Origin: Bacteroidia bacterium
GTDB lineage: Bacteria; Bacteroidota; Bacteroidia; Cytophagales; Flammeovirgaceae
Assembly (NCBI GenBank): GCA_030425505.1
Contig: JAUIAB010000001.1
Coordinates: forward strand, 248,001 to 312,000
Direction: 5' to 3'
DNA: 64,000 bases
Part shown: piece by piece, positions 1 to 64,000 of the stretch
Layout of the letters: the number at the start of each line of letters is the position of its first letter
Numbering within the stretch: position 1 is the first letter of the stretch
The notes under the pieces: generated by a model
Databases searched by the model: none
What the model was told of the DNA's origin: nothing
What the model saw: the letters and a program-made list of their open reading frames with translations, nothing else
Program-made: the position numbers and the translations under genes

Positions 1-1176
1 GTAGAGATTAAAGAAGGTGATGATTTAATCATCTCTACAGAAGATTTAGTTGGAAATAGAGATAAAATAAGCACTACGTACACTTCATTGGTTAGAGATG
101 TAAAAGCAGGCGATAGCATTTTAATTGACGATGGAAAAATAGAACTTAAAGTTTACAAAGTAGATGGTAAAGAAGTGTTTACTAAAATAATTTATGGAGG
201 GGAATTGAAGTCAAAAAAAGGGATGAACCTTCCGGATACGGATATTTCAGAACCTTCTTTAACTAAAAAGGACAAAAAAGACTTGGAGTTTGGACTTTCG
301 CATGAAGTAGATTGGGTAGCACTTTCTTTTGTAAGAAGCTCTGGGGATTTGCAAGGAGTTAAAAATAAAATCAAAGAGAAGGGTATTCACACAAAAGTTA
401 TTGCTAAAATTGAAAGACCAGAAGCAATAAAAAATATAGATAAAATTATAGACGAGGCGGATGGAATAATGGTAGCACGAGGAGATTTGGGCGTTGAAAT
501 AAAAATGGAAGATGTACCTATGCTACAAAAAGAGATTATTAAGAAATGTAATATAGCATCTAAGCCAGTTATTGTCGCTACACAAATGATGGAGAGCATG
601 ATTGACAACCCTCGTCCAACACGTGCAGAAACAAATGATGTGGCAAATGCAGTAATTGATGGTACCGATGCTGTCATGCTAAGTGCAGAAACAGCTTCTG
701 GAAAATATCCTGTTCAAACGATTCAGCATATGACTAGCATAATCCAGTCTGTAGAAAAAAGCGCTGATATTTACCATAAATACTATAAGCATGATTTATC
801 TGAGCCTGATTTTGCTAGCAATATTTTGGTAGATAGTGCTTGCAATATGGCTCAAATGACGAATGCCAAAGCCATTATCGGAATGACATACTCTGGGTTT
901 ACTGCATTTTTGATTGCTAAGCATAGACCTCAGTCCGATATTTTTGTTTTTACCTCTAATAAAAAGTTGCTTAACACTCTTAATCTAGTTTGGGGAGTTA
1001 GAGCATTTTACTATAGTAAAATGATATCAACAGATGGTACATTTAAAGATCTTGAGCAGTTTTTATTAAAAGCAGGATACCTACGTAAAGGAGATACTTT
1101 TATAAATACGGGAAGTATGCCTTTGAAAGAAAGAGGAAAAACAAATATGGTTAAGATAAGTAAGGCTAATGGATAA
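1..1176 (+). CDS. pyk: Pyruvate kinase, 5' end cut off by the window
   Basis: Catalyses phosphoenolpyruvate + ADP to pyruvate + ATP, the last step of glycolysis, in the cytosol. The frame is open from base 1, so the N-terminus (roughly 85 residues including the usual KIVATIGP start) lies outside; 391 codons are visible, which fits a family length near 475. Seen: the rest of the B domain, the catalytic KIERPEAI segment, the Mg-binding MVARGDLGVE motif, the TQMMESM and RPTRAETNDVANAV motifs, and the C-terminal allosteric domain. A TTG at 88 is only an internal codon, not a start. The downstream 45 bp hold a weak AT hairpin. Family assignment is secure. Confidence 0.97.
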   Translation, partial: VEIKEGDDLIISTEDLVGNRDKISTTYTSLVRDVKAGDSILIDDGKIELKVYKVDGKEVFTKIIYGGELKSKKGMNLPDTDISEPSLTKKDKKDLEFGLSHEVDWVALSFVRSSGDLQGVKNKIKEKGIHTKVIAKIERPEAIKNIDKIIDEADGIMVARGDLGVEIKMEDVPMLQKEIIKKCNIASKPVIVATQMMESMIDNPRPTRAETNDVANAVIDGTDAVMLSAETASGKYPVQTIQHMTSIIQSVEKSADIYHKYYKHDLSEPDFASNILVDSACNMAQMTNAKAIIGMTYSGFTAFLIAKHRPQSDIFVFTSNKKLLNTLNLVWGVRAFYYSKMISTDGTFKDLEQFLLKAGYLRKGDTFINTGSMPLKERGKTNMVKISKANG

Positions 1177-1221
1177 GCGTTATATTTTTATATAAACGAG
1201 TTTATTCAAAACACTTAAGAT

Positions 1222-2415
1222 TTGTTGCTAAAAAAAACAAAGAAGCTATCTTATATTATTTTTTTTCTTATTTGTTCTTATCAATCAAATGCGAACAAAC
1301 AGTATTCTATAGATAGCCTATCTAATCAAATTATTCCTGGAGCTTGGCAAATTTCTAAGTACAAGCATATTCTAAAGGGAAAAAATATAGGTCTTGTTGT
1401 AAACCACACTTCTTTAGTAAAAGAGAAACATCTTTTGGATACTCTTTTAAGTCTAGATTTAAAAGTAAAAAAAGTATTTGCTCCAGAGCATGGGTTCAAA
1501 GGTCTGGGAGATGCTGGTGAAGTGATCATGGATAAAATGATCAAAAAAAACATTCCTATCAAATCCCTTTATGGGAAAAAGAAAAAGCCTAACTCTAAAG
1601 ACTTAGAGGGGTTAGATATTATGGTTTTCGATATACAAGATGTAGGGGTTCGCTTTTACACTTACATAAGCACCTTGCATCTGGTGATGGAAGCTTGTGC
1701 AGAAAACAACTTGGAGATTTTAGTACTGGACAGACCTAATCCCAATGGGCATTATGTAGATGGACCTGTATTAGATACTTCTAAGTACCAATCCTTTATA
1801 GGAATGCACCCCATACCTATAGTTTATGGGTTGACAATCGGAGAGTTGGCACAAATGATTATTGGAGAAAGTTGGTTGAAAACGAATATGGAGTGCCAAC
1901 TTAAGGTCATCCACTGTGCCAATTATACCCATCAAAGTCGCTATGAACTACCAATAAAACCCTCCCCAAACCTACCTAATGCAAGATCTATTGAGCTGTA
2001 TCCTTCTATTGGCCTTTTTGAAGGAACTGTTGTAAGTGTAGGTAGAGGAACACCCTGGCCGTTTCAGGTTTTAGGAGATACTTCTTTTAAAAAGAACTAT
2101 TCTTTCGAGTTTATTCCTCAATCTTTGCCTGGAGCAAAGTATCCTAAATACTTAAATAAAAACTGTTTCGGAATCGACCTAAGAGAAATACCAAAGGAAA
2201 TAGATGAAATTGATCTTGGGCATTTAATAGAATTATACAATAATCATCCTAACAAGAAGGCTTTTTTCAATAAAAACTTTAATTATCTAATTGGTAACAG
2301 CAAAGTAAAGCAACAAATAATAGACGGAAAAGACGAAAAGTATATTAAAAGTGCTTGGAAAAAAGAGCTAAATAATTATCTAAAAACCAGAGAAAAGTAT
2401 CGTATTTATGAATAA
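1222..2415 (+). CDS. namZ: DUF1343 / NamZ-like exo-beta-N-acetylmuramidase, secreted
   Basis: The family contains NamZ, an exo-lytic enzyme that removes terminal MurNAc from peptidoglycan fragments during cell-wall recycling; that role is inferred here from family membership. Seen: an N-terminal hydrophobic signal (about residues 8-24), then the family motifs NHTSLV, FAPEHGFKG, FDIQDVGVRFYTY, LDRPNPNGHYVDGP and GTVVSVGRGTPWPFQ. The 397 aa match the usual length. The start is TTG (a second TTG follows at once); no ATG gives a complete signal peptide. It follows pyk by 45 bp on the same strand and converges with the next gene. No other recycling genes are adjacent. Confidence 0.88.
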   Translation: MLLKKTKKLSYIIFFLICSYQSNANKQYSIDSLSNQIIPGAWQISKYKHILKGKNIGLVVNHTSLVKEKHLLDTLLSLDLKVKKVFAPEHGFKGLGDAGEVIMDKMIKKNIPIKSLYGKKKKPNSKDLEGLDIMVFDIQDVGVRFYTYISTLHLVMEACAENNLEILVLDRPNPNGHYVDGPVLDTSKYQSFIGMHPIPIVYGLTIGELAQMIIGESWLKTNMECQLKVIHCANYTHQSRYELPIKPSPNLPNARSIELYPSIGLFEGTVVSVGRGTPWPFQVLGDTSFKKNYSFEFIPQSLPGAKYPKYLNKNCFGIDLREIPKEIDEIDLGHLIELYNNHPNKKAFFNKNFNYLIGNSKVKQQIIDGKDEKYIKSAWKKELNNYLKTREKYRIYE

Positions 2416-2423
2416 AACTATAT

Positions 2424-3113
2424 CTACCCTAAAAACTTAAGCAAAAAAAATAACCATAATAGAAACCAAAACCCAAAGTATAAATACAAAGTAACTGTAA
2501 AGGGTTTACTTAAAACACTTATTGATCTATCAATATTTTTCTCAATATTTTCAAACCATAGAGTTGAGCTTAACTCGGAGCTTTCTTCAACTACTGTTTC
2601 CTTATTTACTTTTCCTAACTTATCTATTGCTTTGTTAATACTTTTGATGAATTTTTTTCGAAAAGGTAAAAATGGTATCAAACTAATAAAATTTGGAATA
2701 ACTACTTCATTAATCACCTTTAGTGTAAACTGACCCCTTGAGAGATTCTCTTTTTGTCCTTCATCAAGAGTTGTATACAACTCTTGTATCGGTGGTACAA
2801 CTGAAAGCAATACATCTTTAATATTATTGAGTAAATCCGTTGTAGTAAGTTTCTGAAATGATAAAATAAAAAAAACTATCGCTGGTAAAACTGTAATAAG
2901 TGCTATTATTGTGATAATTATCCACCCTGCATTCAAATAGCTTAAAACTATTAAACCAATAATATAAACACCTATTGAAAACATAAAACTCAATATAATA
3001 TTCAATGGTATTGTTTTAGGAAACGTTATTAAACTAGCTATAGCTATAAAAGGGTTTCGACCTTCTTTATCTTTTATTCTACCTACAATATTTTGAATAT
3101 CTACATTTTTCAT
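2424..3113 (-). CDS. Membrane protein of unknown function
   Basis: I do not recognise this 229-aa protein. It has two closely spaced hydrophobic helices at about residues 38-88 and a third at the extreme C-terminus (about 205-228), with a charged, mostly helical cytosolic or periplasmic stretch of about 115 residues between them. That stretch includes LDEGQKENLSRGQF and an FRKKFIKSINKAIDKL amphipathic segment. The ATG start follows an AT-rich leader. It converges with the NamZ-like gene (8 bp apart) and is divergent from the amine oxidase gene. No catalytic motif is visible. Confidence 0.7.
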   Translation of the reverse strand: MKNVDIQNIVGRIKDKEGRNPFIAIASLITFPKTIPLNIILSFMFSIGVYIIGLIVLSYLNAGWIIITIIALITVLPAIVFFILSFQKLTTTDLLNNIKDVLLSVVPPIQELYTTLDEGQKENLSRGQFTLKVINEVVIPNFISLIPFLPFRKKFIKSINKAIDKLGKVNKETVVEESSELSSTLWFENIEKNIDRSISVLSKPFTVTLYLYFGFWFLLWLFFLLKFLG

Positions 3114-3184
3114 TTCTCAAAAAATAGCATTTTGCAATTACAGATTCTAATCAGGGGTATTATATTTAAGCTCAAAGCTACAAT

Positions 3185-4429
3185 ATGAAAACCTATGATG
3201 CTATAATTGTTGGTGCTGGAATATCTGGATTATATGCTGGATATATATTAAAACAGAAAGGGCTTAGCGTCAAAATATTAGAAGCAAGCAGCAGGTTAGG
3301 TGGTCGAATCCATTCATTAGAAGACTTTAACGGTCAAAACATTGAGTTAGGAGCAGAGTTTATCCATGGGAAAAACTCTGTTTTGGGAGATTTAATTAAC
3401 TATTTAGACATCCCTTTGCAAAGAAGAGTTGGCAAATCCTTTATTTACTATAAAGACGAGTTAATCAATTATGTTGAAGCTGAAAATATATCTTCATTAA
3501 ACAAAGCGTTACAGTTTTTTGAAGATTACGACAGCTATTCAGGAGAAGATACTGGTGTTGATAACTATCTAAAACAATTTGACTGGTACAAAGACACACA
3601 GTCCATTTTAGCTTCTTTTGGTGTTGAATACGGAACACTAAACAAGAGGCTAAGTATTAAAAGTCTTAGTTTGGAAGAAAAAATGTGGTCTTCGGGCTCT
3701 GGGGACTATGAAATTAATACTCCACTATCAAAAGTTATTGACTTCTTAGCACAGCCTATAAAAAAAGACCTCCAACTCAACTGTCAAGTTGAATTGATAA
3801 ACTGGAATCAGCAAACCCTAGCAATTCATGCAAATAATGAGACTTTTAAAGCTCAGTATGTTCTTATTTCTACTCCAATTAGCATTTTAAAGAGCCAAGC
3901 CATTCACTTTTCTCCTTTTCTTCCAAACAACTATCTGCAAGCCATTGATAAAATAAGAATAGACATAGGAGCTAAAGTTTTTCTTTTATTTTCTGAAGTT
4001 TTTTGGCCAGAGGGAATGATTGAGCTTGTTGGCGGAAAGTATTGCCCTGTCTACACTTGTAAAAAAACTTCTTCTGAAAGCAACATAGTCACTGCCTATC
4101 TATTTGGAAAAGAGTTCATCGAAAAAGCTGAAAACGAAAAACAAATAGTCGACAACCTTTTAAATGATTTGGAAACTATTTTTGGAAAAAATACAGCTTC
4201 AAAAAAACTGGTTGATTATAAAGTTGCTGATTGGGGGAAAATGCCATTCATCAATGGATTATACTCTTACGCTTCATCTGGTTCTAATATACATTCTTCA
4301 ACACTTTCCAATCCGATTGAAAATAGAATATTCTTCATTGGAGAAGCTACAAGCACCAATGGACATAGAGCCACCATGCATGGTGCGATGGAAACAGCAG
4401 AAAACGCAGTTGCAAGAATTCTAAAATAG
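3185..4429 (+). CDS. FAD-dependent amine oxidase (flavin monoamine oxidase family)
   Basis: Predicted flavoprotein oxidising an amine, polyamine or related substrate; the substrate cannot be told from sequence. Seen: N-terminal dinucleotide fold IIVGAGISGLYAGYILKQ followed by the acidic end of beta-2 and LEASSRLGGRI, the ELGAEFIHG segment of amine oxidases, a central GAKVFLLFSEVFWP segment containing the conserved lysine, and the C-terminal FAD-binding block FFIGEATS...ATMHGAMETAENA. The 414 aa are slightly short for the family (about 430-450). No signal peptide is present, so it is cytosolic. It stands alone on its strand and does not form an obvious operon. Confidence 0.88.
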   Translation: MKTYDAIIVGAGISGLYAGYILKQKGLSVKILEASSRLGGRIHSLEDFNGQNIELGAEFIHGKNSVLGDLINYLDIPLQRRVGKSFIYYKDELINYVEAENISSLNKALQFFEDYDSYSGEDTGVDNYLKQFDWYKDTQSILASFGVEYGTLNKRLSIKSLSLEEKMWSSGSGDYEINTPLSKVIDFLAQPIKKDLQLNCQVELINWNQQTLAIHANNETFKAQYVLISTPISILKSQAIHFSPFLPNNYLQAIDKIRIDIGAKVFLLFSEVFWPEGMIELVGGKYCPVYTCKKTSSESNIVTAYLFGKEFIEKAENEKQIVDNLLNDLETIFGKNTASKKLVDYKVADWGKMPFINGLYSYASSGSNIHSSTLSNPIENRIFFIGEATSTNGHRATMHGAMETAENAVARILK

Positions 4430-4610
4430 AATAAATTAACTATCAAAAACTTTGAACTCTTACATATCAACTATAGTTATAAATACGTTAAATACATTGA
4501 GTTACATGTAAAACTGGTTTAATTCTTGATTGTAACTGTACATATTATTTAATGGCTAAAAATATACACTAACCAACAAAAAACTTTCAGCTACTTTTGT
4601 CAGTAACATT

Positions 4611-5459
4611 ATGAGAAAGATATTTATTGTTTCATTTTTTTTACTATTTACTATTTCTACACAAGCGCAGGATTATTATGTGCTTCACGTAAAAGGTGTT
4701 GTTTTAGATAAGGAGTCTGGTAAATCAATTAGCATAGGAGATAGAATCACGGGTAACTCAGAAGTTATTTTCAAGAGTACAGACGCTAAAGTAGTAGTGT
4801 TAAATAAAGAAAAAGGTAGAGCTATTCTACAACCAAAAGTAAATACCGAAGCTGAAAGCGAAATTGCTCAGTTTGTAAAAAATATGTTCGTGCCTATGAA
4901 AAAAAGCATTAGGATGAGCACAAGAGGTGAAGGAGTAATTGAAAGCTTTTCTGACTTTAAACCATATTTTGGAGAGTCTACCTTTGTAGTAATTGGTGAT
5001 GAAATTTTAATCCCAATAAATAAAGAAAAACTGAGTCTAGACCATAATCAATTTTTGGTTTACAGATACGAAAAAGATGGAACAAGAGTGAATAAAAAAT
5101 TACACCCACACCATCATGGTTTATTGAGTATTCATAAGGATAAACTTTATAATCATAAAAATGGAGTATTTAATCATGAAGAACCACATACAGTAGACCT
5201 TTATTTCTTTGACAAGAAAAAAAATACTTCGAAAAAACTAACCTCTTTTAACCCCGTGTTTGTATCGGACAAACAATTACTTTCAGAGCTTCAGTACTTG
5301 AAAACCTTTTTGGTTGAAACAAACGAAGAAAAACCTTTTACTAAAGAACTGCTAACAGATGAATACTATGATTACATAGTAGGCACATATGGAAAAATCA
5401 ACCAGAGCTATTTTGAGAAGTGGTTGGAAAAAGAAACTGAGTTACTAGAACTACTTTAA
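4611..5459 (+). CDS. Secreted protein of unknown function
   Basis: 282 aa with a clear signal peptide (MRKIFIVSFFLLFTISTQAQ, cleavage near residue 20). The mature part begins with a beta-rich region (YVLHVKGVVLDKESGKSISIGDRI) resembling sequences that describe a small SH3-like or OB-like barrel. It contains a His-rich patch (KLHPHHHGLL) near residue 165 and a helical acidic C-terminus. A Bacteroidota -7 element TACTTTTG lies at 4592-4599, 11 bp before the ATG; no good -33 box was found at the 19-bp spacing. Tail-to-tail with the following gene, 1 bp apart. Function not recognised. Confidence 0.7.
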   Translation: MRKIFIVSFFLLFTISTQAQDYYVLHVKGVVLDKESGKSISIGDRITGNSEVIFKSTDAKVVVLNKEKGRAILQPKVNTEAESEIAQFVKNMFVPMKKSIRMSTRGEGVIESFSDFKPYFGESTFVVIGDEILIPINKEKLSLDHNQFLVYRYEKDGTRVNKKLHPHHHGLLSIHKDKLYNHKNGVFNHEEPHTVDLYFFDKKKNTSKKLTSFNPVFVSDKQLLSELQYLKTFLVETNEEKPFTKELLTDEYYDYIVGTYGKINQSYFEKWLEKETELLELL

Positions 5460-5460
5460 A

Positions 5461-6207
5461 CTAATTTCTTTTAATGATAAAAACCACTGGAAGAGTAATA
5501 AAAATAAGAACGATTAAATAATGGATTATAAATTTAACCTGAACACTAGACTTACTCGAAACTAACCTAAAATACGTTATATCCTTAGTATTACTATTTT
5601 CTTGGGCAATCTCTTCGTAAACATCTTGAGGATTATCAATTTTTACTCCATAAACTGTTTCCTTCTCAAAAAACACATAAGGGATATCCAGTTTTTCTGT
5701 AAACCATAGGTAATCTTCAGAACTTAAAACCCATACTGGTTTATCGTTGGTATTGACTTCTTTATCTAATAGGGGGTACGAAAAATAAGCATCTTCTCTT
5801 TTTGTAGATCTTGCATTTTTTCGCCCAGTCAAATAAGTAGTGCCTGAATAAATACTTCCTGGCTTAGCGTTAATAAACCCAAAAAAAGTGGCATCAGGGT
5901 AGTTTTTTGCGTCATGAATACTAATTTTAGAAATAGTATCACCTGTTATTGTGTTATAAAACAACTTAAAATCATCAATAGTAAACCAACAAACTATAAG
6001 AGAAATAACTAAGGCATAAGAAAAAGTACTCCACCAAAACCGAAGCTTTTTCTTAAGAGATAAAAAAGCACCAATTCCAATACAAGGGGCATATATAGCA
6101 AGCACAACAAATAATAAAGGAATTCTATCATACAATTGTGTCATGCACCATAGAATAAAATTGGTAAATAGAAAAATAAAAATAAAATGCAGTGCTTTCC
6201 TTTTCAT
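5461..6207 (-). CDS. Membrane protein of unknown function, last gene of the metal-transport cluster
   Basis: 248 aa. Three hydrophobic helices at the N-terminus (about residues 7-20, 30-48, 60-78), an exported domain of about 130 residues, and one C-terminal helix followed by KRN. The exported part reads like a beta-rich domain (FFGFINAKPGSIYSGTTYL, PVWVLSSEDYLWFTEKL) without recognisable catalytic residues. It follows the FtsX-like permease by 23 bp on the same strand, so it may be co-transcribed. In Vibrio the Zrg zinc system also has accessory genes beside an FtsX/LolD pair, but I see no sequence evidence that this is one of those. Function unknown. Confidence 0.65.
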   Translation of the reverse strand: MKRKALHFIFIFLFTNFILWCMTQLYDRIPLLFVVLAIYAPCIGIGAFLSLKKKLRFWWSTFSYALVISLIVCWFTIDDFKLFYNTITGDTISKISIHDAKNYPDATFFGFINAKPGSIYSGTTYLTGRKNARSTKREDAYFSYPLLDKEVNTNDKPVWVLSSEDYLWFTEKLDIPYVFFEKETVYGVKIDNPQDVYEEIAQENSNTKDITYFRLVSSKSSVQVKFIIHYLIVLIFITLPVVFIIKRN

Positions 6208-6230
6208 AGGATCTAATTTAGTTTTATCTA

Positions 6231-7502
6231 CTAAGACTCCCCCAACGTCTTTGAAATATTTACCCTCAAAGCTTTAAAAGCAGGAATAATAGAAGAAAAA
6301 ACACCTACTCCAATCGTAAGCAGGAAAAGAAAAAAAGTATCTTTTGAGTTAATAATATCTAAAAAAGAAAATACAAAACTGTTATTAGATAAATGAGATA
6401 AAATGGCAAGAGCCATATAACATCCCAAAGTCCCAAAAACAAATCCCAAAAAAGACAAAATAAGCCCTTCATTAACAACAAGAGTAAAAACCTGCCATTT
6501 AGAAGCCCCAAACGTTCTCATCAAAGCCATTTCATAAACCCTTTCTTTCAAAGAATTGTACAAACTAATAAAAACACTAATCCCAGATACTAAGATGATC
6601 GCCAAAGCCAGAACCTTTAGCGTTTCAACACCTATACCTAGAAGATTAAATAACCGGCTAATCTCATAGCTAGGCACAGCAGCTTGCATATTCGTATTCT
6701 CATTAATCTGACGAGGAATTTGTATTGTACCTAAAGGACTCCTAAACTTTACCAGCAAAGCAGTAATTTCCTTATCCTCTTCATAGCGGTGATTATGCTC
6801 TTCTTCGTGCATTTCATGATCATCATGAGGCATATGCTCTTCTTTCTCGTGTTCATCATCACTCTCCTGGTGCTCATTGCCATGATCATGCACCTCCCAA
6901 ACACTTTCCAAAGAAGTAAGAATCAACTGGTCAATAACTGAATTCGTTGGTTCTAAAACTCCTACAACAGTAAACGGATGCTCCTCATGTCCTGGGGCAG
7001 TCTCCACACTAACCAAACCATGTGTACTAAAAAAGTGATCTCCAATGTCTAACTCCAACACCTTAGCTACCGAAGCACCTACAGTTACTTCAAACGATTT
7101 TTCCCAGATCTTACCTTTAGCAACTTTTGCTTCATATAAATCCAAATAAGACCGCTCAGTACCTACAATTCTATACCCCTTATGACTATCCCCATACGAA
7201 AGAGGAATAGCCTTCTTAACCAGTGGATGCTGCATCAGCTTTTTAGCTTCAACCAATTCAATATTACCAGTAGGATCGTCGATGTGCAACACAGAAGACA
7301 AAATCAACTGCAAAGGACTACCCTTTGCTCCTGTCACCATATCAATACCTTTGATATTCTTCTCAAACTGTTCCTCTACAATAGTGCTAATATGCAACAC
7401 CAATGAAATAAGACCAACACCCAAAGCCAGAAGCAACAAACTCAAAAAAGTATTCAGAGGTCGGTCTACAATATTTTTTACACTCAACTTAAAAATATTC
7501 AT
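6231..7502 (-). CDS. FtsX/MacB-type ABC transporter permease with a histidine-rich periplasmic loop
   Basis: 423-aa integral membrane component of an ABC system. Seen: a first helix (about 15-38), a long MacB-like periplasmic domain, then three helices near 290-312, 340-368 and 385-410, the FtsX layout; YEMALMRTFGASKWQ between helices 2 and 3 is typical. Between about residues 205 and 245 lies an insertion with ten His and many Asp/Glu (e.g. HMPHDDHEMHEEEHNH), a likely low-affinity divalent-metal site. Overlaps the ATPase gene by 4 bp (translational coupling). FtsX/LolD pairs with His-rich loops are known from zinc-linked loci (Vibrio ZrgB/C); zinc as substrate here is inference from this loop and the neighbours. 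It could also act mechanically rather than as an importer. Confidence 0.88.
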   Translation of the reverse strand: MNIFKLSVKNIVDRPLNTFLSLLLLALGVGLISLVLHISTIVEEQFEKNIKGIDMVTGAKGSPLQLILSSVLHIDDPTGNIELVEAKKLMQHPLVKKAIPLSYGDSHKGYRIVGTERSYLDLYEAKVAKGKIWEKSFEVTVGASVAKVLELDIGDHFFSTHGLVSVETAPGHEEHPFTVVGVLEPTNSVIDQLILTSLESVWEVHDHGNEHQESDDEHEKEEHMPHDDHEMHEEEHNHRYEEDKEITALLVKFRSPLGTIQIPRQINENTNMQAAVPSYEISRLFNLLGIGVETLKVLALAIILVSGISVFISLYNSLKERVYEMALMRTFGASKWQVFTLVVNEGLILSFLGFVFGTLGCYMALAILSHLSNNSFVFSFLDIINSKDTFFLFLLTIGVGVFSSIIPAFKALRVNISKTLGES

Positions 7503-8125
7503 AGCTCCATCTGGTTTTTAAAATGTGCTTTTACTCTCTGATCGTGTGTAATCATAACTAAATGTGCTTTTTCCAAACTTGCTTCCTCTTTCAGCAAACT
7601 AAGAACCTTCAAGCAGTTTTTATCATCAAGGCTAGCAGTAGGCTCATCTGCCAGCAACACCTTTGGCTTATTAAGAACTGCCATAGCTATACTTACTCGT
7701 TGTTGTTCTCCCTGACTCAGAGAATATGGCTTATTCTTCCTTTTGTCAAGAATCCCTAGCTGATCCAGCACAGACTCCACCCTTTGTTTATCCTGCTTCA
7801 CCTTTGCCAGATTCTGCACCAGGAGAAGGTTTTCCATAACAGTTAATGACCGAATGAAAAAAGACTTCTGAAAAACGACTCCAACATTTTTTCCTCGAAA
7901 CTGATCCAGACTTTGCTTTCCTATTTCTGTAATATCCACAGAATCAAAAACAATACTCCCTCTTTCTGGCTTTAAAATTCCTGCCATAAGGTGCAACAGC
8001 GTTGTTTTCCCTACCCCAGACTCCCCTATTATCAGCAAATCTTCCCCATCTGATAGCTTAATATCAGGAAAATGAAAGCTCTTCTCTTTTTGATAACTAA
8101 ACTTAAGATTATTGACACTAATCAT
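7499..8125 (-). CDS. LolD/MacB-like ABC transporter ATP-binding protein
   Basis: 208-aa cytosolic ATPase partner of the overlapping permease gene. Seen: Walker A GESGVGKTT, Q-loop VFQKSFFI, signature LSQGEQQRVSIAMAV, Walker B VLLADEPTASLD and the switch His in VMITHDQRV, so all catalytic elements are intact. Length and motifs match the LolD/FtsE-type subfamily that works with FtsX-fold permeases. It is the first gene after a 206-bp gap that contains a GC-rich folded element (8204-8301), so its expression may be separable from the TonB receptor genes upstream on the same strand. Confidence 0.93.
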   Translation of the reverse strand: MISVNNLKFSYQKEKSFHFPDIKLSDGEDLLIIGESGVGKTTLLHLMAGILKPERGSIVFDSVDITEIGKQSLDQFRGKNVGVVFQKSFFIRSLTVMENLLLVQNLAKVKQDKQRVESVLDQLGILDKRKNKPYSLSQGEQQRVSIAMAVLNKPKVLLADEPTASLDDKNCLKVLSLLKEEASLEKAHLVMITHDQRVKAHFKNQMEL

Positions 8126-8203
8126 TCTTCAATAAAAGAAATAGACTTAAAAGTTACGTATTTATAACTAATAAATACCCAAGAAAAAAAGGGTGAAAAT
8201 AAT

Positions 8204-8301
8204 AGAGCACCCCCCACAAAGCTCTTCCGGCGGGTCGAGCCTACCCACCCCACATGTCCACTTCGGTCTCGCCCAGCGCCTCCTTGCCAGGGGTGCACTC
8301 T
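8204..8301 (-). ncRNA. GC-rich structured element, candidate RNA or dispersed repeat
   Basis: A 98-bp block far richer in G+C than its AT-rich surroundings, lying between the lipoprotein and ATPase genes of the metal cluster. The two ends pair: AGAGCACCCC at 8204-8213 with GGGGTGCACTCT at 8290-8301 (two-base bulge). On the minus strand an inner helix GGC(GCT)GGGCGAG with CTCG(A)CCCGCC can also form. It holds no ORF and matches no RNA family I can name (not tRNA, SRP RNA or RNase P by motif). It could be an mRNA-stability or attenuator structure between the two halves of the cluster, a small RNA, or one copy of an interspersed repeat; only one copy is in the window. Confidence 0.45.
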
Positions 8302-8331
8302 TTTTCTACAAAAAAGAAAAAAACTATCTCA

Positions 8332-8970
8332 CTATCGAACGATAAGCCTAAAAGTAAGATCAAAATCTGTATCCCCAACATTAACACCAGAAGAAACTGA
8401 CTTCATACCTTGTTGATGCTTTAATACTACCCTGAAACTACCGTTGCTTATTCCACTTCCGGCAGTCCAAGAAGAAGAAAGTCCAAGAGGGCGACCATTA
8501 GAATCTTGATCTGAATAATTAACTGGATCAGAAGGATTATCAATATTACCATCTCCAGCTGGATTAGAAAATGCACCTTCAGTAAAACCAAAGAAAACCT
8601 GGTGATCATCTGCCTCCTCTAAAATTTCTTCTGTTACATCATAGCCATGATCGTGTCCGTGGTCATCATCATGCTCTGCCAACTCATTGATAGCTTCAAT
8701 AGATAAGCTATACGTCTTGCCTACAGATAACACAATATCATCTTTTATCTCTAAACCTTGAATTCCCTCTCCATCTGGGTCTTCTGCTAATGCTGTTACC
8801 ACCTCACCATCATTACTGCTAAATGTTAGCGTTATATCCGTGATAAGCTCCGACTCATTTTCTTCTGGGGGTAGATCATCATCGTCATCCTTATCACAAG
8901 ACGTCAGGAAAAGACTTGAAACAAACGATATAAAAAAAAGAAATTTGACTAAAACATTGTACTTTTTCAT
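8332..8970 (-). CDS. Acidic, His-containing lipoprotein, predicted metal-binding partner of the TonB receptor
   Basis: 212 aa. N-terminal signal ending in a lipobox (LFLTSC, Cys near residue 25) followed by DKDDDDDLPPEENE, so a lipid-anchored envelope protein. The middle holds the cluster HDDDHGHDHGYD (about residues 100-111) and a further ADDHQ; the rest is beta-rich. Starts 5 bp after the TonB receptor stop, so the two are surely co-transcribed and probably work together at the outer membrane. A metal chaperone or substrate-capture role is inferred from composition and context; there is no family name I can give with confidence. Ends before the GC-rich element. Confidence 0.82.
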   Translation of the reverse strand: MKKYNVLVKFLFFISFVSSLFLTSCDKDDDDDLPPEENESELITDITLTFSSNDGEVVTALAEDPDGEGIQGLEIKDDIVLSVGKTYSLSIEAINELAEHDDDHGHDHGYDVTEEILEEADDHQVFFGFTEGAFSNPAGDGNIDNPSDPVNYSDQDSNGRPLGLSSSWTAGSGISNGSFRVVLKHQQGMKSVSSGVNVGDTDFDLTFRLIVR

Positions 8971-8975
8971 TGTAA

Positions 8976-11408
8976 TTAAAATTTATATTGGATTGAAAAT
9001 AAAAAATTTCTTCCTGGCTCATCTGCAAAGTAGCGCATCTGATTGAGGTAATTTCGATAAGAAGTATTAAGCAAATTCTGAACACCAACCCTTCCACTCA
9101 ACTTTTCCCAAGACCAACTGCAACCCAAATCGGCTAAAAAATAACCTTGAGGAGCATCCTTGAAATCAAAAATTTCGTCATCACTAGTAATTTCAACAGA
9201 TCCATTGGCAATCTCTTCAGGGGCAATTGTTCTAGGTGACTGATACTGTTCAAACGTATACGTCGTTTTTAAGTCAAATGTAAGATCAACCCGATCAAAA
9301 AGAGGCTTGGGAGACCAGTTTAAAGCATAGCTAATATTAATGGGAGGTTGATTAATTAAAAACGCATCATCATCAATATTTCTAGACCACAAATAACTCA
9401 AACCCCACTCATACTCCCAGTTTTTGTGCAAATCATGACTATAGGTTAGGTCTGCACCAAAAAAAACAGCATTAGTTTGATCATAAATAAATACTGGCAT
9501 TGGTCCTCTTACTGTTCCTACAACTGCAAGAGGTCTTTCAAAAATAAAGTTTTCAATATAATTAGCATAAATAGTTGCTACCAGTGAGGTTTTGGGGCTA
9601 CTAACTTCTATTTCACTAATCCACTTATAGCCTTTTTCTGGTCTTATGCTTTTCTCCTCTTCGTTGAGCACTCTATCTGTTTTAAAAGTCCCTTCCAAAG
9701 TCTCATAATATCTCCATAAACCATATATACTCTTAAACCCATGCTGACCAAAGCTATATAGCTCCGCTATATTCGGTGCTCTCCATGAAGAACTAAGGTT
9801 AGATCGAAAATGTATTTTTTCAGTAATGTCCGTTAATACACCAAGAGAAGCAGTCACATTAGAAAAAGAGTATTCATTTCTAAAAACACTCTGATCAACA
9901 ACCCTTCCTCTTACAGAGTTGTACTCTCTATCCATTCTTAAACCCAGCTCATAGGTAGTTTTTTCCTTAATTAAGCTTTCGATCAAAAAGAAACTCCACC
10001 TTCTGGTATTATAATTTGGAATAAAAGCAGTTACTCCAGTACCAGCAATATTATCGTTATCCTGAATAAAGTATTGCAGCCCTACGCTTCCTTCTAACTG
10101 ATTTAGCGACAAATGCTTCCATTCTATACGAGCATCTTCTGTTTCTAAATTTAGATTTATAATGGGTAGATCTGCATTTCTTCTGACATCATACTCTTTT
10201 CTGGAATTAACCTGCTTGCTTAGACGCAAACTAAAATTTCCAATAGGAGAATGCCAGTCAACCGTTGAAACAGCCAAGTGGTGTTTTGTTGCCTGACTAG
10301 GTTCATTAATAGTATAAGAAAAATCATTGACAATAAGTGGTCTAGGAGAAGATATAGCCCTTTGTAAATCGTCCCCATTTCCGAAAACAGAAGATCGTAA
10401 TAACCCTAAGTCCTGATCGGTAAAATTATACCTAAACTTAAAATGCCAATTAGAAATATGATAATGAAATCCAGCATTAGCGGCAATTTCTTCTTTTCCA
10501 GTATTGGTTAAATTGTATTCTGGGGCTCTTCTATCTCCTATTTCTATATAAGAGCCTCCAAGGTAATAGCTAAATCTATCAAAACCCTGATTCAACTCCG
10601 CATTTACATGGTACCCTCTCCCATTGGTTTCGTAACCTGTACTTACACTTCCATTAAACTTTTGAAATAAAGAAAGAGGATTACCTTCTACTATCACAAC
10701 TCCCCCCAAAGCCTCAGGACCATATTTCACACTTGCCGCACCTTTCAAAACGGTTATTCTATCAATGCTCGACAAGCTAATCTCAGGGGAATGATCTAAA
10801 CCCCAGTTTTGAAACCCATGTTTTACACCATTATTAACAATTAAAACTCTATTGCCATACAAACCATGTATGACTGGTAACTGCACATTATTTCCATTAG
10901 AAATATAGGTTACTCCCTGAATTCCACTAATAACTTCACCGAGAGACTGAGAGATTTTTGAAGAAATATCCTTTTTGGTAACTTGATTCAAAGCCATTGA
11001 CTCAACGCCATCGCCCAAGCCTGAACTTTTATCTTGTACAACCACCTCTTCTAACTCAAAAGAAGATTCTACCAACTTAATAGTAATATCTTTTTGATAA
11101 TTATCAATATGATAAACAGTGGGTTGATACCCCACACATGAACAAATAAGATTACACTGATTATGGCATAAATTTTTTATAGCAAAATGACCATCATCAC
11201 CTGTTGTAACTCCAGCTACAGCATTTTCTACCTTTATGTTTGCATAAGGTATGGGTTGTTTGGATGCAGCATCAATTACCCTTCCTTTAAGCTCATATTT
11301 GCAGGAATCAAGGTTGTTAGCACCAGCATAGGTATAGAAAGCTGTTAAAACTATTACTGCTACAAGAGCACTTCTTATATTAATATAGAGGGTACTAATT
11401 AACCTCAT
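8976..11408 (-). CDS. TonB-dependent outer-membrane receptor, predicted metal (zinc) uptake
   Basis: 810-aa TonB-dependent transporter. Domains: signal peptide to about residue 30; CarboxypepD_reg-like beta-sandwich (about 38-120, YELKGRVIDAASKQPIPYANIKV), typical of Bacteroidota; plug domain (about 140-245, with VIHGLYGNRVLIVNNG and RITVLKGAASVKYGPEALGGVV); then a 22-strand barrel ending in the outer-membrane terminal FLFSIQYKF. Not a SusC (too short, no SusD next door). Neighbours are a His/Asp-rich lipoprotein, a MerC-like membrane protein and an FtsX/LolD pair with a His-rich loop, pointing to a divalent metal. Zinc is favoured by analogy with ZnuD-type receptors and by the operator upstream; iron, copper or nickel cannot be excluded. 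Confidence 0.93.
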   Translation of the reverse strand: MRLISTLYINIRSALVAVIVLTAFYTYAGANNLDSCKYELKGRVIDAASKQPIPYANIKVENAVAGVTTGDDGHFAIKNLCHNQCNLICSCVGYQPTVYHIDNYQKDITIKLVESSFELEEVVVQDKSSGLGDGVESMALNQVTKKDISSKISQSLGEVISGIQGVTYISNGNNVQLPVIHGLYGNRVLIVNNGVKHGFQNWGLDHSPEISLSSIDRITVLKGAASVKYGPEALGGVVIVEGNPLSLFQKFNGSVSTGYETNGRGYHVNAELNQGFDRFSYYLGGSYIEIGDRRAPEYNLTNTGKEEIAANAGFHYHISNWHFKFRYNFTDQDLGLLRSSVFGNGDDLQRAISSPRPLIVNDFSYTINEPSQATKHHLAVSTVDWHSPIGNFSLRLSKQVNSRKEYDVRRNADLPIINLNLETEDARIEWKHLSLNQLEGSVGLQYFIQDNDNIAGTGVTAFIPNYNTRRWSFFLIESLIKEKTTYELGLRMDREYNSVRGRVVDQSVFRNEYSFSNVTASLGVLTDITEKIHFRSNLSSSWRAPNIAELYSFGQHGFKSIYGLWRYYETLEGTFKTDRVLNEEEKSIRPEKGYKWISEIEVSSPKTSLVATIYANYIENFIFERPLAVVGTVRGPMPVFIYDQTNAVFFGADLTYSHDLHKNWEYEWGLSYLWSRNIDDDAFLINQPPINISYALNWSPKPLFDRVDLTFDLKTTYTFEQYQSPRTIAPEEIANGSVEITSDDEIFDFKDAPQGYFLADLGCSWSWEKLSGRVGVQNLLNTSYRNYLNQMRYFADEPGRNFLFSIQYKF

Positions 11409-11493
11409 AAAAATTTATTTTACGGATAATCAGAGGGTTATTTGTTTTATTAAAATTATCTAGTGAGGTTAGGTAAGATTCAATTTATTGAAT

Positions 11494-11898
11494 CTAATAT
11501 CTGCAAACCTTGCATTGTTTACAGAGCTTCCAGTTTACAACATAAGCTGAAGCTAAAACCAAACTACCAATAATATGAGTTAGCTCTATTAGAGGGCTAA
11601 CATGCAAAAAACCTATTGAAAGTAGAACTACAGCTACCAAAAGAATATAAAGGGCTATTTTCCTTCCATGATGTTGCCGATATCCCTTCCATAAAGTTGC
11701 TGAACCAATTATGACACCTAATCCTATTAATAGGATTTCTAAAAGTTCGTTGTGCAAAAAATGAGAGCCAAGTAGTGGAAAAAAAGAAATAATAAATGGA
11801 GTAATAAGACAGTGAATCAGACATATCGTCGAAGCAGATGCTCCTAAAGTCTCCCAGTTTATTTTGCTAATGTGTTTTTTCACCTTTCTTATATGCAT
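11494..11898 (-). CDS. MerC-like membrane protein
   Basis: 134 aa with four hydrophobic helices (about residues 20-40, 50-68, 80-97, 102-122). Helix 1 contains the MerC hallmark CxxHC (CLIHC), and the C-terminus carries a second Cys cluster (CKQCKVC). MerC of Tn21 brings Hg(II) across the inner membrane, but no merA, merT, merP or merR is nearby. In Bacteroidota MerC-like genes commonly stand beside TonB receptors and Fur-family regulators, so a role in another thiophilic or borderline metal such as zinc is more likely. First gene of the locus; the ATG overlaps the second operator-like dyad. It is separated from the receptor gene by 85 bp, which include a small hairpin (11477-11494). Confidence 0.85.
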   Translation of the reverse strand: MHIRKVKKHISKINWETLGASASTICLIHCLITPFIISFFPLLGSHFLHNELLEILLIGLGVIIGSATLWKGYRQHHGRKIALYILLVAVVLLSIGFLHVSPLIELTHIIGSLVLASAYVVNWKLCKQCKVCRY

Positions 11899-11908
11899 TA
11901 TTGTTGCA
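11894..11908. promoter_or_regulatory. Second, imperfect operator-like dyad over the merC start
   Basis: TGCA-N7-TGCA with the same half-site sequence and the same 7-bp spacing as the core of the perfect palindrome 32 bp away. It covers the end of the -7 box and the MerC start codon. A bound repressor here would block both polymerase and ribosome access. Inference from symmetry and spacing only. Confidence 0.5.
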
Positions 11909-11936
11909 AAAATAAAAAGATAATCTATTTATGCAA
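11907..11936 (-). promoter_or_regulatory. Bacteroidota promoter of the MerC/TonB operon
   Basis: On the minus strand: -33 TTG (11936-11934), exactly 19 bp, then -7 TATTTTTG (11914-11907), matching the Bacteroidota consensus TTG/TAnnTTTG. The -33 triplet lies inside the 27-bp palindrome, so the promoter is built to be repressed by whatever binds that site. Confidence 0.7.
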
Positions 11937-11952
11937 CAATGTTGCATAAATA
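11926..11952. promoter_or_regulatory. Perfect 27-bp palindrome, predicted Fur/Zur-family operator
   Basis: Two 13-base arms (left arm TATTTATGCAACA) around a single central base, with no mismatch. It overlaps the -33 box of the MerC/TonB promoter. The size and A/T-flanked dyad with TGCAACA-N-TGTTGCA core resemble operators of Fur-superfamily repressors; assignment to Zur is inference from the metal-related cargo. The regulator gene is not in this window. Confidence 0.7.
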
Positions 11953-12031
11953 TTCACTAAAATAACCTAGCTATAAGAGAAAGGTTAAAGCACTGGAAGG
12001 ATTTAAAGTTTAATGGGAAAAGGAAGATATT

Positions 12032-12063
12032 AAAAAATAAGGCTTACAATGCTATGTAAGCCT
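12032..12063 (-). terminator. Rho-independent terminator after the PEGA lipoprotein
   Basis: On the minus strand a perfect 9-bp stem (AGGCTTACA/TGTAAGCCT, 12063-12055 with 12048-12040), 6-base loop, followed by TTATTTTTT. It starts 8 bp past the stop codon of the PEGA gene. Confidence 0.8.
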
Positions 12064-12070
12064 CAAGAAA

Positions 12071-12568
12071 TTATTTTACTTTTTCTAAAGTTCCGATTTT
12101 TTCCCAGCTAGAGTCTGGTGTAAGAGTTACTGCAAAATAAATATTTCCATCATTAGAGTAATTAGAAGCAGTAGATTTATTCATTTGCGCTATTATTTGG
12201 TTAGGGTTTAATTTATACATACTACCATTAGCTGCATCAATAATAATTCCTATTAAACCACCAAAAACCAAATTACCTAAAAACCACTCATTCATTTCTC
12301 TTTTAAGTTTTACTTCGTAGGGGTAGTAACCATTTAGTTCAATTTTAACGTTGTATTCTTTTTTGCCAGATCTACTCCCTTTTTCCCTTCCTTTTCTCCT
12401 TAAAGAAATTGATTTTGGTGTTTCTCCGTAACTTTTACCATCAATAGTGATTTTTGCTCCAGATGGCTGGCTTGTAAAATCTACATTTTGCGTTGGTCCA
12501 TGAATTATGGATGCGCAGCTACTTAAAATAAAAATAAAAGCAATAAAAAAAATTTGTTTAGTTTTCAT
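12071..12568 (-). CDS. PEGA-domain lipoprotein
   Basis: 165 aa. Signal sequence with lipobox ILSSC (Cys near 18). Residues about 28-90 form a PEGA domain (VDFTSQPSGAKITIDGKSYG, ELNGYYPYEVKLKR), a surface-layer or carbohydrate-associated beta fold; the GETPKSISLR turn is typical. It is followed by a hydrophobic glycine-rich stretch (FLGNLVFGGLIGIIIDA) that may be membrane-active or buried, and a helical tail. Monocistronic, with its own terminator. Molecular role unknown beyond envelope location. Confidence 0.82.
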   Translation of the reverse strand: MKTKQIFFIAFIFILSSCASIIHGPTQNVDFTSQPSGAKITIDGKSYGETPKSISLRRKGREKGSRSGKKEYNVKIELNGYYPYEVKLKREMNEWFLGNLVFGGLIGIIIDAANGSMYKLNPNQIIAQMNKSTASNYSNDGNIYFAVTLTPDSSWEKIGTLEKVK

Positions 12569-12702
12569 ATAAAATTATTTAAAATAAACTTTAATTAGAT
12601 GACACCTTAAAAGGTTGAAATGACAAAAAATTATTTTGGAATGATATTATTTTCAAAATGATTAAACCAAACCTTAGCTTTGCATTTCTAAATAGTTGAA
12701 GA

Positions 12703-14454
12703 ATGCATAGAACACATACTTGCGGCGAGTTAAGGCTACAAAATGTTGGAGAAAAAGTAATACTTAGTGGTTGGGTAAATCAAATTAGAGATAAAGGAGG
12801 ACTTATTTGGATAGACTTAAGGGATAGATATGGAATAATTCAAATTTTAATAGAAGAAAGTAGTACTGATACAGAGACTATTGCAAAAGCTCGTTCCCTT
12901 GGAAGAGAGTTTGTTGTAAAAACAGAAGGAACTGTCTCTGAAAGAACGTCAAAAAACGATAAAATACCAACAGGAGAAATAGAAATAAAAATAAATTCAC
13001 TAGAAATATTAAACCCGTCAAAAGTACCTCCATTCCTAATAGCAGAGGAGACAGATGGTGGAGAAGACTTGCGAATGAAGTATAGGTATCTAGATTTAAG
13101 AAGACCAAACATACTATCTAAACTCCAACTTAGGCATAAACTAGCTTCTGAGGTTAGAAAATACTTGGATGGTCAAAAGTTCATAGAAGTAGAAACACCT
13201 GTACTAATTAAATCTACTCCAGAGGGAGCAAGAGACTTTTTAGTTCCGTCAAGGATGAATCCTCAAGAGTTTTATGCTCTACCACAATCGCCCCAAACCT
13301 TTAAGCAATTGCTAATGGTTTCTGGTTTTGATAAGTACTATCAGATAGTCAAATGCTTTAGAGATGAAGATTTAAGGGCTGATCGGCAACCAGAGTTTAC
13401 CCAAATAGACTGTGAAATGTCATTTGTAGAACGAGAAGACGTTCTACAGACATTTGAGGGGATGGTAAAACACCTGTTTAAAGAAATAAAAGGTGTTGAG
13501 TTGCCAGACTTTCCTCGAATGACTTACCAGGAAGCGATAGAGAACTACGGTTCTGATAAGCCAGATCTTAGATTTGGCATGAAGTTTAGTGAGTTAGACC
13601 AACTTGCAAAAGGGAAAGGATTTAAAGTATTTGATGATGCAGAAAAAATTATAGCAATATCTGTTGAAAACTGTGCAAATTACACAAGGAAGCAGCTAGA
13701 TGAGTTGACAGAGTGGGTCAAAAGACCGCAAATAGGGATGAAGGGATTGATTTATGTCAAATACAATCAAGATGGCAGTCTAAAGTCATCTGTAGATAAA
13801 TTCTTTTCACAAGAAGATCTAAAAGCCTGGGTAGATAAGTGTGAATCAAAGCCTGGGAATCTCATTTTAGTATTAGCTGGAGAAACATCACTAACAAGAA
13901 AAGCAATGAATCAACTAAGGCTAGAAATGGGGGATAGATTAGGTTTAAGAAATAGAGAAGAGTACCAACCTCTTTGGGTAGTAGACTTCCCGCTTATGGA
14001 GTATGATGAAGAAATGGGACGGTGGCATGCCATGCATCACCCATTTACATCACCAGTAGCAAAAGATATGGAAAAACTGAAAGACACTCCAAAAGAAGTA
14101 AGGGCTAATGCGTATGACATGGTAATCAATGGAATAGAAATTGGTGGAGGATCTATACGAATTCATGATAGAGAGATACAGCAAATCGTATTTGATGCAT
14201 TAGGGTTTACAAAAGAAGAAGCATTCGAGCAATTTGGTTTTTTACTACAAGCATTTGAATATGGAGCACCCCCTCATGGAGGAATTGCATTTGGCTTTGA
14301 TAGAATATGCGCACTTTTTGGCGGAGTAGACTCTATTAGAGATTTTATTGCTTTTCCCAAAAACACATCTGGAAGGGACGTAATGATATCTTCTCCATCT
14401 AAAATAGACGAGAGTCAGCTCAAGGAGCTTCATATATCACTTGCTAAAAAATAA
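12703..14454 (+). CDS. aspS: Aspartyl-tRNA synthetase
   Basis: Class II synthetase charging tRNA-Asp. 583 aa, the normal bacterial length. Seen: N-terminal OB fold ([22 protein letters not shown]), motif 1 region with [20 protein letters not shown], motif 2 [18 protein letters not shown], the bacterial GAD insertion (about 285-400) and motif 3 [16 protein letters not shown]. All catalytic segments are intact. A -7 element TAGCTTTG lies at 12675-12682, 20 bp before the ATG; no TTG at the expected -33 position. Followed by the OmpA/PD40 gene after 2 bp, so the two share a transcript. It could be the non-discriminating type only if Asn-specific enzymes are missing elsewhere; not testable here. 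Confidence 0.97.
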
Positions 14455-14456
14455 GG

Positions 14457-16634
14457 ATGGGCTTTTTTTTAAAAACAGTTAGTTTTTCTTTGCTCATTAC
14501 AGTGCTTACCCTGGGTAATTCCTTAAAGGCTCAACATAGTGTAGCTATCATGGAAGACTTTGATTCTCCTCATACAAACCACTTTACCCAGGGAGATGAA
14601 GACCTCTACTATTCTGTAATTGAAGATGGATATTATAAAGTAACTCACAAAAGAAATGAAAGAGGATATCTCTGGTATTTTAGTGACAGAGTCCTACCAC
14701 ACAAAGATTTTACGATCGAATCTAAAATGATCCAAAAATCAGGTCCAGAAAACCAAGCTTTTGGACTTGTGTTTGCCACTAAAGATGGTTCAAGCTATCA
14801 TTATTTTACTATTACCTCAACTGGTTATTATGAGGTAGGAAGGTACAATGATGAAAAATACACAAATAAAGTAGATTGGACGAAAACATCTTTAATAAAC
14901 CCTCAAGGAAAAGCCAACACACTTTCTATTGAAAAAAAAGGCTCTAAGATTACTTTCAAAATCAATGGAGAATATATGACCTCCCATGAAGAAAAACAGT
15001 TTTTTGGGTTTAATGTAGGCATTTATATAGTAAAAAACAGTACAGTTTGGTTTGATTATTTTGCAGTAAAATATGAAACCGATAAGCTCCTATTAGCAGA
15101 CCAAAATTTTTTGAGCGAGAAAGAAAATTTAGGAAAAAACGTCAATACAATTTATGAAGAATTAGTTCCTAGAATTAGTCCTGATGGTAATACACTATTT
15201 TTTTCAAGGAATAGGCATCCTGATAACTATGGAGAAGAAAAAAAAGATGATATATGGTTCACACAATTAACTAGAAATAACACTTGGAGTAAAGCAAAAA
15301 ACATTGGCAGCCCATTAAACAATGATGGGTATAATTTTGTTTCCTCCGTTTTACCAGATAACAATACTCTTCTTCTTGGTAATGTATACCAAAAAGATGG
15401 TTTAATGAAAGGTGGGGTTTCCATTTCTCATAAAACAAAAAAAGGTTGGGGATTTCCAGAAAAATTAAACATTAAAAACTACTACAACGACAATAAATAC
15501 AGTTCTTTCTGTTTAGATCCAACAGGTAAACATCTTATAATAGCAGCAGAGAGAGATGACTCTGTTGGAGATAAAGATTTATATGTCAGCCATCTATTAG
15601 AAAATAATGAATGGAGTGAACCAGAAAACTTAGGTTCAATAATCAATACGATACTTGGAGATTTTACTCCTTTTATGGCACCTGATGGAAAAACACTTTA
15701 CTATGCTTCCGAAGGAAAGCCTGGTTATGGAAGTGCAGACATTTATGTAACAAAAAGGCTAGACGACACTTGGACAAGCTGGTCTGAACCAAGAAATATT
15801 GGCCCTCAAATTAATACACCTAACTGGGATGCATACTTTAGTACTCCAGCCTCGGGAGAATATGCCTACTTTACATCTAGTGAAAGTTCCATTGGAAAAG
15901 AAGATATTTTTAGAGTAAAATTTAGAGAAACAGAAGAACAAAATATAGCTGAAAAGCCTAAAAAAGAGAAAAAAGGAAAAGCAAAGAAAGAGAGCAGTAT
16001 ACTTCCAGATCCTGTTGTTTTAATCTATGGTAAAGTAATAGATGCAAAAACACTAAAACCCCTCGGAGCAAAAATTAACTATGAAGACCTCGATACACAT
16101 AAAAATTTAGGAGTGGCTAGGTCTAACCCTAGTACAGGTGAGTATGTTATTACCTTACCTTATGGGCTTCATTATGGAATTCATGCGGAAGCAGATCAAC
16201 ATCTATCATTAAATGAAAATATTGATATAAACGAAGCAAAAGGGTACATAGAGAAAAAACTAGACTTAAAGCTAACACCCATAAAAGTTGGAAGTAAAAT
16301 TAAAATAAACAATTTATTCTTCGAAAAAGGAAAACCAGCAATACTTCCCAAATCATACCCTGAACTTAATCGACTAGGTAAACTGTTAAAAGAAAACCAA
16401 AACATTCAAATTCAATTAGCAGGTCATACAGATAATGTAGGTCACCCTCTTTCCCTAATTAGGCTTTCGGAAGAAAGAGTAAAAGCAGTGAAAGAATATT
16501 TAATAAACAATGGTATAAAAGAGTATCGAATGACAGGAAAAGGTTATGGGTCTAAGCAACCAGTTGCCCCAAATGATACCGAAGAAAACAAACAGAAGAA
16601 TAGAAGAGTAGAAATAGTAATAACAAAAGTATAA
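14457..16634 (+). CDS. OmpA-family outer-membrane/periplasmic protein with PD40 repeats
   Basis: 725 aa. Signal peptide (to about residue 25); a concanavalin/LamG-like N-domain (about 30-205, DFTIESKMIQKSG); PD40/WD40-like beta-propeller repeats (about 230-490, e.g. PRISPDGNTLFFSR, PFMAPDGKTLYYAS, GSADIYVTKR); a Lys-rich linker; a Cna-B/CarboxypepD-like segment (VLIYGKVIDAKTLKPLGAKI); and a C-terminal OmpA domain with GHTDNVGHPLSLIRLSEERV and GYGSKQPVAPNDTEENKQKNRRVEI, which binds peptidoglycan. Such proteins tether the outer membrane in Bacteroidota and some belong to the type IX secretion apparatus, but I cannot assign it to that. Sits 2 bp after aspS. Confidence 0.9.
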   Translation: MGFFLKTVSFSLLITVLTLGNSLKAQHSVAIMEDFDSPHTNHFTQGDEDLYYSVIEDGYYKVTHKRNERGYLWYFSDRVLPHKDFTIESKMIQKSGPENQAFGLVFATKDGSSYHYFTITSTGYYEVGRYNDEKYTNKVDWTKTSLINPQGKANTLSIEKKGSKITFKINGEYMTSHEEKQFFGFNVGIYIVKNSTVWFDYFAVKYETDKLLLADQNFLSEKENLGKNVNTIYEELVPRISPDGNTLFFSRNRHPDNYGEEKKDDIWFTQLTRNNTWSKAKNIGSPLNNDGYNFVSSVLPDNNTLLLGNVYQKDGLMKGGVSISHKTKKGWGFPEKLNIKNYYNDNKYSSFCLDPTGKHLIIAAERDDSVGDKDLYVSHLLENNEWSEPENLGSIINTILGDFTPFMAPDGKTLYYASEGKPGYGSADIYVTKRLDDTWTSWSEPRNIGPQINTPNWDAYFSTPASGEYAYFTSSESSIGKEDIFRVKFRETEEQNIAEKPKKEKKGKAKKESSILPDPVVLIYGKVIDAKTLKPLGAKINYEDLDTHKNLGVARSNPSTGEYVITLPYGLHYGIHAEADQHLSLNENIDINEAKGYIEKKLDLKLTPIKVGSKIKINNLFFEKGKPAILPKSYPELNRLGKLLKENQNIQIQLAGHTDNVGHPLSLIRLSEERVKAVKEYLINNGIKEYRMTGKGYGSKQPVAPNDTEENKQKNRRVEIVITKV

Positions 16635-16669
16635 TCTATATATAATAGTAAGCCCTTAAAAAGCCAATA

Positions 16670-18469
16670 ATGCAAAGCATAAGAAACATCGCAATCATAG
16701 CCCATGTAGACCATGGAAAAACAACATTAGTAGATAAAATAATTCATGCTTCCAAAATATTAAGAGAAAACCAGGAAGTAAACGAGTTAATACTAGATAA
16801 TAACGACCTGGAAAGAGAAAGGGGAATAACCATTCTTTCTAAAAATGTATCTGTCCGATACAAAGGTGTAAAAATAAATATCATAGATACTCCTGGTCAC
16901 GCAGACTTTGGAGGAGAAGTAGAGCGAGTTCTTAAAATGGCAGATGGAGTACTACTATTGGTAGATGCTTTTGAAGGACCAATGCCACAAACCAGATTTG
17001 TTCTTAGTAAAGCATTAGGACTAGGCCTAACCCCAATAGTGGTAATTAATAAGGTAGATAAAGAGAACTGTAGACCAGATGAGGTACAGGAGCAGGTATT
17101 TGATCTCATGTTCAACTTAGAAGCTACAGAAGAGCAACTAGAATTTGATACTATGTTTGGCTCTTCAAAGCATGGTTGGATGAGTGAAGACTGGAAAAAA
17201 CCAACGGATAACATATATCCTCTTTTAGATAAAATAATAGAAAAAGTACCAGAAGCACCTTCCCCTGAAGGAACTCCTCAACTTCATATCACCTCTTTAG
17301 ATTATTCCTCATTTGTTGGAAGAATAGCTATTGGTAGAGTATATAAAGGAAAGATACAAGAAGGAAAGTCCATGGGTTTAACCAAAAGAGATGGATCTAT
17401 ACAAAGAGTTAGGGTTAAGGAACTGCAGGTTTTTGAGGGTTTAGGGAAACAAAAAGTGGAAGAAGTAAAAGCTGGGGAACTTTGCGCAATTACTGGGCTA
17501 GAGGGTTTTGAAATAGGAGATACATTGACTGATTATGACAACCCCGATCCTCTTCCTCGAATAGCTATCGATGAACCAACCATGAATATGCTATTTACCA
17601 TAAACACATCACCAGGGTTTGGGTCAGATGGCAAGTTTGTTACTTCAAGACATCTTAGAGGGCGGTTATTTAAAGAAATGGAGAAAGACTTAGCTCTAAG
17701 AGTAGATGAAACAGACTCTGAGGACAAATTCTTAGTATACGGTAGAGGAGTTTTACATCTTTCCATATTAATAGAGACCATGAGAAGAGAAGGCTATGAA
17801 CTCATGGTAGGACAACCACAGGTAATAACAAAAGAAATAGATGGGGTTAAATGTGAGCCTGTAGAGTTACTTGTAGTGGATGTGCCAAATGAAGTTGCAG
17901 GAAAGGTAATTGAGCTGGCAACTCAAAGAAAGGGAGAGCTAAAAATCATGGAGCCTAAAGGGAACCTTCAGCATTTAGAGTTTGAAATTCCTTCTAGAGG
18001 TCTTATTGGGCTTAGAAACAATGTTTTAACAGCCACGGCAGGAGAAGCTATAATGAACCATAGGTTTAAAGAATACCAACCGTTGAAAGGAGAAATTAAA
18101 GGAAGATCTAGTGGCTCGCTGATATCCATGGGAAATGGACCATGTACTGGGTACTCTATAGATAAGCTTCAAGATAGAGGAATCTTTTTTGTAGCGCCAG
18201 GAGAAGAGCTGTATACAGGTCAGGTAATCGGAGAACATACAAGAGGAAGTGACTTAATAGTTAATATACAAAAAGGAAAAAAACTAACCAATATGAGAGC
18301 TGCTGGTTCTGATGACAACCAAAAAATTGCTCCTCCTAAGAAGTTTTCATTAGAAGAAGCTTTAGAATACATACAAAAAGATGAATACCTGGAGATAACT
18401 CCTAAAAGAATACGAATGAGAAAAATCTATTTGGATGAAAGTACCAGGTTGCGAATGGCTAAGCAGTAA
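16670..18469 (+). CDS. typA: Translational GTPase TypA/BipA
   Basis: Ribosome-associated GTPase of the EF-G superfamily involved in 50S assembly and stress or cold adaptation. 599 aa, standard length. Seen: G1 AHVDHGKTTL, switch I RGITILSKN, G3 DTPGHADFGGEVERV, G4 NKVD, G5 TSLDYSS, then beta-barrel and two EF-G-like domains and the TypA-specific C-terminus ending LDESTRLRMAKQ. 35 bp after the OmpA gene on the same strand, followed by a strong terminator. Confidence 0.97.
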   Translation: MQSIRNIAIIAHVDHGKTTLVDKIIHASKILRENQEVNELILDNNDLERERGITILSKNVSVRYKGVKINIIDTPGHADFGGEVERVLKMADGVLLLVDAFEGPMPQTRFVLSKALGLGLTPIVVINKVDKENCRPDEVQEQVFDLMFNLEATEEQLEFDTMFGSSKHGWMSEDWKKPTDNIYPLLDKIIEKVPEAPSPEGTPQLHITSLDYSSFVGRIAIGRVYKGKIQEGKSMGLTKRDGSIQRVRVKELQVFEGLGKQKVEEVKAGELCAITGLEGFEIGDTLTDYDNPDPLPRIAIDEPTMNMLFTINTSPGFGSDGKFVTSRHLRGRLFKEMEKDLALRVDETDSEDKFLVYGRGVLHLSILIETMRREGYELMVGQPQVITKEIDGVKCEPVELLVVDVPNEVAGKVIELATQRKGELKIMEPKGNLQHLEFEIPSRGLIGLRNNVLTATAGEAIMNHRFKEYQPLKGEIKGRSSGSLISMGNGPCTGYSIDKLQDRGIFFVAPGEELYTGQVIGEHTRGSDLIVNIQKGKKLTNMRAAGSDDNQKIAPPKKFSLEEALEYIQKDEYLEITPKRIRMRKIYLDESTRLRMAKQ

Positions 18470-18500
18470 GTAAAAACTTAAATACATTTTTAGTAAAATA

Positions 18501-18544
18501 AAGATCATCTATACGTGATTTCTACAAGGATAGATGATCTTTGT
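18501..18544 (+). terminator. Rho-independent terminator after typA
   Basis: Perfect 12-bp stem AAGATCATCTAT (18501-18512) with ATAGATGATCTT (18530-18541), 17-base loop, short T tract. A second small hairpin AGCTTT-C-AAAGCT with seven T follows at about 18550-18568. The 147 bp from there to the sigma-factor gene hold no recognisable feature. Confidence 0.75.
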
Positions 18545-18691
18545 TAGGTAGCTTTCAAAGCTTTTTTTGATCTCTTGCTTCACCCTTTTTGGGTAAAGTA
18601 TGGTTAAGTCATTCTAATAAGTGACATATAACCCACAAAAAAACTTCATCCCACTATTAAACCTTTTGCTATTTCCTAAGTCAAAAGAGTT

Positions 18692-19279
18692 ATGATAGCA
18701 GAAAAAGAAACACAAATGCTTCAAACTAAAAGTATCGATGATCAAATACTAGAGAAAATAGAAAATCGAGAAACTGAGCGTTTGGGTTTTCATATGCTAG
18801 TGCAGGAGTATCAAAAAAGAGTTTATTGGCACATCCGTAAAATGGTAATTGATCATGATGATGCTGACGATCTCACACAAGAAACATTCATAAAAGTATG
18901 GAAAAAAATAAAGGGTTTTAAAAACCAGTCAAAGCTATACACATGGATCTACAAAATAGCCACAAATACTTGTTTGAGCTTTTTAGAAAAAAAGAAAAAA
19001 CGTTTTTTGTTGCCCATAAAGGATGTACATAAAGAACTAACAAGCAAAGTAAATGCTCTTGATCTTAATGAAGGGGAGGAAATACAAAGAAAGCTGCAAA
19101 GAGCAGTAATAAAGCTCCCTAATAAACAGAAGTTGGTTTTTAATATGAAATACTATGATGAGATGAAGTATGAAGAAATTTCTGAAATTTTAGATACTTC
19201 CGTAGGTTCACTTAAAGCAACCTACCATCATGCTGTAAAGAAAATAGAAGAAGAATTAAAAAGATATATAATAGAATAA
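18692..19279 (+). CDS. ECF-type RNA polymerase sigma factor
   Basis: 195 aa. Region 2 (LVQEYQKRVYWHIRKMVIDHDDADDLTQETFIKVWKK split around residues 35-75) and region 4 (KLVFNMKYYDEMKYEEISEILDTSVGSLKATYHHAVKKIEEEL, split around 145-190) are both present, with no region 1 or 3, as in ECF factors. The first ATG is used; another at codon 9 is possible. Followed by a single-pass membrane protein and a Spy-like periplasmic protein, the arrangement of an envelope-stress module. Target promoters are unknown. Confidence 0.92.
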   Translation: MIAEKETQMLQTKSIDDQILEKIENRETERLGFHMLVQEYQKRVYWHIRKMVIDHDDADDLTQETFIKVWKKIKGFKNQSKLYTWIYKIATNTCLSFLEKKKKRFLLPIKDVHKELTSKVNALDLNEGEEIQRKLQRAVIKLPNKQKLVFNMKYYDEMKYEEISEILDTSVGSLKATYHHAVKKIEEELKRYIIE

Positions 19280-19281
19280 AA

Positions 19282-19376
19282 TGAAACAGACCATGTCTGA
19301 TTTAAAATTGAGGTACACATGAAGCAATGATTAAGATGTGTGCTAAACAAAAAGGCAGGTCATAAATTTTAAACAA
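19282..19376 (+). promoter_or_regulatory. Leader element, copy A, before the anti-sigma-like gene
   Basis: A 95-bp segment filling the gap between sigma and anti-sigma-like genes and ending at the ATG. It matches 34271-34365 (before trxB) at roughly four of five positions, with nearly all differences transitions. Contains CAGAC-cat-GTCTG (hairpin) and GTACACAT...ATGTGTGC (8-bp stem with one wobble). The conserved end is AAATTTTAAACA just before the start codon. Function unknown; a structured mRNA leader or a mobile regulatory repeat. Confidence 0.55.
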
Positions 19377-19802
19377 ATGAAACTATCAGACATACCAAAG
19401 AAAAATATTTTCAGCACGTCAGATGCATACTTTGAAAAGTTAAGCTCTGACATAATGAAAAAAACAGAAGAAAAAGAGATTCTGACCAAAACACAGTGGT
19501 TCAGACAGCCTGTTTTTCAACTTGCAAGCACATTTGTTTTTTTGCTTTTCGTTGGAGTTGCACTATACCTAAGCCAGCAAAAGAGTGAAAATACGATAAG
19601 CGAAGCAGATAAAATACTTGTAAATATTGAAGAAGAGGAAATTAATGAGTACCTCTATTATTCCAACCTGGAAACAAACGAAATAATAGAGTTATTAGTA
19701 GAAAACAACTCAGAGATTACTCCTTCTGAACAATATTTCTCTGTTGAAGAGCAATGGCTCGAAGTCAACACCGACTTGCAAGATGTCGAATTATATTTTT
19801 AA
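19377..19802 (+). CDS. Single-pass membrane protein, probable anti-sigma factor
   Basis: 141 aa. About 45 N-terminal cytosolic residues (DIPKKNIFSTSDAYFEKLSSDIMKKT split over the start), one hydrophobic helix near 48-67 (FQLASTFVFLLFVGVALYLS), and an acidic extracytoplasmic tail. This matches the layout of anti-sigma factors that hold ECF sigmas at the inner membrane, and the FxTSDAYFEKL opening is common in such Bacteroidota proteins. Assignment rests on position (directly after the ECF gene) and topology; no zinc-type HxxxCxxC motif is present. Confidence 0.7.
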   Translation: MKLSDIPKKNIFSTSDAYFEKLSSDIMKKTEEKEILTKTQWFRQPVFQLASTFVFLLFVGVALYLSQQKSENTISEADKILVNIEEEEINEYLYYSNLETNEIIELLVENNSEITPSEQYFSVEEQWLEVNTDLQDVELYF

Positions 19803-19821
19803 ACTTTAAACACTGAAAATC

Positions 19822-20298
19822 ATGAAAACAACAATTTTAAAATCATTAGTCGTATTAAGTATCATTTTTGTACAAGTAGTCGCTCAAGCTCAGCCGGAAG
19901 ATAGAGTAAGAGTACATGAAAAACTGGTAGACTACAAAAGAACCTTTTTAACAGAGCATTTAGCGTTAACTGAAAAAGACTCAGTCAAGTTCTGGCCAAT
20001 CTATGATGAGTTTGAAAAAGAAAGGCTTGAAATCAGAAAGGAACTAATGTCTTTGACTAAAGGCATGGCAGCCAAAAGCGATGACCAATTAGAAAAAGAT
20101 ATTGCGAAAAGCTTTTCTTTGAAAGAAGATGAAATAGCTTTAGAAAAAAAGTATCATCAAAAGTTTCAAAAAGTGCTAACCATCCGACAAATCGCTGCAC
20201 TTTACCAAGCGGAACATAAAATGAAAAGGAAACTAATAGAGAAAATTGGTAAGGGACATATAAGACACGATAAAAAAATGAAACACAAAAGGTTTTAA
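19822..20298 (+). CDS. Spy/CpxP-like periplasmic stress protein
   Basis: 158 aa. Signal peptide (MKTTILKSLVVLSIIFVQVVAQA). The mature protein is entirely helical and charged (RVRVHEKLVDYKRTFLTEHL, FWPIYDEFEKERLEIRKEL, FQKVLTIRQIAALYQAEHKMKRKL), with a basic His/Lys tail. The pattern of helix, FWPIYDEF and LTIRQIAALYQAE is seen in Spy/CpxP-type chaperone or sensor proteins of Bacteroidota. Last gene of the ECF module, 19 bp after the anti-sigma-like gene; a strong terminator follows. Likely to be induced by the sigma factor and to buffer envelope misfolding; inferred. Confidence 0.72.
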   Translation: MKTTILKSLVVLSIIFVQVVAQAQPEDRVRVHEKLVDYKRTFLTEHLALTEKDSVKFWPIYDEFEKERLEIRKELMSLTKGMAAKSDDQLEKDIAKSFSLKEDEIALEKKYHQKFQKVLTIRQIAALYQAEHKMKRKLIEKIGKGHIRHDKKMKHKRF

Positions 20299-20309
20299 AT
20301 ACATAGTCA

Positions 20310-20347
20310 AAAGGCAATGAACAATAAAAACATTGCCTTTTTTTATT
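20310..20347 (+). terminator. Rho-independent terminator after the Spy-like gene
   Basis: Perfect 10-bp stem AAAGGCAATG (20310-20319)/CATTGCCTTT (20331-20340), 11-base loop, run of T. It may serve both strands, since manA ends at 20351 on the minus strand. Confidence 0.85.
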
Positions 20348-20350
20348 CTA

Positions 20351-21313
20351 TTATAAAGTTATTTCTAAAAAAACTGCTTTTACTTCACTCTCAAAGTTGA
20401 CTCTATTTACGTCTGCAGAAATTAGAAGGGTTTCTCCTTTATAAAGAGTAGTAGAGGAATTTTTACTATCTAGCTTTACTTCTCCTTCAATGCATAATAT
20501 TACCACAAAAGAATTCGTGTCTTGATAGTTTACACACAGTTTTTCTGTAAGTTGAAACTTTCTAACTCTGAAATACTGGTTCTCTACTAGAATATTGTTT
20601 TCACCATTAGCTTTTTCATTAGGAGCTGTTTTATTGAAGTTTAAACTTTCAATAGCGTCTTCAATATGGAGATCTCTTAGTTTACCATTTACATCAGTTC
20701 TGCTATAATCATAAACCCGATAGGTAATATCTGAGGGTTGTTGTACTTCAGCTAACAATACACCTTTTCCAATGGCGTGTATAGTGCCAGCTGGTACAAA
20801 AAAATAATCTCCAGAGTTGACATAAACTTTATTAAGCAGCTCTTCAACTCTATTTTCTAAGATAGCTTTTCTAAAACTATCTTCTTTTATATCTTCTCTA
20901 AAGCCATAATAGATAAACCCCTCTTTTTCGGAGTCAAGTATATACCAAAACTCATTTTTCCCATTTTTATATCCTTTTTTTCTAGCAACTGCATCGTCAG
21001 GGTGTACTTGAAGAGAGAGAGTTTCCTGCGCATCAATAAACTTGATAAGCAATGGGAATTCACTACCAAGAGAAGGAGTGGCTTTTTTTCCTAAAAGCCT
21101 GCTTCCATAAAGCTGAATTAGAGCATCAAACGTTTTTCCTTTCTCATTTCCTTCACTACACACCGAAAGCATGTTTTTTAGACCAGAAACCTCCCATGAC
21201 TCTCCAACTTTTACTTCTTTGGGAAGGTCTTTATGTAATTCTGTTTGTAACTTTCTCCCCCCCCAAATTTTTTCTACATATTGAGGTTTAAACTTAAAAA
21301 AAGGTGTTTTCAT
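20351..21313 (-). CDS. manA: Mannose-6-phosphate isomerase, class I
   Basis: Zinc enzyme converting mannose-6-phosphate and fructose-6-phosphate. 320 aa, the short bacterial form. Seen: KPQYVEKIWGGRKL at the N-terminus, LSLQVHPDD (metal-binding Gln/His) followed by NEFWYIL with its Glu, and GTIHAIGKGVLLAEVQQPSDITYRVYDY with the second His and active-site Arg region. Starts 2 bp after the rpe stop, so both are co-transcribed, a sensible pairing of sugar-phosphate enzymes. Confidence 0.95.
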   Translation of the reverse strand: MKTPFFKFKPQYVEKIWGGRKLQTELHKDLPKEVKVGESWEVSGLKNMLSVCSEGNEKGKTFDALIQLYGSRLLGKKATPSLGSEFPLLIKFIDAQETLSLQVHPDDAVARKKGYKNGKNEFWYILDSEKEGFIYYGFREDIKEDSFRKAILENRVEELLNKVYVNSGDYFFVPAGTIHAIGKGVLLAEVQQPSDITYRVYDYSRTDVNGKLRDLHIEDAIESLNFNKTAPNEKANGENNILVENQYFRVRKFQLTEKLCVNYQDTNSFVVILCIEGEVKLDSKNSSTTLYKGETLLISADVNRVNFESEVKAVFLEITL

Positions 21314-21315
21314 AG

Positions 21316-21972
21316 CTAAAAACTCATTAGCGATTGAACTGCTTTATTTCTATCAGGATGATTGAAAATATAGCTACCAGATACTAAAACATTAGCACCT
21401 GCATTTATCAGTTTTCTTGCATTTTTATCATCTACTCCACCATCTACTTCAATATCATAACTTAGGTTTTTAGCAGTTCTCATTTTACTAAGCCTTTCAA
21501 TTTTATTGTATGAGTTTTCAATGAATTTTTGTCCTCCAAAACCTGGGTTTACCGTCATAATATTTACAAAGTCTAATTCATCCAATACTTCTTCGATCAT
21601 TGCTAAAGGAGTATGCGGATTTATAGAAACGCCCACTTTACAACCAAAGCTTTTTATGAGCTGTAGAGTTCTATGTAAATGGTTACAAGCTTCTACATGA
21701 ACAGAGATCCAACCTGCACCAGCCTCAGCAAAATCTTCAATATATAGATCTGGATTACTGATCATTAAATGCACATCCAGCGGCTTTTTTGCATACTTTT
21801 TAATTGCTTTGCATACAGGTATTCCAATAGTAATATTTGGAACAAAGTGACCATCCATCACATCAAGATGAAACAGTCCAGCATCACTTTCATTAATAAA
21901 TTCTATGTCTGGTTTTAAATCAGCAAAATCAGCTGAAAGCAATGATGGTGCTACTATTATTTTTTTATTCAT
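21316..21972 (-). CDS. rpe: Ribulose-phosphate 3-epimerase
   Basis: Interconverts ribulose-5-P and xylulose-5-P in the pentose phosphate pathway. 218-aa TIM barrel. Seen: APSLLSADFADL at the start, HLDVMDGHFVPNITIG (metal His and catalytic Asp), DVHLMISNP, MTVNPGFGGQKFI and DGGVDDKNA (second catalytic Asp), VSGSYIF phosphate-binding end. Complete and intact; first gene of the rpe-manA pair. Confidence 0.96.
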   Translation of the reverse strand: MNKKIIVAPSLLSADFADLKPDIEFINESDAGLFHLDVMDGHFVPNITIGIPVCKAIKKYAKKPLDVHLMISNPDLYIEDFAEAGAGWISVHVEACNHLHRTLQLIKSFGCKVGVSINPHTPLAMIEEVLDELDFVNIMTVNPGFGGQKFIENSYNKIERLSKMRTAKNLSYDIEVDGGVDDKNARKLINAGANVLVSGSYIFNHPDRNKAVQSLMSF

Positions 21973-22033
21973 TTCTAAAAATAAACAATCTCTATTCTGT
22001 AAAGTTGAATAATTATTATCAAAACTTGCTTCG

Positions 22034-22483
22034 TTGAAACTAAAGATTACTACAAGAGTATCTCTGGACTACAAAAAAGTGTGGAAAAACTTTAATGAAA
22101 GTTTATTCAAAAAACTTAACCTGCCTTTTCCAAAACTCAAGATTAAATCTTTCGGAGATATGAAAGAACTAGGTACTCTTGTGAGCTTGGAGCTTGACTT
22201 TTTTCTTTTCAAGCAATCTTGGGTAAGCAAAATAGTAAGTTATTCGGAGTCAGACGATAGGTATGAGTTTATAGATATTGGAGTAAAGCTCCCCTTCTTT
22301 ATTAGAAAATGGCACCATAAACATGTTATTTTAGGAAGTCACAATCAAACTAAAATAGTTGACGAAATTTCTTACAGTACTGGTTTTGTAATTACAGATA
22401 TACTTCTCTACCCTTCCTTTTTATTTCTCTTCTTGTATAGAAAGCCTATTTACAAAAAGTGGTTTAGTAAAAATAAAGCTTAA
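22034..22483 (+). CDS. SRPBCC-fold ligand-binding protein
   Basis: 149 aa, no signal or membrane segment. The pattern of N-terminal strand, LPFPKLKIKSFGDMKELGTLV, then alternating beta strands and a long C-terminal helix (TGFVITDILLYPSFLFLFLYRKPIYKKWF) matches the START/SRPBCC helix-grip fold that binds hydrophobic ligands. Ligand unknown. The start is TTG at 22034; the next ATG (codon 43) would remove the first strands. Overlaps the tail of the next, convergent gene by 4 bp. Confidence 0.65.
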   Translation: MKLKITTRVSLDYKKVWKNFNESLFKKLNLPFPKLKIKSFGDMKELGTLVSLELDFFLFKQSWVSKIVSYSESDDRYEFIDIGVKLPFFIRKWHHKHVILGSHNQTKIVDEISYSTGFVITDILLYPSFLFLFLYRKPIYKKWFSKNKA

Positions 22484-24000
22484 TATTGAGTCTCTGTGAG
22501 CAGTTTATTAAGCCCTAAGCTTTCAATATGCTTAGAAAACTTCTCCAGATTAAGTTTAGGAGCCGATCTGATTCTATCTTTTCTTCCTTCTTCATCCTTT
22601 TCTCCTGGCTCTATTTGCCTAAATCGTGTAGGTCTTGAGTTAGGATACAAACCAATATCTACCATATAAGCACTGTATCTTTTGCCATCACTTGGTGCAG
22701 AACTGGTATTGGAATTAACTATATGCAATAATCGCAAATCAATAAGCTCTTTTATTGCCTGATCAATTTGTGAGTATTTAACCATGTCAGAATTAGAAAC
22801 TAAGAATGAGTTTGTTCTTTTCTTTTCTACTATTTCTTCACGGATATATTGCAAGTAGTTTTCTAATATCTCTTTTTCTTCTGCTGAGTCTGTCTTAAAT
22901 GCTTCCAGTTTATTGGATAAATTTTCAATAGCCACCTCAATCACATCAGGTTTTGTAATAGATTTTTTTCCCTCAATGAGCTTATTTCCCAGGCGAATAA
23001 AAAGGGATAGAAAGTCTCTGGGAACCCCACCTGATGCCAAACAGAGTAATTTTGAAGCATTTGTTGTGAGTAGCTTTTTGCTATCATCTGAAACGTTTAC
23101 CTTTTTCTTAACATGATTTAATAAATCTCGGGTAAATTGAACTAACGCATCAAAGTTTTCTAAGCTGTAATCCAATGTTAATGCCTGTGCATCATGACCT
23201 AGCTCTATCCCAATATATGTTTCGTTTTGAAGGTATAATGAACTTCTGTGTTTTATTGTCGCAATTTTCAAATACAAGTTGGTATTCTTAGAAAGGCGAT
23301 GAAAGAAATCTGCGAAATAAGGTTGATCATTTCTTTTGACGAAATAGAAATCATCTAATATCAGAAAGAAAGGTTTTTCCAAAAACGAAGAACACCTATT
23401 AATCAGATCTTTAAGTTCCGTCAACTCATTTTTTAATGTATTTAGCTTGTCAAACCGAATGGATTTAGAAACCTCTACTTCTTCCATCAACTCCGCACCT
23501 ATTGAAGCTGAGTTTTGCATAAACTTAGCCTCTGATTTTCCATCTATTTTACTTCCTTGCTTGGTTCGAATGGCCTCTTCGTAGGTATCGGGTCTTTTGA
23601 GCTGTTTATCTAATTTTTTGATAATAGAGCTTATTTCTTTTTTTAATAACGTTGATTTTTTGATGCGCCCTAAAGCTAACCAGGATCTACTTTTTCCGAT
23701 CTCATCATTTAACTGAGAAAGAAAAGACTTTAAGACTTGTATGATCGAATTAGGAAAGCTTATGTCTTTAAAGTCTTCTAAATTAGTTTTGAAACATAAT
23801 ACCTCCTCATTTCTTTCTTTAATTGATTTCAGAAGCAATGATTTTCCTGATCCCCTTCTACCGAAAATAACCTGATTTTGCTTACTATCCAGCCTTGAAA
23901 TATGACCTCTAGGGTCTATATACTCAATAGTTGTCTGGTCTGTTACCCGTATATTTTCTTCAATATATTTTAGTACTGCATTAAGATCTTTATCACTCAT
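22480..24000 (-). CDS. P-loop ATPase, ORC/STAND-like, function unknown
   Basis: 506 aa. Seen: an N-terminal P-loop FGRRGSGKSLLLKSIKE (about residue 45-60), a coiled charged insertion (about 130-190), Walker B-like FFLILDDFYFV (about 208-218), a sensor-like LASGGVPRDFLSLFIRLGNKL (about 320-345), and a C-terminal winged-helix-like region (SNSDMVKYSQIDQAIKELIDLRLLHIV). This order resembles Cdc6/ORC-type AAA+ or STAND ATPases. No target-recognition domain, transmembrane segment or nuclease is visible, so its process (DNA handling, defence or signalling) is open. Monocistronic. Confidence 0.7.
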   Translation of the reverse strand: MSDKDLNAVLKYIEENIRVTDQTTIEYIDPRGHISRLDSKQNQVIFGRRGSGKSLLLKSIKERNEEVLCFKTNLEDFKDISFPNSIIQVLKSFLSQLNDEIGKSRSWLALGRIKKSTLLKKEISSIIKKLDKQLKRPDTYEEAIRTKQGSKIDGKSEAKFMQNSASIGAELMEEVEVSKSIRFDKLNTLKNELTELKDLINRCSSFLEKPFFLILDDFYFVKRNDQPYFADFFHRLSKNTNLYLKIATIKHRSSLYLQNETYIGIELGHDAQALTLDYSLENFDALVQFTRDLLNHVKKKVNVSDDSKKLLTTNASKLLCLASGGVPRDFLSLFIRLGNKLIEGKKSITKPDVIEVAIENLSNKLEAFKTDSAEEKEILENYLQYIREEIVEKKRTNSFLVSNSDMVKYSQIDQAIKELIDLRLLHIVNSNTSSAPSDGKRYSAYMVDIGLYPNSRPTRFRQIEPGEKDEEGRKDRIRSAPKLNLEKFSKHIESLGLNKLLTETQY

Positions 24001-24166
24001 TTGGAAATTAACAACATAGGAAATTTTGTATTAGTAAGACTAATAGAATAAGATCTATAGTCAAAAAGGATATATAAGTTAACAACTTTTTTAGAATCAT
24101 TCCAATTTTCAGAAATTAATAAAACACTAAAAACCAACTTTTATCTTTGAAGGAAATAACTTCTAA

Positions 24167-24760
24167 ATGATTGATTGGCTAATAGAATTAGATAAATCCA
24201 TTTTCCTTTTTTTTAATGGCCTTCATACAGGCTGGTGGGATCAGGTAATGTGGGTAATTACAAAAAAATATACCTGGATTCCTTTTTACCTATTCATTGT
24301 CGGTTTTATATTTTATAGATACAAAGGGCATGCTTTTTTTGTTCTTTTAGGCATTGGTCTTACCATTCTTCTGGCTGACCAAATTTCTTCAGGGTTATTT
24401 AAACCTTTTTTTCAACGATTACGACCTTCTCATGAACCTAGCCTACAAGGTTTAGTGCATCTTTTCCAAGAAAGTAATGGTAATTATTATTTGGGAGGAA
24501 AGTATGGGTTTGTATCTTCCCATGCAGCTAACACTTTTGGACTAGCAAGCTTCCTGCATCTACTTCTTCGAAAAGACTTTAAGTGGACATATATTTTTTT
24601 CATTTGGGCTGCAATAGTTTCTTACAGTAGAATAGCTCTTGGTGTACATTATCCTGGAGATATTTTTTTTGGCGCCTTACTAGGTATTTTATGTGGTGCG
24701 TTTTCTTGTTTTGCTTATATGTATTTAGTTCTTCGATTTGGTAAGAAAACCTTATTTTAA
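24167..24760 (+). CDS. PAP2-family membrane phosphatase
   Basis: 197 aa with five or six hydrophobic helices. Contains the three PAP2/acid-phosphatase motifs: KPFFQRLRP (motif 1), SSHAANTFG (motif 2 with catalytic His) and SRIALGVHYPGDIFFG (motif 3). Likely dephosphorylates undecaprenyl pyrophosphate, phosphatidic acid or phosphatidylglycerol phosphate on the outer face of the inner membrane; the exact lipid is not decidable. A -7 box TATCTTTG is at 24142-24149, 17 bp before the ATG. The threonine aldolase gene follows after 17 bp. Confidence 0.9.
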   Translation: MIDWLIELDKSIFLFFNGLHTGWWDQVMWVITKKYTWIPFYLFIVGFIFYRYKGHAFFVLLGIGLTILLADQISSGLFKPFFQRLRPSHEPSLQGLVHLFQESNGNYYLGGKYGFVSSHAANTFGLASFLHLLLRKDFKWTYIFFIWAAIVSYSRIALGVHYPGDIFFGALLGILCGAFSCFAYMYLVLRFGKKTLF

Positions 24761-24777
24761 GTATAAAACTGTATTCA

Positions 24778-25797
24778 ATGATCAACTTTGCAAGTGATAA
24801 CTGTTCTGGAGTTCACCCACAAATTTTAGAGGCTTTAGAAGAAGCAAATCATAATGCTGCAATAGCTTATGGTGATGATATATACACAGAAAAAGCTATT
24901 AAGAAGTTTAAGCCCATTTTTGGAGATAACATTGAGGTGTATTTTGTGTACAATGGAACTGCAGCTAATACTTTGGCTATTAGTGGAATAACTAACTCCT
25001 ATCATGCAATTGCATGTGCTGAAACATCTCACTTAAACGAAGATGAATGCGGAGCGCCAGAAAAGTTTAGTGGGTGCAAGTTGATTACACTTCCGTCGAA
25101 AGATGGTAAAATTACTATAGATCAAATTGAAAAATACTTGTTTGATTTAGATTTTGAGCATCGCTCTCAGCTAAAAGTGATTTCTATTACTCAACCTACA
25201 GAGTTTGGCGTTTTATATAGCAATGAAGAAGTAAAAACACTAGCTGATTTTGTTCACAAAAACAAGCTTTACCTCCATATGGATGGTGCTAGAATTGCCA
25301 ATGCGGCGGCAGCTCTTCAGCAAGACTTCAAATCTATTACGAGAGATCTTGGTGTTGATGTACTATCTTTTGGTGCTACCAAAAATGGACTAATGTTTGG
25401 AGAAGCAGTTGTCTTTTTTAACCCTAATTTATGTCCGCACTTTAAGTATGTTAGAAAACAGGGCATGCAGCTCCACTCTAAAATGAGATATATCTCTGCA
25501 CAGTTTGACGCTTATTTGACAAATGATCTTTGGCTCAAAAATGCTCAAAAAGCAAATGACATGACTAGACTGTTTCACTCAAAAATCAAAGATATTTCTC
25601 AGTTAAGTGTTACTCAAAAAGTAGATGCGAATGCTATTTTCGCCACACTTCCTAAAAAAATAATTGAAAAACTACAGGAGGAGTTTCTGTTTTATTTATG
25701 GAATCCTTTGATGGATGAGGTGCGGTGGATGACCTCCTTCAACACTACCAAAGAAGAGGTAAGTCTATTCTATGAAAGAATTAAAACTTCTGTGTAA
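24778..25797 (+). CDS. Low-specificity L-threonine aldolase-like PLP enzyme
   Basis: 339 aa, beta-eliminating lyase family (fold type I). Seen: FASDNCSGVHPQILEAL opening, YGDDIYTEKAIKKF, HMDGARIANAAAAL (Asp-Arg pair near PLP), and DVLSFGATKNGLMFGEAVVF with the Schiff-base Lys. Cleaves threonine or allo-threonine to glycine and acetaldehyde in typical members. No signal peptide. Close behind the PAP2 gene (17 bp), possibly one transcript without functional link. Confidence 0.9.
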   Translation: MINFASDNCSGVHPQILEALEEANHNAAIAYGDDIYTEKAIKKFKPIFGDNIEVYFVYNGTAANTLAISGITNSYHAIACAETSHLNEDECGAPEKFSGCKLITLPSKDGKITIDQIEKYLFDLDFEHRSQLKVISITQPTEFGVLYSNEEVKTLADFVHKNKLYLHMDGARIANAAAALQQDFKSITRDLGVDVLSFGATKNGLMFGEAVVFFNPNLCPHFKYVRKQGMQLHSKMRYISAQFDAYLTNDLWLKNAQKANDMTRLFHSKIKDISQLSVTQKVDANAIFATLPKKIIEKLQEEFLFYLWNPLMDEVRWMTSFNTTKEEVSLFYERIKTSV

Positions 25798-25821
25798 TAG
25801 CTGATTATAACTTACGTTCAT

Positions 25822-25852
25822 TTTGAGAAAAATGTAGTCTACTCTAACTTTG
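25822..25852 (+). promoter_or_regulatory. Bacteroidota consensus promoter
   Basis: -33 TTTG (25822-25825), 19-bp spacer, -7 TAACTTTG (25845-25852), a perfect fit to the consensus. It drives the lipid A deacylase-like gene whose GTG start lies 35 bp downstream. Confidence 0.75.
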
Positions 25853-25887
25853 TACAAAGAAAATAACAACCTACGAGATAGTTTGAA

Positions 25888-26988
25888 GTGGTTTCGCTGA
25901 GGAAAATAATATTATTCGCAAGCATTTGCTTTTTACTGACTATTAATGCTTTAAGCCAAAAAACGCATTCTTATTGGCTGAATTATAGGCATGGCTATCT
26001 CTTAGAGCACTTTGATGCAGATGAGCAATTAAGCCAATTGACCCCTTTTGGTTTAGAATTCTCTTATCTAAAACATTTAAATGGAACTGAAACATGGCAT
26101 CAGCTTTATGGTTTTCCAGAGGTAGGGTTTTCTTTATACTGGTTTAATTTAGATCAGCCTGAAATTCTCGGAAATAGTTTTGGAGCAACAATCACTCTAC
26201 AAAGCTATATTTTAAGAAAAAAGAGAACCCAAATTAGCTTTAAAATAGCTCCAGGCATTCAAGTTGGTACAAAAAAATATCACAAAGAAACCAACCCTCT
26301 GAACCTCTATTACAGTACTTTTCTAAGCACTGTAATGGAAGCCAATTTGATCTATCATTACATTCTTTCTGAAAAAACTAAAATCAACTTTGGTTTATCT
26401 GCCACTCATGCTTCTAACGGAGCGATAATGCTACCCAATAAGGGTTTAAACACTTTTTCTATAACAGCAGGGCTTGCCTTTACTACAGGTAGCTACTTGG
26501 ATAATTCTTTTATGAAGAATCCATCACCGTATGATTATCAAAAAAGCTGGCAGTTTGACGTAGAAAGCTCTATAGCAACCAAAAGAGCCAACTACGACGA
26601 CCTGGATAATGATATTGCCCTTACCTTTTCTACTTATGCTAACAAAAGAGTAAGCCGTAGAAGTGCTTTGTTTCTAGCCTGTGATGTATTCTATAATAAG
26701 TCTGTTAGAGATATGGTTGATAAAGAAAATCCAAACCTATATAGGGTCGGGCTTTCTTTTGGACATGAGCTGATAGTAAGTAATGTATCCTTAATAACAG
26801 AGCTTGGTGTTTATATTTTCAGACCAGAAAAAATAGACAAACCAATTTATCAAAAATATGCACTTCGCTATTATTTAACTCCTAACATCTTTGGTCTTTG
26901 GAGGCTAAAAACACACTTAGGAAAGGCCGATACCATGGAATTAGGATTGGGGTTTAGAGTTCTTGGAGCAAAAAAACACTCTCGCTAA
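25888..26988 (+). CDS. Acyloxyacyl hydrolase / PagL-like lipid A 3-O-deacylase
   Basis: 366 aa, GTG start. Signal peptide (to about residue 23, ...NALSQ), then an outer-membrane beta-barrel pattern of alternating aromatic strands. FGLSATHASNGAIMLPNKGLN contains the catalytic His-x-Ser-Asn signature of the PagL family. Members remove a 3-O acyl chain from lipid A at the outer-membrane outer leaflet. About twice the length of Pseudomonas PagL, as usual for the Bacteroidota branch with extra strands on both sides. Own promoter at 25822-25852. Substrate is inferred from family. Confidence 0.82.
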   Translation: MVSLRKIILFASICFLLTINALSQKTHSYWLNYRHGYLLEHFDADEQLSQLTPFGLEFSYLKHLNGTETWHQLYGFPEVGFSLYWFNLDQPEILGNSFGATITLQSYILRKKRTQISFKIAPGIQVGTKKYHKETNPLNLYYSTFLSTVMEANLIYHYILSEKTKINFGLSATHASNGAIMLPNKGLNTFSITAGLAFTTGSYLDNSFMKNPSPYDYQKSWQFDVESSIATKRANYDDLDNDIALTFSTYANKRVSRRSALFLACDVFYNKSVRDMVDKENPNLYRVGLSFGHELIVSNVSLITELGVYIFRPEKIDKPIYQKYALRYYLTPNIFGLWRLKTHLGKADTMELGLGFRVLGAKKHSR

Positions 26989-26989
26989 C

Positions 26990-27775
26990 TCAAAAACCCT
27001 CCAAACCAAGTCCAAAAAGGGCAAAATCATACTTTACAGGATCATTTGTATCAAACCTTCTAAGGTTTTTAGTAAGCTCTAATGCTGCTAACCAGTCCGT
27101 TTGTTTTCTTTTTAACAGACCTAAATTCCTAGCAACTCTTTCGACATGCACGTCTAATGGACAAACTAATTGTTCTGGTTTTATCTTTTCCCAAATTCCA
27201 AAATCTACACCTGAACTATCCTTTCGAACCATCCAACGCAAAAACATATTAAGCCTTTTGCAAGCAGATTTTTTTGAGGGAGAAGCTATATGCTTTCGAG
27301 TTCTTTTAGGCACAATATCCGTCCATGAAAAAAAGGAATTATAGAAGTTTACTAAGCCCAATTCAATTGTATCTGCATTTGCAACCTTAACGGAGAAAAG
27401 GTCTTCCAAAGTGTCTGCTTTAGTATAATAATTTTTGAAAAAAGAAAGGAAGAAAAGGGTATCTGTTGCATTGAATGTTCTGTGCTTAAAATTCAAAAAC
27501 CTCTTTAGGTCAGACTCTTGGTGGTTCATGATAAAGTCGTGAGGAACCCCATCCATATAACTGACAAGTTCTTTGCATTTGTTTATGATTGTTTTTCTCT
27601 GTCCCCAAGCTAGTAGAGATGCCCAAAGCCCCATTATTTCAATATCCTGCTTCTTAGTAAACTTGTGTGGAATACATATAGGGTCGCTGTCCACGAAATC
27701 TACCACATTATACTCTTCATATTTCTGCTCAAGCAAATCCTTTATTTGAGGCTTTGAAATAGTTTTATAGTTCAT
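26990..27775 (-). CDS. TIGR02757 family protein (DUF2400)
   Basis: 261 aa. Matches the TIGR02757/DUF2400 family common in Bacteroidota by its ordered blocks DSDPICIPHKF, EIMGLWASLLAWGQRKTIINKC, HDFIMNHQ, RTFNATDTLFFL, RLNMFLRWMVRKD, and PLDVHVERVARNLGLL followed by the C-terminal DPVKYDFALFGLG. The fold has been related to HhH-GPD-type DNA glycosylases, which suggests nucleic acid interaction, but the activity is uncharacterised. Soluble, no signal peptide. 9 bp from the DUF1460 gene, same strand. Confidence 0.88.
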   Translation of the reverse strand: MNYKTISKPQIKDLLEQKYEEYNVVDFVDSDPICIPHKFTKKQDIEIMGLWASLLAWGQRKTIINKCKELVSYMDGVPHDFIMNHQESDLKRFLNFKHRTFNATDTLFFLSFFKNYYTKADTLEDLFSVKVANADTIELGLVNFYNSFFSWTDIVPKRTRKHIASPSKKSACKRLNMFLRWMVRKDSSGVDFGIWEKIKPEQLVCPLDVHVERVARNLGLLKRKQTDWLAALELTKNLRRFDTNDPVKYDFALFGLGLEGF

Positions 27776-27784
27776 GAAGAAATA

Positions 27785-28657
27785 TCAATCTATAACAAGG
27801 CTTCCTACTACAATACCTGTATGCTTGGAGTATTTTTCTAGGTATTCATCCAAAGTTTTTTCTGAAAGAACTACTTTTTTCTTGCCAAGAGAGGCATGAA
27901 GCAAGTAACATTTGCCTCTAACTTTCTTTATGATACCGACATGGCTTATGTCTAGCAAAGGAATAGAAGTTGTAATCCCTATTATATCGCCTGATTTAAG
28001 GTTACTACCTATAGATTTCACTTTTTCTTTGGGAATGTAGAAGTGCTGTTTTGAGTTTAATTTTTTCTCTACTTCTTTAATCTGATCAAGTAAACTATCA
28101 TTTTTTGCTAATTGAGCATAATTTTTTCTATTAGTGGACATAAACTTTATCTCTTTATTAAACTCAACCCCACCAATTTCTTTAGTAATATTTCTTAAAT
28201 AGCCTTTGTCAGTATTGTCTTGAAGCCAATCGGAAAAGTAGTGTAACCTAGAGGCATACCCATTGAGCTTAGAGTCTCTGTAGCGCACACTTTCTAGTAT
28301 TTTGAAAAAATCTACTGCATCTTTTTCTCCATTTTTTATCGTTAAGGTTAAGGCAAGAATAGTATCAATAAAAGTGCTACAGTCCAGCCCACTCAAATGG
28401 GCAACAACTTTCTCAGTATCTGTATTTTGGTCGAGAGTTTTTCCTTCATAAGGAGTGTCTATAAATAATTCTCCAATTGCGATAATTAATTCGTTATAGG
28501 GTGTTTTCCTGTCTAGTTTTGGTGAGTTTATTATCTCCTGAATTGTATTGATATCAGATAATGAACATTGAAAGTTCTCCTGAGCTTTAACTTTAATTAA
28601 AATAAAAAGTACTCCAAGTAAAATAAAACTCCCTTTCTTAAGCGTTGAACAGATCAT
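27785..28657 (-). CDS. DUF1460 family cell-wall amidase-like protein, secreted
   Basis: 290 aa with signal sequence (hydrophobic residues 9-25, ending ...KAQE). DUF1460 members adopt an NlpC/P60-like fold; a structurally studied member is an N-acetylmuramoyl-L-alanine amidase-type enzyme. Seen: LSGLDCSTFIDTILAL (nucleophile Cys) and the distal LKSGDIIGITTS...LLDISHVGII (catalytic His). Predicted to cut peptidoglycan stems in the periplasm. Probably co-transcribed with the TIGR02757 gene and divergent from rsmA. Confidence 0.87.
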   Translation of the reverse strand: MICSTLKKGSFILLGVLFILIKVKAQENFQCSLSDINTIQEIINSPKLDRKTPYNELIIAIGELFIDTPYEGKTLDQNTDTEKVVAHLSGLDCSTFIDTILALTLTIKNGEKDAVDFFKILESVRYRDSKLNGYASRLHYFSDWLQDNTDKGYLRNITKEIGGVEFNKEIKFMSTNRKNYAQLAKNDSLLDQIKEVEKKLNSKQHFYIPKEKVKSIGSNLKSGDIIGITTSIPLLDISHVGIIKKVRGKCYLLHASLGKKKVVLSEKTLDEYLEKYSKHTGIVVGSLVID

Positions 28658-28687
28658 AAATAATGAATAATTCTATTTATTTGTATT

Positions 28688-29479
28688 GTGACAAAAGTTA
28701 AACCGAAAAAGCACCTTGGGCAACACTTTCTTAAAGATAGTTCTATTTCTAAAAGGATAGTAGATTCTGTAAGTCATCACTTGGGCTATAAGGATTTACT
28801 TGAAATAGGCCCAGGAACTGGAGCGCTAACTTCTATTCTCAAAGAGAGGTATTCTGATAACCTTAAAGTAGTTGAAGTAGACAAAGAGTCCATAGATTAC
28901 TTAAGAAGCAACCTTCTTTTAGAAGAAAATCAAATTATTGCTAAAGATTTTTTAAAGCTACAGTTGAGTGACTATTTTAAAGAACCCTTTGGAATTATAG
29001 GCAACTTACCCTATAATATTTCCTCTCAAATTTTCTTCAAAGTTTTGGAAAACAGAGACCTGATTCCAGAAACTGTTTGTATGATTCAAAAAGAAGTAGC
29101 AGATAGAATTTGTGCAGCACCTCCATCAAGGCAGTCTGGTATTCTCACCATCCTTATTCAGGCATTTTATGATGTAGAGTATTTATTTACAGTAAAACCA
29201 GATGCTTTTTTACCTCCTCCCAAAGTGCAATCCGCTGTTATTTCACTTAAAAGAAACACTAGAAAGAGCTTACCTTTTAGCGAAAAGCTTTTTACTAATG
29301 TGGTGAAAATGTCTTTCCAGGGAAGGAGAAAAAAGCTGAGAAACGCATTAAAAAGTATTACTGGTAACTTAACAGAAGAAGAAACTCACCCATTATTTTT
29401 CAAACGAGCTGAAGAATTAACCATAGAGAACTTTATTGAAATAACAACGTTCATAAAAACAAATAATAATGGAAAATGA
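28688..29479 (+). CDS. rsmA: 16S rRNA (adenine1518/1519-N6)-dimethyltransferase
   Basis: Methylates two adjacent adenines in helix 45 of 16S rRNA using SAM. 263 aa. Seen: KPKKHLGQHFLKD opening, SAM motif LLEIGPGTGALT, acidic VVEVDKES, catalytic NLPYNISSQIFF, and FLPPPKVQSAVISL; C-terminal helical domain present. GTG start; no nearby ATG upstream. Overlaps the rhodanese gene by 4 bp. Confidence 0.96.
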   Translation: MTKVKPKKHLGQHFLKDSSISKRIVDSVSHHLGYKDLLEIGPGTGALTSILKERYSDNLKVVEVDKESIDYLRSNLLLEENQIIAKDFLKLQLSDYFKEPFGIIGNLPYNISSQIFFKVLENRDLIPETVCMIQKEVADRICAAPPSRQSGILTILIQAFYDVEYLFTVKPDAFLPPPKVQSAVISLKRNTRKSLPFSEKLFTNVVKMSFQGRRKKLRNALKSITGNLTEEETHPLFFKRAEELTIENFIEITTFIKTNNNGK

Positions 29480-30009
29480 AAAAATATAGTTTTGCCGCTT
29501 TAGCAGTAATTTTTTTGTCACAAACTGCTTTTGCTCAAATGAAAGCAGATCTACCTTCCTCAAAGGTAGACTTTGATGAGTTTATAAAAATAACCTTAGA
29601 AGTAGATAATTATAGAAAAGAACGACTAGTCGAACTCAATGAGTTTTTGGAAATGCTTAAGGAAGAAGATGTTCTCCTTTTAGACACGCGCTCTAAAGAT
29701 GCTTACGACAAAAAGCATATAAAAGGAGCTCTGCATCTCAATTTTTCTGATTTTACAGAAGAAAAACTTGCTAAAAAAATACCTTCTAAAGAAAGTAAAA
29801 TACTCATCTACTGTAATAACAACATAGAGGGCGATAAAATAAACTTTGAGGCAAAAGCTGAGCCTTTAGCACTTAACATTCCTACATTCATCAATTTGTA
29901 CGGGTATGGCTATAAAAACATTTACGAGCTTTCGTCCCTAGTGCCTGTAGATAGCGACTCCTTACCTTTTGAAGGTTCTGATGTCAAAGAAGAGAGTGTA
30001 GAAAAATAA
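29476..30009 (+). CDS. Periplasmic rhodanese-domain protein
   Basis: 177 aa with signal peptide (to about residue 20, ...TAFA). One rhodanese domain: VLLLDTRSKDAYDKKHIKGALHLNF and the active-site loop KILIYCNNNIEGD with the catalytic Cys. The loop lacks the CxxGxR type seen in thiosulfate sulfurtransferases, so the substrate is open. The C-terminal part (FINLYGYGYKNIYEL) fits the final strand and helix. ATGA overlap with rsmA implies translational coupling. Confidence 0.85.
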   Translation: MKKYSFAALAVIFLSQTAFAQMKADLPSSKVDFDEFIKITLEVDNYRKERLVELNEFLEMLKEEDVLLLDTRSKDAYDKKHIKGALHLNFSDFTEEKLAKKIPSKESKILIYCNNNIEGDKINFEAKAEPLALNIPTFINLYGYGYKNIYELSSLVPVDSDSLPFEGSDVKEESVEK

Positions 30010-30020
30010 TTTCTTAAATA

Positions 30021-30812
30021 ATGAATCCATTAAATCAGAGAAGTTCGTTTTTGTCGAGTATTGTTACAGGCCTGGTAGGTTGGAACGGTTTGATAATAGT
30101 CGTAGCTTTAATTCTTGGGTACTCTATTTCTCCATGGTTCTTATTATTACTTGGAAGTTCTTTGGCCATTATTCAGGTTATCATACTTAGGGTTCTGTTT
30201 TTTATTCTTCACCTTCATAAAAGTATAGTTTATGGATGCATTTGGGGTTTAATTAGCAGTTTACCCTTATTCTGGGTTTATTTCAGCTATTTTGATACTT
30301 CTCTTCAAAATGATTTTTGGGTTTGGCTGGTTGTATTTTCGTTTATTGGAACTTCTGTAGGAGGGTATTTATCTTACTTTTATATTGACGATCAGGAAAT
30401 CAACACTTCTTTTATTGAGAATGATGATGTGGATTATGGAAGAGATGCACATTGGTTAGAGCCATTTGCTTTTGGTGCATTTTCATATTTACTAGTTTTT
30501 TTTCCTGGTTCTATTACTTTGGGAGTTTACGTTTTTATAATTGGAGCTATAGTAGGTGTGGTAAGTGCTGCACTAAGTCATTTCTCTCCTGACAAATGGA
30601 AAAATAACTTTTTTTCCCTTTTCTTTCTAATTGCTTTTTTAGGCGGAGCAAGTGGTATTGTTTCAGGTTTTTTATTCAGGATGTATTCAGGTGAGCTTTA
30701 TTTGAATCATTACTTTCTTGGAGCAGCTTCAGGTATTTTGACTTTTTTAGTCACATTTATCAGAGGAAGGGTTCTTGCCAAAAAGGAGCAAGCACTACAG
30801 CTAACTAAATAG
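30021..30812 (+). CDS. Polytopic membrane protein of unknown function
   Basis: 263 aa with seven or more hydrophobic helices and short loops; a charged loop near residues 122-145 (DDQEINTSFIENDDVDYGRD). The C-terminus is basic (RGRVLAKKEQALQLTK), so probably cytosolic. No transporter or enzyme motif recognised. 11 bp after the rhodanese gene and 19 bp before the next membrane gene, all in one direction. Confidence 0.7.
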   Translation: MNPLNQRSSFLSSIVTGLVGWNGLIIVVALILGYSISPWFLLLLGSSLAIIQVIILRVLFFILHLHKSIVYGCIWGLISSLPLFWVYFSYFDTSLQNDFWVWLVVFSFIGTSVGGYLSYFYIDDQEINTSFIENDDVDYGRDAHWLEPFAFGAFSYLLVFFPGSITLGVYVFIIGAIVGVVSAALSHFSPDKWKNNFFSLFFLIAFLGGASGIVSGFLFRMYSGELYLNHYFLGAASGILTFLVTFIRGRVLAKKEQALQLTK

Positions 30813-30831
30813 AAAAAAGTATTTATGTGCA

Positions 30832-31263
30832 ATGGAAAGTATCCTTTATAGAGTCTTACATATTGCTGCTACCTGTACATCTCTCGGGGGCTTATTCTAT
30901 GCGAGAATGGTACTATTACCCAACAGTAAAAGTTTACCTCCTGAGCTAAGAGAGGTTTTTCTAAAAAAAATGATCAAAAGATTCAGCTACATAAAGTGGG
31001 CTGGAGTTACAGTAGTTGCTATAACAGGAATTATCCAGTGGATGAGTATTTATCCTGATGTAGCAGATAAAGAGATGTATCTGATTTCTTTCCTTGTGAA
31101 AATGATCGGTGCTTTGGGGCTTTTTAGTATTACTTTTTTGCTAACCATTCCAAGTACAAGAATGCAAAAAAGAAGAAGTTTATGGTCAGCAATAAACATC
31201 TTTTGTGGCCTCACTATTTTAATAGGTGCAGCAATGATGAAATCAGTGAGAGAAGGGTTTTGA
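30832..31263 (+). CDS. Small four-helix membrane protein (CopD/DUF2269-like)
   Basis: 143 aa. Four hydrophobic helices: about 3-22 (with HIAATCTSLGGLFYARM), 52-70, 85-107, 118-135. A His in helix 1 and the overall layout resemble the CopD/HupE-like or DUF2269 families of possible haem- or metal-linked membrane proteins; this is a weak resemblance. Probably in one transcript with the two genes before it. Converges with the next gene. Confidence 0.6.
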   Translation: MESILYRVLHIAATCTSLGGLFYARMVLLPNSKSLPPELREVFLKKMIKRFSYIKWAGVTVVAITGIIQWMSIYPDVADKEMYLISFLVKMIGALGLFSITFLLTIPSTRMQKRRSLWSAINIFCGLTILIGAAMMKSVREGF

Positions 31264-31268
31264 AACTA

Positions 31269-31589
31269 TTAAGTCCACAAATACCGTCTAACTTTTATTA
31301 GTCTAATTAGCATTTCATCGTCTTTATCATATATTTTTTCATCATGCAAAACGTCTACACTATTCCCCCCATACATTTTTATTCTTTCTTTCCACCAGTT
31401 GTATAAAGTTTGAATTTCTTTTTTTGCTGATCTCAAATATTCTTCCTGCTCCCAGTCTGTTACCTCCAAAAGGTTTTCTTTTTCTATACAATCACAAAGC
31501 AACTGGAAGCACGCATGCAGAATCACCTGATCCTTATCTATCCAATCACTGGAAAGAGTAGGTAGATGAACAATATTTCCTGGTTGCAT
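31269..31589 (-). CDS. Small soluble protein of unknown function
   Basis: 106 aa, acidic and helical, no signal peptide. Contains a Cys-rich stretch (HACFQLLCDCIEKEN) and tryptophan-containing TLYNWWKERIKMYG. Not recognised. Lies 16 bp downstream of the Ig-repeat protein on the same strand and may be co-transcribed with it. Confidence 0.55.
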   Translation of the reverse strand: MQPGNIVHLPTLSSDWIDKDQVILHACFQLLCDCIEKENLLEVTDWEQEEYLRSAKKEIQTLYNWWKERIKMYGGNSVDVLHDEKIYDKDDEMLIRLIKVRRYLWT

Positions 31590-31605
31590 AACTTAAAAGT
31601 AGAAA

Positions 31606-32832
31606 TTATCGAACACCTCTTTCTAATTTGATAGACTCCTTATATGTTTCAGATACATTACCAGCAGCATCTCTAAATTGAACATATACTGTTCTTCTAC
31701 CATCTCTCTCACCATCTAATTGCCATTTTTCTAACTTAGGAACATAGTTTTTCCATCTTGCGCCATTAAACGAAGGGTCATTGGAAATCTTCATAAATGA
31801 AACCCCTTCTGCTTTTAACTGCAGGGTTACATATTTGCTAATGTCTTTGGTTTTTTTATCTCCGTTGTTAATTTCAATAGAACAGTTTCTTGGAGGAGTT
31901 GTATCAGAAATAATATCATCTCTATAAGGTTTGCTCATATTTCCTGCTTTGTCTTTAAAAACTACATAAACAGATTTTATTCCATCCTCATCCGAAAAAG
32001 TTACTGTTTTAGAAGTAGAATATACTTCCCATTTAGCTTCATCAAACGATTCATTCAGACTGACTTTCATCGAATCTGCTTCTCTTGCAAAAATAAAAAC
32101 ATTGGACTGTCTGTTTTTAGCTGTTGCAAACCTTTGACCACCATCTATTTGTACTTTACCATCAAAAGGGGGTAGTCTATCCAAAACGATCATATCAAAA
32201 ACTGTTTCTGTTTCATTCTTAGCTTTATCCATGAACTTTGCATAAACGTACCTTGGTCCATCATCACCAGCCTCTAACTGCCAATCAATTGTATTATTTT
32301 CCTCCCCTATTCTTCTCCATCTTTTGGCATGAAATGTTTTTGCATTGCTTATAATAAAGTACTCCGCATCAACTGCAGATACTTCTACTTTAATACCTAG
32401 GGAATCTCCACTATAAAACTCTTTGTCGTATAAAAACTTTACAGAGGGATTGCTTGGCGGAGTAGAATCTAAGATTATTTCATCCATTAAAACTTCAGAC
32501 TCATTGCCATCTCTATCTTTAATTTTTGCATAAACAACCTTTTTTCCATCGCCAGGAGTTAATAACCATGTGATTTTTCTATCAAAATCAATCCATTTTC
32601 TTTTTGGTAGTTCATCCGTATTGCTCAAAACAATAGACTCAAATTCTGGTCCAACAACACTGACTGTTACTTCTAAAGAGTTTGTATATGTATTCCCAGC
32701 ATCAATCTTAATTCGCGAATATTTGAAAGCATCACTATTATCTTGAGCTATTACTGAACTCAAGGTAATTATTGAAGCAAATAGAGGAGCAAGTGCTTTT
32801 ATAGAAAGTTTTTTTAGCTTTAAAGATCCCAT
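31606..32832 (-). CDS. Secreted protein with four Ig-like/Big repeats
   Basis: 408 aa from the ATG at 32832, which gives MGSLKLKKLSIKALAPLFASIITLSSVIAQ as signal region (kept under 20 here: SIKALAPLFASIITLSSVIA). A longer open frame to 33021 has a non-signal N-terminus and is rejected. The mature part is four repeats of about 95 residues, each ending with a strand like VYAKFMDKAKNETE or VYVVFKDKAGNMSK and a DTTPP/DSTPP linker, as in bacterial Ig-like domains of surface proteins. Adhesion or envelope-structural role inferred; no T9SS tail. Confidence 0.78.
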   Translation of the reverse strand: MGSLKLKKLSIKALAPLFASIITLSSVIAQDNSDAFKYSRIKIDAGNTYTNSLEVTVSVVGPEFESIVLSNTDELPKRKWIDFDRKITWLLTPGDGKKVVYAKIKDRDGNESEVLMDEIILDSTPPSNPSVKFLYDKEFYSGDSLGIKVEVSAVDAEYFIISNAKTFHAKRWRRIGEENNTIDWQLEAGDDGPRYVYAKFMDKAKNETETVFDMIVLDRLPPFDGKVQIDGGQRFATAKNRQSNVFIFAREADSMKVSLNESFDEAKWEVYSTSKTVTFSDEDGIKSVYVVFKDKAGNMSKPYRDDIISDTTPPRNCSIEINNGDKKTKDISKYVTLQLKAEGVSFMKISNDPSFNGARWKNYVPKLEKWQLDGERDGRRTVYVQFRDAAGNVSETYKESIKLERGVR

Positions 32833-33004
32833 GGCTATTAAGTTTCTTAGTATAACACAAATATAACGTAAACTAATGGCAAATTCTTTTAATTGATAGG
32901 TATTGGTATCATTGTTTACCAACACTGAATAAAACAATCTTTGATTAAAGGTTATATCGATACAACAAGTGTTTACACTTATCGTTAAACGCATACTAGT
33001 AAGT

Positions 33005-33024
33005 TTTATGTTTTTTAACATAAA
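33005..33024. other. Hairpin in the divergent intergenic region
   Basis: TTTATGTT-tttt-AACATAAA, a perfect 8-bp stem within the 258-bp region between the Ig-repeat gene and the sorting-domain gene. A second dyad AAGTGT-TT-ACACTT is at 32967-32980. Either could be an operator; no better evidence. Confidence 0.35.
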
Positions 33025-33090
33025 TTCTTTGGATTGTAAAAATGTAACTTAATGTTTTCTTATGTAGTTATTAAAATATAAACTGTTTTA

Positions 33091-33501
33091 ATGAGATTTT
33101 TTATCACCATAGTAGTTTTTCTATTCACAGTTGGTTTTGGATTATCCCAAAGCATTGGAGGTTATACTGTAGATGACAAAAAGAGTATTAATGAGAAGTT
33201 TATTGATAGTGACAGAATAGGTAGGTTATTTGAAAACGGTGAAATATTCGTGTCTAAACCCTATCCCAACCCTGCAAAAGACGAGCTAAATTTTTCATAT
33301 GATTTATATGATAGTAACTCTTCCGCTTCTATTACAATAAGCAATATTTTAGGAGAAGATATATATTGGGTCAGCCTCTCTTCTCATGAAAATGCAATTA
33401 CTATTGATTTAAAGAATTTTGATCCTGGTATTTACTATTATTCACTCTTCCTCAAAGAAAAAGATTTGAGAATCACACGTAAGTTTCTCATAAAGAACTA
33501 A
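33091..33501 (+). CDS. Mini-protein consisting of a signal peptide plus a T9SS type A sorting domain
   Basis: 136 aa. Signal peptide (to about residue 20, ...GFGLSQ), a 30-residue linker and then a complete type IX secretion C-terminal domain: PYPNPAKDELNFSYDL, ITISNILGEDIYWVSL, LDPGIYYYSLF-like FDPGIYYYSLFL and RKFLIKN-end. The domain directs proteins through the outer membrane and is usually removed. Here almost nothing precedes it, so it is either a secreted small peptide or a remnant of a larger protein. Confidence 0.85.
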   Translation: MRFFITIVVFLFTVGFGLSQSIGGYTVDDKKSINEKFIDSDRIGRLFENGEIFVSKPYPNPAKDELNFSYDLYDSNSSASITISNILGEDIYWVSLSSHENAITIDLKNFDPGIYYYSLFLKEKDLRITRKFLIKN

Positions 33502-33542
33502 GTTTTTTATTTCCTCATTTTATATTCCTCAAAATATATTTC

Positions 33543-33572
33543 TTGAGTTACGTGCTTCCATTAGTACTTTTG
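33543..33572 (+). promoter_or_regulatory. Bacteroidota consensus promoter
   Basis: -33 TTG (33543-33545), 19-bp spacer, -7 TACTTTTG (33565-33572), 26 bp before the ATG of the TrpF-like gene. Confidence 0.65.
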
Positions 33573-33598
33573 AATAATAGCATCGTTATTCAGAAAGC

Positions 33599-34201
33599 AT
33601 GAATTTGAAAACAGAGGTATTGGTTAGAAATATAACAAACCTACATGATGCCAGGTACTGTGCTGGGATGGGTGTAAAGGCAGTTGGGTTTCCTATGCAT
33701 AAATGTTCTCAAGAAGACTTAGCAAAATTTAGAGAAATAATGGGCTGGCTATCGGGTATTGAGTATATAGCTCAATTGGATGGTGAGAAGTCCTTTTTAG
33801 AAAGTGATTTGGAAGGCTTTGGCTGGGTTGAAATGACAGATATTACTTTTTTAGAGCAAATAAAAAGCCTGAACAAAAAAGCTCTTCTAAAACTCACGAT
33901 GGAAGAGTTAAAGGCTCTTTCAAGTATAAATCTCTCCAGCTTTACAACTGACTTAGCATTACTAGTTACTTTAGAAATAGACAACATAAAAAATTCATTA
34001 AAAGAATTAAAAGAAAATTATGGCTTTTTGCCTGTATATATTGATTCAGGAATAACTAAAGAAAATGTACCAGAAATTTTGTCAGTATTTCCAGGTGTTG
34101 GTTTTTCTTTAACTCCTGGTGTGGAAATTAAAACAGGAATCAATGATTTTGAGGCGTTATCAGAAGTTCTTGAAGCTTTAGATATAGATGAATACGCCTA
34201 A
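33599..34201 (+). CDS. Phosphoribosylanthranilate isomerase-like (TrpF-like) protein
   Basis: 200 aa TIM-barrel-type protein. KTEVLVRNITNLHDARYCAGMGVKAVGF aligns with the TrpF start (KICGxTxxxDA...GAxxxGFxF), but the catalytic Cys of KICG is replaced by V-R-N, and phosphate-binding glycines near the C-terminus are partial (FSLTPGVEIKTGINDF). No other trp genes are nearby. Probably a divergent family member that may not catalyse the tryptophan-pathway step. Confidence 0.7.
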   Translation: MNLKTEVLVRNITNLHDARYCAGMGVKAVGFPMHKCSQEDLAKFREIMGWLSGIEYIAQLDGEKSFLESDLEGFGWVEMTDITFLEQIKSLNKKALLKLTMEELKALSSINLSSFTTDLALLVTLEIDNIKNSLKELKENYGFLPVYIDSGITKENVPEILSVFPGVGFSLTPGVEIKTGINDFEALSEVLEALDIDEYA

Positions 34202-34270
34202 AAAAACAATTGGTCAAGTATTTGATTTTAGTAAATACAACTAAAGAAAATTATACAATTTTATAAAACA

Positions 34271-34365
34271 GAAATGGACCATATCTGACATAAAACTGAG
34301 GTACACACAAAGTAATGATTATGATGTACGCCAAATAAGTTAGGTAAGTCACAAATTTTAAACAG
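34271..34365 (+). promoter_or_regulatory. Leader element, copy B, before trxB
   Basis: 95-bp segment ending at the trxB start codon and matching 19282-19376 at roughly four of five positions with one single-base indel. Shared blocks include TAAAAYTGAGGTACACA, AATGATTA and CAAATTTTAAACA. The differences are mostly transitions. Inverted repeat GTACA/TGTAC around AAGTAATGATTAT is retained. Function unknown. Confidence 0.55.
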
Positions 34366-35313
34366 ATGGAAATAGAGAAAATATCGTGTCTAATAATAGG
34401 TTCTGGTCCTGCTGGGTATACTGCAGCAATTTATGCATCTAGAGCTGGTCTTTCACCAGTACTATACACTGGTAGCCAACCAGGTGGGCAATTGACTATT
34501 ACTACGGATGTAGAAAATTACCCTGGTTACCCTGATGGGGTTATGGGACCTGCTATGATGGAGGATTTTAAGAAGCAAGCGGAGAGGTTTGGAACGGATG
34601 TCAGAATGGGTATGATTACACATGCTGAGCTATCGGATAATAAGAAGATTTTAACGGTAGACAATGAGAAAAAAATAGAAGCTGAAACGGTAATTATATC
34701 TACAGGTGCTTCAGCAAAATGGTTGGGAATAGAATCGGAGCAAAGATTGAATGGGAAAGGTGTTTCTGCTTGTGCTGTATGTGACGGATTCTTTTACAAA
34801 GATATGGATGTAGCAGTGGTTGGCGGTGGTGATACCGCTGCTGAGGAAGCAAGTTACCTGGCAAAAATCTGTAATAAAGTATATCTATTAGTAAGAAGGG
34901 ATGAGATGAGAGCTTCTCAGATTATGCAAGAGAGGGTAAAAAAGCTTAGCAATCTTGAAATTTTATGGAATACAGAGATTGATGAAATTTTAGGTGACCA
35001 AGAAGTAGAAGGTATGAGAGTTAAAAGTACTGCCACTAATGAAATAGAGGAGTATAAAATAAGTGGGTTTTTTGTAGCAATAGGACACAAGCCTAATACA
35101 GATATTTTTGATGGTCAAATAAATATGAATGAGAGTGGTTATATAATAACCAAACCTGACTCTACGGAGACAAATATTAAGGGAGTGTTTGCCGCAGGGG
35201 ATGCCCAAGACTTTATTTACCGGCAAGCCGTGACGGCTGCAGGTACAGGTTGTATGGCTGCTCTGGAAGCAGAAAGGTATTTGGCTGCTATAGAAGCTAC
35301 TGTAGCTGTTTAA
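34366..35313 (+). CDS. trxB: Thioredoxin-disulfide reductase
   Basis: FAD/NADPH flavoenzyme that reduces thioredoxin. 315 aa, standard length. Seen: FAD motif IIGSGPAGYTAAIYASRAGL, redox-active CAVCDG (CxxC), NADPH motif AVVGGGDTAAEEASYL, HRRD-like VRRDEMRAS, and C-terminal FAD block GVFAAGDAQDFIYRQAVTAAGTG. Complete. Preceded directly by leader element B, and followed by the CCCGAAT-A-ATTCGGG dyad. Confidence 0.96.
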   Translation: MEIEKISCLIIGSGPAGYTAAIYASRAGLSPVLYTGSQPGGQLTITTDVENYPGYPDGVMGPAMMEDFKKQAERFGTDVRMGMITHAELSDNKKILTVDNEKKIEAETVIISTGASAKWLGIESEQRLNGKGVSACAVCDGFFYKDMDVAVVGGGDTAAEEASYLAKICNKVYLLVRRDEMRASQIMQERVKKLSNLEILWNTEIDEILGDQEVEGMRVKSTATNEIEEYKISGFFVAIGHKPNTDIFDGQINMNESGYIITKPDSTETNIKGVFAAGDAQDFIYRQAVTAAGTGCMAALEAERYLAAIEATVAV

Positions 35314-35377
35314 CCCGAATAATTCGGGACTTAATTTAATAGAAAAGGTAATTCTCTGATTACAAAGCAATTGATTA
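35314..35377 (+). repeat. Intergenic repeat, copy 1
   Basis: Begins with the dyad CCCGAAT-A-ATTCGGG directly after the trxB stop and continues GACTTAATTTAATAGAAAAGG and CTGATTACAAAGCAATTGAT. It matches 51135-51197 in order over about 64 bp. Possibly a transcription-end structure carried as a repeat. Confidence 0.5.
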
Positions 35378-35463
35378 TGCAAGACTTGAGCTAACCGATC
35401 CCCAAATTTGGGGAATAAAATATTCTACGTTTTAATGAGTAAGTTCTTGATAATCAATTGCTT
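35365..35463. other. Long-range 14-bp inverted repeat with an inner palindrome
   Basis: AAGCAATTGATTAT (35365-35378) is the exact reverse complement of 35450-35463, 71 bp away. In between lies the perfect palindrome CCCCAAATTTGGGG (35400-35413). The whole region from trxB to the hydrolase (205 bp) is thus a nested stem with an inner hairpin. Termination or mRNA-processing structure, or a small mobile element; undecided. Confidence 0.5.
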
Positions 35464-35518
35464 GATTTAAAATAAATGACCTCCTCATGAATAATGCAGG
35501 TTAATTATAGTTTACTCA

Positions 35519-36364
35519 ATGGTATTTAAAAAAGAGTTTCAACTAATTTCAAAACATAATAATAGACCCTTTTTAATAGATGGAAGATGGAGGGAAGGGA
35601 GTTCTAACCTGCCAGTGATTATCTTTATTCATGGCTTTAAAGGTTTTAAAGATTGGGGTTCTTTTAATTTAATGGCGGATTTTTTTGCAAAACAAAATTT
35701 TGCTTTCTTCAAATTAAACCTATCCCATAATGGTACTACTATTGATAAAAAAACAGAGATATCTGATCTAGATGCTTTTGGAAATAATAATTTTAGTATT
35801 GAATTAGACGATGTCGAGGTTTTGATAGACTACTTATTTGAAGATTCTTCTCTAAATAACATTTTAAATAAAGAAAATATATACCTCATAGGTCACAGCC
35901 GAGGTGGTGGTTTAGCTATATTGAAAGCAGCTGAGGATAAAAGGATAAAGAAGACAGCTTCTTGGGGTGGAATTGCTTCTGTAGATCGTGGATATTCTCC
36001 AGAAGTAATAAAAAAATGGGAGTCTGATGGTGTTTTCTATGTACAGAATAGTAGAACGAAGCAATTACTTCCACTTAAGTATCAGTTAGTAGAAGATTGT
36101 TTGAATAATGAAACTCGTCTTAATATTGAGAAAGCTTTTGAAAGCTTAAATAATCAGGTGATTTTAGTTCATGGCTCTGATGACCCAACTGTGCCACTAA
36201 GTGAAGCTCAAGAGCTGCACAAAAGAAATCAATCTAACTCTATTGTAGTCGTAGAAGGAGGAAACCATTCTTTTGGAGGGTATCACCCTTACGACGAAAA
36301 GGGTTTAACCAAGCATTTAGAGGATGCAGCTAAAGCTACTATTGGTTTTTTTGAGGCTACTTAG
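35519..36364 (+). CDS. Alpha/beta hydrolase (prolyl-oligopeptidase-like)
   Basis: 281 aa, cytosolic. Seen: VIIFIHGFKGFKDWGSFNLM (oxyanion His-Gly), nucleophile elbow GHSRGGG, acid-loop VILVHGSDDPTVPLSEA (catalytic Asp) and GGNHSFGG (catalytic His). Complete triad. Resembles the S9/dienelactone hydrolase type; substrate unknown. Last chromosomal gene before the cassette array. Confidence 0.88.
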   Translation: MVFKKEFQLISKHNNRPFLIDGRWREGSSNLPVIIFIHGFKGFKDWGSFNLMADFFAKQNFAFFKLNLSHNGTTIDKKTEISDLDAFGNNNFSIELDDVEVLIDYLFEDSSLNNILNKENIYLIGHSRGGGLAILKAAEDKRIKKTASWGGIASVDRGYSPEVIKKWESDGVFYVQNSRTKQLLPLKYQLVEDCLNNETRLNIEKAFESLNNQVILVHGSDDPTVPLSEAQELHKRNQSNSIVVVEGGNHSFGGYHPYDEKGLTKHLEDAAKATIGFFEAT

Positions 36365-36444
36365 TTTATTCTTTGGCTTATTATTAAAATTCTACTGTTA
36401 ATGCTTGATAATGAACATAAAAGCCTTTTAATCAAAATGAGATT

Positions 36445-36466
36445 TTGCCATTTTCGAATGGCTTTT
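36445..36466 (+). terminator. Probable terminator downstream of the hydrolase
   Basis: GCCATT-ttcg-AATGGC (36447-36462), a 6-bp stem with a UUCG tetraloop followed by TTTT. From here to the array start at 36634 there are 170 bp in which I see no gene and no attC-type half. Confidence 0.5.
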
Positions 36467-36633
36467 ACAACTGCTAATTGTTTGCCTGCTACAACGTTTT
36501 AACTCTAGTATTCTAACAAAATCTGTAATGATATCTACAATGCTAAAAATAGAATATTTATCATTTTACTACTGATTAACATTGTAATTAATAGATAAAA
36601 CATGGTTTTTATATTAATTTGGATTAACAATAA

Positions 36634-36643
36634 GTTGCCCACA
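36634..36643 (+). other. Left junction of the cassette array (recombination point between 36634 and 36635)
   Basis: GTTGCCCACA, the exact reverse complement of TGTGGGCAAC that opens attC1 at 37764. Upstream is TTGGATTAACAATAAGTT, with AAC-AATAA-GTT symmetry but no paired attC arm. It could be the attI site, a secondary insertion site, or a decayed attC. The position shows that the first cassette gene must start at the ATG 36647. Confidence 0.7.
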
Positions 36644-36646
36644 ATT

Positions 36647-37762
36647 ATGAAAAAGATTCGAACGCTAATATTATTACTTACTTTATTGACAATTTCGTTT
36701 AATGGATTCTCTCAAGAAGTGACATTTTTTAATGCCGATGGATTTTTTTCAATTGGAACACAATCAAACCGAACAGCTTCTATAACCTTATACGATATTG
36801 ACAACGACGGAGATTTAGATGCGCTTGTTGCAAATGGCAGACATTGGGCAGAACAGAATTATATTTATTACAATGATGGCAAAGGAGGTTTTAAAACAGC
36901 GCAACCCATCGGAAAAATCCTTGATGCTTCATATGCTATAAAAAGTGCTGACTTCAATAATGATGGATTTGTAGACATAGCCATAGCCAACGACAATATT
37001 CCGAATAAAATTTATTTTGGTTCTGCAAATGACAGCTTTGACAATGAAATTTCTTTTGGATCTTTAGCACCTTCAAGAAATCTTGAAATAGCAGATATTG
37101 ACAACGATGGAGATTTTGACCTAATACTTTCAAATAGAAAAGCCGTAAACGAAATTTGCCTTAATGACGGAAAAGGAAATTTTGAAAAAATCATCACTTT
37201 TGGATCTGATTCTGACCAAACAATTCAAACAAGAATCGTAGATATAAACAAAGACGGATTTTTAGACTTAATTACAGCAGAAAGACAAAGTAAAAACAAA
37301 ATTTATCTAAATGACGGAAAACAGAATTTTTTAAAAGTAATAGAATTTGGTAATGAAAAAGATGAAACCCGTTCTATTGATATTGGAGATTTTGACAAAG
37401 ATGGATTTTTAGATGTTGTAACAGGAAATTTAGGTTCAAAAAATAGCATTTATTTTGGCGACAAAAATTTGACTTATAAGCGAGTTTTCGTTTTCAAAGA
37501 AGAACGTCAGACTTCATCAATAAAAGTAGCAGACTTAAATCAAGATGGCTATTTAGATATTGTTGAGGGAAATTCAGAAGAACGGAATTATATTTATTTA
37601 GGCCAGAAAGATGGCTCGTTTATAGAAATTGGTTTGCGAGAAGACTTAAAAGATGACACTTATAACATTGAAATAGGAGATTTAAATAATGATGGATTAC
37701 CAGACATTGTTGAATCAAATTCAGGAACTTGGAATTTATATTATAGAACTCGTAAAAAATAA
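36647..37762 (+). CDS. Cassette C1: secreted FG-GAP/VCBS-repeat protein
   Basis: 371 aa from ATG 36647, giving a clean signal peptide (MKKIRTLILLLTLLTISFNG...SQ). An upstream in-frame ATG at 36602 lies outside the cassette junction and is rejected. The mature protein is seven FG-GAP/VCBS repeats with calcium-binding DxDxDG loops (DIDNDGDLDALV, DFNNDGFVDIAI, DINKDGFLDLIT, DLNQDGYLDIVE and others), forming a seven-bladed propeller like integrin alpha-type domains. No T9SS tail. The stop lies 1 bp before attC1. Probably a surface or secreted binding protein. Confidence 0.85.
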   Translation: MKKIRTLILLLTLLTISFNGFSQEVTFFNADGFFSIGTQSNRTASITLYDIDNDGDLDALVANGRHWAEQNYIYYNDGKGGFKTAQPIGKILDASYAIKSADFNNDGFVDIAIANDNIPNKIYFGSANDSFDNEISFGSLAPSRNLEIADIDNDGDFDLILSNRKAVNEICLNDGKGNFEKIITFGSDSDQTIQTRIVDINKDGFLDLITAERQSKNKIYLNDGKQNFLKVIEFGNEKDETRSIDIGDFDKDGFLDVVTGNLGSKNSIYFGDKNLTYKRVFVFKEERQTSSIKVADLNQDGYLDIVEGNSEERNYIYLGQKDGSFIEIGLREDLKDDTYNIEIGDLNNDGLPDIVESNSGTWNLYYRTRKK

Positions 37763-37763
37763 C

Positions 37764-37919
37764 TGTGGGCAACAACGTGTATAATTAATGGCTGGTTATC
37801 GCCTACTTGCAAAAATACTCGCGGATTTTCTACCTGCCTGCGGCAGGCAGGTTCGGTTTTTATTTGCTAAATTAGGTGCTTAAACACGCCACTAATCATA
37901 CACAAACACGTTAGCGTTC
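37764..37919 (+). other. attC1 (after cassette C1)
   Basis: R'' TGTGGGCAAC, L arm GTGTATAATTAATGGC pairs with GCCACTAATCATACAC (14 of 16), then R' GTTAGCGTTC at 37910-37919. The extra bases AAACAC on one side leave unpaired bases, as in folded attC bottom strands. The centre carries a 19-base palindrome (37833-37851) absent from its close relative attC6. Confidence 0.8.
37833..37851. repeat. 19-base GC palindrome inserted in the attC1 centre
   Basis: CCTGCCTGC-G-GCAGGCAGG. The flanking text (CGCGGATTTTCTA | TTCGGTTTTTA) is continuous in attC6 (48236-48258), so the palindrome is an insertion in an otherwise homologous site. Confidence 0.6.
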
Positions 37920-37947
37920 AGTATAAAAACCAGAAATTAACATAATT

Positions 37948-39201
37948 ATGAAAAGAATCCTGATTTTAAGTTTGACTTTTTTTATGTCATTTAATTCCTT
38001 ACTTGCAGATGATGCTCCAATTTGTGTTACTCATGGAGGAAATGTGAAACCGATAGAAAATAACGACATTCAAATGTATAGTGAGACCATAGATATAACA
38101 TTACTACCTACACATTATGAAGTCGAAGTTAACTACGTATTTAAAAATCACGGATCGGAACAAGAAGTTGTCTTGGGTTTCCCAAGTAGCTCACGTTTTG
38201 ATATGTCCTTCAAAGCCTTCGATGGAAAAACAGAACTTGAAATTTCAAAAATGAAATCAGATTGGGTCTTTAAGCCAGAGAATGGAATGAGTTGTCAATA
38301 TATTTCAAACCCAATTGACCAATTTGAATGTCATACTGTACTTTTCAATGCCGGAGAAACAAAAAATATTAGAAATACTTATAAGCAAATGTATGACCCA
38401 GCATATAGAGATGGACCTCAAACATCTTTTTACTATATAGTAACAACAGGTGCCTTTTGGAAAGATGAAATAACATCTATTGAAATCCGAGTGCATACAG
38501 AAAATGCACCATTACATTTTGATTTAGAAAATGGATTGGTTAATAAAGAAAAAACTTCGATTATTAATTATTATGATAAAATTGAAAATATTGAACCAAC
38601 AGAGGATTTATATTTTGGGATAAATTACAAGAACTATTTAACTCCATGGGGAGCAACATCAATATTGAACTCATCCGGTAAAATTGATTATGGAATTTCA
38701 AACTTAGACGACAAAAGTATAAAAACTGCTTGGGTCGAAGGAGAGAGCGAGTCAGGAATTGGGACTATTATAAAATATAAGAATCCAAGCAGAAAAGCAA
38801 ATACAATAAATGGAATTGAAATAATTAATGGATATGCAAAAAATTACAATACATTCATTGAAAACAATCGAGTTGCTTTTTTGAAAGTTTCAGTAATCAA
38901 TAAGCTTTATAACGAAGACCTTATGGATAGTGAATTTTGGGATATTAAAGAATTCTTTAACGGAAAGTATAAAACAAAAGAGGAATACTTATTTACACTA
39001 GAAGACACACCATATGTTCAATATCTTGAATTTGACTCACCAATTAAAGCTAAAGAAATTGAATTTGAAATATTAAAAGTCTATAAAGGTACTAAATATG
39101 ATGATACAGCAATTTCAGAAATTCATATATGTGAAAATGGAGCAAGGTACAAAGGGGAAACGAGTAATATTCCGGTCGATTTGATTGAATTAAAAGAATA
39201 A
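37948..39201 (+). CDS. Cassette C2: secreted protein, DUF4424-like N-domain plus probable NADase-type glycan-binding domain
   Basis: 417 aa. Signal peptide (to about residue 20, ...NSLLA). N-terminal beta-rich region (residues 25-230: ITLLPTHYEVEVNYVFKNHG, NIRNTYKQMYDP) resembling DUF4424-type domains. The C-terminal part (about 245-415) has KTAWVEGESESGIGTIIKY and NGIEIINGYAKN, which recall the NADase-type glycan-binding (discoidin-like) domain. No catalytic motif seen. It starts 37 bp after the junction and its stop lies 1 bp before attC2. Exact role unknown; carbohydrate binding is inferred. Confidence 0.72.
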   Translation: MKRILILSLTFFMSFNSLLADDAPICVTHGGNVKPIENNDIQMYSETIDITLLPTHYEVEVNYVFKNHGSEQEVVLGFPSSSRFDMSFKAFDGKTELEISKMKSDWVFKPENGMSCQYISNPIDQFECHTVLFNAGETKNIRNTYKQMYDPAYRDGPQTSFYYIVTTGAFWKDEITSIEIRVHTENAPLHFDLENGLVNKEKTSIINYYDKIENIEPTEDLYFGINYKNYLTPWGATSILNSSGKIDYGISNLDDKSIKTAWVEGESESGIGTIIKYKNPSRKANTINGIEIINGYAKNYNTFIENNRVAFLKVSVINKLYNEDLMDSEFWDIKEFFNGKYKTKEEYLFTLEDTPYVQYLEFDSPIKAKEIEFEILKVYKGTKYDDTAISEIHICENGARYKGETSNIPVDLIELKE

Positions 39202-39202
39202 C

Positions 39203-39337
39203 GAACGCTAACAATGTGTAAAAACAATAGCCGTAAAAGTGCGTATACAGGCGGTTTTAGCCCGCTTCAAAATTGTAACGTTTGATAGATCCGAAGCCCG
39301 CAATCGCCTACTACGCATACACTCAACGTTAGCTACC
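39203..39337 (+). other. attC2 (after cassette C2)
   Basis: R'' GAACGCTAAC (39203-39212), exact complement of GTTAGCGTTC opening cassette C2. R' GTTAGCTACC at 39328-39337. Its central block TTTGATAGATCCGAAGCCCG is shared with attC4. Confidence 0.8.
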
Positions 39338-39419
39338 ATTAAAACCAAAATGTGCTCATCATTCAGCGATTTGTGTTAATGAGCAAAATAAATGCAGCAT
39401 AGTTTTGCAATAAAACAAA

Positions 39420-40328
39420 ATGAGCGAACATATAATACATTCAAAATCAATTACAGAAATTCGAACGGTGTTTGGTTTGGACAAGCCAACACACCCTTTA
39501 ATTACCATACTTGATACAGAAAAACTCGCTTATGGAGAAGAAACCGTGGGAATGAGATTTTCTTCTGATTTATACTGTATTGCTCTAAAGGATTCTAACT
39601 GTGGAATAGACTACGGTCGAAATTCCTACGACTTTGATGATGGGGTCTTGATTTTTACTGCACCAAAACAAATAATAACAGTAACCAAACCGCAAGAATT
39701 GAATCAAGTAAAAGGTTGGATGCTCTACTTCCATCCTGACCTTATTAGAAACACTGTGCTAGGTTCAAAAATAGATTCATACAACTTTTTCAACTACGAA
39801 GTTTATGAAGCATTGCATCTTTCCGAAAATGAGCAAAATACCCTTAATCAAATTGTTCAGTTAATTCAAGAAGAAATCAAAGAGCGAATAGACAATCATA
39901 GTCAGCAAGTATTGGTTTCCAATATAGAATTATTACTGAATTACAGTAAACGTTTTTACGAAAGGCAATTCAATACTCGTTCTGCTAGTCACATTGACAT
40001 AGTTTCCAAAGTGGAATTGTTACTCAAGGACTATTATAAAGAAAATCAACTCATAGAAAAAGGACAGCCAACCATTCAATATTTAGCAGACCATTGTCAT
40101 TTATCGGCTAGTTATTTAAGTGACCTTTTAACAAAAGAAACAGGGCGTTCTGCCAAAGATCACATCAATGACTTTTTAGTAGATAAAGCAAAACATTTAT
40201 TACTAAGTTCTACTGATACAATAAGCGGAATAGCTTACACGCTTGGCTTTAATTATCCGCATTATTTTGGTAGGTTATTCAAACAAAAAACTGGTAAAAC
40301 TCCACAAGAATACAGACAATTGAATTAG
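39420..40328 (+). CDS. Cassette C3: AraC-family transcriptional regulator
   Basis: 302 aa. N-terminal cupin-like sensing domain (about 30-150), C-terminal AraC DNA-binding domain with two helix-turn-helix units: TIQYLADHCHLSASYLSDLL and ISGIAYTLGFNYPHYFGRLFKQKTGKTPQEYR (split; final motif FGRLFKQKTGKTPQEYR). Likely controls the two dehydrogenase genes that follow it in the same cassette. A -7-like TAGTTTTG at 39400-39407 suggests its own promoter, 12 bp before the ATG. No -33 match. Confidence 0.9.
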   Translation: MSEHIIHSKSITEIRTVFGLDKPTHPLITILDTEKLAYGEETVGMRFSSDLYCIALKDSNCGIDYGRNSYDFDDGVLIFTAPKQIITVTKPQELNQVKGWMLYFHPDLIRNTVLGSKIDSYNFFNYEVYEALHLSENEQNTLNQIVQLIQEEIKERIDNHSQQVLVSNIELLLNYSKRFYERQFNTRSASHIDIVSKVELLLKDYYKENQLIEKGQPTIQYLADHCHLSASYLSDLLTKETGRSAKDHINDFLVDKAKHLLLSSTDTISGIAYTLGFNYPHYFGRLFKQKTGKTPQEYRQLN

Positions 40329-40458
40329 AGAAAAGGAAGCAAAAACAGCTTCCTTTTCTTTTATCTGCGATTTGTGTTTAACCTTCCCTTTTTCGTGTTA
40401 ATCCGCCCATTTTATCAATCGGATATTTGTTTCATCAAATAATTAAAAAACAAAGAAG

Positions 40459-41334
40459 ATGAAACATAAAATTTTAGTAACAGGTGCAAGTGGAGCTTTT
40501 GGAAGTTTGGCTTGTATTCAATTAGCCGAAAACGGACATCAGGTGGTAGGAACAATGCGTTCCATTTCAGGTAAAAATGAAACTATTGCCAATGAACTTA
40601 AATCCAAAGGTGTTTCATTGGTGGAAATGGATGTAACCAATGAAGAAAGTGTGAATGCAGGTGTAAAATCAGCCATAGAAATAATGGGAGGATTAGATAC
40701 CGTTTTCAATAATGCAGGTATCGGAGCAAATGGAATTCTTGAATGTTTTACATCAAATGACATCCAAAAAATGTTTGATGTGAATGTATTTGGAGTTCAA
40801 CGACTGATGAGAGCCGTTTTACCTCATTTAAGACAGCAGGGTAAAGGAACAATCATTCACACCTCAAGCTGTATTGGTAGAGTAACCACGCCTTTTTTAG
40901 CTTCTTATTCAGCTTCAAAATACGCATTAGAATCGTTAGCAGAAGGTTACAGAGCTGAACTTTCAGGCTTTGGAATAGAATCGTGTATCGTAGAACCAGG
41001 CGGATTTCCTACAGGCTTTATGAATGGAATGATAACACCAAGCGATACGAAACGATTAACCGAATATGGTGAAATGGCAAACCTGCCAGAAACGGCATTA
41101 GATGGTTACGTTGCTTATGTAGAGTCTATCCCCGAACAAAGACCTGAACGAGTGGCAGAAGCAGTAGTCGGATTGGTCAATACATCGTTTGGCGAGAAAC
41201 CATTCAGAACGGTAGTTGATTTTTCAGGATTAAAAGCAGGAATTGAGAACTACAATAAAGTGCTGAATGAAACCACAAAAGCTATCTACACAGCCAACGG
41301 AGTTGATAATTTATTGACATTAAACAAAGACTAA
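40459..41334 (+). CDS. Cassette C3: short-chain dehydrogenase/reductase A
   Basis: 291 aa Rossmann enzyme. Seen: VTGASGAFGSLACIQLA (TGxxxGxG), DVTNEESVNA, NNAGIGANG (NNAG) and catalytic Ser...YSASK in IIHTSSCIGRVTTPFLASYSASKYALES. Classical SDR, NADP(H) likely from VGTMRS. Substrate unknown. 130 bp after araC; overlaps nothing, 1 bp before the next SDR gene. Confidence 0.9.
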   Translation: MKHKILVTGASGAFGSLACIQLAENGHQVVGTMRSISGKNETIANELKSKGVSLVEMDVTNEESVNAGVKSAIEIMGGLDTVFNNAGIGANGILECFTSNDIQKMFDVNVFGVQRLMRAVLPHLRQQGKGTIIHTSSCIGRVTTPFLASYSASKYALESLAEGYRAELSGFGIESCIVEPGGFPTGFMNGMITPSDTKRLTEYGEMANLPETALDGYVAYVESIPEQRPERVAEAVVGLVNTSFGEKPFRTVVDFSGLKAGIENYNKVLNETTKAIYTANGVDNLLTLNKD

Positions 41335-41335
41335 A

Positions 41336-42136
41336 ATGAATAAAACAATATTGATAACAGGGGCAAGTAGCGGAATAGGAAAAGCAACTGCCCTACATTT
41401 TCAAAAACAAGGCTGGAATGTAATTGCAACAATGCGTTCCCCTGAAAAAGAGACAGCATTAAACGCATTTGAGAACGTACAACTCGAAAAGTTGGATGTG
41501 CTTGATTTAACATCCATTGAGCAAGCCATCAAAAACGGAATTTCAAAATTCGGAAAAATTGATGCTTTGGTAAACAATGCAGGATATGGCGCTTATGGAC
41601 CTTTAGAAGCATTCCCAAGAGAAAACATTATCAAACAATTCAATACGAATGTCATCGGATTAATGGATGTGACCAGAGCTATTATTCCACATTTCAGACA
41701 ACATAAAAGTGGTGTCATTGTAAATATTTCATCCATTGGTGGCCAAATGACATTTGCCTTGGGTTCACTTTATCACGGAACTAAATTTGCCGTAGAAGGC
41801 ATTTCGGAATCATTGCATTATGAAATGAAAGAAATTGGTGTAAAAGTCAAGATAGTAGAACCAGGAATGATTGCAACTGACTTTGGAGGTCGTTCATTTG
41901 ATTTTCAAGCGGGTGACATTCCGGAATACCAACCGATTATTGATGCCTTAATGAAACAATGGCAGAATCCGAATAATACAGTTTCACCGCCAAGTTTGGT
42001 CGCTGAAGTAATTTATACCGCTGTAACTGATGGAACATATCAATTGAGATACCGAGCAGGGGAAGATGCAAATTTCCTGTTGGATAACAGAAAGAAAATG
42101 ACGGATGCTGAGTTTTTTGAAATGATGAGCAACTAA
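41336..42136 (+). CDS. Cassette C3: short-chain dehydrogenase/reductase B
   Basis: 266 aa. ITGASSGIGKATALHFQKQG, LDVLDLTSIEQA, NNAGYGAYGPLEAF, and catalytic Ser-Tyr-Lys in NISSIGGQMTFALGSLYHGTKFA (Tyr-x-x-x-Lys). Related to SDR A, so it arose by duplication or both were gathered as a functional pair. Starts 1 bp after SDR A. Ends 18 bp before attC3. A three-gene cassette of nearly 3 kb is large for an integron cassette. Confidence 0.9.
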   Translation: MNKTILITGASSGIGKATALHFQKQGWNVIATMRSPEKETALNAFENVQLEKLDVLDLTSIEQAIKNGISKFGKIDALVNNAGYGAYGPLEAFPRENIIKQFNTNVIGLMDVTRAIIPHFRQHKSGVIVNISSIGGQMTFALGSLYHGTKFAVEGISESLHYEMKEIGVKVKIVEPGMIATDFGGRSFDFQAGDIPEYQPIIDALMKQWQNPNNTVSPPSLVAEVIYTAVTDGTYQLRYRAGEDANFLLDNRKKMTDAEFFEMMSN

Positions 42137-42154
42137 TTGGAAAAATAAAACAAA

Positions 42155-42290
42155 GGTAGCTAACACGATGTATAAGCAATAGCGGTTCGAGTTAGCACTC
42201 AAACCGTTTTTGTATAAATTAAAATATATTGCAAACTGAAAAGCAGGTGATTAAAACCCGCTACTGTTCTTATACCAAACGTGAGCTTTA
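42155..42290 (+). other. attC3 (after cassette C3)
   Basis: R'' GGTAGCTAAC (42155-42164), exact complement of GTTAGCTACC opening cassette C3. L arm GTATAAGCAATAGC with GCTACTGTTCTTATAC. R' GTGAGCTTTA (42281-42290), with GTG replacing GTT. Confidence 0.8.
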
Positions 42291-42363
42291 ATAATAAGAG
42301 CGCACTGCAAATTTGATACTTTAACGGAATTTTTTTAAATTACGTCAAATAAATGACGGTATT

Positions 42364-43497
42364 ATGGATTATTTAGTCAGGGATTTATCAGATAATATAA
42401 TAAGGAAATTGCAATCAAATAAGGTTGTGATAGTATTTGGTGCTCGAAGAGTTGGAAAAACAGTTCTCGTTAAAGAGATACTTGATAAAATTAACGAACC
42501 AGTTTTATCCTTAAATGGAGAAGATATAAATGTACACGATAAACTTGCAATTAGAAGTGTTGAGAAGTATAAGCAAATTTTGGGTTCCTATAAATTACTT
42601 TACATCGATGAAGCACAAAAGATTCCTGAAATTGGATTGAAACTTAAACTTATGATTGATGAAATTGAAGATTTGAAAATTATCATTTCTGGTTCATCAT
42701 CATTTGATATTCACAAAGATGCTGGCGAACCATTAACTGGTAGAAAATATACTTTCAATTTGTTTGCGCTTTCAGAGAATGAATACAACCAGATTGAGAA
42801 TACTATCGAAAAGATTGATAAGGTAAGAGAAAGACTAGTGTTTGGAAACTATCCAGAACTACTACATCTCCCTGATCGAGAGGATAAAATAGATTATTTA
42901 AACGAAATGGTAAGTTCGTACCTGTTAAAAGATATTCTTGTTTATGAAAACATCAAGAACTCTCAAAAAATATTTAACCTTTTGCGTTTAATAGCTTTTC
43001 AGATTGGAGGAGAAGTTTCGCTTCAAGAATTAGGAAAACAACTCGGAATTAGTAAAAACACTGTCGAAAAATATCTTGACTTATTGAGTAAAGTATTCAT
43101 TCTTCATAAAGTAGAAGGATTTAGTAGGAATTTGCGAAAGGAAATAACTAAAAATTCAAGGTGGTATTTCTTGGATAATGGAATACGAAATGCTGTAATT
43201 GCAAATTTCAATCCCATTGAATCTAGAAATGACATTGGAATCTTGTGGGAAAACTACATGATTAGTGAAAGGCTTAAATATCAAGAATACAAAAGACTAT
43301 CTTCCAATAATTATTTCTGGAGAACCTATGAACAGCAGGAAATTGACTGGGTTGAAGAAAGAGATGGTACTTTGTTTGGATATGAGTTTAAATGGAAAGA
43401 ATCAAAGGTGAAAATTCCAACTCAATGGAAAAACACATATCCTGATTCATCATTTGAAGTGATTAATAAGGATAATTTTGAGAACTGGTTAAAATAA
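42364..43497 (+). CDS. Cassette C4: AAA ATPase with DUF4143 C-terminus
   Basis: 377 aa. Walker A VFGARRVGKTVLVKEIL (about residue 23-39), Walker B LLYIDEAQKIPEIG, and arginine-finger region RKYTFNLFALSENEY; then the DUF4143 part (about 190-377) with winged helix QELGKQLGISKNTVEKYLDLL and a C-terminal DWVEERDGTLFGYEFKW that looks like a PD-(D/E)xK-type remnant. This AAA_14/DUF4143 family is widespread and often mobile; activity is unknown. A CGTCA-aataaa-TGACG dyad lies 10-30 bp before the ATG. Stop 4 bp before attC4. Confidence 0.88.
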   Translation: MDYLVRDLSDNIIRKLQSNKVVIVFGARRVGKTVLVKEILDKINEPVLSLNGEDINVHDKLAIRSVEKYKQILGSYKLLYIDEAQKIPEIGLKLKLMIDEIEDLKIIISGSSSFDIHKDAGEPLTGRKYTFNLFALSENEYNQIENTIEKIDKVRERLVFGNYPELLHLPDREDKIDYLNEMVSSYLLKDILVYENIKNSQKIFNLLRLIAFQIGGEVSLQELGKQLGISKNTVEKYLDLLSKVFILHKVEGFSRNLRKEITKNSRWYFLDNGIRNAVIANFNPIESRNDIGILWENYMISERLKYQEYKRLSSNNYFWRTYEQQEIDWVEERDGTLFGYEFKWKESKVKIPTQWKNTYPDSSFEVINKDNFENWLK

Positions 43498-43501
43498 TTA
43501 C

Positions 43502-43637
43502 TAAAGCTAACAATGTATATACAAAATAGGCGAAATAGTAGTAAATTCAACGGTTGTAGCCCGCTTCAATTTTATAACGGTTTGATAGATCCGAAGCCCG
43601 CAATCGCCTACTTTGCATATACTAAACGTGAGCAAGC
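43502..43637 (+). other. attC4 (after cassette C4)
   Basis: R'' TAAAGCTAAC (43502-43511) pairs with GTGAGCTTTA opening C4 at 9 of 10. The L arm is the best in the array: GTATATACAAAATAGGCG with CGCCTACTTTGCATATAC. R' GTGAGCAAGC (43628-43637). Its centre is homologous to attC2. Confidence 0.82.
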
Positions 43638-43652
43638 TGATAACCGACACCA

Positions 43653-44195
43653 ATGAAACTAGATAAACTTAAATTAAGAAACTTCAGAAGCTACTCTCAA
43701 GAAACTGAAATTGAAGTTGCCGACCTAAACGTAATCATTGGAAAAAATGATGTTGATAAATCCTCAATCTTGGAAGCTCTAGATATTTTCTTTAATGGAA
43801 AGCCTGATAAAAATGATTTGTGCATTAACAACGATAACGGAAGAATCGAAATAACCTGCACATTCACCGATTTGCCTAATGAACTAATATTGGATGACAC
43901 AATAGCAACAAGTTTGGCAGATGAGTATCTTTTAAATTCTGATGGAAAACTAGAAATCAAAAAGTCATTTCCAATTTCCGCAGCAGGAAGTATATCAGAA
44001 GAGTTAGTTATAATTTGCGAATATCCTAATCATAACGATTTAGCGGATTTACTTTCAAAGAAAAGAACGACTCTACAGCTACAATTTGAGGAACTAGGAA
44101 TTGACCCAGAAGGAGTTAATAGAACAAAAAGCAAGGAACTAAGAAATGCCATTCGTAATCACTTTTACGAGGATGGACAAATAATACCAATTTAA
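43653..44195 (+). pseudogene. Cassette C5: truncated OLD/RecF-like ATPase
   Basis: 180 codons of an SMC-like N-terminal ATPase segment: KLRNFRSYSQETEIEV and VIIGKNDVDKSSILEALDIFFNG. The Walker A should read GxNxxGKSS; here the Gly before Lys is Asp. Only the N-terminal lobe of a 500-650-aa family is present: no signature, Walker B or TOPRIM domain follows. With the lost cassette end (see C5) it is a remnant, possibly from an OLD-type defence nuclease. It starts 16 bp after attC4. Confidence 0.75.
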
Positions 44196-44286
44196 TTGTA
44201 TAATACAGAAAGTAGAAAAAGGTTGCTGAGAACAAAAGGGTTACAAGTGCATAAAATTTCTGATTTTTTGTCAACGTTTCCATAAT

Positions 44287-45705
44287 TTAATTTTCAAGTT
44301 CTTTAACCGCTTTTTGGGCAGACGGAATACTTGGATTAATCTCTAAAGCTTTTTTGTAGGCTTGCAGAGCTTCTACTTTTCTTCCTGTTTTCAGCAAAGC
44401 CTCTCCATAACTATCCCAACAGTTGCCAATATTAGGAAATAGCTCTGTGTTCAATTTGAAAATATCTAGTGCTTCATCTAACTTTTCGTCAAAAAACAAG
44501 TCATAACCCAAATTATTAAGTATTAAATCCTTTGGATCTCCTTCAAACCAATTTGAAGTCAGGTCATCAAAGTTATTCTTAACATATTCGATACCTTTTT
44601 CTTTATAGGTTTTATAAATATTGAGCTTTGCAGGCAATCTAGGAGTTTCAGGTTCTTTGCCGTTGACAATGTGCAAAATTCCGATAGCAATTTTTTCTGC
44701 AACAGGCTCATCCATATTTGCAAAAACAACTATGCTGATGTCATCTGCCAGCATTTCTAAATGAACGGTATTGGCGCCATTAAAACCACCGGCTAACGGA
44801 ATTCCCGCTCCCTTTTTTTTATAAATTGGTTCAATACTTGTAAAAAATCCGTCCTTGTTTTTCACTTCTTTGCTAAACATTTCGTCAGTATATAAATATG
44901 TTCTGTAGAACTTTTGTATATCATAAGCATCAGCATAAAACCCGCCATCAGATCTTGGCTCTGAAATAAACATTTCATTATCTTCATATCCCCTAAAAGT
45001 TTTCATATAACCGATTGCTCTGTTGGATATTTCTTTTACATTTCGCGTAACAAGACTCTCTAATTTCAAAGGTTTTGCAATTCGCTCTTTAACATTTTGG
45101 GTATACCTTTTACCTGTTACTTGCTCAATGATTGCTCCAAGAATGATGTATCCAGCATTTGAGTATTCATTCTCAGCTCCAGGCTGAAACATTAAGTTCA
45201 TCTCTTTGATGATAGGTAAAATCCCCTGAATATTCTTTTTGTCATAGGACAAATCAAAAAATTCAGGACTGTTATAATCTCCAAAACCAGAGGTGTGATT
45301 GAGCAAGTGGTCAATCGTTATGTCTTTTGCATAATTTTGTTTAAACCCATCAAGGAAATCGACCATTTTAGAATCAAAACGCAACTTTCCTTCATCTATC
45401 AATTGAAGAACAATTGCTCTTGTAAAAGTCTTGTTCATACTCCCAATGACAAATTTCGTTTCCAAGGTGTTTGGAGTATTCGTTCCTCTTTTAGCTAAAC
45501 CAAATGCTTTTTCAAAGAAAGGTTTGCCATGTTCGGAAATCAAAACTACACCCGAAAAAATGCCCAAATCAATATACTCTTTAACCAATTCGTCTGTCTT
45601 TTGACTGATGTCTTTCTTTTTTAGATGGTCTGAAGAAGATTTACTTTGTCCATTACATGCAACCAACTGAAAGGATGCAAGAAAAATAAATAAGTATTGT
45701 TTCAT
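44287..45705 (-). CDS. Cassette C5: serine hydrolase (beta-lactamase/PBP fold) with TPR tail, lipoprotein
   Basis: 472 aa from ATG 45705; the longer frame to 45747 would hide the signal. Lipobox FQLVAC (Cys near 18). Beta-lactamase-like domain with SxxK (GSMNKTF), YxN (EYSNAGY) and HTSGFGDY; then about 90 residues of TPR (LDEALDIFKLNTELFPN, KVEALQAYKKALEINPS). Resembles class C-type esterase/peptidase proteins rather than a resistance enzyme. Transcribed against the array direction. Divergent from lytS over a 199-bp region with three TTTGTACC copies. Confidence 0.88.
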   Translation of the reverse strand: MKQYLFIFLASFQLVACNGQSKSSSDHLKKKDISQKTDELVKEYIDLGIFSGVVLISEHGKPFFEKAFGLAKRGTNTPNTLETKFVIGSMNKTFTRAIVLQLIDEGKLRFDSKMVDFLDGFKQNYAKDITIDHLLNHTSGFGDYNSPEFFDLSYDKKNIQGILPIIKEMNLMFQPGAENEYSNAGYIILGAIIEQVTGKRYTQNVKERIAKPLKLESLVTRNVKEISNRAIGYMKTFRGYEDNEMFISEPRSDGGFYADAYDIQKFYRTYLYTDEMFSKEVKNKDGFFTSIEPIYKKKGAGIPLAGGFNGANTVHLEMLADDISIVVFANMDEPVAEKIAIGILHIVNGKEPETPRLPAKLNIYKTYKEKGIEYVKNNFDDLTSNWFEGDPKDLILNNLGYDLFFDEKLDEALDIFKLNTELFPNIGNCWDSYGEALLKTGRKVEALQAYKKALEINPSIPSAQKAVKELEN

Positions 45706-45779
45706 TTTTATGAGATTTAATTCACAATACCACAAAATTAGGGACATCTTGAATGGTGATTTTTTCTAAGTTATGAGTC

Positions 45780-45896
45780 GGTACAAAGAAGTGATGAAAG
45801 CGACAAAAAAAGTGATATCTCTTTTCACAACCGATTTGTACCATTTAATCAACTATTCATCACATGCTTCTTAACATAAATCTTTCTCTTTGTACC
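45780..45896. promoter_or_regulatory. Three TTTGTACC/GGTACAAA boxes between the hydrolase and lytS
   Basis: GGTACAAA at 45780-45787 (minus orientation of TTTGTACC), TTTGTACC at 45835-45842 and 45889-45896, spaced 55 and 54 bp. The outer pair extends to a 10-bp inverted repeat GGTACAAAGA/TCTTTGTACC. Could be binding sites of the adjacent LytTR regulator controlling both divergent genes, or promoter -7 neighbourhoods that share TTTGTA. Confidence 0.4.
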
Positions 45897-45904
45897 TTTC
45901 GCTT

Positions 45905-46933
45905 ATGAGAAAATGGATAGAAGCAATTATTCACCTACTTTTTTGGTGCTGCTCCACTTGGTTGATAGCTTTGGGCTTCTCTATTCAATCACACGAAATT
46001 GAAGTAATAAATGGTATAGAAGCAGTAAAAACTGTCAGAAACAATGGACTGATTTACCAACTAATCATTTGTATATTTTTTTCAATGATTGCTTTTTACA
46101 TCAATGCCTTGATGATATTCCAAAGAAATCAATCTGAAAGTATAAAAAGCTCGATTTGGTTTATCGTTTTGACTTTTTCAATTTTAGCTATTTTGATATA
46201 TGCCCTTACAGAAATTAGATTATTTAGCGGTACACCACCTATACCAAAACAGATAGCCTTTGGAGTTGCTATTTTTTATTTTTCCATATCAGTAGCGTAT
46301 GGTTTGGTAAAAAATTCGATATTCAATGAACAGCGCCACCAACAGCTTATCATTGATAAGAAACAAGCCGAATTAAATCTGCTCCGCAATCAATTACAAC
46401 CCCACTTTTTGTTTAATGCGTTGAACAACTTGTTGTCAATGGTAAGCCGTGTTGACAACCCAAAATTGATAAGTTCTTTTGGCCAACTCTCCCAACTTTT
46501 AAGATTTGTTATCGAAGAAAATAAAACAGAAATGACACCTATTTCTGACGAAATTCAATTCCTGAAGAATTATATCGACTTGCAAAAATTGCGGTTTGAA
46601 GAAGAAGAAGTAGCAGTTCAGTTTCATGTAAAAGGAAAATATGACGAACAGAAAATTGAATCCGGATTGTTCATTCCGTTTGTGGAAAATGCGTTTAAAT
46701 ATGGTACTGAACCCGAAAAATCCACAAAAATTGATATTGAATTTGATTTATCGAATGTCGATTCCGTTCAGTTTAAAATTAAAAACGAAAAGATGATGAC
46801 CAGCACAAACAGAATTGGAACAGGCATAGAAACCACGAAGAAACGATTGGAATTAATTTATCCCGACAATCACGAATTAAAAATCCAAAATACAGATGAT
46901 TTTATTGTCCAATTAAAGATATGCACCCAATGA
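45905..46933 (+). CDS. Cassette C5: LytS-type sensor histidine kinase
   Basis: 342 aa from ATG 45905 (a TTG five codons upstream is less likely). Four transmembrane helices in the first 130 residues; His_kinase domain LNLLRNQLQPHFLFNALNNLL with the phosphoacceptor His; HATPase region with FIPFVENAFKYGTEP (N box) and GTGIETTKKRLELIYP (G box). Works with the overlapping LytTR regulator. Signal unknown. Confidence 0.93.
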   Translation: MRKWIEAIIHLLFWCCSTWLIALGFSIQSHEIEVINGIEAVKTVRNNGLIYQLIICIFFSMIAFYINALMIFQRNQSESIKSSIWFIVLTFSILAILIYALTEIRLFSGTPPIPKQIAFGVAIFYFSISVAYGLVKNSIFNEQRHQQLIIDKKQAELNLLRNQLQPHFLFNALNNLLSMVSRVDNPKLISSFGQLSQLLRFVIEENKTEMTPISDEIQFLKNYIDLQKLRFEEEEVAVQFHVKGKYDEQKIESGLFIPFVENAFKYGTEPEKSTKIDIEFDLSNVDSVQFKIKNEKMMTSTNRIGTGIETTKKRLELIYPDNHELKIQNTDDFIVQLKICTQ

Positions 46934-47616
46934 GAGCGATCATAGTTGATGACGAACCCAAAGCGATTGAACTGCTGAGAAGCTATTTGAATCATTTTAG
47001 TAGTATTGAATTGGTAGGTACATATAGAAATGGCTTGAAAGCTTTTGAATTCTTATCGAAAGAGCCAGTCGATTTGATTTTGCTCGATATCAATATGCCC
47101 CACATTTCGGGAATAACCTTATCCAAAATGTTGCCCGAAAATGTAAAAGTGATTTTCACTACAGCGTATTCAGAATATGCTGTTGAAAGCTACGAAATAC
47201 AAGCGGTGGACTATCTCGTGAAGCCAATAAATTTGGAGCGTTTCACAAAATCAATAATTAGGGTAATATCATCACAGGAACAATCAGCCGAAAAGAAAAA
47301 CCAAATGATATTTGTTAAAAGTGGATTTGAAACGTATAGACTTGAAAGTGCCTCTATATTGTTTTTAGAAAAAGACGGTAATTATATGAATTACCATTGT
47401 ATGAATCAAAAGATTATAGCAAGGGAAACAGTTCAAGAAGCGATTCAAAAATTACCTGACAATTTTGTTCAGACACACAAATCATACATTGTAAATTTAG
47501 AAAATATTAAAAGCTATACATCCAATGAATTGAGTATTGGAAAAGAAAAAATATCCATTAGCGAAACATATAAAAATAAAGTTTTAGAAAGATTGGAAAA
47601 TAATGTCAGTCGCTAA
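46930..47616 (+). CDS. Cassette C5: LytTR-family response regulator
   Basis: 228 aa from the ATG at 46930, which overlaps the lytS stop as ATGA; ATG 46921 adds three residues. Receiver domain: IIVDDEPKAIELLRSY, phospho-acceptor in LILLDINMPHISG, TTAYSEYAVESYEIQAVDYLVKPI (Thr/Lys). LytTR DNA-binding domain (about 130-228: FVKSGFETYRLESASILFLEKDGNY split; FVQTHKSYIVNLENI). The stop TAA lies inside the R'' box of attC5. Confidence 0.94.
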   Translation: MRAIIVDDEPKAIELLRSYLNHFSSIELVGTYRNGLKAFEFLSKEPVDLILLDINMPHISGITLSKMLPENVKVIFTTAYSEYAVESYEIQAVDYLVKPINLERFTKSIIRVISSQEQSAEKKNQMIFVKSGFETYRLESASILFLEKDGNYMNYHCMNQKIIARETVQEAIQKLPDNFVQTHKSYIVNLENIKSYTSNELSIGKEKISISETYKNKVLERLENNVSR

Positions 47617-47742
47617 CAATGTATAAAAATAATAGCCAAGTTAGTAGTAAATTCACATGCTTTAGCTTGCTTAAACTTACCGCAACTTGACAGGAAAGTG
47701 CCACACAATCGGCTACTATTCTTATACTAAACGTTGGCAAAC
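47608..47742 (+). other. attC5 (after cassette C5)
   Basis: R'' AGTCGCTAAC (47608-47617); L arm GTATAAAAATAATAGCC pairs with GGCTACTATTCTTATAC (15 of 17); R' GTTGGCAAAC (47733-47742). Unlike the others, its R'' does not match the start of its cassette (GTGAGCAAGC): only the core agrees. Confidence 0.8.
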
Positions 47743-47759
47743 ATATACAAAACAGAACG

Positions 47760-48167
47760 ATGAAAATAAAATTTAACGAAAACGAAAAGTCGATTGAAAT
47801 AAAAGACGGATTAAAAAAGCAATATTTATTAATGAATATATCACTGATTTTTACGCTTGTCAATTCTGTTCTTTTTCCTTTATTTGTGTTGGACAAAAAA
47901 CAAATGGAATGGGTGGGTTTTATTTTGATAATTCTTGGCATTTTTTCAATCGTTTTGCTTACATATCAAATTCTTAAAAAAACAGCATCTGAAAAATTGA
48001 ATATATCCGAAATCAGCTCGCTTAACGAAAAGCAAGTCTTTGGTCAAAAAAGGTTCAATCTGAAATTGAAAAACGGAAAGTTTCGAGATTTAATAGAAAT
48101 GAAAAATGAATCCGATATAATAAAAACTAAAGAGATGTTCGAAAATATAGGAATCAAAATAAGTTGA
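47760..48167 (+). CDS. Cassette C6: small membrane protein
   Basis: 135 aa. Two hydrophobic helices (about 23-45, 52-70) between a short N-terminal strand region and a C-terminal soluble domain of about 65 residues with beta-rich pattern (FGQKRFNLKLKNGKFRDLIEM), like bacterial PH-domain membrane proteins. Function unknown. Starts 26 bp after the junction; stop 11 bp before attC6. Its single-ORF cassette (573 bp) is the most classical in size. Confidence 0.7.
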   Translation: MKIKFNENEKSIEIKDGLKKQYLLMNISLIFTLVNSVLFPLFVLDKKQMEWVGFILIILGIFSIVLLTYQILKKTASEKLNISEISSLNEKQVFGQKRFNLKLKNGKFRDLIEMKNESDIIKTKEMFENIGIKIS

Positions 48168-48178
48168 ATAAAAAAACG

Positions 48179-48315
48179 ATTTGCCAACAACGTATAAAAT
48201 TAATTGCTTGTTTCGAGCCTACTTACGAAAATTCCGCGGATTTTCTATTCGGTTTTTACTTGCAAAGTTAGTTGCTAAACCACGCAACTAATCTTATACA
48301 AAACCGTAGGGCATT
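48179..48315 (+). other. attC6 (after cassette C6)
   Basis: R'' ATTTGCCAAC (48179-48188) pairs with GTTGGCAAAC opening C6 at 9 of 10. L arm GTATAAAATTAATTGC with GCAACTAATCTTATAC. R' GTAGGGCATT (48306-48315), an unusual GTA. Centre homologous to attC1 without its palindrome. Confidence 0.8.
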
Positions 48316-48321
48316 TGAAAA

Positions 48322-48972
48322 ATGAGACACCTTCCAGAAAATATTGAGCAATACTTTTTTGACACCATTTATGGAAAGGTGACCTTGGCGGGTTTTGAAC
48401 AATGGGTTTACACAAATAAGGAATTAGAAAAACTTGTTGGGGAAGATGACTATTTGGAACTTATTTCTTTCAACTACAAAAAGAATGGAGCAAAATATGA
48501 ATTAGTTAATTTGCTTTCGGACAAATATGTTGACTTAGGAGAATATGAAAAATGGAAGTTACTCAATAGCCTCAAAATAGCATTGAAACGTGATGAACGA
48601 CTTGCACCGATTCTCCGCGAATTTTATGACTTGTACTGTCGTGGATACGTATTCTTAAATGATTTGGGACTAGGATACGGATTGACAATTGAAGTCCCCC
48701 CTTCACCGAAATATAAGGTCGACACTTGGGAGGAACTTACGGACTCTGAAAAGAAAGAATTGCTTGATAGTTTCTATCCTCAACTTGAATTTGACATAAA
48801 AAGAACAATTGATTGGATAGAAAATGGAAAACTAATATTCACAGGTAAAAAGGATGAAATTGGTCATTATGAATACGAAGACCTTAGGACAGTGAAGGAA
48901 CGTGAATCAACTGTATGGAGGGAAGTAGAACGTGATGATACAACAGGATTCAAAGCATTTGAAAGTACCTAG
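48322..48972 (+). CDS. Cassette C7: acidic soluble protein of unknown function
   Basis: 216 aa, no signal or membrane segment, strongly acidic (many Glu/Asp pairs: LEKLVGEDDYLEL, DTWEELTDSEKKELLDS). The opening FFDTIYGKVTLAGFEQWVYTNKELEKLV resembles small immunity-type proteins found in cassette or polymorphic-toxin contexts; that comparison is from impression only. The junction is 7 to 16 bp before the ATG. No toxin gene is adjacent. Confidence 0.6.
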   Translation: MRHLPENIEQYFFDTIYGKVTLAGFEQWVYTNKELEKLVGEDDYLELISFNYKKNGAKYELVNLLSDKYVDLGEYEKWKLLNSLKIALKRDERLAPILREFYDLYCRGYVFLNDLGLGYGLTIEVPPSPKYKVDTWEELTDSEKKELLDSFYPQLEFDIKRTIDWIENGKLIFTGKKDEIGHYEYEDLRTVKERESTVWREVERDDTTGFKAFEST

Positions 48973-48993
48973 AAATATTGAAAGAAGAAAAGA

Positions 48994-49030
48994 AACGCCC
49001 TACAACAACAGCTATAAGCAAGCTAAAACA
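48994..49030 (+). other. Half attC site at the right end of the array (attC7 remnant)
   Basis: AACGCCCTAC (48994-49003) pairs with GTAGGGCATT opening C7 at 9 of 10, then AACAGCTATAAGCAAGC like the left arm of the other sites. No matching right arm or GTTRGC box follows, so the array ends in a truncated site. Confidence 0.6.
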
Positions 49031-49050
49031 GCACCCCAACTACATGAGAA

Positions 49051-49455
49051 ATGGAACAGATAACATTCGAAATATTAAGTTCATATTTTCAATGTAAAAG
49101 AAAATCATTTTTGATTTTGAAAGCATCAAATGCTTACAAAAAGACTGAATTTGAGTTGATGATTGAAAAATATGCCTCTGATACAAAAATAAGTTACTGT
49201 TCAGATAAAAAAGCTAAAGTCTATTACGATGGAATCTTTGAAAAAGGTATTGAATTATATTCAAGATGTTAATAAGCAAATGCCAGGTTCTCAATTAAAA
49301 TTCGACTTATTGCATAAAAAAAGTGGGGCATCTATTTGGGGCAATTTCTACTATGAACAAATTATTTTTTTAGGTCAAAATAAAATGTCTAAACATGACC
49401 GAATTAAATTAGCTCTACAAAACTTCTTGTTTGAAAAAATACAAGGAACGCTACC
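49051..49455 (+). pseudogene. Decayed RecB-like (TM0106-type) nuclease, frameshifted and truncated
   Basis: Two overlapping pieces in different frames (49051-49272 and about 49229-49455). The first reads FEILSSYFQCKRKSFLILKAS, like the Cys/Lys-Arg start of PD-(D/E)xK RecB-like proteins; the second reads ASIWGNFYYEQIIFLGQNKM and KIKLAL-like RIKLALQNFLFEKIQG, typical of the following block. Only about 140 residues of a much larger gene remain. The inverted-repeat element interrupts the second piece at 49456. Confidence 0.55.
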
Positions 49456-49590
49456 GGGTGTACGACAAATTTCACTCAAGCTACTTTTTTAATAAATCTT
49501 TAACGTGATCCCATTTACTACTTTTGTATCCATAGGTTTTTGCTCAAGTATATCTCTTTGTCCTTAAAAAGTGAAATTTGTCGTACACCC
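49456..49590. repeat. 135-bp MITE-like element with 21-bp terminal inverted repeats
   Basis: The first 21 bases (GGGTGTACGACAAATTTCAC + T, 49456-49476) are the exact reverse complement of the last 21 (49570-49590); 93 bp without ORF lie between. Flanks read GCTACC and TAGC, so symmetry continues imperfectly outside. No clear target duplication. Likely a non-autonomous transposable element or IS remnant. The rest of the gap to 49683 is AT-rich and shows nothing else. Confidence 0.65.
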
Positions 49591-49683
49591 TAGCAATTGA
49601 TAGTATATTTTTTCTCTTTTACCCTTCATACATTTTGCATTTTAAATAGATTATAATTGGCTCATTTAAAGCTTTAGTTGATA

Positions 49684-50358
49684 TCATCCAACCCCATATA
49701 TGAAAGCTTCTGTTATTAGATGATGGTTTTTGATGCACTTTTTGGTTAAAATAGTATCTATTTGATTTTTAAAGCTGTGTATTTCTCTAACTGCTCTTTC
49801 AAGCTTTTTTTGAAATAGCGCAATATCAAAAGAGTATTTAACGTCTTTTTGAATGAGTTGTTCAGCGTTTTTTTCTAAGAAATCAGTAAGTTCAATATTT
49901 TGATCTTTCTTCCTTCCAAATATCCATGGGTGTCCAACCCATACTTCTACCCATCCCTCTTCTTCTGATTTTAGTAAATCAAGCCATTCTTTGTAGTCAC
50001 GGATTCCACTACAGCATTGGGGAGTAATAATGGGTTTATTCTCTGTAGCTATTACAATACCGCCTTCTAAAGGATGAATATCTTCTGGATCATACTCAGG
50101 GTTATCTTTAAGGTTTGTATTAATGATTTTTTCTAAATTGGAGGTGCTTACTTTGCTAATTCGTACCAACCTGGAACCTGGTTCAATGGATTCGATATGT
50201 TTAATACCACCATCGTTTAGACCTTTTAACCAGTAGGCATTCCACTCATATGGTAATTCTTTGGAGGATTCTTTAGGGTAGGGGTATTTTTTGTCTGAAA
50301 AATCAGAAACATTAAGCTCTATTACTGGGTATATTTGAAACTTGTCTATATGTTTCAT
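49684..50358 (-). CDS. Soluble protein of unknown function
   Basis: 224 aa from ATG 50358. A longer frame to 50376 is rejected because it runs into the terminator of the peroxiredoxin gene. No signal peptide. Contains PYPKESSKELPYEWNAYWLKG-like text near the start (EWNAYWLKGLNDGG), PIITPQCCSGIRDYKEWLDLL and EVWVGHPWIFGRKKDQ, resembling uncharacterised SMI1/KNR4-neighbourhood or immunity-type proteins, with low confidence. Monocistronic. Confidence 0.6.
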   Translation of the reverse strand: MKHIDKFQIYPVIELNVSDFSDKKYPYPKESSKELPYEWNAYWLKGLNDGGIKHIESIEPGSRLVRISKVSTSNLEKIINTNLKDNPEYDPEDIHPLEGGIVIATENKPIITPQCCSGIRDYKEWLDLLKSEEEGWVEVWVGHPWIFGRKKDQNIELTDFLEKNAEQLIQKDVKYSFDIALFQKKLERAVREIHSFKNQIDTILTKKCIKNHHLITEAFIYGVG

Positions 50359-50396
50359 AAAAAAAATCCCCAACACTTTATGTAAGAGCTGAGGAT
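50359..50396 (-). terminator. Rho-independent terminator after the peroxiredoxin gene
   Basis: On the minus strand ATCCTCAGC (50396-50388) pairs over nine positions, including two wobbles, with the complement of 50374-50366, followed by eight T directly before the next gene's ATG. Confidence 0.75.
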
Positions 50397-50419
50397 CATT
50401 AATAGAGTTGAATTAAGTC

Positions 50420-51049
50420 TTAATGAGTAGATAAATATTCTTTTACTCCATCAAAACTTGCAGTCATTGCGTCTTCTCCTTCTTTCCAGTTTGCTGGGCA
50501 AACTTCACCATGTTTTTCATGGTACTGCCAAGCATCCACTATTCTGAGCGTATCTTCTATGTTTCTGCCAAGAGGGAAAAAGTTAATGTACTCATGTCTT
50601 ACTATTCCTTCTTTATCTATTAGGAATGTACCTCTATAAGCGATTCCAGCTCCTTCAAAAACTAAGTTGCCCTGCTCATCGTAATCATACTCACCATCTA
50701 AAACGCCAAAATTTGTAGCTATTGTCTTAGACACATCCGCAACGATTGGATAAGTAACTCCTTGAATACCACCCTGGTTTTTAGGTGTATTTAGCCATGC
50801 AAAGTGCGATTCTTCTGTATCTGTAGAGCAGCCAACCACTTTTACCCCTCTCTTTTCAAATTCTGCTAGTTTTTCTTGGAATGCTAAGATTTCTGTTGGG
50901 CATACGAAAGTGAAATCTTTTGGATAAAAGAAGAAGATAACCTCATTTTTTCCAATATATTGATCCAATGAAAAATCATCTACTATTTCTTCTCCATTGA
51001 TTACTGCTCCCGCAGTAAATTTTGGAGCAAGTTTGTTTACTAATGACAT
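50420..51049 (-). CDS. Typical 2-Cys peroxiredoxin (AhpC/Prx1 type)
   Basis: Thiol peroxidase reducing hydrogen peroxide and organic hydroperoxides. 209 aa. Peroxidatic Cys in FYPKDFTFVCPTEI, resolving Cys in GEVCPANWKEGEDAM, and the F(V)CP neighbourhood Thr and Arg in the later TLRIVDAWQYHEKHG. Its electron donor could be thioredoxin (trxB at 34366 is far away). Own terminator. Confidence 0.95.
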   Translation of the reverse strand: MSLVNKLAPKFTAGAVINGEEIVDDFSLDQYIGKNEVIFFFYPKDFTFVCPTEILAFQEKLAEFEKRGVKVVGCSTDTEESHFAWLNTPKNQGGIQGVTYPIVADVSKTIATNFGVLDGEYDYDEQGNLVFEGAGIAYRGTFLIDKEGIVRHEYINFFPLGRNIEDTLRIVDAWQYHEKHGEVCPANWKEGEDAMTASFDGVKEYLSTH

Positions 51050-51134
51050 AATTTTTATTGATTTTTAGATTCTAAAAAATATACTCGAAGTTAGAAGTCA
51101 TTGTGGTATATTCCAATCAAACTTGATTTCATAA

Positions 51135-51197
51135 CCCGAATAATTCGAGACTTATTCTACTAAAAAGAGTAACTCACTGACCACAAAGTGGTTGATA
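51135..51197 (+). repeat. Intergenic repeat, copy 2
   Basis: CCCGAATAATTCGAGACTTATTC then AACTCACTGACCACAAAGTGG..., matching copy 1 at 35314-35377 in order over about 63 bp with a high rate of substitution. The hairpin ACCAC-aaa-GTGGT is new here. Lies between hutH and the peroxiredoxin gene, which run on the minus strand. Confidence 0.5.
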
Positions 51198-51245
51198 CAA
51201 AATGAATAACCTCTTAATGGATAAAGTAAGTTAACCAAAGCTGAA

Positions 51246-52814
51246 TTAATAACTAAATAAGTCTTTAAATGTTCCAGCAATATCAATTTTTTCTTTTCTA
51301 GCTATAGTGTCAGCTGTTTCTTTTAGTTTAAACGTCTTTATTAACTGTTGGCAAACTTTAATGTCATCTGCAAAAAATCGATCATGGTCGGCATGATCTA
51401 CTTTTTCTCTTACAAGTTCATGACAAGCATCTAGTATTTTTCCTGATTTTAGAGGTTTTCTAAAATCAAATGCCTGAGCTGCACATAATAACTCAATAGA
51501 CAGTATGTCTTCCACATTATTGATTATCTCTAGTGTTTTTCTAGCACTTATAGCACCCATGCTCACATGATCTTCCTGACCTAATGATGTAGGAATACTA
51601 TCCGCACTGGCAGGAAAACATTTGCTTTTATTTTCACTTACTAAAGCTGCAGATGCGTATTGGGGAATCATAAACCCTGAGTTGATGCCCGTATCTTTCA
51701 TAAGTAAAACAGGTAGACCATCGACTTCCCCATCTAATAAAAAGTATGTTCTTCTATCGGAGATATTTCCCATCTCACTCATTGCCAACCCCATATAATC
51801 TAGAGGTAAAGCAATAGGTTGACCATGAAAATGACCTCCACTTATTGTTTTTTCTGAGCTGAAAATAATAGGGTTATCTGTAACAGAATTTATTTCCGTT
51901 TCTAATATATTTTTAAAGTGCAGCCAGGCATTTCTTGATGCTCCATGTACCTGGGGCATACAACGAAATGAATAAGGGTCTTGTACTCTGTTGCAATCTT
52001 TATGAGAGCTAACCATTTCTGAACCTTCGAGGAGCTTGGTAAGCCGATATGCTACGTACTGATTTCCATCATAGGGTCTTAGGCTATGCAACTCTTTATC
52101 AAAAGGCTGGGTAGAACCCAACATGCCTTCCAGGCTCATTGCTCCTATAATATCAGCAGAGTCAAGACAGTTTTGGCTTCTTTCTAATATTTCTGCTCCA
52201 TGAGCAGCCATAAACTGTGTACCATTGATAAGTGCTAGCCCTTCTTTTGCTCCAAGATCTAAAGGTTTTATGTTGTGGGAGGCTAAAATAGTATCTGCTG
52301 CTGTAAATTTCCCATCATACCAAGCCTCACCTAAACCTATCAGAGGAAGAAATAGATGCGATAATGGTGCAAGATCTCCAGAGGCTCCAAGAGAGCCTTT
52401 TTCAGGAACTAACGGAATTATGTCATTTTCAATATGCCAGATTATTCTCTCAATGGTACCTAAAGAGATCCCTGAATATCCTTTCGCTAAGGCATGCACT
52501 TTTAGAATAAGCATCAGCTTAGCTATTTTTAATGGGATTGGGTTACCAATTCCTACGCTATGGCTGAGGAGTAAATTTCTTTGAAGCTCTTTTGTTTGGC
52601 TAGCAGATATTATGCTTGTGCAAAGCTTACCAAAACCTGTATTTATTCCATAAACGGTCTTACCAGTGTCTACTATTTTTTGTACCGAAGATTGGCTTTG
52701 CTTTATTTTCTGTATCGTATCCTTCGAAAGTTCTGCTTTTAATTTTCCTGTAGCTATTCTTAATAGCTTTGAAACGGTTAAGAAATCTTCTCCATAGCTG
52801 AATGCTTTTCTCAT
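51246..52814 (-). CDS. hutH: Histidine ammonia-lyase
   Basis: Removes ammonia from histidine to give urocanate, first step of histidine degradation. 522 aa. Seen: SLGASGDLAPLSHL with the Ala-Ser-Gly that forms the MIO cofactor, VYGINTGFGKL, NGTQFMAAHGAEIL, FRCMPQVHGASRNAW and SVTDNPIIF. Members that act on tyrosine or phenylalanine are close relatives, so His specificity is inferred. The other hut genes are not in the window. 22 bp after the DUF4139 gene. Confidence 0.93.
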   Translation of the reverse strand: MRKAFSYGEDFLTVSKLLRIATGKLKAELSKDTIQKIKQSQSSVQKIVDTGKTVYGINTGFGKLCTSIISASQTKELQRNLLLSHSVGIGNPIPLKIAKLMLILKVHALAKGYSGISLGTIERIIWHIENDIIPLVPEKGSLGASGDLAPLSHLFLPLIGLGEAWYDGKFTAADTILASHNIKPLDLGAKEGLALINGTQFMAAHGAEILERSQNCLDSADIIGAMSLEGMLGSTQPFDKELHSLRPYDGNQYVAYRLTKLLEGSEMVSSHKDCNRVQDPYSFRCMPQVHGASRNAWLHFKNILETEINSVTDNPIIFSSEKTISGGHFHGQPIALPLDYMGLAMSEMGNISDRRTYFLLDGEVDGLPVLLMKDTGINSGFMIPQYASAALVSENKSKCFPASADSIPTSLGQEDHVSMGAISARKTLEIINNVEDILSIELLCAAQAFDFRKPLKSGKILDACHELVREKVDHADHDRFFADDIKVCQQLIKTFKLKETADTIARKEKIDIAGTFKDLFSY

Positions 52815-52836
52815 ATTTCAAAATTTTATACTTTTT

Positions 52837-54465
52837 TTACTCTAAAGAAACTTGTTTCTCTTTTGGGTATTTTACTTCGTAATGTGTTTTAAGCTTTTTA
52901 GAACCCAATGGTGAAAGTTCAAAGTTCCAGTTTACTATTCCTGTATTTTCATCTAACTTTCCCCCACTATAATCTATATACTCTACCTGAATTTCTTTAT
53001 TAGTAGAAATAGGAAATTGATCTTGTATGTTAATCTTTACTGGTTGGCTTTTATTGTTTTTTACTTCAATTTCCCAAACTTTGGTTTCTTTTTTATTGCT
53101 TCCTATAAACTGTTTTGCAACAAAGTTTTTTGCTTTTTCCCTAGTTACTACAATACTTTTATCTCTTCCTAGAGAAAGAGTGAGTGTATCCTCTGTATTG
53201 TTGGGGTTTAAGTTTGATTTCCCCATATAGGTGCCCTCAAAGTATATGCTGGCTTCGCCATTTAGCAAGTTGAGCTTTTCCCAATTGGCAATTTTAGCGG
53301 TTAGAAATGCATCTTTGTCTAGTTTTGGCACGCAGAAATATTGATATTCAGCATCCACATTTACTTCTTTAAGGTTTACTGAATATTTTTTACCATCACT
53401 AGGTATGTTATAAGTGCTTTTGACATCGTATTGAATAGTCGTTTGCTGCACATTTTCAACTACTGGAGTAAAGTCTGCTGCTACAATTTTTTGTTGCTTT
53501 TCACTTACTTTATCTTCTAATCCAGCACTTAACTCTGCGTAACCAAGTACATTTTCTTTTTTAGATCTTTCATAATAAACTCTTGGGGGTGGTGGATTAT
53601 AAAAACTCAAATACCACTTAGATAGGCTTGGTTTTGTGCCTCCCTGAGTCGGGTTTCCCGATGAAATGGATAGTGTAGCATTATTCCAGTCTTCACCAGA
53701 CTGTTGATATACCTGAGCTCTATAAACTAAGTTGATAGGTTTGTTTAAAGTTTTTGCTCTTATGTCATAAGAAGGAATCCAACCTGCAGATTTCACAAAG
53801 TATTTAATTTCTAATTCGGCAGAGGTGTTTTGACTTGATTCAACAATAACTACAACTTCACTAGTACTCTTTTTTAGTGCTGCACTTTGTGTATTTATTT
53901 GTTGTTCAATTTTTTTTAATTCTTCTTTATGGTTTTCTAGAAGAATATTGATCTCCAGTTTTTTAGAACTAATATTGGTTAGTCGTGTTCTGAAAAAAGA
54001 TGCTGCTTCTTGAAGTTCTGTAACTTTTAACCCTGTTTCCTCCCCACCTATTTTTTGATTGGCCAAAATCATTTGTTGCTCTTTCTCCAAAACATCTAAT
54101 TGAGATGTCTGAAGGTTAATTTTTTGTTGAAGCTCTCTTTTTTGTTTATTGAGGGGTTTAATTTCTTGGTTTTCCGTAGTCTCTTTAAGGTAGTTTAGTT
54201 GATGGTTTACTGAGAGTATAGTGAACTTTCCATATCCATTCACTTGTATTCCTTCTTTATCCAAGTATGGGGATAAGTTCTCAAACTTTAATTGAGTAAC
54301 TCCGGGGTTAATCGTTGTTTCCCCATTCCTGGTTATTTCTGCTCCACTTAAAAAGACAGTTACCTTTTTGATTTTAGAGGGTATAACTTTATCAACTTCC
54401 GATGCAAAAGTTTTTACACCTTTCAGAGAAAGAAAGACTAAAAAGACAAGGCTTATTCTATTCAT
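52837..54465 (-). CDS. DUF4139 (mucoidy inhibitor MuiA family) secreted protein
   Basis: 542 aa. Signal peptide (to about residue 22). DUF4140 N-domain (KIKKVTVFLSGAEITRNGETTI), a long coiled coil (about 90-200: QKRELQQKINLQTSQLDVLEKEQQ split), then DUF4139 (about 215-540: KYFVKSAGWIPSYDIRAKT, WKLDLSP-like LNWNFELSPLGSKKLKTHYEVKYP). Envelope location; function uncharacterised. Possibly co-transcribed with hutH. Confidence 0.9.
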   Translation of the reverse strand: MNRISLVFLVFLSLKGVKTFASEVDKVIPSKIKKVTVFLSGAEITRNGETTINPGVTQLKFENLSPYLDKEGIQVNGYGKFTILSVNHQLNYLKETTENQEIKPLNKQKRELQQKINLQTSQLDVLEKEQQMILANQKIGGEETGLKVTELQEAASFFRTRLTNISSKKLEINILLENHKEELKKIEQQINTQSAALKKSTSEVVVIVESSQNTSAELEIKYFVKSAGWIPSYDIRAKTLNKPINLVYRAQVYQQSGEDWNNATLSISSGNPTQGGTKPSLSKWYLSFYNPPPPRVYYERSKKENVLGYAELSAGLEDKVSEKQQKIVAADFTPVVENVQQTTIQYDVKSTYNIPSDGKKYSVNLKEVNVDAEYQYFCVPKLDKDAFLTAKIANWEKLNLLNGEASIYFEGTYMGKSNLNPNNTEDTLTLSLGRDKSIVVTREKAKNFVAKQFIGSNKKETKVWEIEVKNNKSQPVKINIQDQFPISTNKEIQVEYIDYSGGKLDENTGIVNWNFELSPLGSKKLKTHYEVKYPKEKQVSLE

Positions 54466-54516
54466 TCTTTATATGAGTTATTTTGAAAAACATTTATTAC
54501 ACTAATTAATTAAATT

Positions 54517-54960
54517 TTACTCAGGAATCAATATTCGATTGGCATTTTCAATTTTTGAAACCCAAATACTAGAGGCTTCAACTAAAAACCTAATACTAAT
54601 TTTATTTTTAAATGTGTCTAGTTCCATCTCCACCCCATCTTTATATCCTTGGTTATTACATAATACCCAAACCCAAACTAGTGGCTTGTCAATAAGTTCT
54701 GATAATATAATTTTATCGCTTCTACTTACCTTATATACCTTATCTGGCTTTTGAACATCTCTGAAGCTAGTGCTTTTAGTTATTTTTAAACCTATCTCAT
54801 CGTATTCGGGTAAAGCCAATAGTTTTAAGTAGTGATCTCCTACCTCAAAAATAAGTTCATAAATAAAATGAAACTTTCTTTCTGTAGAATTACCGTAAAC
54901 AACAAAAACAGAGTTTATTGTTTCTCCAATTATTGGATCAAAATTCATTGTATTATTCAA
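54517..54960 (-). CDS. Small protein of unknown function
   Basis: 147 aa, soluble, no signal. Beta-rich with NSVFVVYGNSTERKFHFIYELI and YLKLLALPEYDEIGLKI. Its stop is 52 bp upstream of the DUF4139 start. Not recognised. Confidence 0.55.
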   Translation of the reverse strand: MNNTMNFDPIIGETINSVFVVYGNSTERKFHFIYELIFEVGDHYLKLLALPEYDEIGLKITKSTSFRDVQKPDKVYKVSRSDKIILSELIDKPLVWVWVLCNNQGYKDGVEMELDTFKNKISIRFLVEASSIWVSKIENANRILIPE

Positions 54961-55037
54961 ATTATATATAAATAGGTCTGGTAAATCTTGTATATAACTT
55001 TAAATTTCATTAATTAAGCATTGTTAAAATAATTATT

Positions 55038-55379
55038 ATGAGTGATATTAAGCAGAAAATACCTAATGCAACAACATCTTTAGTTTTAGGTATTATATCT
55101 ATTCCTACATGTATGTGTTACGGTATAGTAGGTTTGATATGTGGTTTTTTAGCAATTAGAATGGCTTCTAGTGGACAAAAAGCATATAACCTTAACCCTG
55201 AAGAGTACGATGAGAGTTCTTTGGGTAATTTAAAAACTGGTAAGATTACAGGAATTATTGGGATGATTTTGTCTGTTATATACTTGTTTTTCACCATTGT
55301 TTTATTTGTAATGCTAGGGTCAGATGCCTTTAACCAAGATGAATTAATGAGAATATTGCAGGAGTTACAACAACGATAA
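55038..55379 (+). CDS. CCC-motif membrane protein (DUF4190-like)
   Basis: 113 aa with two hydrophobic helices (about 14-40, 70-95). The first has ISIPTCMCYGIVGLICGFLAI, where the cluster of three Cys gives the family its name. Function unknown. The next gene (DUF2752) begins 2 bp later; the two families are neighbours in many Bacteroidota. Confidence 0.8.
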   Translation: MSDIKQKIPNATTSLVLGIISIPTCMCYGIVGLICGFLAIRMASSGQKAYNLNPEEYDESSLGNLKTGKITGIIGMILSVIYLFFTIVLFVMLGSDAFNQDELMRILQELQQR

Positions 55380-55381
55380 AG

Positions 55382-55693
55382 TTGAACTATAGTAATTTAA
55401 TTGATTGGCTGGAAGTAAACCAATCAAAGTGCTTTTTTAAAGCTGCATCTGGTTTTGACTGCCTAGGTTGCGGCTTTCAGAGATCTCTTATATTTTTACT
55501 AAAAGGGCAGGTTATAGATAGTTTTTTAATGTATCCTGCCCTTATTCCTTTTCTTATGACTTTTGGTCTTCTAGCTATTCACTTAATTTTTAAATTAAAG
55601 AATGGTGCAATTCTATTAAGGTATTCTTTTATTTTAACCTCAATAGTGATAGTTGTTAATTATTTGGCTAAACTCTATGCTTTCACTCTGTAG
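55382..55693 (+). CDS. DUF2752 membrane protein
   Basis: 103 aa, TTG start. Contains the family signature DCLGCGFQRSLIFLLKG (CPGCGxxR type) followed by two hydrophobic helices. Function unknown. Co-transcribed with the CCC-motif gene. Converges with ileS. Confidence 0.82.
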   Translation: MNYSNLIDWLEVNQSKCFFKAASGFDCLGCGFQRSLIFLLKGQVIDSFLMYPALIPFLMTFGLLAIHLIFKLKNGAILLRYSFILTSIVIVVNYLAKLYAFTL

Positions 55694-55702
55694 TCTAATA
55701 CT

Positions 55703-58700
55703 CTACTTTTCAATACCAATCACTACTTCTTGATTATCAAGCTCTAAGTTGTCTACAGCCTTTTGGTTCACCTGATCAGCTAACTCTAAAGATGTCGCTT
55801 GAGTCTCTGTGCAGATATAATTTTTGTGATCTAACACAGCATTGTTGATGATGCTTTCTGATTTCTTTATTGCGATTTTGATTTTGTCTTGTACTTCAAA
55901 ACCTGAGTCTTTCCTCATATTTTGAACTTTATTTACAATATCTCTAGCAATTCCTTCTTTTTTAAGCTCATCACTAATAGCTAAATCTAATGCAACTGTC
56001 AGCCCATTTTCTTTTGCAATAGACCAGCCTGGAATATCTTCTGTAATTATTTCAATATCCTCATTGCTTAGTTCTACTACATTACCTTCCAAGTTTAACT
56101 CAATTGTTTTTCCTTCTTCTAAAAGAGTTATTTTCTCATTATCTAGAGCTTGAATTTCTTTAGAAAGTAATCCCATTAAGCTCTTATACTTTTGCCCCAA
56201 TTTTCTAAAGTTAGGCTTAGCCTTTTTTACAAATACCCCTGAGTTTCCTTCCAAGAAGTCTATTTTCTTAACGTTTACTTCGTTGAGAATTATTTCTTCT
56301 ACCTTTTTGATTTGCTGAGTTAAATGTTCATTGAGATCAGGAATTAAAATTTTTGACAATGGTTGCCTAACCTTAATTTTTTCTTTTTTTCGTATAGAAT
56401 GAATTAAGGATGAAATAGTTTGAGAAAGGGCAATTCTTTCTTCCAGGTTTTTATCTATTAACGACTCATCTGAAGCTGGGAAGTTGCTCAGGTGGACAGA
56501 GAGAACATCCTCTCTTTTAGTAACAGCATTTAAGTCTCTAAAAAGTTTTTCGGCATAAAAAGGTGCAATAGGAGCCATTAACTTGGCTACTGTTTCTAAG
56601 CATAAATACAAGGTTTGGTATGCAGATACCTTATCCTCATTCAGTTCACTTTTCCAAAACCTTTTTCTGTTAAGTCTGACATACCAGTTACTTAAGTCGT
56701 CTATTACAAAGCTTTGAATAGCTCTTGTCGCTAAAGTTGGATCGTAATTTTCTAAAGACTCTTCTACTTCTTTAATTAAGCTGTTCAACCTGGATACTAT
56801 CCACCGATCACTCTCTGACTTGTGGCTTTGTGAGTTATCACTTTCCAGAAAACTAAAGTTGTCGAGGTTTGCATAAAGTGCAAAAAAAGAATAGGTATTA
56901 TAAAGTGTTCCAAAGAACTTTCTTTTAGTTTCATCCAACCCTTCTATATTGAATTTTAAATTGTCCCAGGGTGGTGCATTTTCTATCATATACCACCTGG
57001 CAATGTCAGGCCCATATTTCGAAAGTATTTCAAACGGGTTTACTGTATTCCCAAGTCTTTTTGACATTTTATTGCCCTCTTTATCTAATACAAGTCCAGT
57101 AGAAATCACATTTTTAAAAGCGACGCTATCTTCTAGCATTACTGCAAGAGCATGCAATGTAAAGAACCACCCTCTTGTTTGATCCACTCCTTCTGATATG
57201 TAATCCGCAGGAAACTTACTCTCGAAAACATCTTTGTTTTTTACAGGATATCCCCACTGTGCATAAGGCATGGCTCCACTGTCAAACCAAACATCAATTA
57301 GGTCAGCTTCTCTGTACATTGGCTCTCCTTTAGAACTAACCAGGATTACTTCATCTACAAATGGTCTGTGAAGATCAAAGTTTTCTGTAAGCTTATTATC
57401 TACTAAATATGGGAAGTCTTCAGGCAAAAAACCTTTTTCAGAAGATTGTATCAATTCTTTTTCAAGCTCTTCCAAAGACCCAATGCACTTTTCTTCCATA
57501 CCATCTTTAGTTCTCCAGATAGGTAAAGGAGTTCCCCAGTACCTCGACCTGGAAAGGTTCCAGTCTACTAAGTTTTCCAACCAATTACCAAACCTTCCTA
57601 TTCCTGTTGAAGTAGGATACCAGTTAATGGTTTTATTTAATTCCACCATTTTGTCTTTGAAAGCAGTAGTTTTAATAAACCATGAGTCTAACGGGTAATA
57701 TAGTATAGGTTTATCCGTTCGCCAGCAATGAGGGTAGTTATGTTCGTATTTTTCTACTTTGAAAGCTCTATTCTCTTCCTTCAATTTTATAGCAATCAGA
57801 ACATCTGTAGGCTTAAAATCTGGTTCATTACGTACTTCTTCGCTTTCATATTCTGGCTTTACATATTTTCCAGCAAAATCAGTAACTTCTTTTACAAACC
57901 TTCCTTGTTTATCAACCAAAGGAACTTCTTTTCCAGTTTCATCCGTAACAAGAATGGAGCTTATATTATTCTGCTGGGAAACCCTAAAGTCATCCGCTCC
58001 AAAAACGGATGCAGTATGTACAATGCCTGTTCCATCTTCTGTAGTTACATAGTCTCCAGGAATTACAACAAATGCTTTTCCTACAGGTTTTACATAGGGC
58101 ATCAGCTGTTCATAGTTTATGCCAAGAAGATCACTTCCTTTAAGCTCCTGAGCTATTTTGAATGGTATTACTTTATCACCAGGTTTATACTCAGAAAGTT
58201 CTTTTTCCTTGCCTTTATCAGAAAAATATTTACTTAAAACTCCCTTAGCCAGTATTACACTTACTTTTTTGAAGGTATAAGGGTTAAATGTTTGGACTTT
58301 TACATAGTCTATATTTTTGCCAATGGTCAATGCACAGTTGGATGGCAATGTCCAAGGAGTGGTAGTCCAAGCAAGGAAAAATACTTCTTCCTTTTCTTCC
58401 TCAAATAAAAATTGGGAAGTACTATCTTTCGTGACTTTGAATTGAGCAGTTACAGATGTGTCTTTTACGTTCCTGTAACATCCAGGAAGATTCAATTCAT
58501 GAGAACTAAGTCCTGTTCCGGCTGCGGGAGAGTATGGCTGAACTGTGTAACCTTTGTAAAGAAGGTCTTTTTCGTAAAGCTTTTTTAATATTGCCCATAA
58601 AGATTCAATGTACTCTTTTTCGAAAGTTATATATGGATCTTTTAAATCAACCCAATAGCCAATTTTTTCAGTCAGATCATCCCACTGCTCTTTGAAGCTC

Positions 58701-59080
58701 ATTACTGCTTCTTTACATTTCTGGTTATAGTCTTTTATAGAGATTTTCTTACCAATATCTTCTTTGGTGATACCCAAATCCTTTTCTACTTTTAGCTCTA
58801 CAGGTAAGCCGTGGGTATCCCAGCCTCCTTTTCTCTCTACTTTAAAGCCTTTCAGTGTTTTGTACCTACAAAAAATATCTTTAATTGTCCTTGCCATCAC
58901 ATGGTGGATACCAGGTGCCCCATTTGCAGAGGGGGGACCTTCATAAAAAACAAAGGATGGGCTGTCTTTTCGCGTAGAAACTGATTTTTCGAAAACTTTA
59001 TTTTCTTTCCAAAACTTCAGTACTTCATCGGCGAAGTTTACAAAATCGGCTTGTTTATATTCCTTGTATCTCATTGTCAC
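55703..59080 (-). CDS. ileS: Isoleucyl-tRNA synthetase
   Basis: Charges tRNA-Ile and edits valine. 1125 aa, the long (eukaryote-like, type 2) form usual in Bacteroidota. Seen: HIGH-class GPPSANGAPGIHHVMARTIK, editing domain with TTPWTLPSNCAL and GTGIVHTASVFGADDF, catalytic GVDQTRGWFFTLH, and KMSKR (DKEGNKMSKRLGNTV). Anticodon-binding and C-terminal regions are present. Minus-strand -7 TATCTTTG (59101-59094) lies 13 bp before the start codon. Confidence 0.96.
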   Translation of the reverse strand: MTMRYKEYKQADFVNFADEVLKFWKENKVFEKSVSTRKDSPSFVFYEGPPSANGAPGIHHVMARTIKDIFCRYKTLKGFKVERKGGWDTHGLPVELKVEKDLGITKEDIGKKISIKDYNQKCKEAVMSFKEQWDDLTEKIGYWVDLKDPYITFEKEYIESLWAILKKLYEKDLLYKGYTVQPYSPAAGTGLSSHELNLPGCYRNVKDTSVTAQFKVTKDSTSQFLFEEEKEEVFFLAWTTTPWTLPSNCALTIGKNIDYVKVQTFNPYTFKKVSVILAKGVLSKYFSDKGKEKELSEYKPGDKVIPFKIAQELKGSDLLGINYEQLMPYVKPVGKAFVVIPGDYVTTEDGTGIVHTASVFGADDFRVSQQNNISSILVTDETGKEVPLVDKQGRFVKEVTDFAGKYVKPEYESEEVRNEPDFKPTDVLIAIKLKEENRAFKVEKYEHNYPHCWRTDKPILYYPLDSWFIKTTAFKDKMVELNKTINWYPTSTGIGRFGNWLENLVDWNLSRSRYWGTPLPIWRTKDGMEEKCIGSLEELEKELIQSSEKGFLPEDFPYLVDNKLTENFDLHRPFVDEVILVSSKGEPMYREADLIDVWFDSGAMPYAQWGYPVKNKDVFESKFPADYISEGVDQTRGWFFTLHALAVMLEDSVAFKNVISTGLVLDKEGNKMSKRLGNTVNPFEILSKYGPDIARWYMIENAPPWDNLKFNIEGLDETKRKFFGTLYNTYSFFALYANLDNFSFLESDNSQSHKSESDRWIVSRLNSLIKEVEESLENYDPTLATRAIQSFVIDDLSNWYVRLNRKRFWKSELNEDKVSAYQTLYLCLETVAKLMAPIAPFYAEKLFRDLNAVTKREDVLSVHLSNFPASDESLIDKNLEERIALSQTISSLIHSIRKKEKIKVRQPLSKILIPDLNEHLTQQIKKVEEIILNEVNVKKIDFLEGNSGVFVKKAKPNFRKLGQKYKSLMGLLSKEIQALDNEKITLLEEGKTIELNLEGNVVELSNEDIEIITEDIPGWSIAKENGLTVALDLAISDELKKEGIARDIVNKVQNMRKDSGFEVQDKIKIAIKKSESIINNAVLDHKNYICTETQATSLELADQVNQKAVDNLELDNQEVVIGIEK

Positions 59081-59302
59081 TTCAAAGTTGATACAAAGAT
59101 AGGAACAGGTATATAATTAGTAACTCTTTAAAGGCTAATTGACAGGAAATTTCCAGAAGTTTAGTTACTGTTTTCTTTTTGCAGCACTGGTTTATAGCTT
59201 TTACAAAGAAAAATTAACTGTAAGTATTGTTAAGATTAAGACATATAAGAGCATTCAATAAATAGCTTTTATATATTTGATTTACAATATATATTACAAC
59301 AT

Positions 59303-62300
59303 ATGCGGCTCCTCCTATCATTATTCTTTGCTTTAGGAAATTTCTTTTCTATTGCACAAGAAGTACAAAAAGCAGATACTCTATTTGCTAACCAGTATGT
59401 TGAAAAAGCACAAGTACTACAAGACTCTGCTAGGTATGATAGTTCTATTTATTATTTCAAAGCTGCTTCTTTAATTTATGAAAAGGCAGATAATTGGGAG
59501 AGGTGGGTGGAAACATATAATGGGATTGGAGAAAATTATAGAGAGTTATATAACTACGAAAAAGCATTAAGCTATCTAAGAAAAGCATTGGAAAAAGGGT
59601 TAAAGTATCTAGATAAAGATAATCCCTGGATATCCGATACTTATGTAAAAATGGGAATAATTTATGCAGGTCTAGGAAACTACTTTAAAGCTACAGAATA
59701 CTATCAAAAAGCACTAGAAGTTTATCTGAGAGTATATGGCATTGAACATACCAAAATAGCAACTGTTTACATGAATATGGGTATAGTTCATCATGATAAA
59801 GGAAATTATGATAAAGCTTTAGAGTATTATCAAAAAGCGCTAAAAATAGATTTAAAGATACTTGAAAGTGGACACCCTAGCATAGCAAGCTCATATATGA
59901 GTATAGGTTTAGTTTATGAGGATCAAGGAAATTATGACAAAACTTTAGAGTATTATCAAAGAGCATTAAAAATATATTTAAATAAGTATGGCAATAAGCA
60001 TATAAAAGTTGCAACTGCTTATGGGTATATAGGAATAGTTTATAATAAACTGGGAAATTACCCAAAAACATTAGACTATTACCAGAAAGCATTAGAGGTT
60101 AAGTTAAAAACTTACAAGAGCAATCATCCCAGTATTGCTATCACATATCATAATATAGGAATAACTTACTACGAATTAGGTGATTACCAAAAAGCATTAA
60201 AATATTATCAAGAGGTATTAAGGATTAACTCAAAAGTTTATAGTAAAGAACACCCTAGAGTTGCAAGTACATATATTGGTGTAGGTAATGTTTACAACTC
60301 AAAAAATGACTATACAAAAGCTACAGAATACTATCAAAAAGCGCTAGAAATTTACCTGAAAATATATGGTAATAAGCATCCTTTAATAGCAACTATTTAC
60401 CACAATATGGGTTCGGTTAATAGATCTATGCAAGCTATAGAGTATTATAAGAAAGCTTTAAGTATTAGGTTAAATCTATATGGTAAAGAACACCCTTTGG
60501 TAGCAAATACGCTAATAAATATGGGAATCGTTTATAAAAACTTAAATGATTATGGTAAAGCTTTAGAGTATTATCAAAGAGCTCTAAGAATAAACCTAAA
60601 AATATATGGGAATGAACACCCTAAAATAGCTCTTAGTTATGAAAATATAGGATCAGTTTATAGGGATCAAGGAAGATATACAAAGGCTTTAGAGTATTAT
60701 CAGAGAGCATTAGATATTAAACAGAAAGCTTATAATAAAGATAACTCTAACATAGCAAATATCTACAGAAGTATAGGTTTGGTTTATAATGATCAAAAAG
60801 ATTATAAAAAAGCTCTAAAATACTATCAAAGTTCTATTATTGCCTTAGTAAAAAACTTTAATGACTCAAGTTTTTATAAAAACTCTCCTTTAGAAGAAAT
60901 TAAATCAAAACCTTATTTATTAAAAGCATTTATTAGTAAATCACTCACACTTAAAGAACTTTATTACAACCAGTCCCATAACCTCAAAGACCTACAATTC
61001 TCCTTAGAAACCTATCAACTAGCTGCTGATCTTTTGGATAGTATGAGAAGTGATCATACCTCTACTCAAACTAAACAGGAACTAACTGAAAAGAACATTT
61101 CATCTGTATATGAAGGAGCAATTTCTACTGCCTGTGAGCTTTATCAGGTTACCAAAGACCCAAGCTATTTCCATCAAGCCTTTACTGCATCGGAAAGAAG
61201 CAAAGCCTATCTGCTCAGAGAAGCACTCAACGAATACAAAGCCAAACAATTTGCTGGTATCCCTGATTCTTTAATTGAACACGAGAACGAACTGAAAATT
61301 AAAATTGCATTTTATGAGAAATCACTTTTTGACGCAAAAAACACAGGTGTTGACAAACAAATAGATACCCTCAAAGTACAAAGCTATCAAAGTACTCTTT
61401 TTGATCTGAAAAGGCAGTATGAAAATTTAGTGGTTACCCTGGAAAAAGACTACCCTGAATACTATCAGATCAAATATGAAACCAAAGTAGCTTCTGTAGA
61501 AGATATAAGAGAAAACCTGTTGGGTGATAGATCCGCTTTTATAGAATATTTTACTGGAGATAGTGTATTTTATGTGTTTTCTCTTACTAAAGAAAAAATA
61601 AAACTTCACGCCATTGAAGATCTTGCTGAAATCCAGAAATCCACTCAGGAATTAAGAACTACTTTTACCCCTTCTACTTCTAAATTTGATCGTACAAGCT
61701 ATAAAAAATTCACTAAAAATAGTTTTTTCTTATACCAAAAACTACTAGCTACTGTACTATACTCTTTAGAAACAAAACCCAATAAACTCATCATTGCCTC
61801 TGATGGAATCATTAGCTACCTTCCCTTTGAGCTATTGCTTTATAAAGAAGCCCCTTTAGCTAAAAGTGAAAAAGAAATTAACTATGCCCATCTTCCTTAT
61901 CTCTTGAATCAATATCAGGTAAGCTATACCTATTCAGCAACCCTTATCCAACAAAATAAGAAAAACCCTCTTCGAGTCTCAAAGAAAGATAGAGATATTA
62001 AGAACGAATGTCTTGCCTTAGCGCCAGCTTATGGAGAAAAAAGTACCTCCTTTGCTATAAGAGGAAATTTTGACCTCCTTAGAAATGAAGAGCTAAAGCT
62101 TCTCCCTGGCGCAAAGAAAGAAGCTCAAAATATTAGTAAGTATTTCAATGGTAAGTTCCTTTTCGATACAGAAGCCAACGAAGTTAATTTTAAAAGGGAA
62201 GCTACTAAATATTCCATCATTCATCTAGCCACTCATGCAGAAGTAGAAGATAAAGACCCTCTCTATTCAAAGATCTATTTCACTAACACAAATGATTCTA

Positions 62301-62758
62301 TTGAAGATGATACTTTACATACCTATGAGTTGTACAATATGAAATTAAATGCAGATCTGGTGGTTCTGAGTGGTTGTGCCACGGGCTCAGGAGAATATAT
62401 AAAAGGCGAGGGAGTGATAAGTTTATCCAGAGGCTTTATGTATGCAGGAACACCAAGTGTGGTGCTATCTCTTTGGCAAGTATCTGATGAGCATACCTCT
62501 AGTTTGATGGACTATTTTTACAAAGCATTATCAGAAGGTTTAGCCAAAGACGAAGCACTACAAAAAGCCAAGAAGCAATATTTAAAAAAAGCAGATGTTT
62601 TTACATCACACCCTTACTACTGGGCATCGTTCATATTGCATGGCGATGAGAAGCCTATTACGTTGAGTAGAAAGATTAATCTTTGGTGGTGGTTAGTAGG
62701 AGTAGCTCTGATACTACTTTTAGGGTTAGTTATAGCTAAGAGAAAGAACCTTCTGTAA
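59303..62758 (+). CDS. TPR-CHAT protein 1 (kinesin-light-chain repeats, caspase-like domain)
   Basis: 1151 aa. Signal peptide (to about residue 18, ...FFSIAQ); about eleven 42-residue TPRs of the kinesin light chain type (about 60-515, one shortened near 375-390); a helical linker; a CHAT domain (about 790-1110) with catalytic His in IIHLATHAEVED and Cys in LVVLSGCATGSGEY, and LWQVSDEHTSSLM; then a C-terminal helix (about 1127-1145) with KRKNLL. The caspase-type dyad is intact. Signal plus C-terminal anchor suggests an inner-membrane protein facing the periplasm. CHAT proteases are used in partner-processing and defence modules (e.g. TPR-CHAT of type III-E CRISPR), but no CRISPR parts are here. 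-7 TATATTTG at 59272-59279. Confidence 0.88.
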   Translation: MRLLLSLFFALGNFFSIAQEVQKADTLFANQYVEKAQVLQDSARYDSSIYYFKAASLIYEKADNWERWVETYNGIGENYRELYNYEKALSYLRKALEKGLKYLDKDNPWISDTYVKMGIIYAGLGNYFKATEYYQKALEVYLRVYGIEHTKIATVYMNMGIVHHDKGNYDKALEYYQKALKIDLKILESGHPSIASSYMSIGLVYEDQGNYDKTLEYYQRALKIYLNKYGNKHIKVATAYGYIGIVYNKLGNYPKTLDYYQKALEVKLKTYKSNHPSIAITYHNIGITYYELGDYQKALKYYQEVLRINSKVYSKEHPRVASTYIGVGNVYNSKNDYTKATEYYQKALEIYLKIYGNKHPLIATIYHNMGSVNRSMQAIEYYKKALSIRLNLYGKEHPLVANTLINMGIVYKNLNDYGKALEYYQRALRINLKIYGNEHPKIALSYENIGSVYRDQGRYTKALEYYQRALDIKQKAYNKDNSNIANIYRSIGLVYNDQKDYKKALKYYQSSIIALVKNFNDSSFYKNSPLEEIKSKPYLLKAFISKSLTLKELYYNQSHNLKDLQFSLETYQLAADLLDSMRSDHTSTQTKQELTEKNISSVYEGAISTACELYQVTKDPSYFHQAFTASERSKAYLLREALNEYKAKQFAGIPDSLIEHENELKIKIAFYEKSLFDAKNTGVDKQIDTLKVQSYQSTLFDLKRQYENLVVTLEKDYPEYYQIKYETKVASVEDIRENLLGDRSAFIEYFTGDSVFYVFSLTKEKIKLHAIEDLAEIQKSTQELRTTFTPSTSKFDRTSYKKFTKNSFFLYQKLLATVLYSLETKPNKLIIASDGIISYLPFELLLYKEAPLAKSEKEINYAHLPYLLNQYQVSYTYSATLIQQNKKNPLRVSKKDRDIKNECLALAPAYGEKSTSFAIRGNFDLLRNEELKLLPGAKKEAQNISKYFNGKFLFDTEANEVNFKREATKYSIIHLATHAEVEDKDPLYSKIYFTNTNDSIEDDTLHTYELYNMKLNADLVVLSGCATGSGEYIKGEGVISLSRGFMYAGTPSVVLSLWQVSDEHTSSLMDYFYKALSEGLAKDEALQKAKKQYLKKADVFTSHPYYWASFILHGDEKPITLSRKINLWWWLVGVALILLLGLVIAKRKNLL

Positions 62759-62806
62759 CATTATTAACAATATAATAGACTTTATTTAGTACTAACAATT
62801 CATAAA

Positions 62807-64000
62807 ATGTTTATGCGATTCCTCCTAGCACTACTCTTTACTTCAGGGCACTTTCTCTCTATTGCTCAAGAAAAATATGAAACTAAAATTGACACTCTTC
62901 TTGCCAATGAATATATGAAAGAAGCCAAGGTACTACAGGACTCTGCTAGGTATGATAGTTCTATTTATTATTTCAAAGCTGCTGCAAAGATTTATAAAAA
63001 AGCAGAAAATTGGGAGAAGTGGATAAAAGCGTATAATTGGATAGGATGGAATTATAAAGGTTTATCTTATTATGATAAAGCTTTATTTTATCTTCAAGAA
63101 TCATTAGATAAAGGATTAAAGAAATTAGGAAATAAACACTCTAAAGTAGCACTTACTTATAATCATATAGGTAATGTTTATGACTCTCAAGGTTCCTATC
63201 AAAAAGCCCTAGAATACTATCAAAAAGCATTGGATATTATGCTAATAGTTTACGGTGAAACCCATTCTCTAGTAGCAAGTATTTATGGTAATAAAGGGTT
63301 AGTCTATAAAAGGTTAGGTAGCTATCAAAAAGCTCTAGAGTACTATGAAAAAGCTCTAAAAATTTATTTAGAAACAGGTGGCAAGGAACATCATAGTGTA
63401 GCACTTACTTATAGATACATAGGTAACATTTATCACAAACAAAGTCATTATCAAAAAGCATTAGAATACTATCAAAAAGCCCTAGAAATAGACTTAAAAA
63501 CATATGGAGGTGAACATCCTTATTTGGCACATATATATGGTGATATGGGCATAGTTTGCAGAAGCCAAGGTGCTTATGAAAAAGCCCTGGAATACTATCA
63601 AAAAGAGCTAAATATTTACTTGAAAGTTTTAGGAAGAGAAAATATTTCGGTAGCAAAAGTCTATCACAACCTGGGTAATGTTTATGCAAATCAAAGTAAC
63701 TATGATAAAGCACTAGAATACCATCAAAAAGTATTAGAGATTGCTTTGAATGTTTTGGGTAAAAACCATCCCAAAATTGAACTTATTCACTGTAGTATCG
63801 CTAATGTTTATGAAATTCAAGGTGCTTATGAAAAAGCATTGGAATACTTCCAGAAAGCTCTCAGCATTGCCCTTAAGGTTTATGGTAAGAGTCATTCTAA
63901 TATAGCAAGTATTTACAGTGGCATGGGTTTAGCTTATGCAAATCAAGGCTCTTACCAAAAAGCTCTAGAATACTATCAAAAAGCCCTAAATATTGGCTTG
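62807..64000 (+). CDS. TPR-CHAT paralogue 2, 3' end beyond the window
   Basis: Starts at ATG 62807 (or 62813), 48 bp after paralogue 1; the frame stays open to the last base. Signal peptide MRFLLALLFTSGHFLSIAQ matches paralogue 1. Eight TPRs of 42 residues are visible (SKVALTYNHIGNVYDSQGSY, and so on). A 45-bp stretch near 62936-62980 (GACTCTGCTAGGTATGATAG...) is identical to about 59416-59460 in paralogue 1, suggesting recent duplication or gene conversion. CHAT domain not visible. Confidence 0.82.
   Translation, partial: MFMRFLLALLFTSGHFLSIAQEKYETKIDTLLANEYMKEAKVLQDSARYDSSIYYFKAAAKIYKKAENWEKWIKAYNWIGWNYKGLSYYDKALFYLQESLDKGLKKLGNKHSKVALTYNHIGNVYDSQGSYQKALEYYQKALDIMLIVYGETHSLVASIYGNKGLVYKRLGSYQKALEYYEKALKIYLETGGKEHHSVALTYRYIGNIYHKQSHYQKALEYYQKALEIDLKTYGGEHPYLAHIYGDMGIVCRSQGAYEKALEYYQKELNIYLKVLGRENISVAKVYHNLGNVYANQSNYDKALEYHQKVLEIALNVLGKNHPKIELIHCSIANVYEIQGAYEKALEYFQKALSIALKVYGKSHSNIASIYSGMGLAYANQGSYQKALEYYQKALNIGL

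Follow-up and report, generated by a model that had tools for sequence, protein, structure and literature searches.

A probable Zur-type zinc-acquisition operon with a MerC-family protein and a type VII ABC pair in a Bacteroidota genome

The locus lies in a 64,000-nucleotide stretch of DNA, hereafter the window (contig 21, positions 248001–312000), from the 2.95-Mb draft genome of a member of the Flammeovirgaceae (Bacteroidota, Cytophagales). Within positions 6231–11952 of the window, five genes, all on the minus strand, encode a MerC-family membrane protein, a TonB-dependent outer-membrane receptor, a lipoprotein, a LolD/FtsE-type ABC ATPase and an FtsX/MacB-type permease (Table 1). The receptor and lipoprotein genes are 5 bp apart, the ATPase and permease genes overlap by 4 bp, and a gap of 206 bp containing a GC-rich inverted repeat separates the lipoprotein from the ATPase. 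Given this gap, a single predicted transcript over all five genes is likely, and it may be split there; a structured RNA in the gap was rejected, with no match in Rfam and a fold z-score of −0.75. An orphan membrane protein gene downstream of the permease is possibly the last gene of the operon. Profile searches found no family for its product, and it has no homologue in any of the loci fetched from other genomes. An Rfam match to FsrA at 5726–5803 (22 bits, cut-off 80) was read as chance.

Table 1 Features of the locus, with positions numbered from the first letter of the window
Feature	Position	Strand	Basis and remarks
Operator box 1, perfect inverted repeat TTTATGCAAC-ATT-GTTGCATAAA	11928..11950	-	Sequence; predicted Zur site over the −33 element
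Predicted −7 element TATTTTTG (TAnnTTTG)	11907..11914	-	Flavobacterium consensus; 19 bp from the −33 TTG
Operator box 2, degenerate copy TGCAACAATAATGCA	11894..11908	-	38 bp from box 1; overlaps the MerC start codon
MerC-family membrane protein, 134 aa	11494..11898	-	Pfam MerC; C26-x-x-H29-C30; Fur-linked in relatives
TonB-dependent outer-membrane receptor, 810 aa	8976..11408	-	Domain matches; homologous to box-headed receptors of other genomes
Lipoprotein, 212 aa, His-rich insert, invariant H123 and H185	8332..8970	-	Alignment; same-box homologues in four other genomes
Lipid cysteine and putative surface-export signal C-D-K-D-D, residues 25–29	8884..8898	-	Sequence
LolD/FtsE-type ABC ATPase, 208 aa	7499..8125	-	ABC_tran; ZrgC/PA4064 orthologue by context
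FtsX/MacB-type permease, 423 aa	6231..7502	-	Pfam, plasmid relatives, model; ZrgB/PA4065 orthologue
Permease His-rich periplasmic loop, residues 204–240	6783..6893	-	Sequence; predicted disordered
Orphan membrane protein, 248 aa	5461..6207	-	23 bp 3′ of the permease

The first gene product matches Pfam MerC (PF03203) over the whole domain (E = 5.1e-20; 72.5 bits, gathering score 27.6) and carries the motifs CLIHC at residue 26 and CKQCKVC at residue 126. In an alignment of the family, C26, H29, C30, P34 and N122 are invariant, and no other residues are. Among nine distant MerC loci with enough flanking sequence, a Fur-family gene lies at most two genes away in six, and in a seventh (L060) MerC–LolD–FtsX precedes DUF3299-like genes and a Fur gene. 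With MerC as the query, plasmids gave four weak matches in all, none of them in a mer operon. The protein has the whole MerC domain in common with MerC of mercury-resistance operons, but it has a C-x-x-H-C site and occurs in Fur-linked zinc-type clusters with no adjoining mer genes.

The receptor is built from CarbopepD_reg_2, plug and barrel domains. The initial annotation pointed to ZnuD-type receptors as known systems, and, as with ZnuD and other Zur-regulated receptors, it is a TonB-dependent receptor within a zinc-type regulon; its 58 bits against the curated ZnuD model, however, fall far below the cut-off of 950, and it differs from ZnuD in its CarboxypepD_reg N-terminal domain and in having a lipoprotein partner. 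Heme/hemoglobin receptor models give 130 bits. The best solved match is the copper receptor OprC, and the structures nearest to it include ZnuD (4rdr). For the lipoprotein, profile searches found no family, a PDB profile search gave no relative better than E = 0.39, and the AlphaFold2 model is poor (pLDDT 46). The motif HDDDHGHDHGYD stands at residue 100. Its HDDDHGHDHG is an insertion particular to this genome and missing from the homologues; across the family, H123 and H185 do not vary. The C-D-K-D-D that follows the signal peptide fits the C-x-K-(D/E)2 rule for surface export, shown in Capnocytophaga, a genus of another order (PMC5080379), and marks the lipoprotein as putatively surface-exported.

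The ATPase matches ABC_tran (E = 5.8e-36), and the permease matches FtsX (E = 4.9e-18) and MacB_PCD (E = 7e-12). Residues 204–245 of the permease include 10 histidines, the densest such stretch among window ORFs of at least 100 codons. Across 45 Bacteroidota sequences H161 and H205 never vary, and two proteobacterial Zrg permeases aligned with them also have H161, H172 and H205. The predicted structure of the permease is confident (pLDDT 88.9) and has the MacB/LolCDE (type VII ABC) fold, with the His-rich loop disordered; its best PDB matches are MacB, LolE and a Streptococcus MacB-like protein (Z 19.7–24.3), and it scores 55 bits against the LolCE model (cut-off 362). All the metal-ligand motifs that the initial annotation pointed out are present in MerC, lipoprotein and permease, but the His insert of the lipoprotein is not conserved, the C-terminal CxxCxxC of MerC varies, and the permease loop is highly variable in length among relatives.

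The comparison with Zrg of Vibrio, drawn at the outset, held up. A plasmid tblastn search matched the permease at 5e-42 over residues 3–420, with the target in a Fur–DUF2796–ATPase–permease–DUF3299 operon. The best plasmid matches, full length at about 28% identity, are from Phaeobacter, in an operon of this layout, and from P. aeruginosa, in a DUF2796–ATPase–permease–DUF3299 operon; both layouts match those reported for Vibrio ZrgABCDE (PMC9817125) and PA4063–4066 of P. aeruginosa (PMC8561739). Common to these systems and the locus are the ATPase, the MacB/FtsX-type permease with H161, H172 and H205, and Fur-family regulation, which is predicted for the locus, and most Bacteroidota relatives have a DUF3299 or DUF3299-like small protein downstream. 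As opposed to the Zrg systems, the His-rich loop has here moved into the permease, a receptor, a lipoprotein and MerC have been added, and the operator differs. No ZrgA (DUF2796) was found among the cluster proteins, nor, in a search whose positive control stayed silent, in the genome or 59 genomes of the order; ZrgE (DUF3299) was likewise absent from the cluster and was not found in the genome, again with a silent positive control. Bacteroidota proteins were labelled DUF3299-like by a CxxCG motif, a local HMM and hhalign (93%), and Pfam gave no match for the Pedobacter one. Proteins of the MacB/LolCDE fold with solved structures act as exporters, lipoprotein extractors or force transmitters. 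Direct import through the permease is therefore doubtful, and we propose MerC as the inner-membrane importer or carrier of zinc.

At the start of the operon, 5′ of MerC, lies a 23-bp perfect palindrome, TTTATGCAACATTGTTGCATAAA (box 1), inside which is the one exact copy of TGCAACNNNGTTGCA in the whole genome. The initial annotation did not mention this operator, though the end it gave for the locus, 11952, takes it in. The predicted promoter reads TTG (11934–11936), N19, TATTTTTG (11907–11914), where TAnnTTTG is the consensus −7 element for sigma-A in Flavobacterium (PMC9723704), and is an exact fit to the pattern of box pairs in other genomes described below. From this fit, the MerC transcript is expected to start near 11902, four bases before the ATG. 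Sites with at most two mismatches to the box number 65 in this genome, unsorted, as against 19 for the control motif.

Exact TTGCAACANTGTTGCAW occurs in 32 of 118 genomes of the same order, and the control, the motif read backwards, in none of them. Genes beside 57 box sites were collected, and 58 of their proteins, run against Pfam, gave MerC (9), TonB plug (8), pyridine-nucleotide oxidoreductase (6), CobW (4), GTP cyclohydrolase I (3), DUF1826 (3) and FUR (2). Four further box-adjacent proteins are homologues of the locus lipoprotein, six box-adjacent receptors align with the locus receptor over most of its length at 27–32% identity, and one box-headed lipoprotein matches AztD with 96 bits. 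Loci picked by protein similarity alone also have the box, 5′ of MerC, LolD–FtsX, Fur-family, COG0523 and lipoprotein genes; it stands directly 5′ of LolD or FtsX in L040, L058, L059 and L115. Set beside Zur regulons known elsewhere (PMC6103462; the COG0523 study PMC2770081), this gene content resembles, by sequence, that of a zinc-starvation regulon under Zur. In 60 of 79 Bacteroidota LolD–FtsX–DUF3299-like loci, no recognisable box lies within 1.5 kb.

The boxes often come in pairs, with a modal spacing of 38 bp: 18 unique pairs are exactly this far apart and 36 are 35–40 bp apart, where about 0.03 per distance would be expected. In 31 of these 36 pairs, including that of the locus, TAnnTT stands flush against a box, giving TAnnTTTG, compared with 1.2% for DNA nearby. 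In these pairs the TTG of the partner box lies 16–21 bp upstream of it, mostly 19. One box thus covers the −33 element (TTG) and its partner the −7 element (TAnnTTTG), and this placement of each box on a single promoter element accounts for the peak in spacing at 38 bp.

The permease led to 79 named Bacteroidota loci. The ATPase adjoins it in 74, with a DUF3299-like gene next in 64, and MerC (17), COG0523 (13), Fur (12), receptor (9) and lipoprotein (4) genes lie near it. The full set is found in Pedobacter panaciterrae, P. foliorum and Pedobacter sp. B4-66, as a lipoprotein–receptor–COG0523 unit divergent from MerC–LolD–FtsX–DUF3299-like–Fur, with a box pair between the two halves; the COG0523 protein of this cluster matches ZigA (535 bits, cut-off 600). 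These counts and the Pedobacter cluster show that the genes of the locus are a recurring set whose order changes. Gene order as such, which had been expected to be conserved, is partly kept, in MerC–LolD–FtsX and in the adjacency of receptor and lipoprotein, but the exact five-gene order occurs in no other genome among those examined. The earlier description of a distinct Bacteroidota version, with receptor and ABC unit in a one-strand cluster, agrees with the recurrence of the set and with the strand of the five genes.

Elsewhere in this genome, a search whose positive control responded found no ZnuA, and there is one ZIP. The genome has no clear COG0523 zinc GTPase, its CobW-type matches being weak and in frames of 1123 and 330 aa. 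Of its three Fur-family genes, C23:78048 has the Zur model as its top NCBIfam match, at a weak score, and its product shares 43% identity with Fur proteins whose genes lie next to MerC; a Fur-protein tree left the two candidates of the genome unplaced, on long branches. C23:78048 is the best candidate, from its sequence, for the Zur of this genome.

The locus is most probably a zinc-acquisition operon repressed by a Zur-type regulator. Its reading as a metal-acquisition locus in the initial annotation is borne out by the Zrg-type plasmid relatives, the recurring neighbourhood and the operator of a zinc-starvation-type regulon, and is narrowed by them to a metal that is very probably zinc. Gene content, operator, regulon and orthology were computed; Zur as the binder, zinc as the ligand and the steps and direction of transport we infer as follows. 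When zinc is replete, a dimer of the Fur-family Zur protein would sit on each of the two TGCAAC-N3-GTTGCA-type boxes, over the −33 and −7 elements, and shut out RNA polymerase; under zinc depletion, transcription of the operon would begin. The surface lipoprotein would capture zinc and hand it over to the TonB-dependent receptor, which would bring it into the periplasm, and MerC, a small membrane protein with a C-x-x-H-C site, would take it across the inner membrane. The LolD/FtsX pair, orthologous to ZrgCB and of type VII among ABC units, would bind zinc via its His-rich loop and conserved histidines and use ATP to move zinc, or a zinc carrier, in the periplasm.

Some observations count against a zinc-uptake operon: the permease has a fold of exporters and force transmitters rather than importers, box 2 is degenerate, the Zur candidate has weak scores, most LolD–FtsX–DUF3299-like loci are without a box, and the transcript may be split at the 206-bp gap. 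In an unlikely alternative, a zinc-regulated MerC–receptor–lipoprotein operon is followed by chance by a separate LolD–FtsX unit, with work for example on lipoproteins or the cell envelope. The 206-bp gap with its inverted repeat, the many LolD–FtsX loci without a box and a permease fold near LolCDE would suit such a division. MerC, however, adjoins LolD–FtsX behind a box in L060 and in Pedobacter, four further loci have the box directly 5′ of LolD or FtsX, and the permease falls well short of the LolCE model while matching Zrg permeases over its full length.

It is also unlikely that the operon serves another metal (copper, iron/heme, nickel or manganese) under a Fur-family regulator other than Zur. 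The higher score of the receptor with heme/hemoglobin models than with ZnuD, its best solved match in OprC, the several metals that His-rich proteins bind and a regulator that is a candidate by sequence all point that way, but general features dominate receptor barrel scores, the permease groups with Zur-regulated Zrg systems, and the genes sharing the box make up the classic set for zinc starvation (COG0523/ZigA type, GTP cyclohydrolase I, AztD-like, DUF1826). Mercury resistance, which the Pfam MerC match would suggest, is highly improbable and was rejected: the eight genes at 4611–12568 include no merR, merT, merP or merA, MerC relatives lie beside Fur genes and under the box common to zinc-type genes, and neither the export nor the reduction of mercury would have a use for a TonB receptor and a scavenging lipoprotein.

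Taking the locus as a zinc-acquisition operon, we tentatively suggest, as a possibility a little short of probable, that Bacteroidota have their own Zur operator, a box pair on the −33 and −7 elements of their unusual promoter, and that within this regulon MerC, as an inner-membrane zinc importer, works with a type VII ABC unit that moves zinc in the periplasm, giving zinc uptake without a classical ZnuABC. COG0523, GTP cyclohydrolase I, TonB receptors and an autoregulated Fur-family gene are common to this regulon and to the Zur regulons of Proteobacteria, Firmicutes and Cyanobacteria. It differs from them in its operator, TGCAAC-N3-GTTGCA, often paired 38 bp apart and fixed to a −33/−7 promoter, and in having MerC and the lipoprotein as core members. 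A main Zur review makes no mention of Bacteroidota (PMC6103462), and no Zur box or zinc regulon for the phylum was found in the openly readable literature, RegPrecise being outside the scope of that search. The components are of known kinds; the way they are combined, the operator and how it is locked to the promoter were not found described earlier, and MerC as a putative zinc-starvation protein is a new part of this system.

Bacteroidota are a dominant phylum in the gut, soil and sea, and their zinc homeostasis has been little studied. The predicted operator, whose promoter logic is clear, allows the zinc regulon of the phylum to be read from sequence, and suggests that many Bacteroidota annotations of ‘MerC mercury resistance’ may be zinc genes. 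The locus also offers a case in which to study how ABC proteins of the MacB/FtsX type, which usually export substrates or transmit force, take part in the uptake of metals.

The gap separating the lipoprotein gene from the LolD-type ATPase gene holds a GC-rich element whose ends form an inverted repeat (GAGTGCACCCC ... GGGGGGTGCTC); the genome as a whole has 34% GC. The element has no match in Rfam and no second copy in the window or the fetched loci, and may be a terminator, an attenuator or a small mobile repeat. Convergent with the end of the operon lies a gene whose product, with no family match, is likewise rich in histidine over a segment of 38 residues, 8 of which are His (HPHHHG ... 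HEEPH).

Coordinates of features in and beyond the window
Feature	Position	Strand
GC-rich inverted repeat	8205-8300	
282-aa His-rich gene	4611-5459	plus
L169, second metal cluster of the same genome	G000:C22:97000-104000	

In the second metal cluster, genes for heavy-metal efflux accompany a third member of the Fur family and the gene of a TonB receptor of 722 aa. Just 5′ of the receptor gene stands the palindrome TGCAATGGCATTGCA, possibly a second operator, related to the operon's predicted Zur box. That box itself repeatedly heads a thioredoxin-reductase-like FAD/NAD(P) oxidoreductase gene elsewhere (L138, L139, L141, L153 and L161). Seven loci, for the most part from Dyadobacter (L185, L187, L190, L198, L200, L217 and L223), carry a LolD-FtsX-DUF3299-like trio with neither a recognisable box inside the locus nor zinc-type neighbours around it; either a different operator is used there, or the trio serves another role.

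Follow-up and report, generated by a model that had tools for sequence, protein, structure and literature searches.

How is a gene-cassette array mobilized when no integrase gene lies beside it? What defines an integron is IntI, an integrase that carries an extra domain, and the textbook boxes of attC sites read RYYYAAC and GTTRRRY. The stretch of DNA analysed here (64,000 nucleotides of a Bacteroidia genome, hereafter the window) carries an array of attC-like sites and cassettes in a phylum where integrons are described as very rare, the IntegronFinder 2.0 survey naming Salinibacter ruber M1 as the complete integron there (PMC9024848). We propose that this array is very probably a degenerate copy, served only in trans, of a widespread Bacteroidota integron-like system run by a recombinase other than IntI. 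No description of such a system was found in the literature we searched, with bioRxiv and most subscription journals outside its coverage.

Cassettes and sites of the window array

Seven cassettes are bounded by attC-like sites, six of them full and one a half site, all located where the original prediction had placed them. The predicted pattern of an opening box of the GCYAAC type, a paired long arm around GTATAA/TTATAC and a closing box of the GTTRGC type was recovered at the sites. The boxes do lie off the textbook form, the strict consensus not being kept. The features are listed below; C24 is another contig of the same genome, and the short-chain-dehydrogenase-like, serine-hydrolase-like and LytS-like genes were assigned by reading the sequence alone.

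36419-36538, - strand: decayed N-terminal integrase remnant (corresponding roughly to residues 1-40 of the intact enzyme on C24, with one stop, the rest gone)
36617-36637, + strand: attI-like site, 21/21 identical to the sequence preceding the first C24 cassette
36634-37773, + strand: cassette 1, FG-GAP repeat protein (Pfam), ORF to 37762, start codon probably at 36647; own-box match 10/10 (GTTGCCCACA versus TGTGGGCAAC)
37764-37915, + strand: attC-like site 1, bottom strand predicted to fold, with an extra palindrome of about 20 nucleotides within the loop
37910-39212, + strand: cassette 2, NADase_transloc-domain protein (Pfam PF25302), ORF 37948-39201; own-box match 10/10
39203-39333, + strand: attC-like site 2
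39328-42164, + strand: cassette 3, AraC-type regulator at 39420-40328 (Pfam) and two short-chain-dehydrogenase-like ORFs at 40459-41334 and 41336-42136; own-box match 10/10
42155-42286, + strand: attC-like site 3
42281-43511, + strand: cassette 4, AAA_14/DUF4143 ATPase at 42364-43497; own-box match 9/10
43502-43633, + strand: attC-like site 4
43628-47617, + strand: cassette 5; own-box match 6/10
43653-44195: cassette 5, truncated AAA_15/AriA-like gene (Pfam/PADLOC)
44287-45747, - strand: cassette 5, serine-hydrolase-like gene
45890-46933: cassette 5, LytS-like kinase
46921-47616: cassette 5, LytTR response regulator (Pfam/PADLOC)
47608-47738, + strand: attC-like site 5
47733-48188, + strand: cassette 6, small hypothetical protein at 47760-48167; own-box match 9/10
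48179-48312, + strand: attC-like site 6, R' = CGTAGGGC
48306-49003, + strand: cassette 7, 216-aa hypothetical protein at 48322-48972; own-box match 9/10 (GTAGGGC/GCCCTAC)
48994-49021, + strand: half attC site at the array end, R'' and the start of L'', the remainder lost (CGCCCTACAACAACAGCTATAAGCAAGC, without a following R')

The cassette 4 ATPase belongs to the PADLOC candidate defence family PDC-S01 (E=4.7e-156), and cassette 7 has only distant homologs in other species, one of them with a weak site close by. A promoter scan of the array, bearing on a common promoter Pc as in integrons, returned 63 matches versus 55.5 in shuffles (sd 7.6), which is not a clear excess.

The first ten or so bases of each cassette mirror the cassette's own last box, and not the box across the junction, which is the pattern that movement of cassettes as closed circles should leave. 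Over 20 cassettes of this genome, 175 of 200 bases match (permuted mean 107, maximum 142 in 200,000 permutations), and over 72 cassettes of other Bacteroidota 651 of 720 (permuted mean 393, maximum 447 in 50,000 permutations). The closing box of the original prediction is present, but it pairs across the cassette to which it belongs, with the opening box at that cassette's far end: pairing of the two boxes inside one site is weaker (5.7 versus 8.75 of 10). Cassette 5 is probably two cassettes joined by deletion, since its own-box match fails and a truncated ATPase gene stands at its start.

The sites share a paired structure

Trained on the six full window sites, a covariance model also recovers sites from other parts of the genome that were not in the training set, with E-values down to 1.7e-24, a recurrence whose absence would have spoken against the original prediction; an Rfam search of the sites gave no match. 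In a first alignment of the six sites, made without fitting to a model, 11 of the 22 predicted pairs carry compensatory changes. When 36 sites are aligned by fitting to the model, 95% of cells pair, both sides change at 17 of 24 pairs, and sliding the partner abolishes the pairing signal. The L helix of this alignment contains two near-invariant G.T pairs (34/36 and 35/36); its consensus shows no conserved extrahelical base or bulge and pairs through, with an asymmetric spacer instead. Of 96 stems compared, 86 are more stable on the bottom strand, a count that is partly biased because most sites came from a model rewarding bottom-strand pairing. Could the site model (R2) be an over-general palindrome detector? 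Run on 12 genomes from outside the Bacteroidota that have homologs of the recombinase, it gave a single match (a Nanoarchaeota MAG, E=3e-6), which speaks against this.

A decayed integrase heads the array

The original prediction reported no tyrosine recombinase in the window. This is correct for intact genes, but the remnant at 36419-36538 aligns with the C24 integrase (tblastn E=3.5e-10, 57% identity) and shares 31 of 33 nucleotides with the start of its gene. At the attI-like site, crossover would be expected between G36634 and T36635. Since an integrase relic and an attI-like sequence head the array, it is better described as a degenerate platform than as a bare site cluster. Of the two options first put forward, a CALIN-type cluster or one served in trans, service in trans is supported, and the best reading of the array is a copy of an integron-like system that lost its integrase. 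With nothing but an N-terminal stub left of its recombinase gene, it would be movable only in trans.

Contig C24 of this assembly (95.7% complete, 41 contigs) holds an intact sister platform, with 13 such sites, an identical attI-like stretch and an intact divergent 275-aa tyrosine recombinase. A 763-bp cassette is present there twice, 100% identical and with unrelated flanks; identity begins at the upstream R box and stops at G^TT(G), so that the borders are base-exact.

A recombinase without the IntI insertion

The original prediction proposed to look elsewhere in the genome for an intI-type integrase with the extra alpha-helical domain: IntI (TIGR02249) has no match over cut-off in this genome, which holds several other tyrosine recombinases. 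The C24 enzyme is instead a shorter, simple two-domain protein (Pfam PF13495 and PF00589). It lacks the IntI-specific insertion of about 42-43 residues, and the spacing from K to H is 64-65 aa, versus 106 aa in IntI1. Profile alignment to 2A3V splits in two pieces, the roughly 43 extra residues of IntI falling between profile positions 174 and 194. Fold matching returned XerA (4a8e, Z 22.5) and VchIntIA/IntI4 (2A3V, Z 22.1, 30% identity). In the tree, IntI forms a separate clade with 100/100 support, and the array recombinases fall outside it. They are mixed in the tree with homologs near which no array was seen, a point against the proposed system. Judged by sequence, then, the head recombinase is a Xer/XerA-like enzyme and not IntI, and its position at cassette arrays argues for a role other than dif-based chromosome dimer resolution.

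Distribution in Bacteroidia

Sites were found by the covariance model in 156 of 295 Bacteroidia genomes (E<=1e-8) and the recombinase in 146 (E<=1e-75); the two co-occur with an odds ratio of 8.4 (p=3e-17), while canonical IntI is present in 1 of the 295. At these thresholds, 43 of the 156 site-bearing genomes have no recombinase and 33 recombinase-bearing genomes no sites, figures to be read knowing that few candidates were scored per genome and many assemblies break there. At the 80 named homolog loci, 80 sites lie downstream, all cassette-forward, versus 3 upstream (p=4e-29), and the recombinase is upstream and in the same direction in all 22 site/recombinase pairs picked on shared contigs among the matches listed, the genome analysed here excluded. 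Some homologs occupy loci without sites.

A candidate attI is marked by the start of the first cassette, recognized by its agreement with the cassette's own end box at 9-10/10 positions. This start lies within about 160 bp of the integrase stop in 19 of 25 arrays, often behind a near-perfect palindrome. The candidates of arrays L139, L143, L174, L132, L140 and L178 lie at a distance from the integrase, perhaps because sites upstream were missed, and were not counted. Cassette cargo includes defence, toxin-antitoxin-like and restriction genes. One mobilizable plasmid carries a dihydrofolate-reductase-family gene as a cassette.

Proposed mechanism and alternatives

Each cassette holds a single gene or a small group of genes, most of them codirectional, with an attC-like site of about 130 nucleotides behind them. 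The bottom strand of this site would fold into a hairpin with an R helix of about 10 bp at its base, an unpaired spacer of 3 versus 5-6 nucleotides and an L helix reaching at most 18 bp, whose two G.T pairs, being A.C mismatches on the top strand, would favour the bottom strand. The XerA/Xer-like recombinase would then recombine the folded strand within the R box, between G and TT, either joining cassettes to the attI beside its own gene or excising them as circles, in which the two box halves of a cassette pair with each other. For the window array, the trans service would most likely come from the intact C24 recombinase, which shares the same attI core.

Might a canonical IntI have built the array and then been lost, or missed in a draft assembly that is incomplete and fragmented, the XerA-like gene being a bystander? 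CALINs are common in bacteria (PMC9024848) and the anatomy of the sites resembles attC. We hold this to be very unlikely, given that IntI is nearly absent from the class although more than half of its sampled genomes carry sites, and that a non-IntI recombinase stands at array heads class-wide, its relic heading the window array itself. The array could also be real and moved by another enzyme, host XerC/D or one of the other tyrosine recombinases of this genome, the head gene being for instance a regulator or a passenger; the CTX phage of Vibrio relies in this way on host XerCD (PMC4792948), and the homolog loci without sites would fit. This too is unlikely, as the head gene keeps its position and direction in distant genera, co-occurs with the sites and is directly followed by a candidate attI.

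That the sites are palindromic, AT-rich and intergenic would also suit intergenic repeats, terminators or MITE-like elements without any cassette movement. Repeats do not account for box identity within cassettes, which the permutation tests uphold, nor for an exactly duplicated cassette or a recombinase at the head, and terminator-like motifs, envisaged in the original prediction as rho-independent terminators, are not enriched (5 versus 5.8 expected from shuffles); we regard this explanation as extremely improbable.

Returning to the system run by a non-IntI recombinase, we find it reasonably likely that it is phylum-wide, with its own insertion-less integrase family, strand-marking wobble pairs and a palindromic attI, and that it represents either an independent invention or a survivor from before the IntI domain. 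The attC-like sites in over half of the sampled Bacteroidia genomes, the different recombinase at the head of arrays and the cargo described above would imply a large unmapped route of gene exchange in a phylum that dominates many environments. If true, the system is invisible to IntI-based integron surveys and excluded by IntI-based definitions, and the origin of single-strand cassette recombination becomes testable, for which an I2-less system would serve.

Comparison with known systems

As in integrons and CALINs, same-direction cassettes end in imperfect palindromes, predicted to fold, with R and L helices, an unpaired spacer, a GTT crossover box and a favoured bottom strand. As in integrons, a recombinase and an attI stand at the 5' head, the latter, recognized by sequence, lying beside the integrase gene at the start of the first cassette; boxes are complementary within cassettes, and the cargo is accessory and defensive. 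The window has at least two attC sites and no IntI nearby, as in a CALIN, but the relic of a non-IntI recombinase heads it. Unlike in integrons, the recombinase lies outside the IntI clade, is often extended at its N-terminus by about 100-300 residues that have no Pfam match and is mostly codirectional with the cassettes (not so in C24 or in canonical integrons, a point against the proposed reading), while the R helix measures about 10 bp versus 7, the boxes depart from RYYYAAC/GTTRRRY, and two near-invariant G.T pairs replace the conserved extrahelical base of the L helix. VchIntIA/IntI4 (PDB 2A3V) is equally close in fold and shares a C-terminal SPL motif, but has the extra residues missing here. 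XerA, XerH and XerCD resemble the enzyme in sequence, fold, K-to-H spacing and end-to-end profile alignment, and the XerC/D-like enzymes of the same genome are far from it in the tree; unlike the Xer proteins, it is found at the heads of arrays with attC-like sites and ends in an SPLD-like motif common to IntI1.

Cassette sites and cassette boundaries

The six full attC-like sites and one half site originally predicted in the window are real and correctly placed. A folded alignment of the six full sites gives a single conserved hairpin, with compensatory changes in 11 of its 22 predicted pairs. On the bottom strand, pairing along the long arm is nearly unbroken and includes two G.T positions, present in 6/6 sites, where the top strand has A.C mismatches instead. 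Of 96 stems, 86 are more stable when folded from the bottom strand, most of these sites having been picked by a bottom-strand model; the same holds for five of the six window sites, which were chosen without one.

In integrons, the crossover falls inside the R box, so that the halves of one junction derive from different cassettes, and both end boxes of one cassette should match, having been joined in the circle. Here, the first ~10 bases of a cassette match its last box (GTTGCCCACA...TGTGGGCAAC, GTTAGCGTTC...GAACGCTAAC, GTTAGCTACC...GGTAGCTAAC and others likewise), a longer stretch than the 7-bp box of classical integrons. In this genome, 20 cassettes together give 175/200 matching bases, where permutation yields 107 on average and 142 at most (200,000 permutations); the match across a junction is only 5.7/10. 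For 72 cassettes from other Bacteroidota arrays we obtained 651/720, against 393 permuted (maximum 447; 50,000 permutations). Cassette 5 of the window is an exception (6/10); since a truncated AAA_15/AriA-like gene also lies at its start, it is probably two cassettes merged through a deletion.

A sister platform and a lost recombinase

We built a covariance model on the six window sites (R1) and refined it to 36 sites (R2). The covariance-model search of this genome proposed in the original prediction returned 22 sites, of which contig C24 holds 13, the window 6, and contigs C39, C22 and C17 one each. The C24 array lies on the minus strand and is headed by a recombinase gene:

C24 28536-29363 (+): intact tyrosine recombinase, 275 aa, at the 5' end of the array, divergent from the cassettes

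Beyond this gene are chromosomal genes (ABC-transporter and gliding-type, as read from sequence), and between it and the first cassette stands ATTTGGATTAACAATAA^GTTG. One 763-bp cassette is present twice on C24 with 100% identity, which stops at the GTT boxes, the flanks being unrelated; this is a unit copied at site-specific borders, too recently for any mismatch. Elsewhere in the genome, other tyrosine recombinases occur in pairs, twice each, ~8.5-8.9 kb apart on contigs C33 (237818, 246703) and C38 (2154, 10670), with equal or nearly equal scores, and mark a large repeated element.

No integrase had been noticed near the window array, and an intact one is indeed missing, but a decayed copy of the first 40 codons of the C24 recombinase remains at 36538-36419 (-). 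The 21 bases ahead of window cassette 1 are also those ahead of the first C24 cassette. From both features, the window is a platform whose recombinase was lost, and its array may be served in trans.

Just past the array end (49456-49590) lies a MITE-like element of 135 bp, whose terminal inverted repeats (GGGTGTACGACAAATTTCACT) are perfect over 21 bp. A 65-nt direct repeat (78%; TAACCCGAATAATTCGGGACTTA...) flanks the array region at 35311-35375 and 51132-51196, each copy adjoining a housekeeping gene.

In 19 of 25 arrays a candidate attI adjoins the recombinase gene, the first cassette beginning no more than ~160 bp from its stop codon. Roughly ten arrays have an almost perfect palindrome, about 18-24 bp long, 5-7 nt upstream of this start (for example, AATAAACACACTAGTGTGTTTATT-CACTT-GTTG).

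Cargo

The window cassettes encode an FG-GAP protein, a NADase_transloc-domain protein, an AraC regulator with two dehydrogenase-like genes, a PDC-S01 candidate defence ATPase, a truncated AriA/OLD-like ATPase, a LytS/LytTR-like pair and two hypotheticals. C24 carries a DNA methyltransferase, type I specificity subunits, a SoFic-like protein and a PtuA/Ppl-like ATPase. A HigBA-like toxin-antitoxin-type pair, read from sequence, also lies inside the C24 array (4909-5496 of locus L042); such pairs likewise occur in classical large integrons.

Distribution

Recurrence in other Bacteroidota is borne out: 156 of 295 Bacteroidia genomes have sites at E<=1e-8, 146 have the recombinase and 113 have both (odds ratio 8.4, p=3e-17). 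Canonical IntI occurs in 105 of 395 genomes phylum-wide, just one of these among the 295 Bacteroidia. In the 80 named recombinase-homolog loci, R2 found 80 sites downstream, all cassette-forward, and 3 upstream (p=4e-29), with more sequence searched upstream (655 kb) than downstream (419 kb). Thirty-one of these loci stop <2 kb downstream, as expected if repeats break assemblies. Among the carriers are Arenibacter, Winogradskyella, Algibacter, Seonamhaeicola, Aquimarina, Arundinibacter, Planktosalinus, Cytophagales and Bacteroidales. A search of twelve non-Bacteroidota genomes yielded just one match, a weak attC-like site in a Nanoarchaeota MAG (G666:C30:11077, E=3e-6), which also has a 40% recombinase homolog.

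One locus is carried by a mobilizable plasmid of Flagellimonas marinaquae:

NZ_CP092416.1 (locus L203) 10813-13724: dihydrofolate-reductase-family cassette flanked by two sites, with erm(F) and a recombinase belonging to this family

The two sites (E=1.5e-13 and 4e-9) stand on either side of a dihydrofolate-reductase-family gene, and the ends of this cassette match at 9/10. Next to it are erm(F) and a recombinase of 53% identity, which carries the annotation 'xerA: site-specific tyrosine recombinase/integron integrase'.

Relation to Xer recombinases and integrons

The array recombinase is not IntI. It scores 182 bits with the IntI profile TIGR02249 (cut-off 265), and searching the genome with this profile gives the match as two fragments; ~43 residues lying between the two halves in VchIntIA (2A3V) are absent from the family, which aligns end to end with XerA. 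The catalytic K to HxLRH spacing is 64-65 residues in array-associated enzymes and 106 in IntI1, and IntI forms a separate 100/100 clade in an 85-sequence tree. The AlphaFold model of family member L128 (pLDDT 87) fits IntI4 (Z 22.1) as well as it fits XerA (Z 22.5), and a C-terminal SPLD motif is common to the array recombinase and IntI1. Five homologs (L145, L125, L149, L143, L176) have an N-terminal extension of ~100-300 residues, unmatched in Pfam, ahead of the SAM-like domain; the C24 enzyme lacks it.

Most likely, a simple Xer-type enzyme, presumably that of the arrays, recombines the folded bottom strand as integrons do. What the sequences themselves show is the anatomy of the sites, their covariation, the box match within cassettes, the exact duplication and the linkage; the hairpin would form in vivo, and the crossover would follow. 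IntegronFinder is probably blind to these sites, since its definition of an integron is IntI-based (PMC9024848). We found no description of the system in the literature searched, preprints and most subscription papers lying outside the search. Although the system is integron-like in its working, its recombinase does not pass the integrase test by which integrons are defined, and we therefore do not class it as an integron proper.
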